From the NCBI GenBank assembly GCA_031275735.1, contig JAISOJ010000076.1, positions 1-64,000 of the forward strand: DNA of 64,000 nucleotides, read 5' to 3'. The notes beneath the pieces were generated by a model, which was given only the letters and a program-made list of their open reading frames with translations, did not search any database and was not told the origin of the DNA. The translations under genes were made by a program, and so were the position numbers. Positions 1-64,000 of this stretch are shown here, piece after piece. The DNA is from Dysgonamonadaceae bacterium. GTDB lineage: Bacteria > Bacteroidota > Bacteroidia > Bacteroidales > Azobacteroidaceae. Position 1 is the stretch's first letter; the number at the start of each line of letters is the position of its first letter.

Positions 1-393
1 CACGGCGACGGCCTGGGCGACGATTCCCGCTCGTTTCAACTGATTCGCCGGATATTTCACAACCGGCTTTGCCGGATTCTCTTTGCCGCTCTTCATCCCC
101 GCTGGGGAGTGGGTTTCGGTTATGCCTGGTCCGGGCACAGCCGGAAAAAGAAAATGATCAACCCCGCACCCTATTGGGGGGAAGACAGGGAACATTTGGC
201 GCTTTATGCCAAAGAATACATCCGGCAACATCCTGATACGGATTATCTGATTTTCGGTCATCGTCACATTTTGCTGGATTTGATACTGAGTCCGCAGAGC
301 CGGATGATGATTATCGGGGACTGGCTTCAGTATTTTTCGTATGCCGTGTTCGACGGCGAAGAATTGAGTTTGGAACAATTCGAAAACAAGTGA
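1..393 (+). CDS. lpxH: UDP-2,3-diacylglucosamine diphosphatase-like metallophosphoesterase, C-terminal part (5' end outside window)
   Basis: Frame open from base 1 (HGDGLGDDSRSFQLIRRIF...); GYAWSGHSRKK and DYLIFGHRHILLDL (GHxH metallophosphoesterase motif). Confidence 0.75.
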   Translation, partial: HGDGLGDDSRSFQLIRRIFHNRLCRILFAALHPRWGVGFGYAWSGHSRKKKMINPAPYWGEDREHLALYAKEYIRQHPDTDYLIFGHRHILLDLILSPQSRMMIIGDWLQYFSYAVFDGEELSLEQFENK

Positions 394-404
394 TTATTGT
401 ACAT

Positions 405-2687
405 TTATTTGCTGATAATTAACGTAGACGGCATGGCTTGCAAGGCTTCTTTATCGTTTTCCGAAATTTCGTTCCATGTTTTATGACTGACTAACATAAA
501 GTTGTAATTATTCAGTAAATTGATTGTGATTTCTTTATCTTGTAAGAGTACTGCTGTTTTATTCGTTTTGAGGAATTGTTTTAGCTCGTTAAGGATTTCT
601 CGTCCGAACATTTCCGATTTGCGACGATTGAGGATAGCGACTGATCCGTGTGTACAGTTCAGCAAATTTTGCAAATAAGATAATAAATACAGGTCTTTTT
701 CGGTATCGAGGATTAGTAATATTTTATTGGCTTTCAAAAAATTGCGGTTTATGAAAATACCTACCGGACAATTGGATTGTTTGATAAACAGTTTGGTTTT
801 GTCTTTCAGCATTGAGGATGGAAAAAGCCAGGGTTCCACCCCTCCTAAAGGTTTAAAATATCGTCTTTGCGCCGATTGCCGGTATTGAGTGGCGGCGATG
901 TCGTTAGGAAGGTTACTCCATGTGATTCCGGCTCCTACCAATAAAAAATTGTATTCCCCTTCATTAACAATATTAGTTATATCTTCACTAATGTGGTTTG
1001 ATATTTCGTAACGTGTTTGGATAGAAATACTTAATTTTTTAGCTTCTTGTAAAATAGGAGTAAAGCTTACGCTTTCAAAACTGCCTGTTTGCAAAGGGTT
1101 TACATCTAGCCCCGAAGTAAGGTGCAAAGCGGTTATTTCTAGTTGACTGTTTCCTCCGGAAAACATTTGTTGAGCTACATTAAGCATGATTTGTCCATTG
1201 CCTGCACGACCGAAAGAGAGCAATACTTTGAACGTTTTTGCATATTCCCGTTTTTTGAGCGCCGCCAATTTGGATCGTCCGCGATAAAATGATTTAATGA
1301 AAAAAAGTAAGGGCGCCGTCATAAATGTGGTGAATAACGTCATCAATATCAGCATGGTAAAGAGGGTAGGGGAGAGTATGTTCATTTCGTATCCGATGGT
1401 TAGCACCACGAGTTCCATCAATCCTCGCGTATTCATCAATACTCCGATGTAGAAGCTGTTTTTCCAGCTTTCACCTACAAAACGTGCAGAGACGGCAGCT
1501 CCTCCAAATTTTCCGACGACGGCAACCAAAATGAATATACCGCACATGCCCCAGAGCCCGAGTGAATTCAGTAAACCGATTTCCGTTTTCAATCCGGTCA
1601 GGACAAAGAACAGGGGTAGGAATAGCGAAAGAGCTACGGCTTCTACTTTTTCTGCCATGATTTGACGGAATTTGATATCGCTTGGCATAACGACTCCCGC
1701 TAAAAAGGCTCCGAACAAAGCGTGTAATCCTAGTATTTCCGTCAAAAACGAAGAAGTAATAAGAATAAGGAACATGAAAGCAACCAAGCCTTTGTCGATA
1801 ACTTCTTCGTTGTGATATACTTGCCCGACCATACGAAGGAAAGGGCGTACAACCAAGAAGATCAGGGCGAGGTAAAGCGCGGAAAATAAAATATTATAAA
1901 CGGCGCTTAACATGCTTCCCGCTTGTGCAATTGCTATAATTACGGCGAGCAAACACCAGGCAATGATGTCGCCATTAGCGGCGCTTGCCAGCGAAATCGT
2001 TCCTAAATGAGTTTTAGTAAGCCCTTTTTCCTGAATGATACGAGCTAATACAGGGAAAGCTGTTATGCTCATGGCTATTCCTATGAATAAGGCAAAAGAA
2101 AGAAAAGGTACATTTTTCTCTGCATAATGGTCGTATATGAAATAGGCTGTCAACATTCCTAGAAAAAAAGGAACGATGATGCTGGTATGGCTGATTAAAA
2201 TAGTTTCTTTTAATTTGTTCCGGACTTCGGTGATATTTAATTCCATTCCGATGGCAAACATGAAAAGGATCAAGCCAAACTGACTCAACAAACTAATGTT
2301 ATCTAACGATTCGGGAGGAAAAAGGAAATTGGAGATTCCGGGAAACCAATGCCCTAAAATTGAAGGACCTAATACAATCCCGGCTAATATTTCCCCAATA
2401 ACCGTAGGTTGCTTGATTTTTAAAAATAACCATCCGAAAAAACGGCAACAGATGAGGATGATGATGATTTGCAGGAGTAAAATGCCAAAAGACGATTGAA
2501 TATGATTGAGAAAGAATTTGTAAAAGACCGATAATCCCTCTCCAAGGGTGGTAGGCGTTTCTTGCAGGGACGTAGCAATTTCTTTCTCTTGATGACTTTC
2601 TCCTTTCAAAATAAGAAGATACATCAAGGACATAAAAATGATAACCATTATTACGTAAAAGATAAGATTTTTTGTCCCTTTGTTCAT
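405..2687 (-). CDS. CPA2/Kef-type cation:proton antiporter with C-terminal USP-like region
   Basis: 760 aa; QPTVIGEILAGIVLGPSILG, multiple TM helices, HALFGAFLAGVVMP typical of Na+/H+ exchanger family. Confidence 0.88.
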   Translation of the reverse strand: MNKGTKNLIFYVIMVIIFMSLMYLLILKGESHQEKEIATSLQETPTTLGEGLSVFYKFFLNHIQSSFGILLLQIIIILICCRFFGWLFLKIKQPTVIGEILAGIVLGPSILGHWFPGISNFLFPPESLDNISLLSQFGLILFMFAIGMELNITEVRNKLKETILISHTSIIVPFFLGMLTAYFIYDHYAEKNVPFLSFALFIGIAMSITAFPVLARIIQEKGLTKTHLGTISLASAANGDIIAWCLLAVIIAIAQAGSMLSAVYNILFSALYLALIFLVVRPFLRMVGQVYHNEEVIDKGLVAFMFLILITSSFLTEILGLHALFGAFLAGVVMPSDIKFRQIMAEKVEAVALSLFLPLFFVLTGLKTEIGLLNSLGLWGMCGIFILVAVVGKFGGAAVSARFVGESWKNSFYIGVLMNTRGLMELVVLTIGYEMNILSPTLFTMLILMTLFTTFMTAPLLFFIKSFYRGRSKLAALKKREYAKTFKVLLSFGRAGNGQIMLNVAQQMFSGGNSQLEITALHLTSGLDVNPLQTGSFESVSFTPILQEAKKLSISIQTRYEISNHISEDITNIVNEGEYNFLLVGAGITWSNLPNDIAATQYRQSAQRRYFKPLGGVEPWLFPSSMLKDKTKLFIKQSNCPVGIFINRNFLKANKILLILDTEKDLYLLSYLQNLLNCTHGSVAILNRRKSEMFGREILNELKQFLKTNKTAVLLQDKEITINLLNNYNFMLVSHKTWNEISENDKEALQAMPSTLIISK

Positions 2688-2722
2688 TATTTTATGTGAT
2701 TTGTATAAAAATAGAAAATATT

Positions 2723-3808
2723 TTATCCATTTTCAAATTCATCGTCAATAATCATTCCGCTACCCAGACATAATTTGCAATCCCTATCGTAAACAACGCC
2801 GAATTGTCCGGGTGCAATTCCTTGAATTTTATCGTCCGATTCGATGCGGTATATATCGCCGATCCGTTTAATTTTCCCAAATGTAAATTCGGGGGTATGA
2901 CGGATTTTAAAAGCGATTTTTTTTTCTCCGGGAAAAGATCCGTAAGGGTCTTCGGTAATAAAATTGAATCCTTGTAAATTAACTGTTTTTCCGTATTGAG
3001 TTTCAGGGTCGTAACCGTTGGAAACGTAAATAATATTTCGTTTAATGTCTTTTTTAATTACAAACCAAGGTCCGCCACTCAAATACAATCCTTTTCTTTG
3101 TCCGATAGTATGAAACCAATATCCTTTGTGTTTTCCCAGTATTTTTCCTGTTTCCAATTCGACAATTTTTCCCGGCCGTTCACCTAAATGACTGCGTATA
3201 AAATCATTAAAATTGATTTTCCCTAAAAAACATATTCCTTGACTGTCTTTACGCATGGCGCTCGGTAGTCCTTGTCCGGCTGCAATTATCCGGACCTGTT
3301 TTTTTTGCAAATGACCGATTGGAAATAATAATTTGGATATCTGAAGGTAATCTACTTGTCCGAGAAAATAAGTTTGGTCTTTCACCTTATCGGCTGCAGT
3401 TGAAAGGTAGATTTTGCCATTTATCTCAGTCGTATTGGCATAATGCCCGGTAGCTATTTTATCAAATTCGTATCCCCATTTTTGCTCAAAGGTTCCGAAT
3501 TTTATCAATTTGTTACACATCATGTCGGGGTTGGGAGTTAATCCGCGTTTAACGGCGTCGATGGTGTAACTGACTACATTTTCCCAATATTCTTCGTGCA
3601 AAGAAACAACATGCATCGGACAACCGTATTTTTTAGCTATATAGCTAGTAATTTCAATGTCTTCTTCCGAAGGGCAATCAATATAACCGCTTTTATCTTC
3701 CATTCCTATCCGGATATAAAAAATAGACGGGGTGTAACCTGCCTCTTTCAATTGATAGATCATTACCGAGCTATCTACGCCTCCCGATACTAAAGCTGCA
3801 ATATTCAT
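2723..3808 (-). CDS. mnmA: tRNA-specific 2-thiouridylase MnmA
   Basis: [16 protein letters not shown] (PP-loop), [45 protein letters not shown] motifs. Confidence 0.95.
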
Positions 3809-4039
3809 TGAAAAGTTTCATAATAATACATAACTGAACAAACGAAAGATTTGATTGGTTTATACATTTTTTGCCCAAATCGAATCCAAGTTTTATATAG
3901 ATAATGCAAAAGTATAAATAATATTTTGCAAAAACGATAAAAATAAGAAATTGATACGCTATGAAATGAAAAAATATGATTTTAATATTAAAAATGATAC
4001 GATTTGATACGAGTAAATTTTATATTCTGCAAGTGATTT

Positions 4040-5038
4040 TTACCATGTTCTTTTTTGTATCATTTCCCTAAGCTCGGCTTTTATCCGTTCGTCGCTATTT
4101 TCCCTATAACATAAATAAAGCGAAAGCAAATCGACATATCTGTTATTATTTAATAACGCCGGATTGTATTTCCAAACTTCAATTTGTATCTCTCCTTCTA
4201 CTTCGTCTAAATAATTCCTATAGTTTTTTTCTTTTATTTCTTCAAATTCGGGACGATAAATGGCGTAAGTTGTTTTTTCCGGACGGCGCAGAGGATAATA
4301 ATGATATAAAGCCGAATTTCCGGATTTACAATAACGCATCTCTTTTTTTTGATTGGAATAGAATATTTTATAAATAGGTGATTGCATTTGTGGTTCTACG
4401 ATTTTCCACAATTGTTTCCTGTTTACATCGAAAACGAATCGTTTTTCCTTTGTTCCTACAACTTTGCATATATCTTTTTCTTTTAATTCGGAAGCAATTT
4501 TGGTAACCGTTTTAGGTGTATAACCTAATTTTTGTGCAATTTCTTTAAACGCGTATGATTCCAAATACTCTACCAACAAATGATAAAGAAGAAAGAATTG
4601 GGCGGAAGGCGAGAGTAATTTAGGAAAAATTTGCGGTTGAGCCATTTTTTCTTTTATATCGGTTAAAAGTCCGGGTAAATACAAACGGTAACAGGGAATA
4701 ATAAAATTGACTTTTTCCTGAATCAATCGCTTCCTTAACAAAGGAGATTGTTTATCCATACCGAAAATGACTTTCTTTCCCATTACTCGGGCAATTATCT
4801 GGGATTGGTTTTTGAGTTGAAGAGCCGTTTTAGGAATATTGTCTTTGCTGTATATGAGGATTAATTTATGTCCGTCTAACATTAAATCGTAATAAAAATT
4901 CGAATACTTAAGATAGATAGGAAGTTCTTTTAATTGTATATCCGGAAGCTTTTTCAGTTGAACGGAGAATCCCAACGTTTCCTCCAGGTACTTTATAATC
5001 CGATCTTTATAATTACTATTCATTTTTATAATTACCAT
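4040..5038 (-). CDS. Winged-helix/MarR-like DNA-binding protein, possibly AbiEi-like antitoxin; no toxin partner seen
   Basis: 332 aa; internal HTH-like segment FKEIAQKLGYTPKTVTKIASELKEKDICKVV; likely start at the internal MNSNYKDR. Confidence 0.5.
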   Translation of the reverse strand: MVIIKMNSNYKDRIIKYLEETLGFSVQLKKLPDIQLKELPIYLKYSNFYYDLMLDGHKLILIYSKDNIPKTALQLKNQSQIIARVMGKKVIFGMDKQSPLLRKRLIQEKVNFIIPCYRLYLPGLLTDIKEKMAQPQIFPKLLSPSAQFFLLYHLLVEYLESYAFKEIAQKLGYTPKTVTKIASELKEKDICKVVGTKEKRFVFDVNRKQLWKIVEPQMQSPIYKIFYSNQKKEMRYCKSGNSALYHYYPLRRPEKTTYAIYRPEFEEIKEKNYRNYLDEVEGEIQIEVWKYNPALLNNNRYVDLLSLYLCYRENSDERIKAELREMIQKRTW

Positions 5039-5533
5039 TATTTAGTAATTGTTGCAAATATAGGGTAATTATTTTGATAAACCAAACTTTTTTAATTTTT
5101 CCAGCGATTCAGCGAGATTAAAATTTCGTACTCATAGATAACAGCTAAACCAAGGGATCAAACACCTCCCTCTGGCATAAACATACACAAGCAAAGATGA
5201 AATTTTATAAAATTTAGGATACTGTCTGAGATGTTTTGTTCAAACAGTTTACTTATCAAAATCCATCTTCACTTTTTCCGGTTCTTCCGCAGGCGCTTCG
5301 CACAAAACATCAAATATCGGGGAAAACGTCGTTGAAACGTTTTATGACAATCGGACAAGATCGCTCTGATGTCTGCCTCCGTGGATACTGTTTTTTCCTG
5401 TTCTTTCTCTGGATTTATTTGGGGCAAAAAATGTTAGAACCATGCAGAGAGTACCAGGGCAAACGCATGAAAATATTATCTTTGCGTTATGAAATCAATG
5501 CAGGAATATTAATCAGAGGTAGAAGATTTTTGG

Positions 5534-5935
5534 ATGGCAAAAAAGTGTTTACACAAGTTGTGCGATATATTATTGATCGGTCTGTTTACTTATTTGAGTA
5601 ACGGAGAGGATTATGAAGATATGGTCTTATTTGCCCAAAGCCACAAGGAATTTCTACAACCGTATGCAGCATCATCCCTTCAAACAGGGCTTTGCTATCG
5701 GAAATTCAAAAACAGTGGAGTAGATTGAAAACACTGATAAAAATAGAAGCCAGCCGCCAAATCAAAGACAGACTGATGCAGGAAACCCGCTATTATATTA
5801 GTGATGAATAAGGTCTAAGTACGGCTCATTATAATTCCTTAAATCAGGGGACACTGGGGTATTGAAAATCACTTACAATGGTATTTGGATGTTACTTTCC
5901 GGGAAGATAAGGGAAGTGCCTGCGAATAGGGCTTC
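5534..5935 (+). pseudogene. Degenerate, internally deleted ISAs1-family transposase
   Basis: N-terminal LCDILLIGLFTYLSNGEDYEDMVLFAQSHKEFLQ (ISAs1-like ILLIALxAxLSGAEDWEDI), then SRLKTLIKIEASRQIKDRLMQETRYYISDE and RGHWGIENHLQWYLDVTFREDKG in shifted frames. Confidence 0.75.
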
Positions 5936-5946
5936 CTTCATAAATG

Positions 5947-5978
5947 CCGTTGAACGGGTCTAAAGACCCGTTCAACGG
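5947..5978. repeat. Perfect 14-bp inverted repeat with TAAA loop
   Basis: CCGTTGAACGGGTC-TAAA-GACCCGTTCAACGG read directly. Confidence 0.9.
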
Positions 5979-6247
5979 AACGATTGTTGCAACCAGTACC
6001 AACCAATAGATTTGTTGTGAAGTGGTGGAATACTTAACTAAATAAGTATCCTGCTGTTTTTGATAAATTCGGACGGTAAAAAATTCATGATTTATTTATG
6101 AGTGGTTTTCAAGTCCAGGAAAAACCATTTAAAATAATGAAGCATGGGACTTTAACTTTTTCTGAGGCCTTAGGATACCTTTACACCAAATAAGTAAGCC
6201 TACGCCGATAAACGACGTGAGCGCTTGCTCTTGGTGTATTTTGAAGT

Positions 6248-7126
6248 TTAGGAAATTCCCTGAGTTGCTACTTCGGCATTAATCTTTTTTATTAATCCTT
6301 GCAAAACATTTCCCGGTCCTAATTCAGTGAAATCGGTGGCGCCTTCAGTTATCATTTTTTGTATCGATTGTGTCCATTTAACGGGGGCGGTCAATTGGGC
6401 TATTAAATTTGTCTTGATGACAGCCGGATCGGTTTCACCGCAAGTACTTACGTTTTGGTAAACAGGGCAAATAGGCGTATTGAAAGAAGTGGAATTAATA
6501 ACATTGGCCAATTTGGTTCTCGCCGCTTCCATCAAAGGAGAATGGAATGCTCCGCCGACATTCAGTTTTAGAGCCCTTTTAGCTCCGGCAGCTAACAATT
6601 CTTCACAAGCTTTATCAATGCCGGAAACTGTTCCGGAAATAACAATTTGTCCCGGACAATTATAGTTGGCAGGAACTACAATATCATCAATGCCTTTACA
6701 TATTTCTTCTACTTTTTCGTCCGGTAGATTCAATATGGCTGCCATAGTACTTGGCGTTTTTTCGCAGGCTTTTTGCATAGCCAAAGCTCGTTTATAAACC
6801 AATTTTAAGCCATCTTCAAACGATAAGACCCCTACAGATACTAAAGCGGAAAATTCTCCTAAGGAATGACCGGCAACCATGTCCGGTTTGAAATCGTTTT
6901 CTAATGTTTTTGCTAAAATAACGGAATGAAGAAAAATAGCCGGTTGTGTTACTTTTGTTTGACGGAGGTCTTCGTCTGTACTTTCAAACATCAAATCAGT
7001 AATGCGAAATCCTAATATTTCATTGGCTTTTTCGAACATTTCTTTTGCGACGATTGATTTTTCATATAAATCTTTTCCCATCCCGACAAATTGAGCTCCC
7101 TGACCGGGAAATACATAAGCTTTCAT
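6248..7126 (-). CDS. fabD: Malonyl-CoA:ACP S-malonyltransferase FabD
   Basis: YVFPGQGAQFVGMGKDLY, VAGHSLGEFSALV (GHSLGE), VGGAFHSPLM. Confidence 0.96.
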   Translation of the reverse strand: MKAYVFPGQGAQFVGMGKDLYEKSIVAKEMFEKANEILGFRITDLMFESTDEDLRQTKVTQPAIFLHSVILAKTLENDFKPDMVAGHSLGEFSALVSVGVLSFEDGLKLVYKRALAMQKACEKTPSTMAAILNLPDEKVEEICKGIDDIVVPANYNCPGQIVISGTVSGIDKACEELLAAGAKRALKLNVGGAFHSPLMEAARTKLANVINSTSFNTPICPVYQNVSTCGETDPAVIKTNLIAQLTAPVKWTQSIQKMITEGATDFTELGPGNVLQGLIKKINAEVATQGIS

Positions 7127-7203
7127 CTTTTATAATTTTTTAAACAAGGCTGCAAATGTACATGAATATTTTGAATTATGAGTGATAAATATAATCATAA
7201 ATG

Positions 7204-7722
7204 TTACCGGAGTTTCAACCAAATCTTGATGGCTTGCCTAATAGAGTTTAATCCGAATAGATCGGGATGTATTTCTTTTTTATGAAAAAAATACAATTCT
7301 GCCACATCATCACCGGCTTGAAGGTATTGCGTATCTTCAGCTTTACATTCGTAAAATAAATCTAAGGTATGTACGTTAAATCCTGAATAAGTGTAAATAT
7401 TCGGTATGGAAAAAAGATAATGTGGATTGTCTATGATTAATCCGGTTTCTTCTTTGACTTCTCGAATAATAGCTTCTTCGCCGGTTTCAAACATGTCGAC
7501 GAATCCGCCCGGAAGATCTAATGTGCCTTGAGCAGGTTCTTTAGCCCTGCGTGCAACTAATAATCGTTCGTCTTTAGTAGTAATAAATGCCGCTGTTGCT
7601 GCCGATGAATTGAAATAATATACAAAACAGCAATCTTTGCATTTTTTAGATTTAAAATTATTTTCTTCAAAATGGACAGAACCGCACCGGGGGCAATATT
7701 GGAATGGAAAGAGGGGATGCAC
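7204..7722 (-). CDS. Nudix hydrolase with N-terminal zinc ribbon
   Basis: CPRCGS...CKDC ribbon; Nudix box GGFVDMFETGEEAIIREVKEETGL. Confidence 0.92.
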   Translation of the reverse strand: MHPLFPFQYCPRCGSVHFEENNFKSKKCKDCCFVYYFNSSAATAAFITTKDERLLVARRAKEPAQGTLDLPGGFVDMFETGEEAIIREVKEETGLIIDNPHYLFSIPNIYTYSGFNVHTLDLFYECKAEDTQYLQAGDDVAELYFFHKKEIHPDLFGLNSIRQAIKIWLKLR

Positions 7723-7780
7723 TATTCAAATTAAAAAAGAGAATAGAGAATTAAAAATTTTAATTCTCTATTTTTAAGTT

Positions 7781-8665
7781 TTATTCCACGCCTGCGAGTT
7801 GTGGGTCAATCATGATACGACCGCAATGTTCGCAGACAATGATTTTTTTGCGTAATTTGATATCTAATTGTCTTTGAGGAGGAATTTTATTGAAACAACC
7901 GCCACAAGCATCCCGTTGTATATAAACAACTGCTAATCCGTTTCTTGCACTTTTGCGGATACGTTTAAAAGCCATCAATAGACGAGGGTCGATTGTTGTT
8001 TCTATCTGTTTCGCTTTTTCCCTCAGTTGCTCTTCTTGAATTTTTGTTTCGGAAATGATTTCGTCCAATTCTTCTTTTTTAGATTTCAAATCTGACTGGC
8101 GTTCATCCAAAAGCGCTTTACTTTTCTGAATCTCTTCGGTTATCATCTTAACTTCTTGAGTGAATTCCTTGATTTTTTTTTCCGCCAATTCAATTTCTAG
8201 ACCTTGGTATTCGATTTCTTTGGATAAATTATCAAATTCCCGATTGTTACGAACATTATCCAGTTGCTGTTGGTATTTTTCAATAAGCGTGTGCGAGTCG
8301 GAAATTTTAATCTTTTGTTGGCCGATAGCCGTTTCGATATCTTTGCTATCCAATTGGAAATTTTGAATACGAGTATGAAGTCCGGCGACTTCATCTTCCA
8401 AGTCTTGCACTTCTAAAGGCAATTCCCCGCGAAGCGTTTTGATTTTGTCTATTTCCGACAGCATGGATTGAAGGCAATACAAGTTTGCCAACTTTCGTTC
8501 TATAGATAAATCCTTCTCTGCTGATGGTTTATCTTGTTTCTTAGAAGTCGTCGCTTTTAGCTTTTCATTTGCCGAGCTTCCCGTAATATCATCAATTGCA
8601 TTACTTCTTTTTTTAGAAGTAGTTTTTTTTTCTTGTTTTTCGATTATTTGTTCCTTTTTTGCCAT
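7781..8665 (-). CDS. Coiled-coil protein with C-terminal C4 zinc ribbon (zf-RING_7 type)
   Basis: Long coiled coil then CGGCFNKIPPQRQLDIKLRKKIIVCEHCGRIM; adjacent to the Nif3-like gene. Confidence 0.88.
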   Translation of the reverse strand: MAKKEQIIEKQEKKTTSKKRSNAIDDITGSSANEKLKATTSKKQDKPSAEKDLSIERKLANLYCLQSMLSEIDKIKTLRGELPLEVQDLEDEVAGLHTRIQNFQLDSKDIETAIGQQKIKISDSHTLIEKYQQQLDNVRNNREFDNLSKEIEYQGLEIELAEKKIKEFTQEVKMITEEIQKSKALLDERQSDLKSKKEELDEIISETKIQEEQLREKAKQIETTIDPRLLMAFKRIRKSARNGLAVVYIQRDACGGCFNKIPPQRQLDIKLRKKIIVCEHCGRIMIDPQLAGVE

Positions 8666-8674
8666 ATTTTGATG

Positions 8675-9769
8675 TTATATGTAATTTACTGGATTTGTAT
8701 TTACATTCGAAAAATGGATGGCAAAGTTAGGTATTTTTTTCGTAATAATATCAAAAAATATTTCTTTTGTACAAAGCTCGGATTCATAATGTCCTAAAAC
8801 AGCTAATAAAATACGCTTCTCTACATTGAAATAATCATTATATTTAGCTTCGCCTGTGATGAAAGCGTCTGCCCCATAAGCAATTGCATCCTTAATTAAA
8901 AAAGCGCCGCTACCGCCGCAAAGGATTACTTCGCGTATCATTTTTCCGGTCAAGGGCGAATGTTTTAAGTTCTTTAACTGGAAAATAGTTTTCAAACGTT
9001 GTAAAAATGATTCTTCGTCTTCTTCGTCAGGTAATTCACCTACGACGCCGGCGCCTGCTCTGTCCCAAGAATTGGATAGCGGGTAAAAATCGTAAGCCGG
9101 TTCTTCGTAAGGGTGTGATACCAATAATGCTCGGAGGACAGATGATTTTTTATAAACAGGAAGAATGGTTTCTATTCGTGTTTCCGCTTCGGTATGGAAT
9201 AATCCGGATTCTCCTACAAATGGACGCGCATCTTCCCCCGCCCGGAAAGTACCTTGTCCTTCTGAGTTATAACTACAAGAATCATAATTGCCTATATGTC
9301 CGGCTCCTGCATGGAAAAGGGCGTTCCTCAAACCCTCTGCGTGATCGACAGGCACGAAAGTAACCAATTTAAGTAAACTGTTTTCTTTTGGCTTTAATAT
9401 TCGCAGGTTTTGCAAACCGATTTTTTCGGCAAGCCGAAAATTAACTCCGCCCCAAACATTATCCAAATTGGTGTGAGCGGAATAAATGCCGATATTGTTT
9501 TTGCAGGCTTTAATTACACACCTTTCAATATATGTTTTCCCTGTCAAGGATTTTACAGGTTCGAACAGAAGCGGATGATGTGAAATAACCAAGTTGCAAT
9601 CCATTTCAATGGCTTCGTCCACTACTTCTTCCGTAACGTCGAGGCACAACAAGACGCTTTTTACTTGTTGTGAAATATCGCCTACTTGCAGACCTGCATT
9701 ATCAAAGTTATCTTGCAAATGCAGCGGAGCAAATTCTTCCAATACATTTATTATTTGTGCAATTTTCAT
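8675..9769 (-). CDS. Nif3-like dinuclear metal-centre protein (GTP cyclohydrolase I type 2 homolog)
   Basis: DNAGLQVGD, ISHHPLLFEPVKSLTG, YSAHTNLDNVWGGVN, VILCGGSGAFLI. Confidence 0.93.
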   Translation of the reverse strand: MKIAQIINVLEEFAPLHLQDNFDNAGLQVGDISQQVKSVLLCLDVTEEVVDEAIEMDCNLVISHHPLLFEPVKSLTGKTYIERCVIKACKNNIGIYSAHTNLDNVWGGVNFRLAEKIGLQNLRILKPKENSLLKLVTFVPVDHAEGLRNALFHAGAGHIGNYDSCSYNSEGQGTFRAGEDARPFVGESGLFHTEAETRIETILPVYKKSSVLRALLVSHPYEEPAYDFYPLSNSWDRAGAGVVGELPDEEDEESFLQRLKTIFQLKNLKHSPLTGKMIREVILCGGSGAFLIKDAIAYGADAFITGEAKYNDYFNVEKRILLAVLGHYESELCTKEIFFDIITKKIPNFAIHFSNVNTNPVNYI

Positions 9770-10207
9770 AATCTATTTTTTTTAGTTCGTTGTAAAATTA
9801 GTAAAAAAATAGATAAGTTGAACAGTCGACAGTCGTTTTTGTTGCTTTCGTTAGGATATTTTTCTTTGACATTGAAAAAATATACATACGTAAAAACCAA
9901 TATTTTCTTATGTAAAATGTATAAAGTAATAATTAATTACGAATATTTATACAAAAAAAATTTCCGTTATTATATAACTTTTCAAAATTTATAATTATGC
10001 TTTCCCTTAAAAGAAACGATTGGAAATTTTTTTTATCATGAATAAATTTTATTTTCCTGTTAATTAATAAAATAAATTTTTATTTGGAAAACTTTATAGA
10101 AGGATAGAAATTATTTATCTAAATTATTTGCTTAATATGAAATCTATGATTAATATTGCAGTCTAAAAATTTGTTATTAACCTTTTGTAATAACTTATAT
10201 AAAAAAA

Positions 10208-12742
10208 GTGGAAGATAAAATTTATACTTTTGAAGAAGCTTATAAAGCTTCTCTTGATTATTTTAAAGGTGACGAATTGGCTGCTAAAGTGTTTGTCGGT
10301 AAATACGCATTGAAAGATGCTTACGGGAACATTTATGAGAAGTCGCCGGAAGATATGCATCACCGTTTGGCAGGTGAAATTGCCCGTATAGAGCAAAAAT
10401 ATCTGAATCCTCTTTCTGAAAAAGAACTTTTCGACTTGTTTGACCATTTCCGGTACATCATTCCTCAAGGCAGTCCGATGACTGGAATTGGGAATAATCA
10501 TCAAGTAGCTTCTCTTTCTAATTGCTTTGTTATTGGCTTAGAAGGTTCGGCTGATTCGTATGGCGCTATTATTAAAATTGATGAAGAACAAGTGCAATTG
10601 ATGAAGCGCAGAGGTGGAGTAGGGCATGATTTGTCGCATATCCGTCCCAAAGGTTCTCCTGTAAAAAATTCAGCCTTAACTTCAACGGGATTGGTTCCTT
10701 TTATGGAACGTTATTCTAATTCCACCCGCGAAGTGGCACAAGACGGCAGGCGGGGCGCATTAATGTTGAGTGTTTCCATTAAACATCCCGATGCCGAAGC
10801 ATTTATTGATGCAAAGATGACGGAAGGAAAAGTAACCGGAGCCAACGTTTCCGTTAAAATCACAGACGAGTTTATGGCGTCGGTAATAAACGATCGTCCT
10901 TTTGTACAACAATATCCGGTTACTGGGTCAAAATCGGATTATAGTCGTGAAATCAACGCTAAATCGTTGTGGAAAAAAATAATTCATAATGCATGGAAAT
11001 CGGCGGAACCGGGCGTATTATTTTGGGATACGATTCTGCGCGAATCCATCCCCGATTGCTATGCCGATTTGGGTTTTGAAACTGTTTCTACAAATCCTTG
11101 CGGCGAAATACCTCTTTGTCCTTACGACAGTTGCCGTTTGTTAGCTATAAATCTATATTCTTATGTTATTCATCCGTTTACAGCTTCTGCACAATTCGAT
11201 TTTGCTTTATTTAGAAAGCATGTTTCTTTAGCTCAACGGATTATGGACGACATTATCGACTTGGAAATAGAGAAAATAGATGCTATCCTGCAAAAAATCG
11301 ACAGGGATCCGGAAATGTTAGATGTTAAACATACAGAAAAGCTTTTATGGCAAAAAATTCGGCATAAAACATTGTTAGGAAGGCGGACCGGCGTCGGCAT
11401 TACTGCCGAAGGCGATATGTTAGCCGCTTTGGGTTACCGTTATGGCAGAGAAGAAGCTATCGGTTTTGCAGAAGAAATCCAAAAAACATTAGCTTTAGCC
11501 GCCTATGCTTCTTCTATAGAAATGGCAAAAGAACGAGGCGCCTTTACAATATATGATGCAGTAAGAGAAGAAAATAATCCATTTATTAATCGATTAAAAG
11601 AGGCCGATCCTCAGTTGGTAGAAGATATGCGGAAATACGGTCGTCGGAATATTGCTTGCCTCACGATAGCTCCTACCGGTACTACGAGTTTGATGACTCA
11701 GACTACTTCGGGTATTGAACCGGTATTTTTACCCGTATATAAAAGAAGGCGAAAAGTGAATCCTAATGACGCTTCCGCCAAAGTAGATTTTGTAGATGAA
11801 GTAGGCGATACATGGGAAGAATACATTGTTTTTCATCATAAATTTGTGGATTGGATGGAAGCAAGCGGCTATGTTACTTCTAAGAAATATACTCAAGAAG
11901 AGATAGATGATTTGATTAGAAAGTCGCCTTATTATAAAGCAACTTCCAATGAAATAGATTGGATACAGAAAGTAAAAATGCAAGGAAGAATTCAAAAATG
12001 GGTAGATCATTCCATCAGCGTTACGATTAATTTACCTAATGACGCCAGCGAAGAATTAGTTAATAAATTATACGTTGAGGCTTGGAAATCGGGATGTAAA
12101 GGATGTACGGTTTACCGCGAGGGTTCACGTAGTGGAGTTCTTATTGCCGCCGATGATAAAAAGAAAGAGAAAGATCATATCGATTCCCCTGTCATTGTAG
12201 CTAAACGTCCGAGAGAACTGGACGCAGATGTTGTAAAGTTTCAAAATAATAAGGAAAAATGGATCGCTTTCGTAGGTCTGCTGAATGGTCGCCCATATGA
12301 AATTTTCACAGGTATTAATGACGAAGATGAGGGAATATTTCTTCCAAAAAATATTACTAAAGGAGCTATTATCAAAAATATAGATGAAAAAGGGAACAAA
12401 CGTTACGATTTTCAATATACGAATAAGCGAGGTTATAAAACGACTATCGAAGGATTATCCGCTAAATTCAATCCCGAATACTGGAATTATGCCAAATTGA
12501 TTTCCGGCGTATTACGTTATTCTATGCCGGTAGATCAAGTTATCAAATTAGTTGAAGGATTGGAGTTGAAAGATGAATCCATCAACACATGGAAAAATGG
12601 AGTGGAGCGCGCCTTAAAAAAATATATTCAAGAAGGCGCTCAAGCAAAAGGGCAAAAATGTCCCCATTGCGCTCAGGAATCGTTGGTTTACCAAGAAGGT
12701 TGCTTGACTTGCACCAATTGCGGAACTTCCAAATGCGGATAA
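10208..12742 (+). CDS. nrdJ: Adenosylcobalamin-dependent ribonucleoside-diphosphate reductase
   Basis: 844 aa; NCFVIGLEGSADSYGAI, TNPCGEIPL, IAPTGTTSLM, CKGCTVYREGSRSGVL, C-terminal CPHC...CTNCGTSKCG; apparent GTG start. Confidence 0.92.
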   Translation: MEDKIYTFEEAYKASLDYFKGDELAAKVFVGKYALKDAYGNIYEKSPEDMHHRLAGEIARIEQKYLNPLSEKELFDLFDHFRYIIPQGSPMTGIGNNHQVASLSNCFVIGLEGSADSYGAIIKIDEEQVQLMKRRGGVGHDLSHIRPKGSPVKNSALTSTGLVPFMERYSNSTREVAQDGRRGALMLSVSIKHPDAEAFIDAKMTEGKVTGANVSVKITDEFMASVINDRPFVQQYPVTGSKSDYSREINAKSLWKKIIHNAWKSAEPGVLFWDTILRESIPDCYADLGFETVSTNPCGEIPLCPYDSCRLLAINLYSYVIHPFTASAQFDFALFRKHVSLAQRIMDDIIDLEIEKIDAILQKIDRDPEMLDVKHTEKLLWQKIRHKTLLGRRTGVGITAEGDMLAALGYRYGREEAIGFAEEIQKTLALAAYASSIEMAKERGAFTIYDAVREENNPFINRLKEADPQLVEDMRKYGRRNIACLTIAPTGTTSLMTQTTSGIEPVFLPVYKRRRKVNPNDASAKVDFVDEVGDTWEEYIVFHHKFVDWMEASGYVTSKKYTQEEIDDLIRKSPYYKATSNEIDWIQKVKMQGRIQKWVDHSISVTINLPNDASEELVNKLYVEAWKSGCKGCTVYREGSRSGVLIAADDKKKEKDHIDSPVIVAKRPRELDADVVKFQNNKEKWIAFVGLLNGRPYEIFTGINDEDEGIFLPKNITKGAIIKNIDEKGNKRYDFQYTNKRGYKTTIEGLSAKFNPEYWNYAKLISGVLRYSMPVDQVIKLVEGLELKDESINTWKNGVERALKKYIQEGAQAKGQKCPHCAQESLVYQEGCLTCTNCGTSKCG

Positions 12743-12789
12743 TTTTATTATTTATATCGAGCAGACAAGAAAGCTATTTTAATAGAAAG

Positions 12790-13029
12790 TTAAAAAAATG
12801 ATTTTTTCAGGGCTTCCTTGTCTGCTTTTCTTCTATCAAGAATTTCGGTAAAAGCGCGGATTACAGACATTTCTTTGTCTGTTAAATCATCAATCAAAGT
12901 TTTTTTTAATGCCGACTGAAAAACCGCCGGCGAAACTCCCGCTTTTTCACATGCTTTCCTCACATCGCCAAACTGATGTTCATTTGCTCTTCTTTTTCTA
13001 ATAAATTCTAATTCATTCATAATTTTCAA
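12790..13029 (-). CDS. Hypothetical small protein (79 aa)
   Basis: Intact ORF with charged composition (MKIMNELEFIRKRRANEHQFGDVRKACEKAGVS...). Confidence 0.45.
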   Translation of the reverse strand: MKIMNELEFIRKRRANEHQFGDVRKACEKAGVSPAVFQSALKKTLIDDLTDKEMSVIRAFTEILDRRKADKEALKKSFF

Positions 13030-13500
13030 AATTATTTTAATTTGTATTCTAATGTTTTTACTATACTCAAACCCTATTTTGCATAATTATTGCAGGATTA
13101 TTGCACGTTTTACGCATTTAAACGATGTATATTGTGCAAATATATAACATATATTGCTAAAAAATGCATTTTTTTGATAATATTTTTTTGATAATAAATG
13201 AAAAATTTCATTATATATCTGAATTACAAAAAAATATCATTGTTAGATTATTGAATGGGCAAAAGAACAAAAAATGAGAATTAACTAAAATTATATACAT
13301 TAAAATAAATAGTGTTTAATTATATTTTACGCTAGCGAATTTTGTTTGTAATAATTTAAAGAATTAAAAAATAATTTATTTTATTATTTTGCTTTTTATG
13401 CAAGGATAGAGACGGACTGTTGTTTTTTTTATTGATCTATGAGTAATAATTTCAATTTTTCATGTAAATTTGCTCTGAATCTTTTATAAAATGTAAAATT

Positions 13501-13878
13501 ATGGATATTAAGGCAAAATTTGACCATTACAATTATAATGTATTGGATTTGGAACGAAGTTTGGTTTTTTATGAGAAAGCTTTAGGTTTCAAAGTGCATC
13601 ATCAGCAAAAGGCGGATGACGGTTCTTTTTTGATTACTTATTTAACTGACAATGCTTCTCCTTTTCTGCTAGAGCTTACCTGGTTGCGCGATTGGAAAAA
13701 ACCTTACGAATTAGGTGATAACGAACAACATTTGTGCGTCAGGGTGGCTGGCAATTACGATAAAATCCGTCAATTCCACAAAGAAAACGGTTGGGTTTGT
13801 TACGAAAACCAAAATATGGGCTTGTATTTTATCGAAGACCCCGATGGTTACTGGATTGAAGTTTTACCTGTAATCTAA
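13501..13878 (+). CDS. VOC-family (glyoxalase I-like) protein
   Basis: FDHYNYNVLDLERSLVFYEKALGFKV ... MGLYFIEDPDGYWIEVLPV. Confidence 0.9.
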   Translation: MDIKAKFDHYNYNVLDLERSLVFYEKALGFKVHHQQKADDGSFLITYLTDNASPFLLELTWLRDWKKPYELGDNEQHLCVRVAGNYDKIRQFHKENGWVCYENQNMGLYFIEDPDGYWIEVLPVI

Positions 13879-13884
13879 AATAAA

Positions 13885-14580
13885 ATGAAGCACATCGTTT
13901 TTTTAACCGGCGCCGGTATGAGTGCCGAAAGCGGAATAAGTACATTTCGCGACTCGAATGGATTATGGGAACAATATGACGTGAGAGAAGTCGCAAGTAT
14001 TGAAGGTTGGTATCGGAATCCGGATTTGATACTGAAATTTTATAACGATCGCCGGGCACAATTAAGGGAAGTAGAACCTAATGAGGGTCATAAAATCATA
14101 GCTGCTTTAGAAAAGGATCTTCAGGTTACTGTCGTCACTCAAAATGTTGATGATTTGCATGAAAGAGCTGGAAGCTCTCGCGTTATTCACTTGCATGGAG
14201 AATTAACAAAAGTATGTAACGAAAATAAAACTTTAATATACGATATAGGTACGGGAGTAATTAATCCCGGCGATAAAGCGGAAGATGGCTCTCGTCTTCG
14301 TCCTTTTATTGTTTGGTTTGGAGAAACTGTTCCTTTGATCGAGCGAGCAGCCGAAATTGTTTCAACCGCAGATATCGTTGTGATTATCGGAACTTCGATG
14401 CAAGTCTATCCGGCTGCCGGCTTAATCCATTATGCAAAAGGAGGTATTCCGGTTTATTTAATCGATCCTAATCCGGTAGATAGTTCTTCCTATTTGCAGG
14501 TAGAAATAATCAGAGAAAAAGCCGGTAAAGGGATGACAATTCTTCGAGAAAAATTGTATAAAAATGGTAGATTATTCTGA
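13885..14580 (+). CDS. cobB: NAD-dependent protein deacylase (Sir2 family)
   Basis: FLTGAGMSAESGISTFRDSNGLWE, TQNVDDLHERAGSSRVIHLHGE, GTSMQVYPAAGL. Confidence 0.93.
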   Translation: MKHIVFLTGAGMSAESGISTFRDSNGLWEQYDVREVASIEGWYRNPDLILKFYNDRRAQLREVEPNEGHKIIAALEKDLQVTVVTQNVDDLHERAGSSRVIHLHGELTKVCNENKTLIYDIGTGVINPGDKAEDGSRLRPFIVWFGETVPLIERAAEIVSTADIVVIIGTSMQVYPAAGLIHYAKGGIPVYLIDPNPVDSSSYLQVEIIREKAGKGMTILREKLYKNGRLF

Positions 14581-14738
14581 TTTATATACCGCGCACAAGA
14601 TAATGGGTGAGTATTTAAGGCTGTATTTGAATTATGTTATTCAGTAACGAGTAAAAAATAAGATGGTAACTTTGTATATTATTAAATACGTTATCCATAA
14701 TAACAGAAGACGAAATCAGATATAATAAACAAAAGGAA

Positions 14739-15071
14739 ATGACAGGTAATTTCTATCGTCAGGGACAATGTTATTCACAAGCCATGCGTCGGGTAAACGA
14801 CCCTGATTTTGCAAGTTTTGCCCAAGAGCGGATTATCCCGCACGGCATATACGATGTAAACGACAACACCGGATACGTTACTTTCGGCACAAGCAAAGAC
14901 ACTTCGGAATTCGTTTGTGACAACCTTTTGCGGGTATGGATAGAGCATCTGCAATACCGCTATCCGCAAGCCCATACCATTATGGTACTTTGCGATGAAG
15001 GCGGCTCAAATGCCGGTTCACATTATATCGTAAAACAGGATTTATGTAAATCCCTAAATGGAATTACCTGA
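14739..15071 (+). pseudogene. ISAzo13-family transposase remnant with internal deletion
   Basis: IIPHGIYDVNDNTGYVTFGTSKDTSEFV...MVLCDEGGSNAG core, then direct junction to the 3' end sequence (TCCCTAAATGGAATTACCTGATAAAAAC) also found at 21353. Confidence 0.75.
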
Positions 15072-15285
15072 TAAAAACATCTTAAATTACCAACTTATTT
15101 TTACTTGTTACTAACCTGAAAAACCTCGTTTTCCAAGCGCATGGAATGGAAAAGGTTTTTTACAGAGGAAAGAAATTGGCTGTGTTGAATCTTCCAACAC
15201 ACTTGTTGAATAAAATCACAAAATAAGGCGCTTAAAAAATTCGAATCCATTTATCTTTGAGGCAAAAACGTTTAAACCCATCGTT

Positions 15286-16899
15286 ATGCGACTAAGAGCC
15301 GGCAATGTATTCGTATCCTTGCTTGATTTACTGAAAGTAAAACATACAGGGAAATTCGCCGACAGGTATTTCAATGAGCATCCGCACAAATACAACCTGT
15401 TCGGCATTTCCAAAATGTTGTCCGACTATGGAATTGAAAACGCCGGAACAAAAATTGTCGATAAAGAAAAAGATATTTTCAACATCGAATGTCCGTTTGT
15501 AGCTCATTTCGGCAATGAATTTGTTGTCGTACACAAAATAGAACAAGATAAAGTGCATTATATCTGGAACGGAAAAAATATGTCTGTTCCGGTAGATGAA
15601 TTTATAAAGGCGTGGACAGGAATAATTCTTTTAGCGGAAACTACCAAATATTCTATCGAACCGGATTATAAGGAGCGCCGGGAAAAAGAACAATTGTATT
15701 TTGCTCAAAAATTTTTATTATTTTCAGCTGTTTGCCTGCTTCTGTCTATCGCTTATTTCACTCATTCTTTGTTTACAAATACCGGGTTGACATTGCTTTT
15801 GTTGACCGATTTAGCCGGCGTTTATATCTCTTATTTATTGATATTAAAACAATTAGATATCCAAAGCAAGTATGCGGATAAAATTTGTTCACTTTTCGGC
15901 AAAAACGATTGCAATACCGTTTTGGAAACTCCGGCGGCAAAATTGGGCGGCGTTTTCGGATGGAGTGAAATCGGCTTCGGCTATTTTACGGCAAACGCAT
16001 TCATTTTGCTCTTTTCCCCTGGTTGGACTTCTTATTTGGCGATAATAAACCTTTTTGCGCTTCCTTATACCGGCTGGAGCGTATGGTATCAAAAATTCAA
16101 AGCAAAACAGTGGTGTCCGCTCTGTTTGATTGTACAAATCCTGTTGTGGGTGATTTTTGCTTTGAATGGGTTGTTCGGATATATACAACTGCCTGCTTTC
16201 GATTGGGTTAGCTTGATCGATCTATTGACGGTCATTTGTATTTACGGAACAGGAATATTGAGCATCAACATTTTAGTTCCGCTGTTGAGCAAAGGACGGA
16301 TGGTAGAACATTTGAAACAGGAAATCAACAGTTTGAAAGCCAACGAAGAAGTTTTTAAAACCTTGCTTCAAAACCGGTCTTATTTTGAAACCACTCGATC
16401 CGATTCACAAATTCTTTTCGGAGACCCGGACGCCGGTTTACGAATCACAATTCTGACAAATCCTTATTGCAATCCCTGCGCATACATGCACAAACGAGTA
16501 GAGAAATTCCTGAAAGATACAAATAATACCGTCTGTGTACAGTATATTTTTTCGTCTTTCGACAGTAGTTTGGATTCCATCAATAAATATCTGATTGCAA
16601 CGTATTTAGAAAAAGAAAGAAATGCCGCTTTACAAATTTTCAAGGATTGGTTTGAAAAAGGAAAAACGTTGCAGGAAGCCTTTTTTAAAGATTTTCATTT
16701 GAATATAGACAGTCCGGCTGTTGAAACCGAATTTCAAAACCACGAATCGTGGAAAGCGAGAACGAAACTGCGGGCAACGCCAACGATTTTAGTCAACGGA
16801 TATCAGTTGCCGGAAAATTACCGGATAGAGGATTTACGTTATTTTACAAATTTGATAATCGACGTCGATAAGTTATTGCCGAAGGTAGTAAGGCAATAA
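15286..16899 (+). CDS. C39-peptidase-like domain / vitamin K epoxide reductase / thioredoxin-like fusion
   Basis: N-terminal ~130 aa C39-like (YNLFGISKMLSDYGIENAG..., CPFVAHFGNEFVVVHKI, VPVDEFIKAWTGIILL); TM region with CNTV and WCPLCLIVQ (VKOR); C-terminal TNPYCNPCAYMH and RATPTILVNGYQLP (DsbA-like). Confidence 0.8.
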   Translation: MRLRAGNVFVSLLDLLKVKHTGKFADRYFNEHPHKYNLFGISKMLSDYGIENAGTKIVDKEKDIFNIECPFVAHFGNEFVVVHKIEQDKVHYIWNGKNMSVPVDEFIKAWTGIILLAETTKYSIEPDYKERREKEQLYFAQKFLLFSAVCLLLSIAYFTHSLFTNTGLTLLLLTDLAGVYISYLLILKQLDIQSKYADKICSLFGKNDCNTVLETPAAKLGGVFGWSEIGFGYFTANAFILLFSPGWTSYLAIINLFALPYTGWSVWYQKFKAKQWCPLCLIVQILLWVIFALNGLFGYIQLPAFDWVSLIDLLTVICIYGTGILSINILVPLLSKGRMVEHLKQEINSLKANEEVFKTLLQNRSYFETTRSDSQILFGDPDAGLRITILTNPYCNPCAYMHKRVEKFLKDTNNTVCVQYIFSSFDSSLDSINKYLIATYLEKERNAALQIFKDWFEKGKTLQEAFFKDFHLNIDSPAVETEFQNHESWKARTKLRATPTILVNGYQLPENYRIEDLRYFTNLIIDVDKLLPKVVRQ

Positions 16900-17038
16900 G
16901 CAATAAATTAGCTGTTTATTGTTATAATTTCTACAATTTATAAATTTATTTAATTACTTTTGTATCATGAAGAAAATTAATTTGAAAGGGATTTCAGAAA
17001 CCCTGAGTGAAAAAGAACTGAAGAATGTAATGGGAGGT
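16864..17038 (+). repeat. Copy 1 of a ~175-bp duplicated block (3' tail of fusion gene, intergenic region, promoter and GG leader)
   Basis: Closely matches 19207..19380 by eye. Confidence 0.85.
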
Positions 17039-17227
17039 GTTGCAGTGTTAACTCTTAGCAAGAAAGAGGCTGATGGAACTGGAGGAGGTGGTGGCGGTAA
17101 TGGTTGTGGTAGTCCCACAGGAGGTACGTGCTCTGGAGCTTGTACTACTGCAATTTTAACTGATGGAACTTGTACATGGTACACCATTCCCGGAAGTGGC
17201 ACTTATTGTGCATGTAAAGAAAACTAA
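16967..17227 (+). CDS. GG-leader natural product precursor peptide (86 aa, Cys/Gly-rich core)
   Basis: MKKINLKGISETLSEKELKNVMGG leader followed by a core with 6 Cys (NGCGSPTGGTCSGACTTAILTDGTCTWY...YCACKEN). Confidence 0.85.
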   Translation: MKKINLKGISETLSEKELKNVMGGVAVLTLSKKEADGTGGGGGGNGCGSPTGGTCSGACTTAILTDGTCTWYTIPGSGTYCACKEN

Positions 17228-17312
17228 TAATTGAAGGAGAGGCTATCCAAAATATTTTTAACGTGTATGATATCAAGATATGTCTCTCTTAAATTTAAAT
17301 ACTTAATAGGAT

Positions 17313-18491
17313 ATGAATAAAATAAGACATTTATTATTTTTTCTTTTGTTTATTTTTAATGTAATACCGAATTTTAGCCGGAATAAGGTAATTCAATTAG
17401 AGTTGAATGGAAAAAAATACGATTATCTTTATATCCAGATAAAACATTTATTCAAAGAAAAAACTAAAATTGATGGAAAGTCTATAGATGGTTGTAAATG
17501 GATTTTTAGTGTGCCGGATTCCATAGCCCAAGAAGCTTGCTTTATTGAATTTCGCTATAAACAGAGCAATGATAAAATAGAGGATTTACGAGCATTGGGT
17601 TTTTTGGGAGTTATTAACGGCGACACTCTTAAAAATTATTATGTCAATTTTGATAATACCGGAGATACGATATTACTGCATGGAAATTTTTCAAAAATAG
17701 AAACGCATACAAGTTTATCATCATTTGAAAATGATAGTAGTGGAATTGGAAATTGGTATCGTGATTTTTTTATAGTTAATCCTCAAGAAAACAAGTATCT
17801 GATGGAACGGATGCAATCGCCGTTTTTCAGTTTCTTTAAAAACTTCAATGATAATAACATAAATTATAAAGACTATATTAACGAATACATTCAAAAAATA
17901 AGAGAAAATCCCGACTCAAAATATTATATTACAAATTTAGCCTCAACTTTAAGTTTCTATTTATCCACTCAAGATATAGAAGAATTGTACAGTTTTTTCT
18001 CTCCAACAATTAAAAATTCTTATTTTGGGAGAGAAGTTTACCGCTATTTTCTTTCTAAAAACCTATATCTCAATTCCAAATTTGAAAATAGTATTCTTCC
18101 TTCATGGGATACGGGAAATTTAGAGCCAATCATTCAAGATACGTTAAAATACAATTTAGTAATCTTTTCCGCATCTTGGTGTGGGCCTTGTATAAAAGAA
18201 ATACCTTTATTAAAAGAAGTTTATAGTGACTTACAGGAAAATTTACCCATGACTTACATTTCAATTGATGAATTAAAAACAGTTAAAGCATGGGGAAAGT
18301 TAATGCGAAAAGAAAATATCCCTTGGCGTAGCTTGTTGGCTACAAACGAAATAGATAAAATTAAAAAAAAATATTTTGTAGAAGGAATACCTCATACTTT
18401 ATTAGTCTATCCGGATAAACGAATTGAAATTTTAGATATTAGAATAAAAGAAAAGAAAGAAAAATTATATGTGTTAGCGGGTAAAAAATAA
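17313..18491 (+). CDS. TlpA-like thioredoxin-family protein
   Basis: Signal peptide; FSASWCGPCIKEIPLLKEVYSDL; EGIPHTLLVYPDK. Confidence 0.85.
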   Translation: MNKIRHLLFFLLFIFNVIPNFSRNKVIQLELNGKKYDYLYIQIKHLFKEKTKIDGKSIDGCKWIFSVPDSIAQEACFIEFRYKQSNDKIEDLRALGFLGVINGDTLKNYYVNFDNTGDTILLHGNFSKIETHTSLSSFENDSSGIGNWYRDFFIVNPQENKYLMERMQSPFFSFFKNFNDNNINYKDYINEYIQKIRENPDSKYYITNLASTLSFYLSTQDIEELYSFFSPTIKNSYFGREVYRYFLSKNLYLNSKFENSILPSWDTGNLEPIIQDTLKYNLVIFSASWCGPCIKEIPLLKEVYSDLQENLPMTYISIDELKTVKAWGKLMRKENIPWRSLLATNEIDKIKKKYFVEGIPHTLLVYPDKRIEILDIRIKEKKEKLYVLAGKK

Positions 18492-18723
18492 TGTATTTGT
18501 CTTTTAAAAGACTGATATCGAAACTTTTCTACCAAACTTTTTTATTCCGTAGGACATTGATTAGTTAATCAACAATCCTTTGCGGAATTTTCTTTTTTAA
18601 AAAGATTGCCGACTAAGAATAAATTCCTATTTTTGTAAATCGAATAAAAATAATCGTTTATGCAGAAATAAAAATAACATAATATTAATAAAGCATTTGT
18701 TTTGTTATTTGTGATTTCACGAA

Positions 18724-18821
18724 ATCGCCAATTGAATGAAACTTACACATAATAACACAAGTGAATGTCCATGGTTTAGGCATGGGCTTTCTTAGTTTGT
18801 GTAAGTTGGGTGTTTGGCGAT
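18724..18821. repeat. Interrupted long inverted repeat with nested stem
   Basis: ATCGCCA (18724-18730) / TGGCGAT (18815-18821) and AACTTACACA (18740-18749) / TGTGTAAGTT (18798-18807), inner GTCCATG/CATGGGC. Confidence 0.75.
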
Positions 18822-18877
18822 ACCTCAAAAAGCAAGTAAGATAAGTTCCATGCTTTGTTATTTTAAAACAATAACTT

Positions 18878-19198
18878 ATGAACAACATCCATATCGGTTC
18901 CATTATCAAGCAAAAATTGGCTGAAAATTCCATGACTATCAAAGATTTCTCGGAAAAAATCAATTGCGACCGAACCACCGTATATGATATTTTCAAGCGG
19001 AAGAGCATTGATGTAGAACAACTGATGCGAATCTCTCAAGCGCTCAAGTATAATTTTCTCGAAGAAGTCTATTTGAAACGAACAACCATAAACGTTCCAG
19101 CCTCTCAAAGAATTATTATCGGCGTCGAAATAGATAAAAGCGTCTTGCCGAAATTGGATTTACCCGATGCCTTTATCCTGCTGATAAAACCGGAATGA
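18878..19198 (+). CDS. Xre-type helix-turn-helix regulator
   Basis: IGSIIKQKLAENSMTIKDFSEKINCDRTTVYDIFKRKSIDVEQLMRISQAL. Confidence 0.82.
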   Translation: MNNIHIGSIIKQKLAENSMTIKDFSEKINCDRTTVYDIFKRKSIDVEQLMRISQALKYNFLEEVYLKRTTINVPASQRIIIGVEIDKSVLPKLDLPDAFILLIKPE

Positions 19199-19206
19199 CA
19201 ATCGCT

Positions 19207-19380
19207 GTCGATAAATTATTGCCGGAGGTAGTAAGTTAATAAGCAATAAATTAGCTGTTTATTGTTATAGTTTCTACAATTTATTAAAAATTTAATTACT
19301 TTTGTGTTATGAAGAAAATTAATTTGAAAGGGTTTTCGAAAACCCTGAATGAAAAGGAACTGAGGAATGTGATGGGAGGA
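19207..19380 (+). repeat. Copy 2 of the duplicated leader/promoter block
   Basis: Near-identical to 16864..17038, including a relic of the upstream gene's C-terminus (VDKLLPEVVS*). Confidence 0.85.
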
Positions 19381-19473
19381 GGGCCTATTTATTACAGGAA
19401 GGTTATGGATGACAACGAAGATGCAATTGACGGATATGGATTAGTAAGTGGTATGAGTAGATGTCCATGGTAA
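19309..19473 (+). CDS. GG-leader precursor peptide 2 (54 aa), not in the supplied ORF track
   Basis: MKKINLKGFSKTLNEKELRNVMGG-GPIYYRKVMDDNEDAIDGYGLVSGMSRCPW*; leader nearly identical to 16967 peptide. Confidence 0.85.
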   Translation: MKKINLKGFSKTLNEKELRNVMGGGPIYYRKVMDDNEDAIDGYGLVSGMSRCPW

Positions 19474-19543
19474 ATAAGTGTTTGATCGGACTAATGTAAA
19501 GTTGATAAAACAGAATAAGTTTTCACAAATAAAAACGAACAAT

Positions 19544-21049
19544 ATGAAATATTTTTTCGAATACATACTTATTTTTAGTTATGTCATCATAGCGTTAGCT
19601 TGTTCTCATTCAACAGAGCCGACAGGAAAAGCAACGCTTTCGGGTAAATTTTCCGGCCATTTTCCTGTCGGTCAAATATTTTCTGTAAAAATAACTGTTC
19701 CGAACTCTATTCTTGGAACATCAAAACAGGTGGATGAATATGAAACCCATTTAGAACCGGACGGTAGTTTTTCCCTTTCGATCCCCCTTTTTCATTCCGT
19801 TTATGCACTATTCTCAGTTAATGACAACGATTACGGAGCTTTTTTCTTGTCGCCGGATAAAGCAACCAAGATAGATCTGTCATTGAATGAAAAAAGTGAA
19901 ATACAAATCAAAATAATTAAAGGACAAGGATTGACGCCGGAAGATATGGATAAAATAAACAGGCAATTTATGGAGTTTATTCAAAAAGTATATGATCCGA
20001 ATAGTTTATGCGGATTACACTTCAACATGTCTCCTGACCAATACAAGAAATATATTCTGGAATGGACGGAAAAACAATTGTTAACTGTTAAAGATAATGA
20101 CGATTTACCGGAAAGTTTAAAACAATTGCAGTATAGGCAATTGAAATGGTACACTTTTATAAATTATTTATTTGGATATGAAGATATGGTTCGCTATTTG
20201 TATGAAAATCAGTCGGCTGTGAAAAATGAGAATGATACGGTTTTTGTGCCGGTAAAACCTGACAAATCGTATTATTCTTTCATTCGTTTTTTTGATATGA
20301 ACAATCCTCCGCTTTTCAATGCACCGGCTTATCCCGGAATATTCCGACAGATACTTGATAACAATGTTTTAAATATTCCCCGCATCGACAGTTGGCCGAT
20401 AACGGATTGGTTGAAAAAAGTAAAAGCAACTATGGCAGATTTGACAGGTTCGGATACCGGCCTGTTTTATGATATGTTAGCGTTACATGCCTATTGGAAA
20501 CAATTAGACGAAGAACTAAAGCCTTTTTCCGACCAACAAAAGGAAGATATCAAAATTTATTTCAAGAATCCGACTTTTGTTAAGTTTCTATTTACAGCAA
20601 ACGAAGAGACGGTAAAACAGGCAAAATTGTCCGGAATAATCAAAGAAACACCAGCCATCAATAAAGACAAACTGATGGAAGCCATTGTATCTTCCCACAA
20701 AGGAAACGTGGTAGTGGTTGATTTTTGGGCAACTTGGTGCGGACCTTGTCTGGATGCAATAAAAAAAATGAAAGGAATGAAAGAAGAATTACGGGATAAA
20801 AAGGTAGTTTTTATTTATATTACCGATCCTTCTTCACCTGCTGAACTCTGGAAAAAGAAAATATCCGGTATTGACGGCAAACATTATTATCTAACGGAAG
20901 AAGAAAAGGAATATCTAAGCGTTCACTTTCAAATAGATGTAATACCTACCTATTTGATATATGATTCCACCGGAACATTAAAACATAAATTGGACGGATT
21001 TCCGGGAACTGCGGAAATGCAGAAAATGATTGAAGAATTATTACCGTAA
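19544..21049 (+). CDS. TlpA-like thioredoxin-family lipoprotein
   Basis: Start at MKYFFEYILIFSYVIIALACSH (lipobox); VVDFWATWCGPCLDAIKKMKGM; IDVIPTYLIYDSTG. Confidence 0.87.
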   Translation: MKYFFEYILIFSYVIIALACSHSTEPTGKATLSGKFSGHFPVGQIFSVKITVPNSILGTSKQVDEYETHLEPDGSFSLSIPLFHSVYALFSVNDNDYGAFFLSPDKATKIDLSLNEKSEIQIKIIKGQGLTPEDMDKINRQFMEFIQKVYDPNSLCGLHFNMSPDQYKKYILEWTEKQLLTVKDNDDLPESLKQLQYRQLKWYTFINYLFGYEDMVRYLYENQSAVKNENDTVFVPVKPDKSYYSFIRFFDMNNPPLFNAPAYPGIFRQILDNNVLNIPRIDSWPITDWLKKVKATMADLTGSDTGLFYDMLALHAYWKQLDEELKPFSDQQKEDIKIYFKNPTFVKFLFTANEETVKQAKLSGIIKETPAINKDKLMEAIVSSHKGNVVVVDFWATWCGPCLDAIKKMKGMKEELRDKKVVFIYITDPSSPAELWKKKISGIDGKHYYLTEEEKEYLSVHFQIDVIPTYLIYDSTGTLKHKLDGFPGTAEMQKMIEELLP

Positions 21050-21082
21050 AACCTGATAGAAAACCGAAGATTCTGCAAAGCA

Positions 21083-21386
21083 ATTGATTAACCAACAATG
21101 CTTCGCGGAATTTTCGGTTTTAAAAAGATTGCCGACTAAAAATAAATTCCTATTTTCTCAACTTACACGCGCATGGCTGGGCGTCCCTTTTTATAATATC
21201 CAATTTGTCAAAGAACTCACCGATGATACAACAACCTCTACGGGATTGATTGTGTATTCATCTATTAATATCCAAAATTACCCTAGCAAAAGGAGGGTAG
21301 ATGATAAATTCAAAACTGATTTCAATCATCAAATCGTTTTTGACGACAAAATCCCTAAATGGAATTACCTGATAAAAACAACCTAA
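21083..21386 (+). pseudogene. ISAzo13-family transposase, C-terminal remnant
   Basis: FLFSQLTRAWLGVPFYNIQFVKELTDDTTTSTGL...VFDDKIPKWNYLIKTT. Confidence 0.75.
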
Positions 21387-21412
21387 ATTACTAACTTATT
21401 TTTTACTTGTTA

Positions 21413-22492
21413 CTAAAAAGATTGATACAATTTCAGCGTTTCTTTTGCCGTTTTTTCCCAAGAAAAATATTTTGACCGTTCTTTTCCCTTTTCAATTAAT
21501 TCGTTACGGAATGAGTGATGGAACATAACGCTTTTTATAGATTCAATGATGGAATCGACGTTGAAGGGGTCGAAATATACTCCGGCATTTCCGGCTATTT
21601 CGGGGAAACAACTGCTTCGACTCAATATAACAGGGCATCCGCACGTAAACGCCTCAAGGATTGGAATGCCGAAACCTTCGTAAACAGACGGATAAACAAA
21701 TGCCAAGGCCGAAGAATAAAGTTCTGCTAAAGATTCGTTGTCCGTAAAATAATGAATTACGTTTTTTTCAATTCTCAAAGATTTGAAAAAAAATTGTTCA
21801 TCCGGAGAAAAAGGTCTACCGGTTACAACCAATTTCAATTCATTATCAACCTGTAATAAAGAAGAAAAAGCTTTTGCCAGGTTTTCAAAATTTTTGTATC
21901 CGCCTCTTTCTCCGACAAATAATAAGAAGCGGTCGGGTAAATTCATCCTTTTTTCATAACAGGGTTTCAAACTGCATCCATGATAAATAACTCTTACTTT
22001 GTCCGGTTCGATATGAAGCATATCGACGATATCCTTTTTTGTGTTTTCACTCACGGCAATAATTTGTCCGGCTTTCTCTACTAGTATTTTCTTTCCTCTG
22101 ATAGTCCAATCGTTTTGCAGAAGTTTGACAGGAAATTTTTCATACGTCAGATCGTGAATCGTAAGAACAAACGGTTTCTTTTTTATATACTTTAAAAAAT
22201 ACGGATTATAATAGGTCGGATGAAAAATATCATAATCCGAATTAAAAAACTTTCTTTGTAAAAGATAATTAAAAAGTTGGATGATTGTTGTTCGTCCTTT
22301 GAATTTGTGATTGGGAAAGAATGTTCGGAAAGTTGTAATATCCAGGTTTTGAAGGTAATGGTTATTTGAAAAAACAATAGGTAAACTATAATGAATATCA
22401 TTTTTTAAAATCCGGATCAATTCGTAAAAGTATCTTGAAATACCTCCAAATTGCTGCATAGAAAAAATCTGATTGTCGTATAAAACTTTCAT
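21413..22492 (-). CDS. Glycosyltransferase family 1/4
   Basis: HDLTYEKFP, FVGERGGYKNF, ALAFVYPSVYEGFGIPILEAFTCGCPVILS. Confidence 0.93.
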   Translation of the reverse strand: MKVLYDNQIFSMQQFGGISRYFYELIRILKNDIHYSLPIVFSNNHYLQNLDITTFRTFFPNHKFKGRTTIIQLFNYLLQRKFFNSDYDIFHPTYYNPYFLKYIKKKPFVLTIHDLTYEKFPVKLLQNDWTIRGKKILVEKAGQIIAVSENTKKDIVDMLHIEPDKVRVIYHGCSLKPCYEKRMNLPDRFLLFVGERGGYKNFENLAKAFSSLLQVDNELKLVVTGRPFSPDEQFFFKSLRIEKNVIHYFTDNESLAELYSSALAFVYPSVYEGFGIPILEAFTCGCPVILSRSSCFPEIAGNAGVYFDPFNVDSIIESIKSVMFHHSFRNELIEKGKERSKYFSWEKTAKETLKLYQSF

Positions 22493-22726
22493 AAATTATA
22501 AATTTACCATAAATACTCTAGATCCGGAATCTTTTTAGATAGATAATCATGAAATCTTTCGGGACAAAAATAGAAAAAATACCCAGATATATCACCTCTT
22601 CGGGAGAAATATTTTTTGTAAACAACCCATTTGATCAGGTAGGATTAGGGGAGGAGAATGTGAGGAGGAGATAACATTCATCTACGTAAGGATAATGGGA
22701 GTTTAATAGTGAATATAAAAATCTTA

Positions 22727-23902
22727 TTATTGGCCAATTAGCCTCATCACATTCGCAGGAGAGCGTTGCGTCGACAGTTCTTTTTTCATAAAATCCATGT
22801 AAGGAGCTACATGTTCAAAGAATTTATAGTATCCTTTGCACAAATAATTCAATTCTGCTTCTCCGGAATCAGTTTTTATAATCCGATTTTTGGGACATTC
22901 TCCATTGCAGGCAAATAGGAATTGACAGGCTTTGCATTGCGAAGTAAGAGAATCTTGCTTGTTGTTTCCAAATTTAATTTGCTTATCGGAATATATCATT
23001 TCGGTAAGCGTTTGGTTTCGAATATTTCCTAATTTATATTCAGGATAAACAAAATGGTCGCAGGCGTATACATCTCCGTTAAACTCCATTACGCCGGCGT
23101 GTCCACATGTTTTTGCCAGTGTACAGATACAGGGTTGCTCCCCTACCCAATTTGCTAATGTGGAATCAAAATACTGTATATAAAACGTTCCAACATCTTT
23201 TCGTACCCATTCGTCAAAAATAGCAATCAGGAAATCTCCCCATTTTTCTGAAGGTACATTCCAGATAGCTAACTTTCCATCAATTAACTCAACGATGGGC
23301 GAAAATTGAATATAGTGGCAATCAATACTCTTGAAAAAGTGATAAAATTCAAGCGGATAATCTGCATTATAGTCATTTACAACTCCCATAGCATTAAATT
23401 CTACATTATGCTTTTTGAGGAGTTCAATGCCTTTCATCACTGAAAGAAAAGTCGGACGGTTATCTTTTGTTCGCCGATAGATATCCTGACAATGCTGAGG
23501 TCCGTCAATAGATATTCCTACAAGGAAACCATTCTCCTTAAAAAATTTACACCAGTCGTCGGTGAGTAATGTTCCGTTTGTTTGAATACAATTATCAATT
23601 GGCCTGCCTCTTCCGTATTTTCGTTGAAACTCCAATGCCTTCTTGAAGAAGTTTCGGTTTCGCATTAGCGGTTCTCCTCCATGCCATGTAAACAAAACTT
23701 CATTCATGCTTTGAGATTGAATATATTGTTCAATAAACCGTTCTAAAATCTCCTCGCTCATCAAATAATTGCTTGTCTGAGGATAGAGATTTTTCTTTCC
23801 CAAATAATAACAATAATTACACCGAAGGTTGCATAAAGCGCCTACGGGTTTCAACATCACATATAAAGGATGAGCAAATGGGGCAATCGCATTCATGTTC
23901 AT
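22727..23902 (-). CDS. Anaerobic sulfatase-maturating enzyme (radical SAM/SPASM)
   Basis: CNLRCNYCYY (CxxxCxxC); FTWHGGEPLM; C-terminal SPASM cysteines; adjacent to two Ser-type sulfatases. Confidence 0.92.
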   Translation of the reverse strand: MNMNAIAPFAHPLYVMLKPVGALCNLRCNYCYYLGKKNLYPQTSNYLMSEEILERFIEQYIQSQSMNEVLFTWHGGEPLMRNRNFFKKALEFQRKYGRGRPIDNCIQTNGTLLTDDWCKFFKENGFLVGISIDGPQHCQDIYRRTKDNRPTFLSVMKGIELLKKHNVEFNAMGVVNDYNADYPLEFYHFFKSIDCHYIQFSPIVELIDGKLAIWNVPSEKWGDFLIAIFDEWVRKDVGTFYIQYFDSTLANWVGEQPCICTLAKTCGHAGVMEFNGDVYACDHFVYPEYKLGNIRNQTLTEMIYSDKQIKFGNNKQDSLTSQCKACQFLFACNGECPKNRIIKTDSGEAELNYLCKGYYKFFEHVAPYMDFMKKELSTQRSPANVMRLIGQ

Positions 23903-24006
23903 TCTTTAGCCCTTGTTTATAAAGACTCGTTGACTTGCTGTCCTGCAAAAGATAATTGCCATTACGATAAGCATAATAGATTGATTTTAGAAGTAGCCTT
24001 AATTTT

Positions 24007-25578
24007 TTATGGTATAACTTTATATTCAGAATTAGGCTCCATCATTTTTGCGTTTATCTGCTTTCTCCAATTATGAAGCATTTCACGCAGTTTGTTCACT
24101 ATCTCGGGTTCAGAGGAAACGAGATCGTGTTGCTCTTCCCTGTCATTTTTCAGATTAAACAGTTGAACTGTATTGTTTTCATAATATTCCAATAATTTAT
24201 AATCGCCACAACGCACGGCTCCTCCTGGACTTTGCATGCCATGGTTGCTGTAATGAGGAAAATGCCAGAATATGGCATCCCGATCAATTTTAGTTTCACC
24301 TTTCAACAAAGGTGTAAAACTTATCCCGTCTGATTGCAACTCTGGTTTAGTCTTTATTTTCAACATATCTAAAATAGTTGGGAAAAAGTCGGGTCCTGTG
24401 ACAGGTACATCGCAAACAACCCCTTGCAGTCCTTTGCCCGGCCATTTTACAATCAACGGCACTCTGATGCCTCCTTCGTAAAGCCAGCCTTTACCGCCGC
24501 GTAGCGGCAAGTTGGAAGTAGAAAAAGCTTTATCCAATTTATTATCTTGAATTACTCGATCAGGACTGTAAAAATTAGCAGCCGACATTCCTCCATTGTC
24601 AGAATAGAAAATAACAATAGTATGATCGTCGATGCCCCATTTTTTTAGTTCGTTAAGTACCCTGCCAAAACTTTCATCCATACTTTCAACCATACTCGCA
24701 AATTCTACATTATCCTGATGTTGCTTAATTTTAACAGTACGGTCGGAAAAAATACGGTATCCTTCATGATCTCGGTACGATTTTTCATCAAAAGGCGTAT
24801 CCGGATCACCTTCCAGTACATAAGCATAATTTTGATATACAATCATTTGATCCGATTTTTTTTTATATTTTTCGACTAAGTCAGGGCGTCCTTCAATGGG
24901 ATCGTGTACCGCAAAATGAGACAGATACAAGAAGAATGGTTTGTCTTTATTCTCTTCGATGTATTTCAGCGCTTCTGTAGTCAGGCGATCGGTAAGATAT
25001 TCACTTTCCTGCCCATCTTTTAATCCCTTCAATCCATAAGGTGAAAAATATCCTTTGTTTGGCCAACCTTTATTCCAGCCTGAGGGTACATGCAAATCAA
25101 AACCTTGTCTTGCCGTTGAAGCTGAATCTTCTCCCAAGTGCCATTTTCCGAAAATAGCTGTATGATATCCGTTTTCTTGAAGCGTCGTTGGAATGGTCGG
25201 TTTATTATAAGGTAAATGTTGATTAATCTGTACGTTTTTTAATTTCTGAAATGGGAAATCAAGCCTGCCCGGAAGCCAATCGGTCAAATTAATTGAAGCA
25301 GGATATTTCCCCGTTAAAATACTTGCGCGCGAAGGAGAGCTTACATGACATGCGGCGTAAGCATTAGTAAATCGAACTCCTTCTTTTGCAAAACGGTCGA
25401 TGTTGGGCGTTTCATAAAAACGGCTACCATAACATCCTGTGTCGCTCCAACCCAGATCGTCAACCAGAAAGAAGACGACGTTCATAGGTTTTTCTTCTTT
25501 TGGTTTGCTTTGCGCCTGCCCTGTTCCTGTACCTATTAATGCAACGGCTGCTGTTGATACAAATAACTTTGGATTCAT
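24007..25578 (-). CDS. Sulfatase (Ser-type)
   Basis: NVVFFLVDDLGWSDTGCYGS; SSPSRASILTGKYPA signature; secretion signal. Confidence 0.93.
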   Translation of the reverse strand: MNPKLFVSTAAVALIGTGTGQAQSKPKEEKPMNVVFFLVDDLGWSDTGCYGSRFYETPNIDRFAKEGVRFTNAYAACHVSSPSRASILTGKYPASINLTDWLPGRLDFPFQKLKNVQINQHLPYNKPTIPTTLQENGYHTAIFGKWHLGEDSASTARQGFDLHVPSGWNKGWPNKGYFSPYGLKGLKDGQESEYLTDRLTTEALKYIEENKDKPFFLYLSHFAVHDPIEGRPDLVEKYKKKSDQMIVYQNYAYVLEGDPDTPFDEKSYRDHEGYRIFSDRTVKIKQHQDNVEFASMVESMDESFGRVLNELKKWGIDDHTIVIFYSDNGGMSAANFYSPDRVIQDNKLDKAFSTSNLPLRGGKGWLYEGGIRVPLIVKWPGKGLQGVVCDVPVTGPDFFPTILDMLKIKTKPELQSDGISFTPLLKGETKIDRDAIFWHFPHYSNHGMQSPGGAVRCGDYKLLEYYENNTVQLFNLKNDREEQHDLVSSEPEIVNKLREMLHNWRKQINAKMMEPNSEYKVIP

Positions 25579-25597
25579 TATTATATATTTTTCTAAG

Positions 25598-27148
25598 CTA
25601 CAATTTTATTTCAAATGGTTTATCTCCATATATAATGGCATAACGGTATTGTAGTTTGATATCGTCGAGGGGATTCAAAATTTTGACGACCACTTTGTGT
25701 TTCCCCATAGGTAGCTGATACCGCCAGAACGGAGTGAACCTTCGTTTATTGATTTCTGTTGGGAGTTTTGCTTTTTCAATCAATACCCCATCAATATACA
25801 TTTCGGTTTCAAACACGTAATTTTTCTTATATCCTTTCCCATCGGCAGGCGCAGCCAAAGCAAAACCAATCCCTTCGAAATCAAACACAATTTCATTATT
25901 GATTGTTTGAGGAACTACTTTTGCAACAGGGTAATGTCCTTCAAAAGCGACTTCTACAGGAACAGTTTCGGGTTTCTGAAGTTGGATTACCACTTCGTTT
26001 TCTCTTATTTCCCCGTTGTTTCTCCGGATCATTTCTTCAGCATGGCGATACGACATATCGTATGCATCAAGTAATGAAACAGAGGTTCCCATAAATGGAA
26101 TATTTTCTACCTTATCAATCCCTTGCTTCCAATAGTCCGGAATATTTTTATAGCCGGCTATAGCGCCTAAAACTGCTCCTGCTGTTCCAGGGTTACAATC
26201 GGCATCGTCGCCGCATCGGGTTGCTATTTCATAAGTGCGGGTAAAATCGCCCTTACCATAAAGCAAACCTAAAACCACCCAGGCAGCGTTGATTTTTGCA
26301 TCAATGTTGAACGGTTGAAAGACGCCTAAAGGAGAACCAATATCAATGGCCCATTTTCTGCTGGTTTTAAACCAGGTAGATTTCCATTCGGAAGGATTTT
26401 CTTTATACCATTTGATGACATCACTGATGCATTGAGCAAATTTACTTTCAGCGGGAATTACTTTTAATGCTTTTTTAATGATGGATTCAATTTCGTTAGT
26501 ACTATCCGCCATCAAAGCAAAAGTGTAAAGGGAAGATACAAATAAACCGCCGTAATAGCCATCGCCGTAATTCACAATATGCCCAACTTTGTCGCAGATT
26601 TTAGCGGCAGAATTGACCATTCCCGGCGACATCAGACCGGCAAAATCCGCCTCAATTTGAAAATCAATATCATCGGCGCAGGGGTTATTTAGCCAATGTC
26701 CTGATTGCGGCGGCGCGAGTCCGTTTAAAATATTATACCGGGCAGTTTGGTTAGCATACCACAATTTACAGTCGGCATTGGCAAACGATTCGGCAAAGAT
26801 TAGAGCAGGAGCGTCAATCCCTTGTTCTTCGATTACTTTCATGAACATAAAATTCATATAAACATCGTCATACGTTCCGGGACGCTCCCTGTATTCTACT
26901 GCCATTGCGGAATCACTCCAGACAAGTTTTTGATTGTCTTGAATCATTGTTGTGTTGTATTTAAACTCTGACGGCGCGCCAAAAGTTACGCCAATAGTCT
27001 TAGCCGCCCAAGCTCCCTTAATTTTGTCTTTCAATACTTCTTTTGAAAGTATAATCCTTTTGTTACTGTTACCGCTCTCCTCTTTTGTTTTTATAGATGA
27101 GGAACATCCGGTAACGAATAAAGCTAATAATAGAATTAAATTTTTCAT
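25598..27148 (-). CDS. ADP-ribosylglycohydrolase-family lipoprotein with C-terminal extension
   Basis: LFVTGCSSS lipobox; KIKGAWAAKTIGVTFGAPSEF, DDVYMNFMF, RCGDDADCNPGTAGAVLGAIAG. Confidence 0.87.
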   Translation of the reverse strand: MKNLILLLALFVTGCSSSIKTKEESGNSNKRIILSKEVLKDKIKGAWAAKTIGVTFGAPSEFKYNTTMIQDNQKLVWSDSAMAVEYRERPGTYDDVYMNFMFMKVIEEQGIDAPALIFAESFANADCKLWYANQTARYNILNGLAPPQSGHWLNNPCADDIDFQIEADFAGLMSPGMVNSAAKICDKVGHIVNYGDGYYGGLFVSSLYTFALMADSTNEIESIIKKALKVIPAESKFAQCISDVIKWYKENPSEWKSTWFKTSRKWAIDIGSPLGVFQPFNIDAKINAAWVVLGLLYGKGDFTRTYEIATRCGDDADCNPGTAGAVLGAIAGYKNIPDYWKQGIDKVENIPFMGTSVSLLDAYDMSYRHAEEMIRRNNGEIRENEVVIQLQKPETVPVEVAFEGHYPVAKVVPQTINNEIVFDFEGIGFALAAPADGKGYKKNYVFETEMYIDGVLIEKAKLPTEINKRRFTPFWRYQLPMGKHKVVVKILNPLDDIKLQYRYAIIYGDKPFEIKL

Positions 27149-27202
27149 AAATACTTATAATGATTTATTATTTTTGTTTTTTCGTAAATTTGCCTTGATC
27201 AT

Positions 27203-28126
27203 TTATGCAATATAAATTTTACATAAAAATTCATTAACTTCTTTTTCGGTAGGAATAGACGGCTGAGCGCCTATTCTGCTAACACAAATGGCCGATGCGG
27301 CAGTAGCAAACTTTAATGCCTGTTCCCATCCTTCTCCACGCGTTAATCTTGCTGCCAAGGCTCCACAAAAAGTATCGCCCGCGGCAGTAGTATCTAAGGC
27401 TTTCACGCAGAATGCCGGGATAGAATAAGTTTCCTTTTCGTTTTTCAACAGGCAACCTTGTTTTCCTAAAGTCAGTACAACTGTTTTTGCTCCTAATTCC
27501 AATAATTTATCTATGATAGCTTTTTCTCCGATTTCATCAATTTTCCCACTTGAAACTGTTTCTGCTTCCGTTTCATTGACTACCAAAACATCAATCATTT
27601 TGATCAATTCTTTATCTAAACGACAGGCAGGAGCAGCATTAAGCATAATCGTTTTTTGTTGCTTATGAGCAAGCTCGCAAACAGTTTTTATGGTGTCGTA
27701 TGGAATTTCCATTTGCAGTAATACCATGTCGCAGGCAGCAATGTCATCTTTTATTTTATGAATATAATCAGGTAACAACAGATGGTTTGCTCCCGGCGTT
27801 GTCACAATACAATTTTCTCCGTTTTCGTTAACTAGTATAATTGCTGTTCCGGAGGGAGTTTCTTCAACAAGAAGCACAGAAGAAACATCTAGGCCTGTTT
27901 CCCTAAAATATTTCAAGGTATTCTGCCCATCTACATCTGTTCCCAGGCAAGTGATAAATTTTACATCTCCGCCTAATTTATGCGCTGCAACTGCCTGATT
28001 AGCCCCTTTACCTCCTATCGCCTGAAGAAATGATTTTCCTATAATAGTCTCTCCCGCTGCCGGAAAGTTTTTTACTGTTGCTATCAAATCAATATTTGAA
28101 CTCCCAATCACTACTATTTTACTCAT
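27203..28126 (-). CDS. rbsK: Ribokinase
   Basis: GSSNIDLIATVKNFPAAGETIIG, GGKGANQAVAAHKLGG, LDTTAAGDTFCGALAARL. Confidence 0.92.
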   Translation of the reverse strand: MSKIVVIGSSNIDLIATVKNFPAAGETIIGKSFLQAIGGKGANQAVAAHKLGGDVKFITCLGTDVDGQNTLKYFRETGLDVSSVLLVEETPSGTAIILVNENGENCIVTTPGANHLLLPDYIHKIKDDIAACDMVLLQMEIPYDTIKTVCELAHKQQKTIMLNAAPACRLDKELIKMIDVLVVNETEAETVSSGKIDEIGEKAIIDKLLELGAKTVVLTLGKQGCLLKNEKETYSIPAFCVKALDTTAAGDTFCGALAARLTRGEGWEQALKFATAASAICVSRIGAQPSIPTEKEVNEFLCKIYIA

Positions 28127-28134
28127 AATTGCGT

Positions 28135-29844
28135 TTAATTATTTGTGTTTATGTTTCTTGTTCGGTTTAACCGAATACTATTGGCTTCACTTTTTGGATT
28201 TGTCTTGACCTGATCGATTATTTTCACTAATTCCGCCGCCTTATCCGGCATTTTGTCATACAGGTTAACACTTTCTGATACGTCGTTATTCAAGTTAAAT
28301 AAACGAGGAACTTTATCGCCCTGAATATCGTCATAATACGTCTCCGGCCATCTGCCGGACTTAGCCGGTTCAATGTATTTCCATCCATCTTGAAGCGCAA
28401 TTAAAGCGCCGCTGCTACCGCTTGCAGGGATTACAGTTTTTCTAACCTGGGGAGCTTTGGCGTCGAGCATATTAGAAAGAAAGCTGTAACTGTCTTCGCC
28501 TTCGTTTTCTTTTAACTGATCGCCCATTAAATCGGCGAAAGTTGCAAGGATATCTACGGAACAAATCAGATTGTTATTTACTGTTTCAGATTTTACTTTG
28601 CCTGGCCAATGTACAATGAAAGGCACTATTAAGCCGCCTTCCAACGGGTCTTGTTTGAATCCGCGAAAATCGCCCGAAGAGCGGTGATTGTATGTCAACC
28701 ATCCGTTTTTCCATATAACATTCCCTTTTTCATTAATATATTCCGGTTTAAAGTTTCCAAAATATTCCTGGTATTCCTCATAGTTTTCACCTTTATATCC
28801 ATCTCTGTATCGATTAATCCATAGAACGGGATCGCCTGGACGCGGTCCGTTATCCGAAGTAAAAATCAGCAAAGTGTTTTCATATGCATGATTCGCTTTT
28901 AATGCTTTTATTATCTCGTTTATGCTCCAATCAAGCTCTACAACTATATCTCCCCTTAATCCTGCCTGACTTTTTCCTTTGGTAAACGTCGGCAAACAAG
29001 GTCGATGAATGGCGCTTGTTGGCAAATAAAGGAAAAATGGCTGTTTTTCATTATTGGCGAAATGCTTATTAATTACTTCTACCGCTTTCCGTGTAATCAC
29101 TTGATTTACGGTTTTCATATCCCAATCAGGAGCCCGTGTTACATTTTCTGCAATAAAATCGTATGGTTTTTGATATTCAGAAGGAGGCTGCAATACTTGA
29201 TCATTTTCGATATATACCCAAGGCTGCATATTGTTTGAACCTGCCATTCCGAAGAAGTAGTCAAATCCTCGCTCCACAGGACCGCCTTTTACAGGTTTTG
29301 AAAAATCAATATAAGCTTGCAGATTATTTTTGGCCGAACTGAAAACTTTTTTTTCAGAATCAGCAGGCGCTTTATCATTCAATGCCCAATCAAGCCCAAG
29401 ATGCCATTTCCCAACACAAGCAGTGTAATAACCATGGCTTTTGAGCAAGGATGCAATTGTTGTTCGTTCAGGTTCAATTAATGGTTTATCATAACTGTTC
29501 AAGACTCCATATTCCAAACGTGTCCGCCAAGAATAACGTCCGGTTAAAATACCATATCGCGAAGGCGAGCTAAGTGAAGAACAGACATAAGCATTAGTAA
29601 ACCGCATTCCTTCAGATGCCATTTGATCCAATACCGGAGTCTGAATCTTAGTAGCTCCGTAACAACTTAAATCTCCATATCCTAAATCATCTGCAAGAAT
29701 GAGGACAATATTAGGAACTTGTTTTTCTTTCTTTGAAAAATCCTCTGTTCCTCTCAACGCCATTGTTGGTACTCCCAACGCGCCCAGAGTACATACACTT
29801 GGCAATAAAACGGAAGATATTTTTTTAATTGTTTTTTGTTCCAT
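28135..29844 (-). CDS. Arylsulfatase (Ser-type)
   Basis: NIVLILADDLGYGDLSCYGATKIQTP; SSLSSPSRYGILTGRYSWR. Confidence 0.93.
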   Translation of the reverse strand: MEQKTIKKISSVLLPSVCTLGALGVPTMALRGTEDFSKKEKQVPNIVLILADDLGYGDLSCYGATKIQTPVLDQMASEGMRFTNAYVCSSLSSPSRYGILTGRYSWRTRLEYGVLNSYDKPLIEPERTTIASLLKSHGYYTACVGKWHLGLDWALNDKAPADSEKKVFSSAKNNLQAYIDFSKPVKGGPVERGFDYFFGMAGSNNMQPWVYIENDQVLQPPSEYQKPYDFIAENVTRAPDWDMKTVNQVITRKAVEVINKHFANNEKQPFFLYLPTSAIHRPCLPTFTKGKSQAGLRGDIVVELDWSINEIIKALKANHAYENTLLIFTSDNGPRPGDPVLWINRYRDGYKGENYEEYQEYFGNFKPEYINEKGNVIWKNGWLTYNHRSSGDFRGFKQDPLEGGLIVPFIVHWPGKVKSETVNNNLICSVDILATFADLMGDQLKENEGEDSYSFLSNMLDAKAPQVRKTVIPASGSSGALIALQDGWKYIEPAKSGRWPETYYDDIQGDKVPRLFNLNNDVSESVNLYDKMPDKAAELVKIIDQVKTNPKSEANSIRLNRTRNINTNN

Positions 29845-29872
29845 ATAAGCAATATTGAATTTTAATCTTTTG

Positions 29873-29910
29873 CAAAGATAGACAGTATTTTTTAATTAAA
29901 CAAACGTTTG
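29873..29910 (-). promoter_or_regulatory. Predicted -7 box and LacI-type operator upstream of sulfatase operon
   Basis: Palindrome CAAACGTTTG at 29901-29910 within AAACAAACGTTTGTGCAT; minus-strand TATCTTTG (29873-29880) matches TAnnTTTG. Confidence 0.65.
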
Positions 29911-30115
29911 TGCATTTTTTAATTGAGAGAAAAATCTTTTTTTAAGCATGAAAAATGATTCTTTCATTTTATACCACAAACTCTGCGTTACGCTCCGTCG
30001 ACAAAATGTTCATTTACTTAAAGTAAATTCCGCTTTTGTTTTTTTGTCTAAAGCCTTAATTTTGACATTTTTAAAGTTATTCATTTAAATAATTTCAAAT
30101 TCCCAAAATTATCAT

Positions 30116-30135
30116 TAACTTTGCAAAAACGTTTA
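30116..30135 (+). promoter_or_regulatory. Predicted lacI-type gene promoter with overlapping operator-like half palindrome
   Basis: TAACTTTG (30116-30123) then AAACGTTTA just upstream of ATG 30140. Confidence 0.5.
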
Positions 30136-30139
30136 TGCT

Positions 30140-31156
30140 ATGGCGGCTCAAAAGATTAATATTAACGATATCGCAACAAAGACCGGGTTATCAATTTCAA
30201 CGGTGTCAAGAGTGCTAAATGGGAAGGCCGAACAATTTAGAATCGGTAAGAAATCGCAGCAAAAGGTCAACGAAGTTGCCAAAGAACTGAAATATATTCC
30301 CAATAAGTTTGCAGCAAGCCTTCGTACAGGAAAAAGCAATACGATTGCACTAATTATTCCAACACTCCAGAATCCATTTTTTGCAGACTTAGCAAGTAAT
30401 ATAAATGCAGAGATAAGAAGATTTGGGTTCACTACAATGATAAGCGACAGTGATGAAAATTTTGAGATTGAGAAGTGGGAACTGCGGCAAATGATATCGC
30501 GAAATGTAGATGGTTTGATTATTGTTCCAAACGGAAATCAATGGGATCATATCAAGTCACTTTATGATCGCGGACTTCCTATTATTTGTATCGACCGCTA
30601 TTTTGAAGATTCTGAATTACCATTTGTATCAACCGATAATTATGAAGGCGCCTATAACGCTACTAAACATCTGATTGAAAATGGTCATTCAAGAATTACC
30701 TGTATACAGGGAGTACAGTACTCCACGCCGAATAAATTGAGAGTTAAAGGATTCAAAATTGCGATGGAAGAAGCAGGTTTCCATGATTATATTGTTACAG
30801 GCGATGACTTCAGTTTGCAGAATGGTTATTTGGAAACTGAATTACTGTTTCATCAAAAACAGATGCCAACAGCTATTTTCACTTTAAGTAATACTATTGC
30901 ATTGGGTTGTATGAAAGCTTTGAAAGAAATGAATATCCGTATTCCGGACGATATTTCTTTAATAACTTTTGACGATCATCCGTATCTTAATTATTTGGAG
31001 ACCCCATTATCTTGCATTGCTCAACCGGTCAATGATATTAGTAAAATTGCCGTCAAATTTTTGCTTTCTCAGATTAATAAAGAAGAAAATAGAATTAAAC
31101 AGGTTCTTTTAAAACCACAGATGATACTAAAAAAATCGGTAAGAAGAATTATTTAA
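30140..31156 (+). CDS. LacI-family transcriptional regulator
   Basis: INDIATKTGLSISTVSRVLNGKAEQFRIGKKSQQKVNEVAKEL; TIALIIPTLQNPFFADLA. Confidence 0.95.
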   Translation: MAAQKININDIATKTGLSISTVSRVLNGKAEQFRIGKKSQQKVNEVAKELKYIPNKFAASLRTGKSNTIALIIPTLQNPFFADLASNINAEIRRFGFTTMISDSDENFEIEKWELRQMISRNVDGLIIVPNGNQWDHIKSLYDRGLPIICIDRYFEDSELPFVSTDNYEGAYNATKHLIENGHSRITCIQGVQYSTPNKLRVKGFKIAMEEAGFHDYIVTGDDFSLQNGYLETELLFHQKQMPTAIFTLSNTIALGCMKALKEMNIRIPDDISLITFDDHPYLNYLETPLSCIAQPVNDISKIAVKFLLSQINKEENRIKQVLLKPQMILKKSVRRII

Positions 31157-31457
31157 AATTTTAATTATGAAACATCCATGTATTTCACACATCCAAGAGC
31201 ATAAAGTACGTATTTGTTTACTAATCAACTCATTTGCTCGTTAACTCATTTTCGTATGCAACATTTTCGCAATATTCTAATAATGTCATTTTTTATCCTG
31301 ATTGCAACATTTGCAGTATTTTCTATGCCAGCTTCAGAACATTCCGATTTGCAAGTATCTTTTGCAAACAAGGAAATACGCTATCAACGTTTGACGCCTC
31401 CAGATATTATATTTCAGAAATCGGCTAAACTTACAGGATGGCGAGGAGGAAGAGGAA

Positions 31458-32345
31458 ATGATTAAAAGGATTTTTTTATCGGTACAATTATTAATTGGGT
31501 TTTCTGCGCAAATTAATGGCGCTCCTACACTCTATACGTACAAAAATATTGATGGGATAGATCTAAAATTGCAAGTCTTTAATCCTGAAAAAATTAATCC
31601 TCAGGATTCATGTCCTGCCGTTCTATTTTTCTTTGGCGGAGGATGGCAGAGCGGAACGCCGCAACAGTTTGTACATCAAGCCAAATATTTTGCAAGTCGT
31701 GGCATAGTAGCCATATTGGTCGATTATCGAATCGAATCGAAAGATGGAGTTAAACCAAATGAATGTGTTAAAGACGCTAAAGCGGCTATTCGTTATGTTC
31801 GAAAAAATGCAATGAAACTTGGAGTCGATCCTAATAAAATAATTGCATCCGGAGGTTCTGCCGGAGGGCATTTAGCTGCGGCTACAGCTTTATGTAAAGA
31901 ATTTGATCATGCTGACGATGATTTATCCATAGATGGAAAACCTAATGCGTTGGTATTATTTAACCCTGTGATTGACAATTCAAAAGAAGGATATGGGTAT
32001 GAGCGCGTAGCTGAATTTTTTCCTGCCATATCACCATTACATAACATAACAAAAGGTGCGCCGCCTACTTTGTTTTTACTTGGTTCTAAAGACAATATTG
32101 TTTCTGTAAGCACAGCTCAAAAATTTGAACAAAAAATGAAAGATACAGGTTCGTACTGTAAAGTCATTATTTATGAAGGAGAAAGTCATGGTTTTTTTAA
32201 TTACAAGAAAGACAATCCCCACAATTATTGTCGTACACTTTATGATGCAGATGTCTTTCTCGAATCGTTAGGTTATTTGAAAGGAAAACCAACAATCTAC
32301 AGTTATTGTTTCTGTTCTTCTTCTTTGGCGAGTTCATCAAAATAA
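31458..32345 (+). CDS. Alpha/beta hydrolase (acetyl-esterase-like)
   Basis: FFFGGGWQSGTPQQF, ASGGSAGGHLAAATAL (GxSxG), KVIIYEGESHGFFNY. Confidence 0.88.
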   Translation: MIKRIFLSVQLLIGFSAQINGAPTLYTYKNIDGIDLKLQVFNPEKINPQDSCPAVLFFFGGGWQSGTPQQFVHQAKYFASRGIVAILVDYRIESKDGVKPNECVKDAKAAIRYVRKNAMKLGVDPNKIIASGGSAGGHLAAATALCKEFDHADDDLSIDGKPNALVLFNPVIDNSKEGYGYERVAEFFPAISPLHNITKGAPPTLFLLGSKDNIVSVSTAQKFEQKMKDTGSYCKVIIYEGESHGFFNYKKDNPHNYCRTLYDADVFLESLGYLKGKPTIYSYCFCSSSLASSSK

Positions 32346-32489
32346 TGATGTACATTTACATCCGGAATGGTGATTTTATCTGTGCGCTTTTCGGCGCCCG
32401 CCTCGGGGAGGTGCACGCAGCGAGGCGGGTTGAGTAATGCCTGTAAGGCTAAGCACACAAGAGAACCAATAGAATTTTTTATTTTTCAT
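32304..32489 (-). pseudogene. Remnant of a secreted-protein gene: signal peptide plus out-of-frame C-terminal tail
   Basis: MKNKKFYWFSCVLSLTGITQPA... in one frame; ...EKRTDKITIPDVNVHHYFDELAKEEEQKQ* in another. Confidence 0.5.
32397..32429. repeat. GC-rich 9-bp inverted repeat
   Basis: CCCGCCTCG - 15 nt - CGAGGCGGG. Confidence 0.85.
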
Positions 32490-32490
32490 T

Positions 32491-33921
32491 TTAATATGAT
32501 TTATACTCGAAAGCACCTATGTCTGGAATATTTTCCTGAGGAATATATGTGTTTATAAAATCAAATTTGTATCCCAAATCAATGCCTTTATTACGCGCTG
32601 GGCTTTCGGCAGTAATTGAAAAATCGGCGGTATTTTCCCCTTTTATATAATTTTTGAATTGAGGATCGGCAATGACGCATGATTCTCCGGGACCTTCTTT
32701 TCCAATATTTAAAGTGCCGGATGCTGCATAATACAAGTTATTTTCAATAATATTTGCCGGCTGGGCTGTTCCATTCTTCCCTACATTGAAAATAACAATA
32801 TCATTTTCAACCACCACGATATTGTTTCGTATCAGGTTTTTTGCATTAAACTGAGTAATGTTGAAAACACCCCAGTCATTGACATTCTTTTTCCGCCGGA
32901 TGATGGTATTGTTTTCAATCCGGAAATTAGCGCTACGCCATAAAGCAACAAATTGTTGATAATCATCACTCACATTATGATGAATATGAAAATTGGCGTA
33001 TGATGGATTTTGTTGTAAATCACTCCACGTCACTTCTAAAAATCCTTGACAGTCGCGAGTGTAATTGTGATGAATCGAAATATTGGCTTTAGAAATCCGT
33101 GCATCATCGATTTCGATTGCGCCACCGTCAGCGCCGCTGCCATAGGCATCAGGTCCCCAGTAAATACGTGGATCAACAACACTGTAATTGAAAATACGGT
33201 TGTAACATACCTCCTGGTAATCGCCTCCCAGCCAAATACCGATCGGTCCCCAATTCCATTCTCCCAAGACTCTGTTGCAATCGTGGATATAATTATTTTC
33301 AATGAGTGTATTTCCTCCGTAACTTTTGATGCCTACGCCGCAATTATACACTTCATTGTTTCGCACAATACAATGACTTGCAGTTTTATCTATATAAATG
33401 GCCCCCAATTCCCAAATGGAGAGAAAATCGCTGTAGCTTGGCGGTAATTCGGCAACCGTATGATGACAATATATATTTTCCAGTAAAATATAACTTCCTT
33501 TCAACCGGATACAGTTTCCAAAGTTATTATTCTCCCTATCGAATACAGGATTGGTAAACGATGGCGCCGGCGACTCAGGGTTTCCATAATCGGTTATTGT
33601 AATATAATTTTCAGAATTTCCGGAATCAACAATATAAAAAGCTTCTGTAAATACCGATCCTCTTTTAAATCTAACACTGTCGCCGGGGAATAAATGCTGG
33701 CTTTCAACTTTTTCTAATGAACGCCATGCCTGATCGCTGGACAAACCTGTATTAGTATCATTTCCATTTTGTGAATCAACATAATATGCTGTCGATTGAT
33801 AAGGTTTCCAACCATTATTGATTAAGTCGCCTGCATTGTAATTGAGGTTTCCCGAGCATCCTATCAACCCGGGCGCCTCAATTACAAGAAGTATGAGAAA
33901 TAATTTTTTTGTCATAACCAA
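32491..33921 (-). CDS. Right-handed parallel beta-helix lipoprotein (polysaccharide lyase-like)
   Basis: IGCSGN lipobox; YYVDSQNGNDTNTGLSSDQAWRSLEKV; repeated N-rich beta-helix turns (IRNNEVYNCGVGI, IENNYIHDCN). Confidence 0.82.
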   Translation of the reverse strand: MVMTKKLFLILLVIEAPGLIGCSGNLNYNAGDLINNGWKPYQSTAYYVDSQNGNDTNTGLSSDQAWRSLEKVESQHLFPGDSVRFKRGSVFTEAFYIVDSGNSENYITITDYGNPESPAPSFTNPVFDRENNNFGNCIRLKGSYILLENIYCHHTVAELPPSYSDFLSIWELGAIYIDKTASHCIVRNNEVYNCGVGIKSYGGNTLIENNYIHDCNRVLGEWNWGPIGIWLGGDYQEVCYNRIFNYSVVDPRIYWGPDAYGSGADGGAIEIDDARISKANISIHHNYTRDCQGFLEVTWSDLQQNPSYANFHIHHNVSDDYQQFVALWRSANFRIENNTIIRRKKNVNDWGVFNITQFNAKNLIRNNIVVVENDIVIFNVGKNGTAQPANIIENNLYYAASGTLNIGKEGPGESCVIADPQFKNYIKGENTADFSITAESPARNKGIDLGYKFDFINTYIPQENIPDIGAFEYKSY

Positions 33922-33923
33922 AA

Positions 33924-36530
33924 CTACTTTTCGGGATTATTCTTCAACGATGGATATTGCCCTACAGTAAATTGCCAGATGAAAGCGCTCCAATCTGCAG
34001 TATAAGGAGTAGCTGTTTTCATCTCTGCAGTTGTTTTTCCTTCTGCCGCACCGGTTACGTCAGTGGGTGGAACATTACCTCCAAGTCCGCCAACATAACC
34101 CAGATCCGATTCATAGAAACATCCCTTGACCCCGGAAAAAGCGGACAGGCTGCCATTAGGGATATTATTAGCGCTGGCTATGCCGCTATATCTGTCTGCT
34201 GCGGTTGGCGGCATAGCAGTTGCACCGGCATTATAGCAGTATTCTACGGGAGCAGTCCAATAATTGGTTAAATTCCCCGCAATACCGCCATTATTAACCG
34301 CAGTCCTGGTCGTATAGAGTATAGTCCCTTTGTTGTAACAATTATTGATGCTTGAAGTGTTTGTAGCTCCTGCTCCGGGATTCATCAAGCCTGCAATACC
34401 TCCGGTGTTAGTAAATGCATTAATATTTCCAAGATTGAAACATTCCTGCACCACAGAATTACCCAAAAGAGAACCAATGATACCACCGGTGCCATTGGGA
34501 GCATTAACGCCATTTAGACTTATGTTTCCATGATTGCTGCACCATTTTATTTCAGCTTTGGCAGGATTAACCGTACATCCTACGACGCCTCCAGTAACGC
34601 TTGTTGTCGTAGAAGCAATTTCCAGATCGCCATAATTACGACAACTTGTGATATGGATATTTTCATTTGCAGTCGAGCTCAGTCTCGCTGCTATTCCACC
34701 GTTATTACCACCTGTTCCGATAATTTTACCGTAGTTTTTGCAACCTGCTATGGTAATGTTGTCTCCTGTACATTTACCTGCCAAACCACCAATATTGCCA
34801 ATACCCGGAGCAGTGATATTAGCTCGGTTGATACAATTATCAATGAGTGTATTGGCAGCAACGACTGCTACCATACCGGCTACCGTAGCTCCATCCTCTC
34901 CTGTAACATCGGCAACGATTCCACCTGAACCTTCAATAATCAGGTTCTTAATAACAGCTACAGAATCGGCATTTACGCCTCCAATGTATCCGAAAAGTGC
35001 CCTGTCTGCACCTGAAGATATATGCAGGTTGGTAATGCTTTGATTATTTCCATCGTATATACCTGCAAATGGATTCGCGTCGACATTACCTATGGGATTC
35101 CAATCGCCGGCTAAAGCAATATTGCTTGTCTGTTTGAGAATAATTCCCGCATAATTATCGCCGGCATTTACTGCTGTACGTAAGGTATTGAGGTCGGCAA
35201 GATTTTTGATGGCTATCGGACGTTCAGCTAAACTGCCGCCAAAACAGTTAAACGCTACATCCCAATGTTCTACAAAGGTGACTGTGCCTGCATTGTCGGT
35301 GGTAATGACTACTCCTACATCAACAGATGAATTTGCGCCGTAAGTGAGCGAATTGACTATATAGTTGCCCGCAGATAACGGATGGGAAAATTCTATAGTT
35401 ATACCTGAAGCATTAGAGATAACATCCACATCCACATTTTGTGCCTCACCGGAAGGATAAGGAGAAATGTTCATTGCTGCCGATCCTGTCGTAAGTACGG
35501 TGTATTTGGGTATAAATATGGAGAATACTGCGCCTGCATTGATTTGGGTAATAGTAAGTGTTTGGTCCGGATTGGTACTTGTAGAAGAAGCAGTTGATTT
35601 AACATGCAAAATTGCGGTTCGCTTAGCCGCGCCGTTATTAGCCTTTATGTTGAGGATAATGCTTCCGTTGCCCGTAAAGGCGCCGGCAGGAGACTTTATC
35701 ATGATCCAATCTGCCTCGTCGCCTTGATCTATTTCAACAAAGGATTGCCACTCGATGTTTGATGTAACCGTAACCTGGTAGACTTCATTGGCTTTAGCAG
35801 AGATTGATTCCATACCCGTAGGCGACAGAACGATTGAAGGTATGACGCCCTGTTGAATGATGGTAAGGGTTTTCTTGAGTGCAGGATCGTCGGTTGAAGC
35901 TATGGTAACGATCGCAACGCGGGATTCCACGCTTGTATTTTCGAGGATATTGAGTTTGACCTCGCCTTCACCTGTAACGGGAGTTCCGGGGGGAGCTATG
36001 ATACTGATCCATCCTTCAGAACCGGAAGTGATTTGTATTGAAGCCGTCCATGTTACATTAGCAGTTACTGCGATGGTATAGTTCGGAACAGCAGTAGTGG
36101 AAATGGAATCCGTACCAACAGGATATATTTCGATGGCAGGAGCCGTTCCAATTTGACTTATAACACATTTTTGAGATGGCATGAGTGTTGACGAACGGTC
36201 GGAAGAAGCTGTAAAAGTAATCTCAATTGAACGACTGTTCCGGCTTTCATTGGCTTTAAGATTGAAGTTTATTGAACCATTGCCTTTTCCAGACATTGTA
36301 TCGAGAGTTATCCAGTCATTACCACTTCCCGTAGGTATGGTTGCGTTCCATGAAACGTCGGCTGAAGCTTCGATGGAAATGAAATAACCGTTAGCGGCAG
36401 AATTAATTTTGTTTATCTGTGTGGGGACAGAAAAGTAAGTTTCGTAAGACTCTTCCTCGAGTTCATTTTTTTCACACGAACAGAATAGCACTAAACTACT
36501 CAATATTAATAATTTAAAAAAACTTTTCAT
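33924..36530 (-). CDS. BACON-domain protein (about three BACON repeats) with C-terminal GLUG-like repeats, lipoprotein
   Basis: LFCSCEKN lipobox; repeated VTANVTWTAS.../VTSNIEWQSF... modules; GIYDGNNQSITNLHISSGADRALFGYIGG and GGIAG repeats. Confidence 0.8.
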   Translation of the reverse strand: MKSFFKLLILSSLVLFCSCEKNELEEESYETYFSVPTQINKINSAANGYFISIEASADVSWNATIPTGSGNDWITLDTMSGKGNGSINFNLKANESRNSRSIEITFTASSDRSSTLMPSQKCVISQIGTAPAIEIYPVGTDSISTTAVPNYTIAVTANVTWTASIQITSGSEGWISIIAPPGTPVTGEGEVKLNILENTSVESRVAIVTIASTDDPALKKTLTIIQQGVIPSIVLSPTGMESISAKANEVYQVTVTSNIEWQSFVEIDQGDEADWIMIKSPAGAFTGNGSIILNIKANNGAAKRTAILHVKSTASSTSTNPDQTLTITQINAGAVFSIFIPKYTVLTTGSAAMNISPYPSGEAQNVDVDVISNASGITIEFSHPLSAGNYIVNSLTYGANSSVDVGVVITTDNAGTVTFVEHWDVAFNCFGGSLAERPIAIKNLADLNTLRTAVNAGDNYAGIILKQTSNIALAGDWNPIGNVDANPFAGIYDGNNQSITNLHISSGADRALFGYIGGVNADSVAVIKNLIIEGSGGIVADVTGEDGATVAGMVAVVAANTLIDNCINRANITAPGIGNIGGLAGKCTGDNITIAGCKNYGKIIGTGGNNGGIAARLSSTANENIHITSCRNYGDLEIASTTTSVTGGVVGCTVNPAKAEIKWCSNHGNISLNGVNAPNGTGGIIGSLLGNSVVQECFNLGNINAFTNTGGIAGLMNPGAGATNTSSINNCYNKGTILYTTRTAVNNGGIAGNLTNYWTAPVEYCYNAGATAMPPTAADRYSGIASANNIPNGSLSAFSGVKGCFYESDLGYVGGLGGNVPPTDVTGAAEGKTTAEMKTATPYTADWSAFIWQFTVGQYPSLKNNPEK

Positions 36531-36563
36531 ATCATTATCATTTTATTATTTTAATTGTCGTTT

Positions 36564-38168
36564 TTACTTGAAAGTCGGCAGTTCCAAGTTTTTGATTTCG
36601 AAATTGCCTTGCGTTATCCAATTTTCTTCTGTTAACTTCACGCCGTTCAAATTGACGTTGTCGAAAAGAAAATTCTTCATAATATAATCGTCTGAAACAC
36701 CATTGATGTAATTGTTTGATCCCAGCGCTTTGTTCATCAACACAGTCCAATTCCTCATCGTTAAGCCGTCAACAAAAGCGGGAGTAATTACTCCGGAAAT
36801 GGGTTGTTCGGGCGAAATACGCCAGATTAGACGCACAGGAGTCTCGGTTACCAGATCCTCAATAGTCATATTCTTTTGCCAGCAATTTGAATTAGCATTA
36901 GCATAACGATTACCCACAAAACTGAGTACGCCCCGGTTGGTCGCCGAATTGTTCCATTCGGCATGTAGCAAATCGACCCTTTTGATTGTTACGCCGGTTG
37001 CCTGTGCGCCATCCCAACCCATTTGGATAGCGCCTCCATTGTTCAATTGCCAGAGTACCATATCCTCAACGGTGATATTGTCGCGATAAACTTTGATGTT
37101 GTCATCGTTTGCCCAACAGAAACAGTTTTTGATCGTCGAGCCGGCAAAAACGGCAATACCGTCGCAGTTATAAATCCAACCGCCGATCACTTTAGTCCAA
37201 GAAACAAGGTTATTGCGCCCAATCAGCCGGATGGCAAAGTATTTAGGATCAGCTACAGTGATTCCTTCAACAGTAATCCTGTTGGCAGCCGTGCTGCCGT
37301 CCTGAGGCGTACCTATGCAATAGGCTTCGCGATATTTCAAATGTCCGGAGGAGAGTGTCCCGCGACCGAATATTTTTACATCTGTATTACTGCGAGTTCC
37401 CGAAACGTGAATTGCACCATAAACCCATGCGCTACCTTCAAGATAGATATTTTTAATATTTGCCGGCACTGCATAAACGCCAATATCATGAACGCCTGCC
37501 TTAAAATAGAGACCCGATTTATCCTCAGGTACGGCTGCAATACTTGAAGCCGTAGCGTGATCCAAAACAGCGTATGAATCGTCATGCGCCGGATCCGGCA
37601 CGTTAGTTTCTATTGGGTTAGCAAAAATCATCAGTCCGTTCTTGTAACCATTAGTCCCAATTTCTACTGAACATTGTCCGGGTTTAGTCATTGTAAAGGT
37701 TACAAGATTACCATTTTTTATAGAGGGCATAATACCATAGCGGGTAGGCAATACCCTAACATTAAAAGCATCCATTGGTACTTTCTCTGTATCAATCACT
37801 TTTACCTCTATTGTTATAGACCCTGCAAAGGAAAAATTGCTCCAACTGATGCTTCGACCTTGAAACATTCCCAACGGATTAGTATCCGTAGGAGTCATGT
37901 CCATATAACCCGCCTCGTATACGGGGCAGGCGTTCTGGAAAACGGGAATACGAATTCGTTGCGATCCTTGTATCAGCGTTACTTCATAGATGGAGGATTG
38001 TGATACTCCGGGAAATCCTGCAGGATCATTATAAATAGCCACTGTCGATTCCGAATCGCCTGCCGAAGAATCATTTGAATATGGATTATCTAAAGGAGGA
38101 TAATCCATATTTTCATTGCACCCCACAGCCACTATCATTATTAAAATGTATTTTAATATATTTTTCAT
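36564..38168 (-). CDS. Beta-helix glycoside hydrolase-like lipoprotein (GH28/GH49-like)
   Basis: VGCNEN lipobox; DVKIFGRGTLSSGHLKY, YNCDGIAVFAGSTIKNCFCWANDDNIKVY. Confidence 0.7.
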   Translation of the reverse strand: MKNILKYILIMIVAVGCNENMDYPPLDNPYSNDSSAGDSESTVAIYNDPAGFPGVSQSSIYEVTLIQGSQRIRIPVFQNACPVYEAGYMDMTPTDTNPLGMFQGRSISWSNFSFAGSITIEVKVIDTEKVPMDAFNVRVLPTRYGIMPSIKNGNLVTFTMTKPGQCSVEIGTNGYKNGLMIFANPIETNVPDPAHDDSYAVLDHATASSIAAVPEDKSGLYFKAGVHDIGVYAVPANIKNIYLEGSAWVYGAIHVSGTRSNTDVKIFGRGTLSSGHLKYREAYCIGTPQDGSTAANRITVEGITVADPKYFAIRLIGRNNLVSWTKVIGGWIYNCDGIAVFAGSTIKNCFCWANDDNIKVYRDNITVEDMVLWQLNNGGAIQMGWDGAQATGVTIKRVDLLHAEWNNSATNRGVLSFVGNRYANANSNCWQKNMTIEDLVTETPVRLIWRISPEQPISGVITPAFVDGLTMRNWTVLMNKALGSNNYINGVSDDYIMKNFLFDNVNLNGVKLTEENWITQGNFEIKNLELPTFK

Positions 38169-38194
38169 ATTGTTAAAAATTATAAAAACATTTT

Positions 38195-39244
38195 TTATCT
38201 TGAAGTAACAATTGTTGGACGAACATCTTCATAGACAATTCCTCTATCACGAAATACCAGCGTATCGCTTACTTCACAGTCGAATGTATTGGCGCCGGAT
38301 GTACGTTTGTAAAAATAGTCGAGATAAATAACGTCTCTTGGAGTGGGTTTTTCCGGAGTTCCGCCCCAGTAGTCTCCATTTTCCTTGTAAAGTCCTGTAC
38401 CATAAATAACCGTTATCGGCGAATTAATAACGGAACTGACTACTATTTCACCTCTATCATTAACGTCGAATCTTAAATAAAATGTTTCGATATCAATACT
38501 CATAGAGGAAGTAACGGCTTTAAGCGAAACCGTTGAAAGTGAAACAACTTCATTCTGTTCTAAATACTGGGCATGATAAATTTTCGTATCCACTATTTCC
38601 CCCATTGGGTTACGCACGGTCAGTCTACCTCTGCGGAGCCATTTGCCATGGTACGGATTGACATATTTTACTCCAAATAAAGTGTAATCTTTGGGTAACA
38701 CTTCCCACTGTGAGGCATCATTGATGTCAGGTGCATCCGACGCATTCGCTACCGGCTGTCCATGCAGTATGTTGTTACCTGGTCCGGTTATCCGTAGTGG
38801 AATAACGTATCTACCTGTAATTGCCAATGAATCTTCGAAAAAATCATCAGTGAGTTGTACCTCAATTAGTCCGTTGAAAGAACCTTTGGGTATTGTTACA
38901 TTCTTTGAAGGATTGAGCGAATAATAATCGGAGGGGAGTATCTTAAGCGTACCGGCGTCGCGCATAAGATGATTATCAGGTACTAATAAGGGATCAACTT
39001 CAAAGTCGACATTCCAGTCGCGGTCGTTATTGTTATAGAAACCGCCTACACTTACCCCTATATGAAACTTGTGTTCTTTTTCGAGAGAATTATCCACTAA
39101 ATCATTACCCAATGAAATAGTACGTATTGGATATTGAATCGGAAAATAGATTGTTTGCTTCTCAAAATTGTCAAATTCAATAGAAGTGTTTTTGCACGAG
39201 AAAGCTGCTGCTGTAAGTAATATTAAAAAAATTAACTTTTTCAT
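38195..39244 (-). CDS. SusE-like/DUF1735-type surface lipoprotein
   Basis: Likely start MKKLIFLILLTAAAFSCKNT; YYSLNPSKNVTIPKGSFNGLIEVQLTDDFFED; located after SusC/SusD pair. Confidence 0.72.
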   Translation of the reverse strand: MKKLIFLILLTAAAFSCKNTSIEFDNFEKQTIYFPIQYPIRTISLGNDLVDNSLEKEHKFHIGVSVGGFYNNNDRDWNVDFEVDPLLVPDNHLMRDAGTLKILPSDYYSLNPSKNVTIPKGSFNGLIEVQLTDDFFEDSLAITGRYVIPLRITGPGNNILHGQPVANASDAPDINDASQWEVLPKDYTLFGVKYVNPYHGKWLRRGRLTVRNPMGEIVDTKIYHAQYLEQNEVVSLSTVSLKAVTSSMSIDIETFYLRFDVNDRGEIVVSSVINSPITVIYGTGLYKENGDYWGGTPEKPTPRDVIYLDYFYKRTSGANTFDCEVSDTLVFRDRGIVYEDVRPTIVTSR

Positions 39245-39279
39245 ATCTTTTATCTTCTTTTTATTATCTTTATTTGCGG

Positions 39280-40968
39280 TTACCATCCTTGATTCTGTTC
39301 AAGTCCTTTCAGAACTTCAGTTACGGGTATGGGGCCATAAATCATATAGTCGGCGAAAGGACGCCGCTCAACTACAAAAGAGCTAATTCCTCCTGTAGCT
39401 GTACCTTTGACTTCAGTTTTCATTGCTGCCAGGTCTTTCCATCGGCGTATATCCCAAAAGCGTACATTTTCGAAGCACATTTCCAGACGACGTTCATTTC
39501 GTATAAGTGTTTCAAAATCATCTTTGTTTGTCAAAGAAGCTAAATAGGGATCATTTCCTGTGATACCTGCCGTAACGCGAAGCCGGGCAATGATATCTCT
39601 TGCAGAGTAGGCGTGATTACCTTTGCCGTCGGGCCCCCATGCACGATTTGCAGCCTCGGCATATATCAGATAGGCTTCGGTATAGCGCATCAGATTTACT
39701 GTGTGCAATTGTGGAATTACCGAACCTGATATTACCGAAACGTTTGGATTCATAAACTTTAGCAAGTAATATCCCGAACGTGTCGAACGTTCGGCTATCT
39801 TTCCAATTCCATCTAACGGATCGTCAATGGAGTTTATCGTAACGTCCTTGAAAATAGTCCCATTACAAATAATCCATTTGGCAAGGCGCGGATCTCGGTT
39901 TATGTATGGAGTTGCTTTTATATGTCCCGAAATTAAATTGTCAATGGGATAACCGTTCAGAGACGGAAAGGCATCTATCAGATTCTGCGATGGATTGGTA
40001 TTGCCGTTGCCATTGAGTGAAGGAGGAAAGTTATTTTTTTCCCAACCGCTGATGTTTGTTGCGTCTCTGCGCCAAAGATGATCGGAATTGTCTGTAGACA
40101 GATAATAATCCAGTCGAGTGGGCGATAATGCAGAAACACCTCCGGCAGCATCTATGACCTCCGCAGCGGCATCGGCTGCCGCTGCCCATTTGGAGGCATC
40201 GTCCGTTGGATTGAAAGCAGGACTGGCAGCTTGTAATAAAACACGAGCTTTAATCATTTTTGCTATCCTGCCGCACATTCGATTTTTGAAATTAGGACCA
40301 TAAACGGCATCTTTATTGGCTTTTTCAGGATCGCCCACAGGAGCTGCTGCATAAAGATCTGGAAGTGAATCAACGGCAATCTTGATGTCGGTGAGAATCA
40401 TGTTTATACACTCGTCGAATGATGCTCGATGCAAAGTTGAACTGTTTGATACGAGCGCCATTGGTACCCCAAGCAACGTGCCGGACAAAGCGCCGATACC
40501 CGCATGACTTTGTAGCAATCGACTATAGTAATATGCCCGCAAACCATGTGCTTCGCCTTTGAGCCTGCGGCGAAAATTCTCTTGTAGCCATGTATTCGTC
40601 GGCGACCATACTGTTTGATCTGCAAACTCATCTAAAAAAAGATTGAGATAAGCAATGGCAGAATAACTGTCCCATTGAGAGAAAGGGTTGTAGAATGACG
40701 ACCACTCGCCGTTTGCCGCTCTGCGGAAATCAACAATGTTATCAGACACTTGATTACTTACGGCGTCATCACTGGCAACATCATTCAAGATTAAGTTGTT
40801 GGGAAGACTGTTGTAGGCATTCAACAAAATGCCTTCGGCGTATTTTGCTCTTTTGAGCATATCGTCTTTCATGTAAGCATTATCCATATCGGGGTCAAGA
40901 TAACTGTTGCATCCCCATATAAAAAATACCGGCAGAATCAATGTTGTTTTTATTATATTCTTTTTCAT
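39280..40968 (-). CDS. SusD/RagB-family lipoprotein
   Basis: Likely start MKKNIIKTTLILPVFFIWGC; YTEAYLIYAEAANRAWG; RNERRLEMCFENVRFWDIRRWKDL. Confidence 0.93.
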   Translation of the reverse strand: MKKNIIKTTLILPVFFIWGCNSYLDPDMDNAYMKDDMLKRAKYAEGILLNAYNSLPNNLILNDVASDDAVSNQVSDNIVDFRRAANGEWSSFYNPFSQWDSYSAIAYLNLFLDEFADQTVWSPTNTWLQENFRRRLKGEAHGLRAYYYSRLLQSHAGIGALSGTLLGVPMALVSNSSTLHRASFDECINMILTDIKIAVDSLPDLYAAAPVGDPEKANKDAVYGPNFKNRMCGRIAKMIKARVLLQAASPAFNPTDDASKWAAAADAAAEVIDAAGGVSALSPTRLDYYLSTDNSDHLWRRDATNISGWEKNNFPPSLNGNGNTNPSQNLIDAFPSLNGYPIDNLISGHIKATPYINRDPRLAKWIICNGTIFKDVTINSIDDPLDGIGKIAERSTRSGYYLLKFMNPNVSVISGSVIPQLHTVNLMRYTEAYLIYAEAANRAWGPDGKGNHAYSARDIIARLRVTAGITGNDPYLASLTNKDDFETLIRNERRLEMCFENVRFWDIRRWKDLAAMKTEVKGTATGGISSFVVERRPFADYMIYGPIPVTEVLKGLEQNQGW

Positions 40969-40981
40969 ATTTTTAGGCGAT

Positions 40982-43921
40982 TTAGAATTGAGCTTTAATA
41001 CCAATGTAATACCATCTCATTTGTGGTTCTGATCCCACATTGAGTTGTAGGATATCAGCATTTGGGCCTACTTTGAAGAGGTTCTCAGCACGGAGGAATA
41101 TCATGACTTTCTTCATTGCCAAAGCGCTGGCAATATGTTCGTCGAAAGTGTAGGTAAGTTGGATTGCCGGCATCGAAAAGTAGCTTTTGTCACTTACCCA
41201 GAAAGTTGAATTTCGATAGTTGTTTCCAATTTCACTTACGGTCAGACGCGGATAAGCCGCATTAACATCCGGATTATCGCTTGTCCATCGTTCAAGAAGA
41301 TGGGCAGGATATTTTTTCTCACCAGTAATCCAATAGTAATCATTGACGGCAGTACTGCCATCAACGGTTTTACGCCCCAATTGAGCATTAATATATGCCC
41401 AAAGATTGAAATTGCGCCACGAAGTGTTTATTGTAAACGAATAGGCGGAAGTAGGGTGCGATGAACCGATTACAGTTATGTCATTGTCGTCCACCTTCCC
41501 ATCTTTGTTTAAATCAAGATATTTGATATCGCCTGCTCGCACAATTCCGTAAGTAGAATACACGACATTTGTGCGGGGATCATTGATTTGATCAATTTCG
41601 GCTTGAGTATAAAGTCCATCAGCTTGCAAGCCCCATACCGACCATACCGATTTTCCGACGCTCTGCCGGTAGCCCATGCCCGGACCGTAATCGTCTTCAT
41701 TAGTACGAAGTATTTTGGTGGAAGTCCATATTGCATTCAGGCTCGCATCAAGAGTAAATTCTCCGAATTTCTGACGGAAGTTGATTCCTGCCTCGATTCC
41801 TTGTTCACGCCAGCGTCCATAATTATCTGAGGGAATGAAGTTGTCGCCACCCCAATAAGCAGGATAAGAACTCGTAAGGCGTTCAACCATATCATAGCGC
41901 AAATTATTGAAATAATTCGTTTCGACAAAGATTTTGTCTCCTAACAGAGAGGTCTCAAAACCGGCATTAAATTGATTATTTTGAGTAAACGAAAGGTTGG
42001 GATTATTGCCGCTGTTTCGAATCATAATAGCATTAGATCCGGCATTGTCGCCATAATTATACGCCGACCCTGCGGAATAAGTATTTTCGAAGAGATGGTA
42101 GCCGGTATAACCATCGCTACGATCGCTCTTGGTATTGCCAAAGCTTGCTTTAAATTTGAGATAGTCTAAATTGTCAATATTTTTTAAGAGATCCTCTTCA
42201 GTTGCAATCCATGCAAGACCCCAAGCTTGGGCATATCCCCAACGGTTGCCATCTTTCAAATGAGAAGCACCAATATAAGCTGAACTGTATTCGGCAACAT
42301 AACGCTTGTTGTTCATGTAGTTGGAGCGAAAACCGAAGTTCATGTTACGGTCAGTATATATCGTATTATTCTCCTTATAAGTATAATAAATAGAGGTAAG
42401 CTCAACGCTTAGTTCATTATTTCCGGAGAATTTACGGTCATAGCCTAGAATATTCGTCCAACCATAGCGGCGGCAGAAATTAACCCCGGTCATAGTCTGA
42501 TTACCGACGAAGTTATTATTGCCTTCCTTAGCGATTTGGATGCTTCCTTCGTTCCCTGTCTCAGGAATATAAACAGCATACTCATTCTTCTGTGAAGTCG
42601 TGTATCGGTTATAGTGGTCTGTACCGAAATAGGTACGATAGCTCAACCCCTTAGCGATGCTTTTTAAATCCACGTCAATACCTATATTTACATTCATCAG
42701 TCTATCCATTGTACTCGCGTAGCCACCCAGGTAAAGGTCGCCGTATAAATTCTGCCAATTATTTTGTGTGAAGCCCGAAGAGCCTCCCACCAGGTAAGCG
42801 TCATTGATTATTGAATGTTGACTACGGGCTTCATCCACAAGATAAGCGTCTTCCGATCGAATGCGGTCAATGGGGATAAGAGGCGGATAAGCGTTGACCC
42901 GTTCAGAAGTTGTCTGCGTCCAGAAGTTTTGATTTTTCCAAGATGGCCCGTGGTTAGCATTGAAGATAGCTGTGCCGTCGAGAGTTACTTGGATAAAGTC
43001 CGTTACATGAACATCCACTGCGCCATGTACATTGAAGCGGTTGGTCGATTGTTTATCTCCTTCTCCTTCCTTGAGTAGCGACTGTATATTCGTGTAATCG
43101 AGATTGAGGTAATACTGAGCTGTTGAAGTTCCCCCTGTAAATTCTCCCTGAAACTGCTGTTGTGGTTTTAATGAATTGAGTAACTTTTTGTTACGGTAGT
43201 AATCTACATCGGGATATTTAACCGGATCAATGCCGTTACGGGTGTTCTCTATATCATCATAAGAATACTTGCCGGGTTGCCCGTCGTTCTTGAGCGCCTC
43301 GTTGTAGAGGATCATGTAGTCGGCTGCCTTGAGATAATTAGGGTAACTGATAGGCACTCCAATACCACTCTCATAAGTGAAATTCATTTTGCGTTTATTG
43401 GCTTCGCCGCGGCGTGTCTTAATCATTATGATTCCCTTGTCGGCAAGTGCGCCATAGAGCATTTTGGAAGTTGCGTCTTTTAGTACGGTTATTTCCTCTA
43501 TTTCGTCAACGTTGAGCATATCGCTCAGGTTTGCAATAGAACCGTCACGCACTAAACCGTCGATAAGGATGATACTTCCGGCGCCGCGCACATCTGTAGC
43601 AGAAAAGTTTCCCAGACTTTCGGCATTAACCAAAGTCCAAAAGCTACGCCTGTTAAAGATATTTTTGTAATCATCCATCCGGATATTGGAGACTGCTCCA
43701 ACAATGCGTCGTTTGGATTGAGCGCCAAAGGCGACATTTACTTGATCGTTCTTGTCTTCCACGACGGTTATTGTAACGTCTTCAATAGGTACACCCAACT
43801 CATCGGTTACTTTAGCCGCTATTTTATTGTTATCTTCCATATCATTCTGCTGAGCGATTAATAAAACAGGCAATCCCTGTAAAATGAGCGTTATTGCGAT
43901 TATAATATGTAATTTCTTCAT
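40982..43921 (-). CDS. SusC/RagA-family TonB-linked outer-membrane protein (short N-terminus)
   Basis: GSIILIDGLVRDGSIANLSDMLNVDEIEEITVLKDATSKMLYGALADKGIIMIKTRRG. Confidence 0.93.
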   Translation of the reverse strand: MKKLHIIIAITLILQGLPVLLIAQQNDMEDNNKIAAKVTDELGVPIEDVTITVVEDKNDQVNVAFGAQSKRRIVGAVSNIRMDDYKNIFNRRSFWTLVNAESLGNFSATDVRGAGSIILIDGLVRDGSIANLSDMLNVDEIEEITVLKDATSKMLYGALADKGIIMIKTRRGEANKRKMNFTYESGIGVPISYPNYLKAADYMILYNEALKNDGQPGKYSYDDIENTRNGIDPVKYPDVDYYRNKKLLNSLKPQQQFQGEFTGGTSTAQYYLNLDYTNIQSLLKEGEGDKQSTNRFNVHGAVDVHVTDFIQVTLDGTAIFNANHGPSWKNQNFWTQTTSERVNAYPPLIPIDRIRSEDAYLVDEARSQHSIINDAYLVGGSSGFTQNNWQNLYGDLYLGGYASTMDRLMNVNIGIDVDLKSIAKGLSYRTYFGTDHYNRYTTSQKNEYAVYIPETGNEGSIQIAKEGNNNFVGNQTMTGVNFCRRYGWTNILGYDRKFSGNNELSVELTSIYYTYKENNTIYTDRNMNFGFRSNYMNNKRYVAEYSSAYIGASHLKDGNRWGYAQAWGLAWIATEEDLLKNIDNLDYLKFKASFGNTKSDRSDGYTGYHLFENTYSAGSAYNYGDNAGSNAIMIRNSGNNPNLSFTQNNQFNAGFETSLLGDKIFVETNYFNNLRYDMVERLTSSYPAYWGGDNFIPSDNYGRWREQGIEAGINFRQKFGEFTLDASLNAIWTSTKILRTNEDDYGPGMGYRQSVGKSVWSVWGLQADGLYTQAEIDQINDPRTNVVYSTYGIVRAGDIKYLDLNKDGKVDDNDITVIGSSHPTSAYSFTINTSWRNFNLWAYINAQLGRKTVDGSTAVNDYYWITGEKKYPAHLLERWTSDNPDVNAAYPRLTVSEIGNNYRNSTFWVSDKSYFSMPAIQLTYTFDEHIASALAMKKVMIFLRAENLFKVGPNADILQLNVGSEPQMRWYYIGIKAQF

Positions 43922-43940
43922 GATTATTTATTTTTACAAG

Positions 43941-45830
43941 TTACCATCCCTGATTTTGCTTAAAGTCTTCGTACTGATTAACCAGCGATCTTTTGAACGG
44001 AAACCAGTAATGTTTCCCTTCTTCAAATTGTCCTTCAAAAAGTAACGTTTCGTTACAAACAGAGTGTTCCTGATTGAATTGATGTTCATAACGCCGTTTA
44101 TACTGCGGCAAATGAGATAAATACCAGCGGCGAAGATCAACAAAACGTTGTCCTTCAAAAGCCAGTTCCACGCTGCGCTCATTACGTATGCGATCTCTGA
44201 AAATTTCCTTACTGGCATAGTATTGCGGTCGCACGTCGGGTAGCGACTCATTTCCGTAAACTTGCTCGGCGGCTGTCAGATCTTCACTTACAGGGAGTTT
44301 CACTCTGCGATGAAGAATATTAATGGCTTCCAATGCAGTCAAACCCTGAGCATCAAAATCAGTAGGTGATACGGTAGGACCATAAGCCTCGTTAACAGCT
44401 TCAGCGAAGTTCAGATACATTTCGGCAAGGCGAATATAGGGACAATTAAATCGGAAACTATTATATTCCGCGCCGCCGGCGCCGCCTTCTTTATTATTGA
44501 CTTTGAATGGGATATATTTGCGAATCAAATAACCTGTCTTGGACTGAGGCGAAGCGGCGCTTCCTCTGTCGAGGCCAACAGCAGCGCTACCCCCAACATT
44601 TGTGTAGAGTTGTACATAACTTTCAGCTAAAGGGATACCAACTGGATTATCTACCCATTTTACTCCATCAACTAAGATGGTTTTCCAAAGTCTTGGATCA
44701 CGTTTAGCCCAAGGGATCAGCGGATTGTAATCTCCTGAAGGAGCATCGGCAATAGCGTAACCTGTTGCAGTTTCGTAAAGATCAACAAAATTTGCCGTAG
44801 GTGAAGTTACCACGGAGTTACCGCCAAAGCGTCCACTGTTGTGGAGACGACCTATACCAAAATTGAGTACTTGTGAACTTCCAATGGCTGTTCCGGGTTT
44901 AATCTTTGCAAAAATAGTTTCTGCTGTATAGACGGCTTTTGTTGTCGCAATTGGGCGGCAATCGGCAAACTGGTAAGCGTAGTCGCTCCAGGGGACAAGG
45001 CTGTAAATACCTTTATTTGCTAATTTTATTACTTCGTAAGCAGCTTGGGCAGCCTGTTTGCATAACTCGGTATCATATATGGCATTTTCTGTTTCTAATT
45101 TGGAGGTTAACGGACTTGCCGCATAGAGTAATGCTCTTGATTTAAGAGCAAGCGCTGCTCCTTTGGTTACACGTCCCATGTGGATGGATGGATTCTCCCA
45201 TGCCTCGGGGAGTAATTCGGCTGCTTCCGTCAGATCATTTACTATTTTCATCAATGTTTCCTTAAAGCTTAGGCGCGGAAATTTCATATCTGTTTCCGGA
45301 CTAAAGGCATCAGTGACATAAGGCAATCCGCCCCAATACTTGGCGATTTCGAAGTGATTCCATGCGCGAAAAAATAGCATCTGTCCTTTGAGTCTGTTAG
45401 ATTCTTCCGGTGTAGCATTAGTCAACATATCCAGATTAGCCAATCCGAAATTGCAAGTGCGGATATTAGCCCACCCTTGATCCCACAACCCAAAATGGGC
45501 AGATTGATTGGTTGTTACAAATGGATTCTGATCTAAATTGGAATGTATCCACATATAATTTCCACGGGGAATATTATATCCCGCAGGAAAATCACGATTG
45601 CAGTCCACATCGTCAGCAAAATCAAATGATGAAGTATAAGCCTGTACGTGATAAACGATCAAGCCGTCGCCGTAAAGCACATCAAGGTAGCCTTGAAAAT
45701 TACGATAAGAGCTGAATACTTGCGCGTCGTCAACATCCGAGGCAGGAGTTTTTTCAAGATAACTTTCACAACCGGCTACCGAAGATGACAATGCAATGAT
45801 TGATAGAATTTTTATTATTTTCATGATCAT
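43941..45830 (-). CDS. SusD/RagB-family lipoprotein
   Basis: SSVAGCESYLEKTPASDVDDAQVFSSY; RLAEMYLNFAEAVNEAYG; RNERSVELAFEGQRFVDLRRW. Confidence 0.95.
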   Translation of the reverse strand: MIMKIIKILSIIALSSSVAGCESYLEKTPASDVDDAQVFSSYRNFQGYLDVLYGDGLIVYHVQAYTSSFDFADDVDCNRDFPAGYNIPRGNYMWIHSNLDQNPFVTTNQSAHFGLWDQGWANIRTCNFGLANLDMLTNATPEESNRLKGQMLFFRAWNHFEIAKYWGGLPYVTDAFSPETDMKFPRLSFKETLMKIVNDLTEAAELLPEAWENPSIHMGRVTKGAALALKSRALLYAASPLTSKLETENAIYDTELCKQAAQAAYEVIKLANKGIYSLVPWSDYAYQFADCRPIATTKAVYTAETIFAKIKPGTAIGSSQVLNFGIGRLHNSGRFGGNSVVTSPTANFVDLYETATGYAIADAPSGDYNPLIPWAKRDPRLWKTILVDGVKWVDNPVGIPLAESYVQLYTNVGGSAAVGLDRGSAASPQSKTGYLIRKYIPFKVNNKEGGAGGAEYNSFRFNCPYIRLAEMYLNFAEAVNEAYGPTVSPTDFDAQGLTALEAINILHRRVKLPVSEDLTAAEQVYGNESLPDVRPQYYASKEIFRDRIRNERSVELAFEGQRFVDLRRWYLSHLPQYKRRYEHQFNQEHSVCNETLLFEGQFEEGKHYWFPFKRSLVNQYEDFKQNQGW

Positions 45831-45839
45831 TTTGTTTTA

Positions 45840-48800
45840 CTAAAATTCAATATTAACACCTATATTAAACCTTTTGGTCATAGGATATTTTTGTATATTG
45901 TCGTTGGCGCGTGTTCCTCCTGTTTCCCTGTCTTCATTCAGATACGAGAAGAGCCAGAGGTCATTTCCATTTAAATATACACGCAGACCATTGATGCCGA
46001 GTTTCTTTATATAAGTACCGCCGAAACGGTAAGCAATTTCAATATTTTTGAGTCTCCACATAGTTCCATCAACCATATTGTAAGTTCCTGTATTATTCAC
46101 ATCGCCGCCAAGATTGTAAACAGGCGCGCGGTAATTTCCGCCGGGGTTGGCAGCAGGTAGCCAAAGGTCGCTTACAATACTTTTGTCTACAACCGAATAG
46201 TAATGAGGGCCCGTGAACAAATATTCGCTCTGTTGCAAAGTAATTCCCGTACTACCGTAGAACTGTATCATGAAACTGAGGTTTTTCCATTCGACGCCTG
46301 CTGTAAGGTTCATTGTATGGAGCGGATGATTGGAGTAACCGTAAGGAACCAAGTCATTTTCGTCAACTACTCCGTCGCCGTTGTAATCCACAAGTTGCAA
46401 CATACCTGGAATGAAATTATTGGGTTCTTTCGTCCCTTTAACTCCGGTATACATCTCATCCCAGTTTGTTATGGGACCTTTATCAATGTAGGCGTGTTGC
46501 TGCCCGATGGGATAGCCTGCTAACTTTTGGTATGCAGGGATAAGTTCAGGATCCTCTATGTAATCAATTCTGTCCTGAGAATTGGAATACATGACCGCAA
46601 CATAATATTTAAAATCCGAACCTATATTTGAGTTCCAACGAGCCTCAACTTCCCATCCATTTGCAGAAGTACGCCCTAAATTGGAGGGAACCGGATCTGC
46701 GCCAAACCAGTCGGGGATGTTACGCATTTCGGCTGGAAGGAAGATATCATAACGATATTCCCAGTAATAATCAATGCTTGCAGTAAGATGGTTTTTCAGG
46801 AAACTCATTTCGGCAGCTAAATCATTTTTGACGGAGGTTTCCCAACGCGCTTCAGGATTGCCTATAACGGATATTTTGTGTCCCGGATAGAACGAATTAC
46901 TCTGAATGGGCGTACCCAGCCATGCGCTGTTGTTAATACTACTCCATTGAGTCACGTAGAGCCAACGAGGAATACCATTATCACTTCCGACTTTGCCCCA
47001 TGAATAACGAAGTTTGAAAAGATTGACATAATCGTTAAGTTTTGATTTTTTGAAGAAAAGCTCTTCACTTACCATCCAGCCAAAAGCAACTGCTGGAAAG
47101 AAGCCGAACTTTTTACCCTTACCAAATTTTTCAGAGCCATTGTATCCGGCATTTCCTTCTAACAGATAACATCCGGCATAATCATAAGTAACACGACCCG
47201 CCCACTCTTCGCGGTATGTTGGAAATGTCTGTCCCAAGGAATTATCAGTGCGTTTGAATACGCCCGTCGCTCCAATTTTGTGATTGCCGAATACACGGGA
47301 ATAATTGAGATTGAGTTGATACATCAAATTTTTATAAAGCTGCACTGTTCCGTTGGAGGCGTTTTTAATCGTTTCGGTGGTTACCTGAGGCAAAACAGGG
47401 ACGTACTCGAAACCTGTCTTGTCGCTTACAGGGATATTCCATGTGGTAACTCCTGTTCGCCAATCAATGTATTTGGTAACCGGTCTGTTGGCGCCAACAT
47501 TAGGTCCGTTGCTGATGTAATAATTGCGGAAATTGACCAACCCCTTTATCGAAAGCCCTTTAGCTATAAAATCAAGTTTTTGATTAAGAGTAAAATTAGT
47601 ATTCATATCAGTGCGCACTTCCTTTACAATCCCGCTAAAATTGAAGTATTCTACAGGGTTGTACATATTGTAGCCTGCAGCATTGTTAGCGAATGTCCCG
47701 TCGGAATAACGCACCGGATACTGGTCGGGTCCTTTGCCATAAACCCCGAGCCAAAGATAAGCAGGTGTAGCATTGGTAGTATTTTCAATGCCTTGCGCCC
47801 CATCAAGGTTCACTCCAAAAGTAGTTGTGGTTGTCGGTTGGAAATCCAAATTGAGACGGAAATTATAACGTGAATAATCGTTTTTGGGAACATATCCCTG
47901 ACCGAAATCCTGTCCTTTAAGAATGTCTCCATCGTAAGTATAGGATAACGAAGCATAATATTTGACAAATTTAGTAGCGCCTTGCAAACCCATATTATAG
48001 TGTTGCGACCATGACCATTGATGGAGCATTTCATCCTGCCAATCAACATCAGGATAGATTTCCGGATCAGTTTGGTCGCGATATCGGCGAAGCACATCCA
48101 CAGGAGTTATGTAAGATGACCAGTGGCTGGCCGGCGAAGGTCCAAGTTGATTTTCAATTGCTTGATTACGAAGTAATAAGGCATTATAAGAATTGAGAAA
48201 TTGCGGAATCTTTGAGAGGGTTTTAGCTGTTACGCTGGCAGATACGGAAAGCACGGGCTTGCCCTCTTTACCGCGCTTAGTGGTGACAAGTATAACGCCG
48301 TTACCACCCCTTACACCAAATACTGCGGTTGCAGAAGCATCTTTGAGGACAGATATATTTTCAACTTCATTGATGTCGATATCGTTCATGTTGCGTTCTA
48401 CGCCATCAACTAAAATCAACGGATCCGAACCGTTCCATGTCGATTTGCTTCGGATAATGATCTCCGCTGCGTCTGAGCCGGGTTTACCTGAATAATTCAG
48501 GGTAGTAAGGCCGGGAACAAGACCTGTAAGTGCGTTAGAAATGTTTGTAACGCCTCCGGTACGCATCAATTCTTCTGATTTTACCAGCGAAATAGCGCCT
48601 ACTACGCTTTGTTTCCTCTGTGTGCCGTAACCAACTACTATTACCTCGTCGAGGTTTGCGGCGCTTTCAGACATAGTGATATTCAAGTTTTTTGAGTCGC
48701 CAACTACAATTTCCTGAGTAACGTATCCTATGAAGAAGAATTGCAATACAGATTCTTTATCAAGTACCGTTATAGTAAATTTTCCATCAATATCAGTCAC

Positions 48801-49016
48801 GACACCCCGAGTAGTTCCTTTGATGACAATGCTTACCCCTGTCAATGGACCCATTTTGTCGACAACTGTTCCGGTAACAACAATTCCCTGTTGCTGGGAT
48901 TCATTATGACTCAAACTGTTGGATTCGGAAAAGTCCGCTGCAATTACCCTGGCAAGCACGAAAAAAAGAAAAAAGATTGTCAGTTTTACAACTTTACTTA
49001 TTTTATACAATCTCAT
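45840..49016 (-). CDS. SusC/RagA-family TonB-linked outer-membrane protein
   Basis: VTGTVVDKMGPLTGVSIVIKGTTRGVVTDIDGKF (CarboxypepD_reg-like); DEVIVVGYGTQRK; VLKDASATAVFGVRGGNGVILVTTKRG. Confidence 0.97.
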   Translation of the reverse strand: MRLYKISKVVKLTIFFLFFVLARVIAADFSESNSLSHNESQQQGIVVTGTVVDKMGPLTGVSIVIKGTTRGVVTDIDGKFTITVLDKESVLQFFFIGYVTQEIVVGDSKNLNITMSESAANLDEVIVVGYGTQRKQSVVGAISLVKSEELMRTGGVTNISNALTGLVPGLTTLNYSGKPGSDAAEIIIRSKSTWNGSDPLILVDGVERNMNDIDINEVENISVLKDASATAVFGVRGGNGVILVTTKRGKEGKPVLSVSASVTAKTLSKIPQFLNSYNALLLRNQAIENQLGPSPASHWSSYITPVDVLRRYRDQTDPEIYPDVDWQDEMLHQWSWSQHYNMGLQGATKFVKYYASLSYTYDGDILKGQDFGQGYVPKNDYSRYNFRLNLDFQPTTTTTFGVNLDGAQGIENTTNATPAYLWLGVYGKGPDQYPVRYSDGTFANNAAGYNMYNPVEYFNFSGIVKEVRTDMNTNFTLNQKLDFIAKGLSIKGLVNFRNYYISNGPNVGANRPVTKYIDWRTGVTTWNIPVSDKTGFEYVPVLPQVTTETIKNASNGTVQLYKNLMYQLNLNYSRVFGNHKIGATGVFKRTDNSLGQTFPTYREEWAGRVTYDYAGCYLLEGNAGYNGSEKFGKGKKFGFFPAVAFGWMVSEELFFKKSKLNDYVNLFKLRYSWGKVGSDNGIPRWLYVTQWSSINNSAWLGTPIQSNSFYPGHKISVIGNPEARWETSVKNDLAAEMSFLKNHLTASIDYYWEYRYDIFLPAEMRNIPDWFGADPVPSNLGRTSANGWEVEARWNSNIGSDFKYYVAVMYSNSQDRIDYIEDPELIPAYQKLAGYPIGQQHAYIDKGPITNWDEMYTGVKGTKEPNNFIPGMLQLVDYNGDGVVDENDLVPYGYSNHPLHTMNLTAGVEWKNLSFMIQFYGSTGITLQQSEYLFTGPHYYSVVDKSIVSDLWLPAANPGGNYRAPVYNLGGDVNNTGTYNMVDGTMWRLKNIEIAYRFGGTYIKKLGINGLRVYLNGNDLWLFSYLNEDRETGGTRANDNIQKYPMTKRFNIGVNIEF

Positions 49017-49194
49017 AATGATTCATGTTTAAGTTGATTTATTTCATTATTTATCATTATTTCTAATTTGATTTTGGAGCGTATTCTATTGGAGAGAAAT
49101 ATACCAAAACAGCAAGAAAAATGAGTATGGAGGTTATTTTCATTAAAAAAATGAGAGATAGATATGTAAGTACTTGTATCTATCTCCCCTGAGT

Positions 49195-50502
49195 TTATTT
49201 TACTATTAGTTTCTGTATAGTTTCTTTACCCGCATTTCTAAATTTAAGAATATATATTCCCTTGTTCGCTGGAATTGAAACTTGATTATTTACCTGAGCA
49301 GCAAAAAGAGTTTTTCCTGTTATGTCATACACCGACAAGAATAGAGGTTCGGAAATGGTAACTTTGATGCAATTATTCAAACCGGTTACATTCCATAGCT
49401 GTTCGGCTTTTGTCGTTTCTATTGCATTCTGCCCCGGATATTTTTGCCATTTGAATATTGGAAATTTACCTTCTTCAATTTGCCAAATTTCATCAAAATC
49501 CCATCCGATATTCGTATAAGTAGCTTCAGTTTGCAGTTCGGCTAAACTTTTCACATGACTTGTATCGGTATCTTCAATAGGATATAGCTCTGGATATAAA
49601 TCAGAAGGAAAATATTCGCTACATGCATAATAATCTGCTGATAATATATCTTCACCCGAGAACAACAATATTTTTCCGTCCGGGGCAAATGGTTCCATGA
49701 TAATTCCTGTAGCCATATTGTTTGATGCCTGAGTCATCACAAAAACAGAATCCAATATTACGGATCCGCCATTACTTGCTCCAAGAAGGCCGGAAATAGT
49801 AGCTTCGAAAGTACTTTCCATTGTCGCAGCCGCATAGCAATTCTTAAAAGTAATGTTGCCGGTTTGGTAAATATTCCCTACGAATCCTCCAATTTTTGCT
49901 GCTCCAGTGATTTTAGTTGCCTGATCAACATAACAATTGGAAATTGTTTGAGGGTTATTATTTGTTCTTCCTGTAATACCGCCGACTTCACTTCCACCAG
50001 TAATAATACAGCCAATCACAGATACTTGTTCTATGGTAGCGATTGCTAAAGATGCAGCCAATGCGCCTGCACAATTTCCGGTGATTGTAAGATTTCTAAG
50101 TTCTAAATTTTTGACCGTACCTGCAATACGTCCAAAAATGCCCCCTGTAAGGTTATCCGTAGTATTTATTCCTCCTACGTAAGCGCCATCGTATGCATAG
50201 GTCAGGTTCTTTATGGCATATCCCTTACCATCGAAAGTCCCTCCAAAATTTGTAAGACCGCCTGCGCTGCTAGCTGCAAAAGTATGCCCTGTGTTCATTC
50301 CAATAGGCGTCCAATCATTTACACCGGACAAATCAATGTCATTCATCAATTCGTAACTACCGGTCATAGGTTTGTCTGCATCAATCCCAATCCCTCTTAA
50401 GTCCTCTACCGTACTAATTGGTATTGGTTGCGCAACAATTTCCAACAATGGCAAGCAAAGTATAAGCGCTACCATCAATAATTTAAAAGTACATTTTTCC
50501 AT
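49195..50502 (-). CDS. GLUG-like repeat protein with T9SS C-terminal sorting domain
   Basis: GGTFDGKGYAIKNLTY, GGIFGRIAGTVKNLELRN; C-terminal YDITGKTLFAAQVNNQVSIPANKGIYILKFRNAGKETIQKLIVK. Confidence 0.82.
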   Translation of the reverse strand: MEKCTFKLLMVALILCLPLLEIVAQPIPISTVEDLRGIGIDADKPMTGSYELMNDIDLSGVNDWTPIGMNTGHTFAASSAGGLTNFGGTFDGKGYAIKNLTYAYDGAYVGGINTTDNLTGGIFGRIAGTVKNLELRNLTITGNCAGALAASLAIATIEQVSVIGCIITGGSEVGGITGRTNNNPQTISNCYVDQATKITGAAKIGGFVGNIYQTGNITFKNCYAAATMESTFEATISGLLGASNGGSVILDSVFVMTQASNNMATGIIMEPFAPDGKILLFSGEDILSADYYACSEYFPSDLYPELYPIEDTDTSHVKSLAELQTEATYTNIGWDFDEIWQIEEGKFPIFKWQKYPGQNAIETTKAEQLWNVTGLNNCIKVTISEPLFLSVYDITGKTLFAAQVNNQVSIPANKGIYILKFRNAGKETIQKLIVK

Positions 50503-50545
50503 AAAAATAAATTTTAAAACGAGATTAAATATTTGTTAAACACGG

Positions 50546-50583
50546 CAAATGTAAAAAAGATTTTTCAATAAAACAAACGTTTG
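50546..50583 (-). promoter_or_regulatory. Predicted -7 box and LacI-type operator upstream of the Sus operon
   Basis: AAACAAACGTTTGTGCAT (50571-50588) identical to 29898-29915; minus-strand TACATTTG (50546-50553). Confidence 0.65.
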
Positions 50584-51331
50584 TGCATAAATTTTTAATT
50601 TTTTTATTTCATCAAACAACAACCATCAAAAAATAAAAAAAATAGAGCTTAATCTATACATTTAATCTTTTCATCAAATTTAAATAATTTACTCGTAATC
50701 AAATATTTAAATTTGATGAAAAGTAAATTATATAAACTCAAGCAAATGTATCTCTAAAATACAATAATTAAAATATTTAAATTAGATAAACGTTTGCGTA
50801 TAATCAGTATTACAAATTTTCTTTATCATGCGTGAAAATCAGCTACAAGTAATCAGGGTCATGCTTAGCAGTAGCCATGACAGCATGAAGCTGATTGAAG
50901 CCGAAGGAAGGCTGGATAACTGGTGCAAAGACAAGCTGGAATGGCTGGCAAAAACTTTCGAGAAGGAAAATTGACTGGCTGCATATTATAAATTGCTTCA
51001 GGCAGAAACAGCAGGATTTTTTAGAATCTATGAGAATCAGACAGCCGAAACAGGAAAAAAACAGGGATTTAAACTGTAAGTTATCTAAAAAGTAAATATT
51101 TGACGACCTTTGTAATAGCCTTTTGTTTTCTGCATCAAATATTTGTATTTTTTCCGACATATTCAACAGACTTGTTTGTAGGACTTCCGGAATATTTGCC
51201 GGCATTTTTCCTAAGATTTTTTAGTTGAGTCAAAAAATATTCTTTTATAAAATATTATGATGTATATTTGTACGTAAATACCGTAGAAAATAATTTATAG
51301 TTTGTAAACGTTTAATTAATAAAAAAATACA

Positions 51332-52150
51332 ATGATTAATCCTCTTGTTTCCATCATCACAGTTACTTACAATGCTCGGTCTTTATTGGAGCAAACCATG
51401 CAAAGCGTCTTTTCGCAAACTTACCCGAATATTGAATATATTATTATCGACGGGGCTTCCATCGATGGAACGGTTACTGTTATCAAAAAGTACGAATCCA
51501 AATTGTCTTTTTGGATAAGCGAGAAAGATAATGGTATTTACGACGCGATGAACAAGGGAATCCGCCTGGCAAAAGGCGAATTGATCGGTATGATCAATGC
51601 CGGCGACTATTATGAGCCGGAAGCGGTGAAATCAGTCGTTAAGGTTTATTCCGAAAATAAGGATACCGGTATTTTTCATGGAAATATGAATATGTTGAAT
51701 GAAGACGGCACTTTTTTCAAACTCAAAAAACCAAATACGGATTTAAGCGAATTATACAAAGGTATTTCCTTGTTTCATCCCACTTTTTTCGTGACAAGCG
51801 CCGTATATAAAAAGATCGGATTATATGACGCACGATTTAAAATATCCGCCGATTTCGATTTTGCTTTGAGGTGTTATCGAGCGAAAGTTAAGTTTTTTTA
51901 TATGGACCAAGTAATTACAAATTTCCGCTTAGGCGGTCTTTCTTCTTCCGGAAACAGTAAAGGAATGTATGAAAGCCGTGATATATTATTTAAAAACGGA
52001 TATAAAACCAAGGTCGTAAATCCTGTTTTTCATGAATGGCAGAAAACAAAAAGAAAAAAGAAATTATTTGACGCTGTTTATAAATTGTTGAAAAAAATAC
52101 TACCTCTTTCGGTATTGAATAAATTAGCTAGTTATATTTCGTTGAAATGA
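51332..52150 (+). CDS. Glycosyltransferase family 2
   Basis: VSIITVTYNARSLLEQTMQSVFSQTYPNIEYIIIDGASIDGT; SEKDNGIYDAMNKGI. Confidence 0.94.
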   Translation: MINPLVSIITVTYNARSLLEQTMQSVFSQTYPNIEYIIIDGASIDGTVTVIKKYESKLSFWISEKDNGIYDAMNKGIRLAKGELIGMINAGDYYEPEAVKSVVKVYSENKDTGIFHGNMNMLNEDGTFFKLKKPNTDLSELYKGISLFHPTFFVTSAVYKKIGLYDARFKISADFDFALRCYRAKVKFFYMDQVITNFRLGGLSSSGNSKGMYESRDILFKNGYKTKVVNPVFHEWQKTKRKKKLFDAVYKLLKKILPLSVLNKLASYISLK

Positions 52151-52156
52151 AATAAT

Positions 52157-53068
52157 TTAGAATAATAGTCCTTTCGAAATTTTCCAACGAAATTCTACTA
52201 ACTTGGCTCCTTTTTTGTAGCTTCCCGAAAGGATATATCCGACGAATAAAATGCCCGTCGCTCCCCATTTGAATAGTTCCCGCAAGCAACTTTTAAGATA
52301 CTCTACGGAAGAAATGTTTTTCGCCCGAATCTTTTCGCTGTAGCCAATTGCTAAAGCTTGTTTCGTGAAAAACTCACGGGTTAAACGGCTGTCAGGGACC
52401 CAGTGTTCCACTACTAAATTAGGAATATAATAAACCGGAATACCTGCTCCTTTGGTTCGCAAAAAGAAATCCTTTTCTTCGGCGCCTTCTAAATTCCCGC
52501 CTTTCCGTCCCAATTGTACATTGAATAAACCCAACCGATCGAAAAGTTTCTTCTCGATTATCATATTAGCGCCAATCGGGTAGCTACGCCCGGTAAATAA
52601 TTTTACGCTATCTCCTAAATCCAATAAGGAAACAATCGACAGCAAATATTTGGACATCCACTGTGGTTGTCCGCTTTCCCAACAAGGAAGAATCTTCCCG
52701 CCGCCGGCATGAAATTCAGGATGTTTTTCGATAAAATTTTTGAAGTTCCGCGTATAATCGGGAAAGGCAAAGGCATCGTCGTCCAAAAAAACCAGATACT
52801 CTCCCGATGCTTCATTTATTCCCCTGTTTCGTGCATAAGACAAGCCTTGATTGTTTTCGATGAAGTACTTAACGGTTAAATGGGAATATTTATTCATAAA
52901 ATTGCGGATGAGGGAATCTGTATTGTCCGTAGATTTATTATTGACCAAAACCAACTCAAAATCCAAATCTTCCTGTTTCGTCAAATGATCTAAACATTTT
53001 CCTAACACCTTTTCCCTATTGTAGGTACAAACGATAAGCGACAAATTTTTGTTTTTCTTTTGAAGCAT
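52157..53068 (-). CDS. Glycosyltransferase family 2
   Basis: Probable start MLQKKNKNLSLIVCTYNREKVLGKCLDHL; SYARNRGINEASGEYLVFLDDDA. Confidence 0.9.
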   Translation of the reverse strand: MLQKKNKNLSLIVCTYNREKVLGKCLDHLTKQEDLDFELVLVNNKSTDNTDSLIRNFMNKYSHLTVKYFIENNQGLSYARNRGINEASGEYLVFLDDDAFAFPDYTRNFKNFIEKHPEFHAGGGKILPCWESGQPQWMSKYLLSIVSLLDLGDSVKLFTGRSYPIGANMIIEKKLFDRLGLFNVQLGRKGGNLEGAEEKDFFLRTKGAGIPVYYIPNLVVEHWVPDSRLTREFFTKQALAIGYSEKIRAKNISSVEYLKSCLRELFKWGATGILFVGYILSGSYKKGAKLVEFRWKISKGLLF

Positions 53069-53162
53069 ATTTTTATATAAATATTTCACAAATTTATAGG
53101 ATAAAATCGAAAATCCGTTTTTCTCGGCTAATTTTTTTTGAGGCGCTATACGCCGCGCGGTA

Positions 53163-53170
53163 TAATTTTG
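53163..53170 (+). promoter_or_regulatory. Putative -7 element (TAATTTTG) for the CXXX peptide operon
   Basis: Matches TAnnTTTG; TTTG at 53137-53140 could be the -33 element. Confidence 0.4.
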
Positions 53171-53217
53171 TGCATTGTTTTCAATAATAACATCCCAAAT
53201 CAACAATAAAGATCTCG

Positions 53218-53532
53218 TTGCCTAATATTCGCAAAAATTGTACCGGCACTTGTACAAGCGGTTGTCAATACACTTGCGGTGATGCCTGTAGCAGCTCTTG
53301 CGTTACCTCTTGCAAAAACCTCTGCCAAAATACTTGCACCGGCGCTTGCGGGAATAGTTGCGGCAGTTCTTGCAGTTTCAGTTGCAGCAGCACTTGTAAA
53401 GGAACTTGTGTCAATGCCTGCACCAGCGCATGTGGCGGCGGCTGCACCGGCTCCTGCAGCGGAGTTTGTGGCGGTTGCGGTGGTTGTAGTTATACGTGCA
53501 GCGCCGCTTGCCGGACGGGGGCTTACATGTAA
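53218..53532 (+). CDS. CXXX-repeat precursor peptide (104 aa, 24 Cys)
   Basis: MPNIRKN-CTGT-CTSG-CQYT-CGDA-CSSS-CVTS-CKNL-CQNT-CTGA...: 19 consecutive CXXX units, then CGG-CGG-CSYT-CSAA-CRTGAYM*; TTG start inferred. Confidence 0.85.
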   Translation: MPNIRKNCTGTCTSGCQYTCGDACSSSCVTSCKNLCQNTCTGACGNSCGSSCSFSCSSTCKGTCVNACTSACGGGCTGSCSGVCGGCGGCSYTCSAACRTGAYM

Positions 53533-53542
53533 AACGGTAAGT

Positions 53543-54712
53543 ATGGCGAATAGTACATTCAAAAATATCACCTTCATTGTGACCAAAGACTGCCAACTGG
53601 CTTGCAAATATTGCTATCTGGTAGGAAAAAATACCAAAGAAAAAATGTCGTGGGCGGTTGCCCGGCAAGCCATTGATTACATTATCGGTCATTCGGAAAT
53701 ATTCAATGAAGAAGCTGTGGTTTTTGATTTTATCGGGGGCGAACCTTTTTTGGAAATAGATTTGATTGATCAAATTTGCGACTACATCAAACGTAGCCTC
53801 TTCGAAAAGGAACACCCCTGGTTTAATTCTTACCGTTTCAGTTTTTCCACCAACGGGATCAATTACCATGAAAAGACTGTTCAGAATTTTGTCCAAAAAA
53901 ACCGCACACATTTAAGCGTGGGTATTACGATCGATGGAACGCGTGCTAAACACAACTTGAACCGGGTTTACAAAAGCGGAAAAGGCTCTTATGCGGATGT
54001 GGTAAAAAATATCCCTTTATGGTTGAAACAATTTCCCGACGGAGCCACGAAAGTAACTATCAGCAGTCCTGATATTCCGTATATCAAAGAAAGCGTGATT
54101 CATCTTTATTCTTTGGAAATTAAGGAAGTAAACATCAATTGTGTATTTGAAGACGTATGGGAAGAAAAGGACGACAGCCTTTTTGAAGAGCAGTTAATCC
54201 TTCTTGCCGACGAAATTATCGACAGGGAATATTATAAGGAATATAAATGCTCGTTCTTTTCCGAAAATATAGGAAAACCGCTGGATCGCAGGCTGCAAAA
54301 CCAGAATTGGTGCGGTTCGGGCATGATGCTGGCGATAGACGCTGCAGGGAATTTTTATCCTTGTACTCGTTTCGCTCAATATTCCCTCCGGGAAAAAGAA
54401 GCGCGGATTGTGGGCAACATCAGGGAAGGAATTAATGCGAACCGCTTGCGCCCGTTTCTCACGCTCGACCGTTGTACACAAAGTCCTGTAGAATGTATCG
54501 ACTGCGAAGTAGCCGGCGGATGCGCCTGGTGTCAGGGTGAAAATTACGATGCAGCCGGTACGCCGACAATTTATCAACGAGCAACTGCGATCTGCAAAAT
54601 GCACAAGGCAAGAGTCAGAGCGAACAATTATTACTGGAACAAGCTTTTCCGTAAAATAGAAAAGGAAGAATGGAAAGCAAATAAAAAGGTTGAAAAATGT
54701 TGCAATATCTGA
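53543..54712 (+). CDS. Radical SAM/SPASM peptide maturase, CXXX-repeat target family
   Basis: CQLACKYCYLVGK (CxxxCxxC); FIGGEPFLE; SPASM-region cysteines (WCGSG, CTRF, CTQSPVECIDCEVAGGCAWCQG); downstream of CXXX peptide. Track start 53279 is too far upstream. Confidence 0.9.
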   Translation: MANSTFKNITFIVTKDCQLACKYCYLVGKNTKEKMSWAVARQAIDYIIGHSEIFNEEAVVFDFIGGEPFLEIDLIDQICDYIKRSLFEKEHPWFNSYRFSFSTNGINYHEKTVQNFVQKNRTHLSVGITIDGTRAKHNLNRVYKSGKGSYADVVKNIPLWLKQFPDGATKVTISSPDIPYIKESVIHLYSLEIKEVNINCVFEDVWEEKDDSLFEEQLILLADEIIDREYYKEYKCSFFSENIGKPLDRRLQNQNWCGSGMMLAIDAAGNFYPCTRFAQYSLREKEARIVGNIREGINANRLRPFLTLDRCTQSPVECIDCEVAGGCAWCQGENYDAAGTPTIYQRATAICKMHKARVRANNYYWNKLFRKIEKEEWKANKKVEKCCNI

Positions 54713-55653
54713 TTATCTTATTGGATGATACATCCGTATCTTATTGTCATTACGAAAACACGAAGACAGAGCGCCGCCTGATTTCATTGGACGATTTGAA
54801 AACGGGGATTTTTTTTGCTATGAAGCAAAATCTGATGATTCAGTTTGTTTATCCTGACTATGAATTACCGGAAGAATACGGGCAAGTTATTCAATCCATC
54901 GATAATCACAAGATAGCGCCCTGTTCCATTCTCTCGGACGAAACAAACGTTTGCGTTACCTGCGAATGGGAGAAACTTCCCCAAGAAGCAGATACTTTTT
55001 CAAAAGAATTTGTATGGGTCTTACGGATAAGCAAAAACAATTTGTTTTCCAACTACGAAAAATTGTCGCTCCGGATAAAGGCGATCAAACGGCTCAACCT
55101 TGTCATTACTGATGTAGATACTTTCAGGGAAGAAGATTTCAGCATCTATAAAAAGGTATTATCGCATTTTCAAACGGTTCTCAAAGAGCAATACAGTCAG
55201 GATTTATATCCGCAGTTCAATCTGTTGTCCGACCGGATTTTGTTGGACAGTATGAATAACTGTAATGCCGGCGTAGAAAACATTACGTTGGCCCCTAACG
55301 GCCGGTTTTATATCTGCCCGGCTTTTTATCAGGAAAACGAGATGGATTCCGTCGGTAATTTAACCATCGGACCGGATATTACAAACAGGGTACTTTACCG
55401 GCTCGACCATGCTCCGCTCTGCCGGATATGCGATGCTTATCAATGCAAACGATGCGTCTGGCTCAGTCGGAAAACAACCTTGGAAGTCAATACGCCTTCG
55501 CACGAACAGTGTGTTGTTGCGCATCTGGAAAGAAATGCCGGTCGGGAACTGCTATTGGAATTGCAACAGTCGGAAAACCGTTTTTCGGGGAAAAGCATCG
55601 AAGAGATTGATTATCTGGATCCGTTTGATATTAGAAAAAGAGAAAGAGAGTAA
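54697..55653 (+). CDS. CXXX-repeat peptide maturase partner (SPASM-like, no N-terminal CxxxCxxC)
   Basis: NITLAPNGRFYICPAFYQENEMDSVGNL ... CRICDAYQCKRCVWLSRKTTLEVNTPSHEQC; overlaps the rSAM gene. Confidence 0.82.
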   Translation: MLQYLIILLDDTSVSYCHYENTKTERRLISLDDLKTGIFFAMKQNLMIQFVYPDYELPEEYGQVIQSIDNHKIAPCSILSDETNVCVTCEWEKLPQEADTFSKEFVWVLRISKNNLFSNYEKLSLRIKAIKRLNLVITDVDTFREEDFSIYKKVLSHFQTVLKEQYSQDLYPQFNLLSDRILLDSMNNCNAGVENITLAPNGRFYICPAFYQENEMDSVGNLTIGPDITNRVLYRLDHAPLCRICDAYQCKRCVWLSRKTTLEVNTPSHEQCVVAHLERNAGRELLLELQQSENRFSGKSIEEIDYLDPFDIRKRERE

Positions 55654-55692
55654 GCATCATATTCGATATTTATAAAATTTATTCAGAGATTT

Positions 55693-55950
55693 ATGAAAGT
55701 TGGAGAAGTTACAGAAGAAGAAAAAAAAGAGATTTTAAGTCTTTTTGAACGAAAAAACGGTTTGGTAGAATTGGCGAAAATCATCAAAAGCGACGACGCC
55801 CTTTATGATAAAATGGTCAGGGATATGGGTGCTACCGCTACCCAATTTCAGGCATGGTGGGACCGGATGGTAAAAAAATATCAGTGGGAAAGCAAAGAAG
55901 GCGGTAATTGGGAAATCAATTTCGAGACAAATGAAATTATATTAGTCTAA
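55693..55950 (+). CDS. CXXX-repeat peptide modification system small protein (85 aa)
   Basis: Position and size in operon; MKVGEVTEEEKKEILSLFERKNGLVELAKII...WWDRMVKKYQW. Confidence 0.78.
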   Translation: MKVGEVTEEEKKEILSLFERKNGLVELAKIIKSDDALYDKMVRDMGATATQFQAWWDRMVKKYQWESKEGGNWEINFETNEIILV

Positions 55951-55960
55951 CCCGAATTTT

Positions 55961-56066
55961 CTAGCTTCCAATTTGTTTTTTTTCTGCTACCTGCATATTG
56001 TATTTCAGTTGCAAACGCATTAACGAATCGGTTGGGATGTTGAGTGCTGCTTCAAACATTAGAGTG
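55961..56066 (-). pseudogene. HigA-like antitoxin C-terminal remnant
   Basis: Minus-strand VTTTTTLMFEAALNIPTDSLMRLQLKYNMQVAEKKQIGS* resembles HigA C-termini; no intact N-terminal HTH found. Confidence 0.45.
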
Positions 56067-56276
56067 GTAGTTGTTGTAACCTGTCGCCACTTTCAACGGA
56101 TTCGAGTATGTCGATTGTTTTCCGGTACTTTGCAGCGATTTGCAGAGGGAAACAGTATTTTTTGTCCAATCTTTTAGGGTGCTGTTCAAGGACAGGCTTG
56201 TTTTTTTATTCTTAGGCGTTTGTAAATCTCGAACTTTTCACGTAAGTTTGTACAAAAAAATAAAGATTCATTGAAA

Positions 56277-58793
56277 ATGGGAAAAAATACGCCGGATTCC
56301 GGAATTTTGAGGCAATTTGCGCCTCATATACTTGTTGTACTTATTTTTATTGCACTCGCTTTGCTCTATTTTTATCCTCAATTAGAAGGTAAAACCTTAC
56401 AACAGTCCGATATTTCTCAATGGCGGGGAATGGTGCAGGAATTGGATGAATTTGCACAAAATAATCCGGGAGTCAAAGCGGTATGGTCAGGTTCTATGTT
56501 CTCTGGAATGCCTTCCTACCATTTCGGCATAATGGGTTATTCACCTAATTATCTGGGTTATATTCAACAGGGATTATCGTTGTCCAGTCCCGGAAGTATG
56601 GGGCCGGTATTTACCGGGCTACTTTGCGCATATATCCTTTTTTTCTTGTTAACCGGATATGTCCGGATATCTTTATTTGGCTCCATTGCTTATGCATTTT
56701 CTTCTTATAACCTGATCATTCTTGTAGCAGGGCATGTCACAAAAGCTTGGGCAATAGCATTTATCCCTTTAGTTTTAGCGGGTTTTTTAGTGATCACCCA
56801 GAAAAAATACCTAATGGGAGGCGCCCTTTTTGCATTAGGCTTGGGTTTGGAATTAATCAGCGGCCATATTCAGATTACCTATTATTTAGCCATTTTTTTC
56901 CTTATACTTTTTGTCGGATATGCCGTCCATTGCCTTCGCAAAAAAGAAATGAAAACCCTGTTTCATGTTTCTTTGACTTTATTTATCGCTTTGATCTTTG
57001 CCGTATTACCTCGCTTAGCCGGTTTATATGCCGATTTTGAAATGAGCAAGGAAAGCATGAGAGGGCCTTCCGAACTTACATCTTCCTCCCATGATAATTC
57101 CACCGCATCGGAAGGTTTGGATATTGACTACGCATTTACTTGGAGCTACGGCAAAGGCGAAACGTTAAGTTTGATGATTCCTAACATAAGGGGCGGCGCT
57201 TCAGGAGGATTTTTAGGTCAAAATTCAAATTTATATAAAGAATTTAAACTCAATGACGTAAGAACCGGAAAAGAAATCCAGAGCTATACTTATTGGGGCG
57301 ACCAACCTTTTACATCAGGACCGGTTTATTTTGGAGCAGGTATCTGCTTCCTTTTTATATTAGGCATGTTTGTAATAAAAAATAAAATCAAATGGTGGCT
57401 ATTAGGAGCAACTCTATTCTTTATTTTATTATCTTGGGGAACAAATTTAGCGTGGTTTAACAATTTTTTATTCTACCATCTTCCGATGTATAATAAATTC
57501 AGGACTCCTTCCATGACCTTAGTAATCCCTTCTATCATCTTTCCTCTTGTGAGTGTGTGGGGATTAAAAACCTTGTTCCATCATCGAAATGATGTAGAAA
57601 AAGAGCGATTAAAAAAACAACTCCTTTTTTCATTAGGAATCACCGGTATAACATGCTTGGTTTTATGGTTAATGGCTGGTGTGTTCTTTAATTTCGAGTC
57701 CGGAAACGACAGCCAGTTTCTATCGGAAGTCCCCGATTGGTATTACAACGCCTTATTAGCAGATAGGGAATCCCTGTTAAAGTCAGATGCTTTACGCTCT
57801 TTCATTTTCATCCTTTTGTTTGCCGCATCTATTTTCTTTTTCATGAATAAGAGTAAAAAACAGTTCTATCGTTCTTTAACAATCTTAGTTGTATTGGTTT
57901 TAATTGATTTATGGACGGTAGATAAGCGTTATTTAAATGAATCCTCTTTTGAAAAAAAGAAATCGGAAAAAGTTTTTGAACCTACCATAGCCGACAATAT
58001 CATTTTGAAAGATAAATCTCCTTCATACAGGGTATTAAATATTAGCGCCAATACTTTTAACGAAACGGCGACTTCTTATTTTCATAAATCAATCGGCGGC
58101 TATCATGCCGCTAAGCTGAGACGATACCAAGAATTAATCGATCGCCGGATAAATGGGGAAATTCAATTCATTGGACAATCGTTTCAAAATGCAAACAGCA
58201 TAGACGATGTTATTGGCGTCTTTCAAAATACGCCTACCATCAATATGTTGAATGCTAAATACATCATTTATAATCCCAATCAAGAACCCATCGTTAATCC
58301 GAATGCCGGAGGAAATGCTTGGTTTATCCAAGAAGTGATGTTAGTAGATAATGCCGATGAAGAATTGGATGCCTTAAATACAATCGACCCTCGAAAAACG
58401 GCCGTGGTGGATAAAAAATTTGCCGATCAAATAGAAAAACAATCATTTACGCCCGATTCCGCCGCTTTTATCGAATTGTTGCAATATCAACCGATTTATC
58501 TGAAATACAGCTCTAAAACAAATTCGGAACAATTAGCCGTATTTTCCGAAATCTATTACTCAAATGGATGGAAAGCGTTTATCGACGGTAAACCGGCCGA
58601 ACATTTCCGCACCGATTGGGTATTGAGAGCCATGAACGTTCCTGCAGGCGAGCATATCATTGAATTTCGATTCGAACCGGATACTTTTAACACTTTATCC
58701 AACATAGGGTCTATGGCTTCCTTATTGTTAATTATCGGTTTTGCCGGAACATTGATCTATTCCGGTCGGAATGCCTGGCGAAAAGCTAATTGA
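56277..58793 (+). CDS. YfhO-family polytopic membrane protein (putative glycosyltransferase)
   Basis: LLYFYPQLEGKTLQQSDISQWRGM; many TM helices; C-terminal YYSNGWKAFIDGKPAEHFRTDWVLRAMNVPAGEHIIEFRFEP. Confidence 0.9.
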   Translation: MGKNTPDSGILRQFAPHILVVLIFIALALLYFYPQLEGKTLQQSDISQWRGMVQELDEFAQNNPGVKAVWSGSMFSGMPSYHFGIMGYSPNYLGYIQQGLSLSSPGSMGPVFTGLLCAYILFFLLTGYVRISLFGSIAYAFSSYNLIILVAGHVTKAWAIAFIPLVLAGFLVITQKKYLMGGALFALGLGLELISGHIQITYYLAIFFLILFVGYAVHCLRKKEMKTLFHVSLTLFIALIFAVLPRLAGLYADFEMSKESMRGPSELTSSSHDNSTASEGLDIDYAFTWSYGKGETLSLMIPNIRGGASGGFLGQNSNLYKEFKLNDVRTGKEIQSYTYWGDQPFTSGPVYFGAGICFLFILGMFVIKNKIKWWLLGATLFFILLSWGTNLAWFNNFLFYHLPMYNKFRTPSMTLVIPSIIFPLVSVWGLKTLFHHRNDVEKERLKKQLLFSLGITGITCLVLWLMAGVFFNFESGNDSQFLSEVPDWYYNALLADRESLLKSDALRSFIFILLFAASIFFFMNKSKKQFYRSLTILVVLVLIDLWTVDKRYLNESSFEKKKSEKVFEPTIADNIILKDKSPSYRVLNISANTFNETATSYFHKSIGGYHAAKLRRYQELIDRRINGEIQFIGQSFQNANSIDDVIGVFQNTPTINMLNAKYIIYNPNQEPIVNPNAGGNAWFIQEVMLVDNADEELDALNTIDPRKTAVVDKKFADQIEKQSFTPDSAAFIELLQYQPIYLKYSSKTNSEQLAVFSEIYYSNGWKAFIDGKPAEHFRTDWVLRAMNVPAGEHIIEFRFEPDTFNTLSNIGSMASLLLIIGFAGTLIYSGRNAWRKAN

Positions 58794-58797
58794 TTTT

Positions 58798-59655
58798 ATG
58801 AAAGTACTTGGAGTCGTTATTACGTACTTTCCTGATCCGGAAGAACTAAAATTTAATATTTCCACTTATGTTTCTGAAATAGATAAACTGATTATTTGGG
58901 ATAATACACCCAACCAGCAGGTAAATTATTTTTTACCAATCATTGGAGGCAAGAATAAAAGTAAAATTCAAGTGATGAGTACCGGAAAAAACGAAGGAAT
59001 TGCATTTGCTTTGAATCGGGCGGCCGAATGGGGAATAAATAATCATTACGATTATTTACTTACAATGGATCAGGATAGTAATTTTGTGGAAGGATGTATG
59101 GCGCATTACCTAGAAATAATTCAAAGGAACAATCGATTGGATATATTGATGTACACTTCGATGTTGCGTCTTATTTCGGGTGATTCGCCTCCCTTTGAAG
59201 GCGAATTCTTAGAACAAAAATTAGGCATTACTTCCGGTTCGGTTATACCACTCTCTGTCTTTGCAAAAACCGGATTTTTCCAAGAAGAACTGTTTATTGA
59301 AGGTGTCGATTTGGAAATGTGTTGGCGATCAAAAAAATACAATCTGAAAATAGTACAAGTCAATCATGTCTATTTAAATCACACAGTAGGAAATCGAAAA
59401 GAATTCAATTTTTTGGGAAAAAAATTACATAGCTACAATTACCCTCCTTTGAGGATTTATTATTCCGCTCGAAACCACATTTACCTCTACAAAAAATATA
59501 AAGACAAAAAATTCATTCTCCCTTATTTTTATCATAATATATTTAAAAGATCAATCGCTATTTTGTTTTTAGAAGCAGATAAACGAAGAAAATTGTATGC
59601 TATGTATTTAGGTATTATACATGGTTTGAAAGGACGGTTAGGCAGATACGCTTGA
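58798..59655 (+). CDS. Glycosyltransferase family 2 (rhamnosyltransferase-like)
   Basis: MKVLGVVITYFPDPEELKFNI; LLTMDQDSNF; FIEGVDLEMCWRSKKY. Confidence 0.88.
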   Translation: MKVLGVVITYFPDPEELKFNISTYVSEIDKLIIWDNTPNQQVNYFLPIIGGKNKSKIQVMSTGKNEGIAFALNRAAEWGINNHYDYLLTMDQDSNFVEGCMAHYLEIIQRNNRLDILMYTSMLRLISGDSPPFEGEFLEQKLGITSGSVIPLSVFAKTGFFQEELFIEGVDLEMCWRSKKYNLKIVQVNHVYLNHTVGNRKEFNFLGKKLHSYNYPPLRIYYSARNHIYLYKKYKDKKFILPYFYHNIFKRSIAILFLEADKRRKLYAMYLGIIHGLKGRLGRYA

Positions 59656-59885
59656 ACAAGAATTTTTATTGAACTGCTAAAAAATGTAAACTTGAAAATA
59701 AAACGCGTATGATACTGTATCTTGTATATGATATTTAAATTTCTGATAATTAGATAAATAAATATAATTACAATTATTTAACTATTTTTATAACTTTTAT
59801 ATAACAAAAAATAACTATTTTTTTGTAATAGGCATTTTATAATTATTATTTTTGTGAATATATTTTATTTTTAATTTATTTATTT

Positions 59886-61064
59886 ATGAAAAAGTTAATA
59901 TTTTCTATTACAGTGCTTGTGGTATTTTTACCGATGGTATTAAATGCCCAAATGAGAGTTCTCTCTAATGGGAATGTGGAAGTTTACTCTTCAGGTTCAG
60001 TCGCTCATACTTCAGATGAAAGCAAGCTATCTATTAAAACCGATCGTTATAAAGCTTTGTCTTTTAATAGATCCGGAAGTGTGCCATCTGGGAATTGGAT
60101 ATTTGGAATACATGGGGATATAGAGCTATATCCCGGTGTCTTTAACGTGGCCTTGGGTGCGAGTGCATTACCCAATGGAGGAGATCCATTGAATAGCTCG
60201 CGAGCTTTGGGTATAATTGCTGTCGCCGGCAATTCTACTTCAGGGTATAATTATGGACTTACAGGTATTTTACAGGGTCAACAATATGGTACAGGCGTTT
60301 ATGGAGGTTTTGTCTGGCCGGATTATATTTCCGGACGTTATGCAGGTTATTTTAATGGAAATGTATATGTCAATGGTACAATAAACGCTACGTTGGTCAC
60401 GAATGCCGATATTCGTTACAAACAAAACATAACCGAATTAAGCGGCAAACAGGCCTCCGTTTTACAAAATATATTGAATCTCAATCCAATAGAATATAGT
60501 CTTAAACAACTAAATATAGCTCCGGTATCAGATACGACAACGGTAGGGCAGAAATTATTTGATGAAAAATCTCAAATATTTCAAAAAAAGCATTATGGCT
60601 TAATTGCTCAAGAAGTTCAACAATTGTATCCTGATTTAGTATATGAGGGCGATGACGGATATTTAAGTATCGATTATACAAGCGTCATCCCTTTGTTAAT
60701 TGCTTCCGTTAAAGAATTGAATGTCAAGATAGAAAAATTAGAGAATGACGCAATACAAAAGACCGCTCCAGCAACTACCGGAATAACGGATATTCAGGGC
60801 GGACGTGCTATACTTTATCAAAATGCACCGAATCCTTTCAATCAATCAACGCAAATCAAATACTATTTACCTGCAACGGTAAAAACCGCTTATTTATGTA
60901 TTTATGATTTGCAAGGCGCTCAATTGAAACAATTGGCCATAGAAGAAAGAGGCGAAGGCGTGCAAACTTTATACGGTTCGGAATTGAACGCAGGTATGTA
61001 TTTGTATACCTTAATTGCCGATGGGCAAGAAATGGATACGGAGCGAATGATTTTGACGAAATAG
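59886..61064 (+). CDS. Tail-fiber/S74 chaperone-domain secreted protein with T9SS sorting domain
   Basis: NADIRYKQNITELSG...LNPIEYSLKQ...HYGLIAQEVQQLYPDLVYEGDDGYLSIDYTSVIPLLIASVKELN; C-terminal NPFNQSTQIKYYLP...GMYLYTLIADGQEMDTERMILTK. Confidence 0.87.
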   Translation: MKKLIFSITVLVVFLPMVLNAQMRVLSNGNVEVYSSGSVAHTSDESKLSIKTDRYKALSFNRSGSVPSGNWIFGIHGDIELYPGVFNVALGASALPNGGDPLNSSRALGIIAVAGNSTSGYNYGLTGILQGQQYGTGVYGGFVWPDYISGRYAGYFNGNVYVNGTINATLVTNADIRYKQNITELSGKQASVLQNILNLNPIEYSLKQLNIAPVSDTTTVGQKLFDEKSQIFQKKHYGLIAQEVQQLYPDLVYEGDDGYLSIDYTSVIPLLIASVKELNVKIEKLENDAIQKTAPATTGITDIQGGRAILYQNAPNPFNQSTQIKYYLPATVKTAYLCIYDLQGAQLKQLAIEERGEGVQTLYGSELNAGMYLYTLIADGQEMDTERMILTK

Positions 61065-61071
61065 GAGGCGA

Positions 61072-62016
61072 GTGATGCAAAAGTACATATTATTATTGGC
61101 GGTTTCTTTGGTATGGATAGGACTTTATGCTCAATCCGAATTTGCACCGGTAGGTTCGGAATGGTATTATACACATACTATTGCCGGTTGTTGTCCTGAA
61201 CATTGTTTTAATCATATTATTTCCGAAAAAGATACTATTGTTGGAGGAAATAGCTGTCGTGTAATAAAACAATATCCTGACAACTCAAACACCGCAAACG
61301 AAAAATATATTATCAAACAAGAGCAAGGTAAAGTCTATTATTATTATCAAGATCAATTCAATTTATTATTCGATTTTGATGCGGGAGTAAATGATACCAT
61401 TGAATTTACATTTATGTATAAAAAGTATGATGCTTTCCCTTCACCCTTGTATAAAGATACAATATTGTCGGTAAGATTTAAAGTTGAAAACATTACAACA
61501 AACGCTCAAAATCTGAAAACATTTAGAACAAAAATTTTAGATGAAGATGCACCTAAGTTTCATGGCGTTTATTATGCTCCTTACACATATACATATACTG
61601 AAAAAATCGGATGGCATAGCGAATTTATACCGATGCTTGATAATGCGGGCCATCCAGACGCGGATATTTTCCGATGGTTAAGATGTTATTCCGACGCCGA
61701 TTTTTCTTTTGTGTCGGATGAGTGGGCTTCCATGTCCCTGCCCTGCAATCATTCCATTGCTACTGGTTTTAATGCGCTTCCAAAAGAAGAAAGCAGCATA
61801 GTTTATCCCAATCCTTTTAAAGATAATGTGTTTGTATTTACAAACGATGGAAAGAATGTTGAAGTAATAGATGTTTCGGGCAAAACGGTTCATTATTCGA
61901 AATTGTCGGAAGGAATGAATATGCTGTCAACAAATCAGCTACTCAAAGGATTGTTTTTTGTAAAAATCCAAAATAAAAATAACAGCACTCAAATTTTTAA
62001 AATAATCAAGTTATGA
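61072..62016 (+). CDS. Secreted protein with T9SS type A sorting domain
   Basis: Signal peptide; C-terminal VYPNPFKDNVFVFTNDGKNVEVIDVSGKTVHYSKLSEGMNMLSTNQLLKGLFFVKIQNKNNSTQIFKIIKL. Confidence 0.83.
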   Translation: MMQKYILLLAVSLVWIGLYAQSEFAPVGSEWYYTHTIAGCCPEHCFNHIISEKDTIVGGNSCRVIKQYPDNSNTANEKYIIKQEQGKVYYYYQDQFNLLFDFDAGVNDTIEFTFMYKKYDAFPSPLYKDTILSVRFKVENITTNAQNLKTFRTKILDEDAPKFHGVYYAPYTYTYTEKIGWHSEFIPMLDNAGHPDADIFRWLRCYSDADFSFVSDEWASMSLPCNHSIATGFNALPKEESSIVYPNPFKDNVFVFTNDGKNVEVIDVSGKTVHYSKLSEGMNMLSTNQLLKGLFFVKIQNKNNSTQIFKIIKL

Positions 62017-63439
62017 AAACATTATATTGCATAATCATATTCAATCTATGCTTAATATCAGGTTTTTCACAAGAATACGGATATTTATTGGTTAATATTA
62101 CTGACGCCGATAAAACAGTGTCTAATAAAAAAGGACAGCTTATTAATAACGATAAAAAGTTAGATAATGCATTTAAAGATTTTAGAGTCTTTTCCTATAA
62201 ATATGCTTATCCTAAAGCTTTGCATCTATAGAATGTAATTGTGATGTTAAAGAACTCGCAGAATTCTTGAAAAAAAATTATTCGACAACTTTTTCGGATA
62301 TTGAATATACTCAAGATTTAGGTTATCCCGAATATAATCCATCAGATGCTATATGGGATCAAACAAATCCTGATGGTACTCCTGTGTTATGGCATTTAAA
62401 TAAAATAGAGGCAGATGAAGCTTGGGATATTACTAAAGGGTCATCGAATATTACTGTTGCAATAATTGACCAAGGATTTGATATTTCTCATCCTGATTTA
62501 GTGAACAAAATAACTTCAACAGTAGATTCTCGTACAGGCAATCCTTTTGGATATACTACAGAATATCATGGTACATTTGTAGCAAGTTGTGCCGGAGCAG
62601 AAACAGACGGAGGCGGGCAATTAGCTTCAGTTGGATTTAACACAATGTTAAGTTTTTATGATTACAATATTTCAGCCGCAGATATTGCTTATTATGCTTC
62701 TTTTGATGAAGGAGCAGACGTGATTAGTTATTCCTGGGGTGGGCTAACATCAGCAACTATACGAGAAAAACTTTTAGTGCAGGAAGTATTAGATAATGGT
62801 ACGGTTATTGTTCGATCGGCAGGTAATAAACAAAGTGATTCTGATAATAATAGATTTCCTTTTGCATATCAAGTGGACAATCGAATAATTATTGTTAGCG
62901 CTACAGATAAAAATGATAATCATACAAATCCTACCGGTGGAACTACCTATGCAAATTATCCTCAAGTATCTGTTTGTTCTCCTGGATATAGTATAATGGG
63001 AGCAATTCGATATAATAGCGGTAGCGTTACTAATCCATATATGATAAGGAGTGGAACTTCCTACGCTACGCCAATCGTTGCCGGAGTGTGTGCATTACTT
63101 AAAAGCATTAATAAAAATTTAACTCCTGCGGAAATAAAAAATATTATTCAAACTACTGTAGACCCTGTTGCGGATGCATATTTATATCCCGGTACAATTG
63201 GAACAGGTCGCGTTAATGCATATAACGCTGTACAAGCAGCATGTGCAACAACTTCATCATCGATCAACTTCACCAATCAAACTGTAAACACCAATACAAC
63301 AGTTGTTTCCTGTGGCGACATCAATGTCCAAAATGTAACTGTTACCAACAATGCCAAATTAACATTGGATGCTGTCGGCACCACTACGATTGCCGGAGAC
63401 TTCTCAATACTATTAGGTGCACAATTGGAAGTAGAATGA
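62013..63439 (+). pseudogene. S8 (subtilisin-like) peptidase interrupted by a frameshift near 62218
   Basis: Signal-peptide ORF 62013..62231 and catalytic ORF 62267..63439 (AIIDQGFDISHPDL; YHGTFVASCAG; SGTSYATPIVAGVCALL); the alternative frame across the gap reads KAxASIECNCDVKELAEFLKKNYS. Confidence 0.8.
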
Positions 63440-63445
63440 AACTAC

Positions 63446-63480
63446 TATTCACGGTTTCGCTTCAAGTGAAGCCGTGAATA
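63446..63480. terminator. Likely bidirectional terminator hairpin between convergent genes
   Basis: TATTCACGGTTTCGCTT-C-AAGTGAAGCCGTGAATA, 17-bp arms with two G-U wobbles on the transcript. Confidence 0.6.
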
Positions 63481-64000
63481 CAGGATTGTTGGAGATTCTA
63501 TGAACTTGATTTGTCGCATCTGTTTTATGTAGATATAGGACTAAGTCCCGCCATTTTTCTACTGCTTGGTTACTCGAAAAACGATCCTTGTCTCTCAAAG
63601 CATTCTGGCTTAATTTTCTCCTTAATAAACGGTCCTGCATTAATTTCGTCAAGCACTGAGCATATGCATCCGTATCAAAGCAAGGGATTAAGAAACCATC
63701 TATTTCATTATTTATTATTTCCTGTGGACCGGTATTACAATCAAAAGCAATCGTCGGAATACCTAACGATTTCGCTTCAATCAATACCATCGGTAAACCT
63801 TCTGCTCGCGAAGACATAGCGTAAATAGCCGTTTTTTTGTAATATTCCTCAATATTCGCCTTTAGCGGAAGAATTTCAACCGAATCGCCCATATTGTTGT
63901 TTTGTATTTGTTTTTCTAATTTTTCTTTTTCTTCTCCTTCTCCGATAATCAACAATTTCCATCCTTCTTTTATTTTCGAATCAACTTTGCTCCAAATATC
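63449..64000 (-). CDS. Glycosyltransferase family 4, N-terminus beyond window
   Basis: LLIIGEGEEKEKLEKQIQ, YAMSSRAEGLPMVLIEAKSLGIPTIAFDCNTGPQEII; frame open to the window edge. Confidence 0.9.
   Translation of the reverse strand, partial: DIWSKVDSKIKEGWKLLIIGEGEEKEKLEKQIQNNNMGDSVEILPLKANIEEYYKKTAIYAMSSRAEGLPMVLIEAKSLGIPTIAFDCNTGPQEIINNEIDGFLIPCFDTDAYAQCLTKLMQDRLLRRKLSQNALRDKDRFSSNQAVEKWRDLVLYLHKTDATNQVHRISNNPVFTASLEAKP

Follow-up and report, generated by a model that had tools for sequence, protein, structure and literature searches.

A C39-like/VKOR/thioredoxin fusion that recurs beside double-glycine-leader peptides in Bacteroidota: a candidate system for leader-guided disulfide formation

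The closest described counterparts of the locus analyzed here are the bacteroidetocins, Cys-containing peptides of Bacteroidota that carry a double-glycine (GG) leader and are placed in class IIf (Coyne et al. 2019, PMC6671954), and whose target is BamA (PMC8546649). Their genes are arranged in the order transmembrane (TM) protein, peptide, thiol oxidoreductase and C39 ABC exporter, and Bacteroides is said to be without general disulfide machinery (PMC6671954). Other systems resemble single components of the locus. The VKOR-thioredoxin/DsbA fusions, of which a Synechococcus protein is an example (PMC12453122), combine a four-Cys VKOR core, a CxxC motif and a DsbA-like domain in one chain; type I secretion exporters have a C39-like domain (CLD), a C39 fold that lacks the catalytic Cys and is thought to recruit substrate (PMC6363468); and actifencin is a defensin-like bacteriocin, a class of six-Cys bacterial peptides (PMC11195462). 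The literature searched, which consisted mostly of papers available without subscription, gave no account of a VKOR fusion associated with GG-leader peptides. The usual view is that general enzymes oxidize disulfide peptides once these have been exported.

The window, i.e. the whole stretch of 64,000 nucleotides that was analyzed, comes from a termite-gut bacterium of the Dysgonamonadaceae and contains all of the reading frames named in the initial annotation: a fusion gene, here called FUS (15286..16899), followed by two units that each consist of a GG-leader peptide and a TlpA-like protein, namely PEP1 (16967..17227) with TLP1 (17313..18491) and PEP2 (19309..19473) with TLP2 (19544..21049, ATG 19544 being the best start). 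These genes lie on the forward strand, as do the other features described below except where stated, and a Cro/C1-type HTH protein (18878..19198; HTH_26 1.8e-07) is encoded between both units. TLP1 is a TlpA/ResA-like thioredoxin that has a hydrophobic signal at its N-terminus and a WCGPC motif (Thioredoxin_8 7e-11), and TLP2 is a TlpA-like lipoprotein with the lipobox ALAC and the same motif (Thioredoxin_8 4e-11).

The window locus is placed, as a predicted system, with the class II/bacteroidetocin-like disulfide peptides. The bacteroidetocin gene order parallels the order FUS, PEP, TLP and PCAT (an exporter with an active C39 domain), which is seen in relatives, while the window locus is without the exporter. 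The leaders have 15-16 aa in the bacteroidetocins but 24-27 aa in the window's clade, the mature peptides have 42-53 aa as against window cores of 62 and 30 aa, and bacteroidetocins A and B contain four Cys whereas the FUS-linked cores mostly contain six. The bacteroidetocin TM protein, which is described as a protein with five TM segments and was compared by description only, has not been reported to be a C39-like/VKOR/Trx fusion. A search of two loci (L130 and L133) for a TM-only relative led instead to a broken PCAT and to an unrelated protein.

FUS matches the Pfam families C39 (8e-07), VKOR (2e-14) and Thioredoxin_4 (2e-10). A degenerate C39-like domain (residues ~8-118) leads into an additional TM helix, TM0, after which come a VKOR core (residues 170-293) with the loop Cys pair C201/C209 and the motif WCPLC (C277/C280), TM5, and a DsbA-like thioredoxin domain (374-518) with the motif CNPC (C395/C398). 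The loop Cys pair, the VKOR CxxC and the Trx CxxC that mark VKOR-Trx disulfide-forming enzymes are all present; the six Cys are invariant in the relatives aligned, and the four VKOR Cys together with the Trx CxPC are invariant in 20/20 FUS. Compared to the described VKOR-thioredoxin/DsbA fusions, FUS adds the N-terminal C39-like domain and TM0, and its loop charges are inverted. The AF2 model (mean pLDDT 81) has fold matches to leader-bound LahT150 (6mpz, TM 0.70) and to BdbD (3eu4, 0.67).

Pfam, the PDB profile (match to PCAT1, 1.6e-06) and the model agree in identifying the N-terminal domain as a C39 fold without the catalytic Cys. In an alignment of 60 FUS, the catalytic Cys column holds Cys in 2, the His column holds His in 1 and Asp/Glu in 40, and the Asp column holds Asp in 6. 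A role of the domain as leader peptidase was considered and is rejected in view of this loss of the catalytic Cys-His-Asp. The CLD shares the condition of a C39 fold that lacks the catalytic Cys, but it is borne by an ABC transporter, whereas the domain of FUS is borne by a disulfide-forming membrane enzyme. FUS is proposed to be a leader-binding disulfide-forming enzyme that seems to recognize the tag of its peptide, the leader being bound, as we infer, by the dead C39-like domain. If this is true, the locus would allow the capacity of a dead C39 domain to act as a leader reader to be tested directly.

The association between FUS and the peptides was evaluated across Bacteroidota for 69 distinct FUS genes, a qualifying peptide being any GG-leader ORF within 350 nt whose core holds four or more Cys. 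Such an ORF follows 48/69 FUS genes compared to 9/277 control ORFs, the other 21/69 being without a qualifying peptide within 350 nt; these counts come from one phylum, whose members are not independent. The number of Cys in the core is even in 50/51 cases (mostly six; 4, 6 or 8 in 49/51), and disulfides are favoured because of these even numbers. A profile of 47 leaders has a hydrophobic residue at -12 in 47/47, Glu at -8 in 39/47, a hydrophobic residue at -4 in 45/47 and GG in 47/47, a consensus which agrees with the contacts of the C39 groove (PMC6363468). The gene set occurs in gut genera such as Bacteroides, Parabacteroides and Paraprevotella as well as in protist-associated termite symbionts. 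The earlier suggestion of a secreted, disulfide-bonded peptide family is supported by these figures, and the refuting condition named for it, a lack of leader homologues beside VKOR fusions in other genomes, clearly fails. In this phylum a dedicated disulfide enzyme appears to accompany hypervariable GG-leader cores from genome to genome, and, if this is true, a C39-like/VKOR/Trx gene with a downstream even-Cys ORF would be a simple genome signature for many unannotated disulfide peptides.

The preferred reading, to which a probability of roughly 0.6 is assigned, is that the locus serves the maturation of GG-leader peptides that are exported with disulfide bonds and are most likely bacteriocin-like; these would be oxidized in the cytoplasm on the leader and then exported by a PCAT. 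The sequence basis of this reading covers the gene set, its conservation, the dead C39 domain, the even Cys numbers and the exporter linkage in relatives; we infer the cytoplasmic orientation of FUS, the order of the steps and the antibacterial role. The parts of FUS would face the cytoplasm and oxidize the core while the leader is still attached, a separate PCAT exporter with an active C39 domain and HlyD would cut after Gly-Gly and export the peptide, and the TlpA-like protein would work on the envelope side, as an isomerase or reductase or in protection. Whether the model extends to leader-guided disulfide peptides of the whole phylum, with a cytoplasm-acting membrane VKOR-DsbA enzyme, leader reading by its dead C39 domain and disulfides formed before export, is a matter of even odds. 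If it does, disulfide formation would be a genuine leader-dependent maturation step, one enzyme would serve hypervariable cores with many cysteine scaffolds, and the system might be put to use for producing disulfide peptides in the cytoplasm.

An active C39 exporter (PCAT) and HlyD are encoded in the locus of many relatives, and the source genome encodes full-length PCATs away from the locus; in both settings PCATs with an intact DCGP motif are found, and GG cleavage is their predicted role. The earlier statement that no transporter lies nearby holds for the window, in a genome assembly that is 76% complete, but it does not extend to the relatives, which have the exporter in the locus, or to the source genome with its other PCATs.

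The leader of PEP2 reaches 26.7 bits against the TIGR04149 cut-off of 25, which relatives also exceed, while the PEP1 leader is absent from the TIGR04149 matches. Since this family is named for rSAM-modified RiPPs, the leader might be read as the substrate of a radical SAM maturase, with the VKOR gene incidental, but this is very improbable: the linkage of VKOR and peptide is phylum-wide, the even Cys numbers indicate disulfides, and the locus is missing a peptide-modifying radical SAM enzyme. The sole radical SAM gene near it (22727-23902, reverse strand), overlooked when the vicinity was described as free of such genes, encodes an anaerobic sulfatase maturase adjoining its own sulfatase, and radical SAM modification of the peptides was rejected on this ground.

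The orientation of FUS in the membrane was predicted from loop charges. The active-site side carries 14.45 K/R as against 0.82 on the other side, and the same pattern is found in 60/60 FUS; the loops on the active-site side are also longer (about 91 vs 28 aa), the K/R density being ~0.16 vs ~0.03 per residue. The distribution is opposite in seven VKOR-Trx proteins of Bacteroidota, TM0 is present throughout the FUS set, and in two genomes Trx-less C39-VKOR genes sit directly behind the gene of a signal-less CPHC thioredoxin. The loop charges and the signal-less thioredoxin beside the Trx-less relatives together suggest that the VKOR active site of FUS faces the cytoplasm, although the positive-inside rule on which this charge-based prediction relies has exceptions, and such an orientation would in turn imply leader-guided oxidation ahead of export. 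An inverted VKOR of Aeropyrum pernix was reportedly described by Hibender et al. in 2017, with a topology suited, as in the model for FUS, to disulfide formation on the cytoplasmic side; it is archaeal and, unlike FUS, has no C39-like domain or leader-peptide linkage.

It counts against oxidation before export that a cytoplasmic disulfide must persist in a reducing compartment. VKOR-Trx fusions are generally periplasmic, as is well established, and FUS could have this ordinary orientation, in which case export and cleavage would come first, oxidation would follow in the periplasm, with the C39-like domain as an exporter-docking module or a relic. The export signals of the TlpA partners and the thiol oxidoreductase encoded in bacteroidetocin loci (PMC6671954) fit this order of events, but it is considered unlikely, because it conflicts with the K/R pattern inverted in 60/60 FUS relative to the seven VKOR-Trx proteins of the phylum, with the extra TM0 in all FUS and with a stand-alone partner thioredoxin that has no signal peptide, and because the leader would already be detached once the C39-like domain could use it.

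The two window peptides differ in composition. PEP1 has a 24-aa leader (16967-17038; bacteriocin_sig 17.7 bits, cut-off 15.7) and a core of 62 aa whose six Cys are spaced 7,3,9,11,1, to which six-Cys cores in eight other loci are related, and PEP2 has a leader of 24 aa and a 30-aa core with one Cys; these compositions were correctly given before, as re-reading of the ORFs confirmed. Both leaders fit the double-glycine pattern (hydrophobic at -12, -7 and -4, Glu at -8, Gly-Gly at -2/-1). The C-terminus of PEP2, GYGLVSGMSRCP, resembles the tails of cores with six to eight Cys, YAILTGLSKCP and YALLTGLNMCP, and the one-Cys core is therefore likely to be an internally deleted Cys-rich core and not the second disulfide peptide that had been supposed. 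A frame-shifted Cys-rich core was also considered and rejected, since the other reading frames give no Cys-rich alternative. Unit 1 looks intact, whereas unit 2 looks to have retained its promoter, leader and TLP2 with a peptide that is short of most of its Cys-rich core.

The spacing in PEP1-type cores fits the C-x3-C helix and C-x-C strand of the CS-alpha-beta fold, and a profile search gave mostly scorpion toxins and defensins, weakly (best E 0.043). The cores have no Pfam match, and the AF2 model, which is of low confidence, has three strands and no helix and gave no fold match in a Foldseek search; a CS-alpha-beta/defensin fold was rejected accordingly, and membership in the defensin-like bacteriocins is not claimed.

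The near identity of the leaders and their upstream DNA, pointed out in the initial annotation, is confirmed: a block of ~185 bp is common to both units at 89-90% (16853-16944 vs 19196-19287 and 16948-17037 vs 19290-19379, each 90%), its similarity ends at the Gly-Gly codons, and it has two strong copies only, both in the window (assembly 76% complete). The relic of the last FUS codons in copy 2 is likewise real (19198..19239), reading TIAVDKLLPEVVS and a stop as against IIDVDKLLPKVVRQ and a stop in FUS. These features, and the related terminator/IS scraps behind both TLP genes, would be explained if one unit had recently been duplicated in tandem in this genome and the cores had then diversified fast, as had been suggested. 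This history is improbable, because the PEP1 leader DNA shares 89% identity with that of PEP2 and 82-92% with most of the leaders in other species, and because the upstream block, at 88% within the window, barely exceeds the best cross-species value of 83%. TLP1 and TLP2, moreover, are by their sequences separate old families, each with its own orthologues (TLP1 adjoining FUS in L041, L042, L045 and L094; TLP2 at 49-63% in L048, L049, L079 and L203); the order FUS-TLP1-PEP-TLP2 occurs in L041 and TLP1...PEP-TLP2 in another Symbiothrix genome, and the tail of the PEP2 core matches another existing core family.

A tentative alternative, somewhat short of an even chance, is that the units share their ends and have exchanged their middles, the promoter-leader blocks and terminator/IS scraps providing recombination homology for swapping core and TLP. 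The similarity breaks exactly at GG and returns at the terminator/IS scrap, and FUS fragments and multi-unit arrays recur (FUS-PEP-Trx-FUS in L106, two tandem peptides in L060, a FUS tail relic in L079, an internally deleted FUS in L110). The relatives are mostly fragmented MAGs, however, in which some FUS fragments are contig ends.

The returning similarity is a 74-bp repeat (18560-18633 vs 21083-21156) that comprises an ISAzo13 transposase scrap and, from the terminator-like hairpin that follows each TLP, the downstream half. The hairpin behind TLP1 (18544..18598, with a T run) has a fold z of -2.9, and the strong one behind TLP2 (21060..21121) reaches -30.4 kcal/mol and a z of -7.5. The scrap at 18595..18640 is a 91% match to the ISAzo13-family relic 3' of the locus (21117..21410; NF033519 positions 313-386), and a further relic 5' of the locus (14739..15110; NF033519 positions 181-285) is a 94% repeat of the end of the element at 21349-21403. 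At the upstream ends, an inverted repeat CAATAAA-n7-TTTATTG directly 3' of the FUS stop (16902..16922; fold z -2.6) is kept in both copies, the second near 19245-19265, and in related loci. A promoter-like (-7) box TAnnTTTG lies 12 nt 5' of the PEP1 ATG (16955..16962) and at the same place before PEP2 (19297-19304); nearly all leaders of the termite clade have it at -9 to -12, compared to 30/413 control ORFs with the box within 35 nt.

The gene set formed by the C39-like/VKOR/DsbA-like thioredoxin fusion (FUS), its GG-leader peptides (PEP) and their TlpA-like thioredoxin proteins (TLP) is real, conserved and coherent, and sequence comparison indicates, with a probability of about 0.9, that the locus serves disulfide-peptide maturation. 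Whole-genome searches gave FUS-like genes in 27 of 199 relatives, in 26 of 393 genomes from the order and in 64 of 396 from the phylum; some of these hits are C39 exporters or match VKOR only. Among 69 FUS genes with at least 600 nt of downstream sequence, identical proteins having been dropped, 48 have within 350 nt a GG-leader ORF whose core contains at least four cysteines; the corresponding figure for other large ORFs of these loci is 9 of 277. Since the FUS genes are mutually related, such counts represent a pattern and not independent trials. This comparison supports the proposal of the initial annotation that a secreted disulfide peptide family lies beside VKOR fusions, the leader homologues on which that proposal depended being present in other genomes. 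Cysteine numbers per core are 2 (one core), 4 (nine), 6 (34), 7 (one) and 8 (six), and a TlpA-like gene is usually next after the peptide. Cores just 3' of FUS in three loci (L067, L070, L168) have the C..C..CC..C..C spacing of inhibitor cystine knots, which by its sequence appears to be a further scaffold type within the same family.

The window lies on contig C31 of a draft genome (2.43 Mb, 76% complete), and the closest named relatives with a FUS locus are Candidatus Symbiothrix, Candidatus Azobacteroides and Dysgonamonadaceae records; the named hosts are associated with termite gut protists. From left to right, the locus comprises an ISAzo13 relic, FUS (15286-16899), PEP1, TLP1, a terminator-like hairpin with a transposase scrap, a Cro/C1-type HTH gene (18878-19198), a 14-codon relic of the end of a FUS gene, PEP2, TLP2, a strong terminator-like hairpin and another ISAzo13 relic. 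The three ISAzo13-family transposase remnants (14739-15110, 18595-18640 and 21117-21410), all in the same direction, flank the locus on both sides and divide it. The HTH gene is a possible regulator; its kin adjoin a TLP2 fragment in L195 and lie near a FUS fragment in L057.

The repeats and the FUS-end relic are as originally described, as are the two unlike cores and the abrupt loss of similarity at the Gly-Gly codons, and the 185-bp block has only two strong copies in the 76% complete genome. The further claim of duplication followed by core diversification is not supported: the leader DNA of PEP1 is as near to other species' leaders as to that of PEP2, TLP1 does not belong to the same family as TLP2, and one relative (L041) has the order FUS-TLP1-PEP-TLP2. 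Because of these three observations the two units look old, with conserved ends in common; the ends may have been homogenised or the middles exchanged between the units. The PEP1 core belongs to a six-cysteine group (C..C-x3-C..G-x-C..C-x-C) with members beside FUS in several genera. The PEP2 core, which has one cysteine and the C-terminal end GYGLVSGMSRCP, is best read as a cysteine-rich core that would have lost its middle, since its tail matches over 11-12 residues those of six- to eight-cysteine cores (L203, L048, L049) ending YAILTGLSKCP or YALLTGLNMCP, a match equalled by 0-1% of shuffles (several targets were tried), and close TLP2 relatives adjoin these cores.

No exporter gene is present at the window locus, as the initial annotation had stated, but of some 19 relatives whose flanks are long enough, about 13 have a C39 ABC exporter (PCAT) at a distance of a few kb on the downstream side, often accompanied by HlyD. 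The full order, FUS-PEP-TLP-glycosyltransferase-like-PCAT-HlyD, is seen in L083, while in L203 a PEP-TLP2 unit is joined directly to PCAT and HlyD. Glycosyltransferase-like genes lie between TLP and PCAT in L042 (6323-7177), L091 (13593-14429), L083 (13527-15104) and L090 (7297-9218, with a LanC-like gene); just outside the window locus is a glycosyltransferase gene (21413-22492, minus strand). The PCATs of the window's own genome are on contigs C34, C64 and C59 (two pieces). That on C64 (58000-77900) belongs to another exporter cluster, which also includes a radical SAM gene, a LanC-like gene, a partial HlyD and several genes that resemble glycosyltransferases. A radical SAM gene, reported as missing from the neighbourhood, does occur there, as an anaerobic sulfatase maturase (radical SAM/SPASM) with adjoining sulfatase (22727-25578, minus strand), and has no relation to the peptides. 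In Bacteroidia bacterium MS495-7 (contig C9), a FUS-PEP-TLP-PCAT locus occurs twice, identical and in opposite orientation, possibly through amplification or an assembly artefact.

FUS matches C39 (8e-07), VKOR and DsbA-like thioredoxin profiles, and the four VKOR cysteines and the thioredoxin-domain CxPC are invariant in 20 sequences. Neither the Cys nor the His of the C39 catalytic site is kept across 60 FUS proteins, their columns holding mostly Lys/Asn and Asp/Glu respectively. The structure model (mean pLDDT 81) resembles both a double-glycine protease with bound leader (6mpz; TM 0.70) and BdbD (TM 0.67). Both window leaders have hydrophobic residues at the positions that contact the C39 groove, -12, -7 and -4 (PMC6363468); among 47 leaders, -12 and -4 are hydrophobic in nearly all and -7 in 32. 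The retention of the fold with loss of the chemistry suggests a leader reader, a role that we infer for the domain.

The step that is at once of most interest and least certain is the placement of the FUS active site, which by the positive-inside rule is probably cytoplasmic. The transmembrane helices are those of an ordinary VKOR plus one, and Lys/Arg average 14.45 per FUS on the active-site side vs 0.82 on the other (bias in 60 of 60). The loops of the active-site side are longer, with about 91 residues in all vs 28, but their Lys/Arg density is still about five times as high. Relative to FUS, the pattern is reversed in seven VKOR-thioredoxin proteins of the phylum that lack the C39-like domain. 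In two genomes, C39-VKOR genes without a thioredoxin domain (L071 8601-9979, L118 1183-2493) are directly preceded by a DsbA-like CPHC thioredoxin gene without an export signal; in L071 the small downstream ORF has neither GG nor cysteines. The Aeropyrum pernix VKOR (Hibender et al. 2017, cited in PMC12453122) is reportedly inverted and would be a precedent. If the active site is cytoplasmic, disulfides would be put on the precursor before its export, and such a leader-guided mechanism is moderately supported, at roughly even odds.

The closest described system is that of the bacteroidetocins (PMC6671954). They too occur in Bacteroidota and have GG leaders and cysteine pairs, and their loci encode a C39 exporter, a thiol oxidoreductase and a transmembrane protein whose deletion weakens the toxin. 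They differ in leader length, cysteine number and, going by its description, the transmembrane protein. If this protein is a VKOR relative, the FUS locus would amount to an enlarged form of the bacteroidetocin system; no description of a VKOR fusion with GG-leader peptides was found in the literature searched. An antibacterial function may be proposed for the peptides only by analogy.

In front of both window leaders, at a distance of exactly 12 nt from the ATG, stands TAnnTTTG, the Bacteroidota -7 type box, and nearly all leaders of the termite-associated clade have this box at -9 to -12.

Follow-up and report, generated by a model that had tools for sequence, protein, structure and literature searches.

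The window analysed here is a 64,000-nucleotide stretch, positions 1 to 64,000 of contig JAISOJ010000076.1, from a 2.43-Mb metagenome-assembled genome (76% complete) of a Dysgonamonadaceae bacterium. Four genes of a CXXX-repeat peptide modification system are located on its plus strand, with small overlaps or gaps between them (Table 1). The first is a precursor frame, for which the residue count agrees with the original prediction of 24 cysteines and 19 consecutive CXXX units. Cysteines are present at every fourth residue from 8 to 84 (20 cysteines, 19 intervals), followed by cysteines 87, 90, 94 and 98. The residue four positions after each repeat cysteine is the next cysteine, and the X3 position is occupied only by T, S, A, G, L or V. 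The carboxy-terminus, AACRTGAYM, matches those of precursors from the related loci L011, L012 and L014; a tail AACR-x-GA[FY]M is common to the window precursor, L012 and L014, and in part to L011. The frame is bounded at its 5' side by a stop at 53188. No ATG is found ahead of the repeats, and the TTG at 53218, which lies in a poor start context, is the sole possible start. The frame is followed in the same direction, with positions and motifs as predicted, by a radical SAM/SPASM enzyme, a SPASM protein without the CxxxCxxC motif and an 85-residue protein.

Table 1. Features of the locus and its surroundings, in window coordinates.
Feature	Position	Strand	Details
fabD	6248..7126	-	
Family-2 glycosyltransferase, divergent	52157..53206	-	PF00535; likely real start ATG at 53068
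Dispersed MITE-like repeat	53079..53181	.	imperfect terminal inverted repeats 53079-53098 / 53161-53180
Bacteroidales-type promoter-like site TTTG-N22-TAATTTTG	53137..53170	+	inside the dispersed repeat; consensus match alone
CXXX-repeat precursor frame	53218..53532	+	104 aa, 24 Cys, TTG start, leaderless
Radical SAM/SPASM peptide maturase, TIGR04115	53543..54712	+	389 aa, ATG start; 626 bits, cut-off 350
TIGR04119 partner, SPASM protein without CxxxCxxC	54697..55653	+	318 aa; 226.2 bits, cut-off 150
TIGR04116 CXXX-repeat modification system protein	55693..55950	+	85 aa; 93.5 bits, cut-off 50
YfhO-like membrane protein, 3' neighbour	56271..58793	+	genus core gene, 36/41 genomes

Three of the four proteins score above the cut-offs of their curated families, so the set is not a chance assembly, and its predicted membership in the CXXX-repeat radical SAM systems was borne out by this profile check. 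The cluster is of a type already catalogued in NCBIfam (TIGR04114, TIGR04115, TIGR04116 and TIGR04119), with the same gene set in the same order. The fourth model, TIGR04114 for the repeats, gives 19.2 bits (E 0.0012) with the window precursor, 0.8 bit short of its cut-off of 20. With TIGR04117 (Syntroph_Cxxx target proteins) the score is 15.8 bits against a cut-off of 50, and the repeat part of the model alone is aligned; the CXXX repeats are thus shared, while the amino-terminus of the model is left unmatched by the window precursor. A defence function was considered and dropped, as PADLOC yields generic viperin (radical SAM) matches alone.

For the radical SAM gene, the ATG at 53543 was preferred as start over a mechanical GTG start at 53279. 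The CxxxCxxC motif of the enzyme is C17-x3-C21-x2-C24 (nucleotides 53591–53614), a cysteine-rich SPASM region is also present, and identity to the enzymes of insect-gut relatives is 74–78%. The TIGR04119 partner contains a seven-cysteine SPASM pattern, of which all seven cysteines are invariant. Its AlphaFold model (pLDDT 88.6) is best matched in the PDB by CteB (5why, E 1e-10, TMq 0.63) and is that of a SPASM protein on a predicted degenerate radical-SAM-like fold. Given this fold, the retained SPASM cysteines, the missing CxxxCxxC motif and a fusion of the partner to the radical SAM enzyme in locus L008, the partner is most likely an inactive scaffold or an electron-relay protein. The TIGR04116 protein is modelled as a beta-alpha-alpha-beta-beta fold (pLDDT 93) and the window copy has no deviations across 31 near-invariant sites. 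The fold search against the PDB gave zero matches at E ≤ 0.001, and both an RRE and a Tat-chaperone fold were rejected on this basis. From its position beside tatA in the relatives, our guess would be a leader-binding or proofreading factor.

The second-best family of the radical SAM enzyme is the PapB ranthipeptide model NF047865 (204.3 bits, under the cut-off of 340), while the SCIFF model TIGR03974 gives 112.6 bits and does not reach its cut-off of 425. The nearest solved structure by sequence is CteB (5wgg/5why, E 9e-24), which makes CteB the closest structure to the enzyme in sequence and to the TIGR04119 model in fold, although the enzyme is far under the SCIFF equivalog cut-off and the precursor is of a different type. 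PapB joins cysteine to aspartate or glutamate in CX3D/E motifs (PMC9413430), and CteB installs Cys-Thr thioethers (PMC10352776). Since the radical SAM enzyme is nearest to these two thioether makers, we infer thioether chemistry for the CXXX systems. The likeness to PapB would lie in many identical thioethers on one chain, the difference in the CX3D/E motif, which is absent from the window precursor. Over 2287 CXXX units, each of the positions X1 to X3 is acidic in about 5–7%, X2 is glycine-rich and X3 is serine, threonine or glycine in 71%, which resembles the Cys-Thr link of CteB more than the Asp/Glu acceptor of PapB. To our knowledge, SCIFF systems have no Tat component.

A single scan across 85,462 species genomes (one genome per species) supplied the related loci, 80 of the Bacteroidales type. 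A CXXX precursor is located near the TIGR04115 gene in 78 of them, and together they contain 141 repeat-bearing open reading frames. The conserved gene order is (precursor)n, TIGR04115, TIGR04119, (precursor)n, TIGR04116, TatA, TatC. Several similar precursors in tandem are frequent; in L044, L028, L081 and L077, one set of maturases serves up to eight distinct precursors, which flank the radical SAM gene on either side. Precursors of L018, L069, L075, L022 and L035 contain an extra non-repeat domain, either between the Tat signal and the repeats or inside the repeats, for a total of up to about 420 residues. In L008 (1441–3606) the fused enzyme and partner form a single protein of 721 residues, and ahead of the fusion gene lie genes for the ATPase of an ABC transporter and for a subtilase-like protein, possibly a Tat-free export arrangement of a CXXX system. 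CXXX systems are also present in the culturable gut bacteria Bacteroides salyersiae, B. congonensis and Xylanibacter rarus.

Near the amino-terminus, 136 of the 141 repeat frames (from 78 loci) have the Tat motif RR-x-[FLV][FLI], mostly as SRREFF, SRRDFF or SRRQFF, compared with 7 of 855 unrelated frames of the same loci; the signals were identified by this motif and not by a trained predictor. Of the five precursor frames without the motif, at least three can seemingly be put down to a frame error, to degeneration of the copy or to chance, and the 141 frames include no second clear leaderless precursor. A lipobox follows the Tat signal in 38 precursors and an AxA-type site is present in many others. 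At positions +2 to +8 of the lipobox, 34 of the 38 have at least two acidic residues, which resembles the K-(D/E)2 export signal of Bacteroidetes surface lipoproteins (PMC5080379). The Bacteroidales precursors align to most of TIGR04117, including its Tat-like amino-terminus (profile positions 13–54); because the curated model spans this part, its seed proteins probably had a Tat-like amino-terminus too. The Tat leader of the relatives is conserved beyond the needs of Tat, so that it probably doubles as the docking site of the maturase.

TatC is encoded within 45 of the 80 operons, always on the same strand and at a median of +2.65 kb from the radical SAM gene; among the 59 loci with at least 3.5 kb of 3' sequence it is present in 37. 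A TatA motif is found in 48 of the 80 loci. The corresponding cluster proteins are above the cut-off of TIGR01411 (tatAE) and below that of TIGR00945 (tatC), the latter with a partial query. In the genomes checked, mostly those of loci without an operon TatC, 34 of 36 encode TatC. Co-occurrence with TatC was set aside as stand-alone evidence, being weak when 53 of 58 good Bacteroidales genomes have TatC; the linkage within operons is the strong evidence. Because Tat signals are near-universal and tatA and tatC are linked in these operons, Tat appears to be the export route of the CXXX peptides, often by way of a translocase of their own. The original prediction had seen neither a transporter nor a leader peptidase gene nearby and had left export and maturation open. 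The question is, judged from sequence, largely answered at the family level by Tat together with signal peptidase I or II, and not by an ABC transporter or a leader peptidase. In the literature, of which our coverage was partial, we found no paper that joins Tat and radical SAM-modified peptides, none that reports an experimentally characterised product of the CXXX-repeat families and none that names them. We know of no radical SAM-modified RiPP for which Tat is the route.

The window system had been described as complete, which the comparison does not support; this copy looks incomplete. The precursors of the relatives begin with a Tat signal and their operons often end in tatA-tatC, whereas the window copy has neither, which sets it apart together with its repeat score slightly under the cut-off. 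In none of the frames upstream of the repeats is there a Tat signal, an SRR-x-FF sequence with hydrophobic region being absent, and the lipobox is missing along with the Tat signal and the ATG. No correctly placed Tat motif was found elsewhere in the 64-kb window. A detached or alternative leader was also sought in the rest of the genome; the Tat-leader profile gave nothing significant there (best E 0.088), and found its targets in the genomes G038 and G043 at 1e-18 and 1e-17. No tatA is present 3' of the operon, where the YfhO gene is located instead. In the close relative G037 and in G010, tatA-tatC diverges from the fabD orthologue, and in G034 tatC is at the same place; beside fabD of the window, tatA-tatC is absent.

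Searches of the window genome, 76% complete, gave no match to TatC (PF00902) or TatA (PF02416). In the genus, tatA and tatC are jointly absent from 13 of 41 genomes (the window genome and 12 others), among which are three 99%-complete ones of 1.0, 1.2 and 2.5 Mb. As the genes are missing from such nearly complete genomes too, Tat has been lost in the genus, repeatedly and partly together with genome reduction. TIGR04115 is found in only three of the 41 genomes, those of the window, of Dysgonamonadaceae Hs463_bin30 (G026) and of Cf509_bin64 (G038), the last two recognised as these bins by precursor sequences and TatC coordinates in common; the bin names suggest that the latter two come from termite or cockroach guts.

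In a tree of the radical SAM enzymes, the window copy is nested in a clade of 11 rows, mostly of insect-gut lineages (support 100/98), where it is grouped with L011, L012 and L014, with weak support (86/66). The precursors of these three loci are Tat lipoproteins with a carboxy-terminal tail resembling that of the window, so the Tat signal would most simply be ancestral and lost in the window copy. The window maturase genes contain no stops and no disabling lesions, and pN/pS is about 0.2 (for the radical SAM gene against its relatives, pN is 0.15–0.16 and pS is saturated). The radical SAM enzyme has nine changes at 214 near-invariant sites, the third-highest number of the 80 loci (median 2), and an end branch of 0.59 (median 0.2), which fits relaxed constraint as a hint and not as proof. 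Its missing amino-terminal W-x-x-G was dropped as a sign of damage, this motif also being absent in 9 of 78 relatives.

The dispersed repeat is located between the glycosyltransferase and the precursor and ends 37 bp before the TTG at 53218. Its arms are 80% complementary. Pieces of it recur in the window genome (contig C109, 35–49 bp at 88–97% identity) and often across the genus genomes; these matching pieces are short, about 20–50 bp. The outer end of the repeat reads AAACAATGCACAAAAT..., and inverted pairs about 285 bp apart are present in G024 (G024:C172:4981-5265). A MITE is one candidate identity for the repeat, a mobile promoter cassette another. The promoter-like site inside it lies 48 bp upstream of the TTG; the promoter pattern occurs 13 times in the window, where 5.0 occurrences would be expected, and the N22 spacing is on the long side for a Bacteroidales-type promoter.

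The glycosyltransferase setting pointed out in the original prediction is real and looks incidental, since no glycosyltransferase is conserved in the CXXX operons of the relatives. In G037, the nearest relative by the core neighbour gene (YfhO, 69%), the YfhO gene lies directly beside glycosyltransferases without a CXXX operon in between. From this junction, the operon would be a patchy insert in the window lineage or has been lost in its relatives. Elsewhere in the window, a radical SAM/SPASM protein adjoins two sulfatases (22727–23902, 24007–25578 and 28135–29844, all on the minus strand) and is likely an anaerobic sulfatase maturase. A SusD-type gene (43941–45830) and an adjacent SusC-like protein (45840–49016) also belong to this sulfatase region. 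About 6 kb 3' of the operon, a subtilase (Peptidase_S8) adjoins a type IX secretion sorting-domain protein (62267–63439 and 61072–62016, both on the plus strand).

Directly observed are the family identity of the window genes, the Tat signals and tatA-tatC linkage in the relatives, and the fact that the assembled part of the window genome contains neither. Our preferred reading, to which we give a probability of roughly 0.6, is that the window contains a genuine member of the CXXX-repeat family, in which the precursor leader disappeared as Tat was lost from the lineage. At the family level, the radical SAM enzyme, the TIGR04119 partner and the 85-residue protein would act in the cytoplasm, where the evenly spaced cysteines would be oxidatively modified, probably into short thioether rings. 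The precursor would keep its Tat signal during modification, and the signal would also serve as the leader. Tat would then export the rigid, folded product, with roughly half of the operons supplying their own TatA-TatC for this step. Signal peptidase I or II would cleave the product, after which it may be released or retained as an outer-membrane lipoprotein, probably exposed at the surface. Tat carries folded proteins (PMC10924467). With a ladder of intramolecular thioethers already in place in the cytoplasm, the chain would be too stiff to pass through Sec; this would account for the use of Tat and for the lack of both a leader peptidase and an ABC exporter. The window precursor would have lost its start codon, lipobox and Tat signal beside the dispersed repeat, in a genome that is apparently without Tat. 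Because both the leader and, apparently, Tat have been lost, this copy probably no longer yields an exported product. Some observations do not fit a dead copy well: the maturases are intact, the 19 perfect repeats are undecayed, which is odd for a dead system, and the promoter-like site is in place. The genome, moreover, is 76% complete, and the assembly could have missed Tat genes or a further precursor. The intact maturases suggest a recent loss or, alternatively, another precursor encoded in the unassembled part.

The same observations may be read as a functional, Tat-independent variant, an explanation that we regard as unlikely next to a recently orphaned copy truncated at its 5' end, and as better than an assembly error. 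The precursor would have shed a signal made useless by the loss of Tat and would be translated from the TTG at 53218 through the promoter in the repeat; the maturases would modify the repeat without a leader, and the product would remain cytoplasmic, for instance for storage or for the buffering of metals or redox state. Maturases under purifying selection and free of disabling lesions, 24 cysteines in register, the promoter-like site and the concerted absence of signal and translocase all agree with this. It is opposed by the lack of an ATG ahead of the repeats and the poor start context, by a leader conserved past what Tat requires and probably needed for docking, by the failure to find another clear leaderless precursor among the 141 frames, and by the near-invariant changes and long end branch of the radical SAM enzyme.

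More doubtful still is that the true precursor has a Tat leader and that the short-read assembly joined a wrong 5' flank to it via the dispersed repeat or the repeat array. The junction is indeed beside both, which are typical trouble spots, and similar precursors in tandem are common in the relatives; however, the matching pieces of the dispersed repeat are shorter than false joins usually need, the full leader would have to sit on another contig and none is found in the 76% of the genome available, and the absence of the Tat genes is consistent with a real loss. That the frame is mere low-complexity sequence and no RiPP precursor, with the target of the radical SAM enzyme elsewhere, is highly improbable: the precursor score is narrowly under the curated cut-off, but the synteny in 78 of 80 loci, which also removes the earlier worry about a spurious frame, and the shared tail contradict it.

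Up to now, CXXX-repeat systems consisted of curated models, and no product, export route or location was found for them in the literature that we covered. A far-reaching and rather speculative proposal is that they are the first radical SAM-modified RiPPs to leave the cytoplasm through dedicated Tat translocases and to be displayed at the surface, with the Tat signal as maturase leader, and that the window lineage is a Tat-free offshoot that keeps the same poly-crosslinked cysteine ladder inside the cell. The linkage to tatA-tatC and the near-universal Tat signals lead to a testable model, in which the cysteine ladder would be crosslinked and folded in the cytoplasm, moved whole by Tat and often placed on the surface as a lipoprotein. 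The window would be a case in which loss of Tat goes together with loss of the precursor leader, and may help to tell the requirements of the maturases from those of export.
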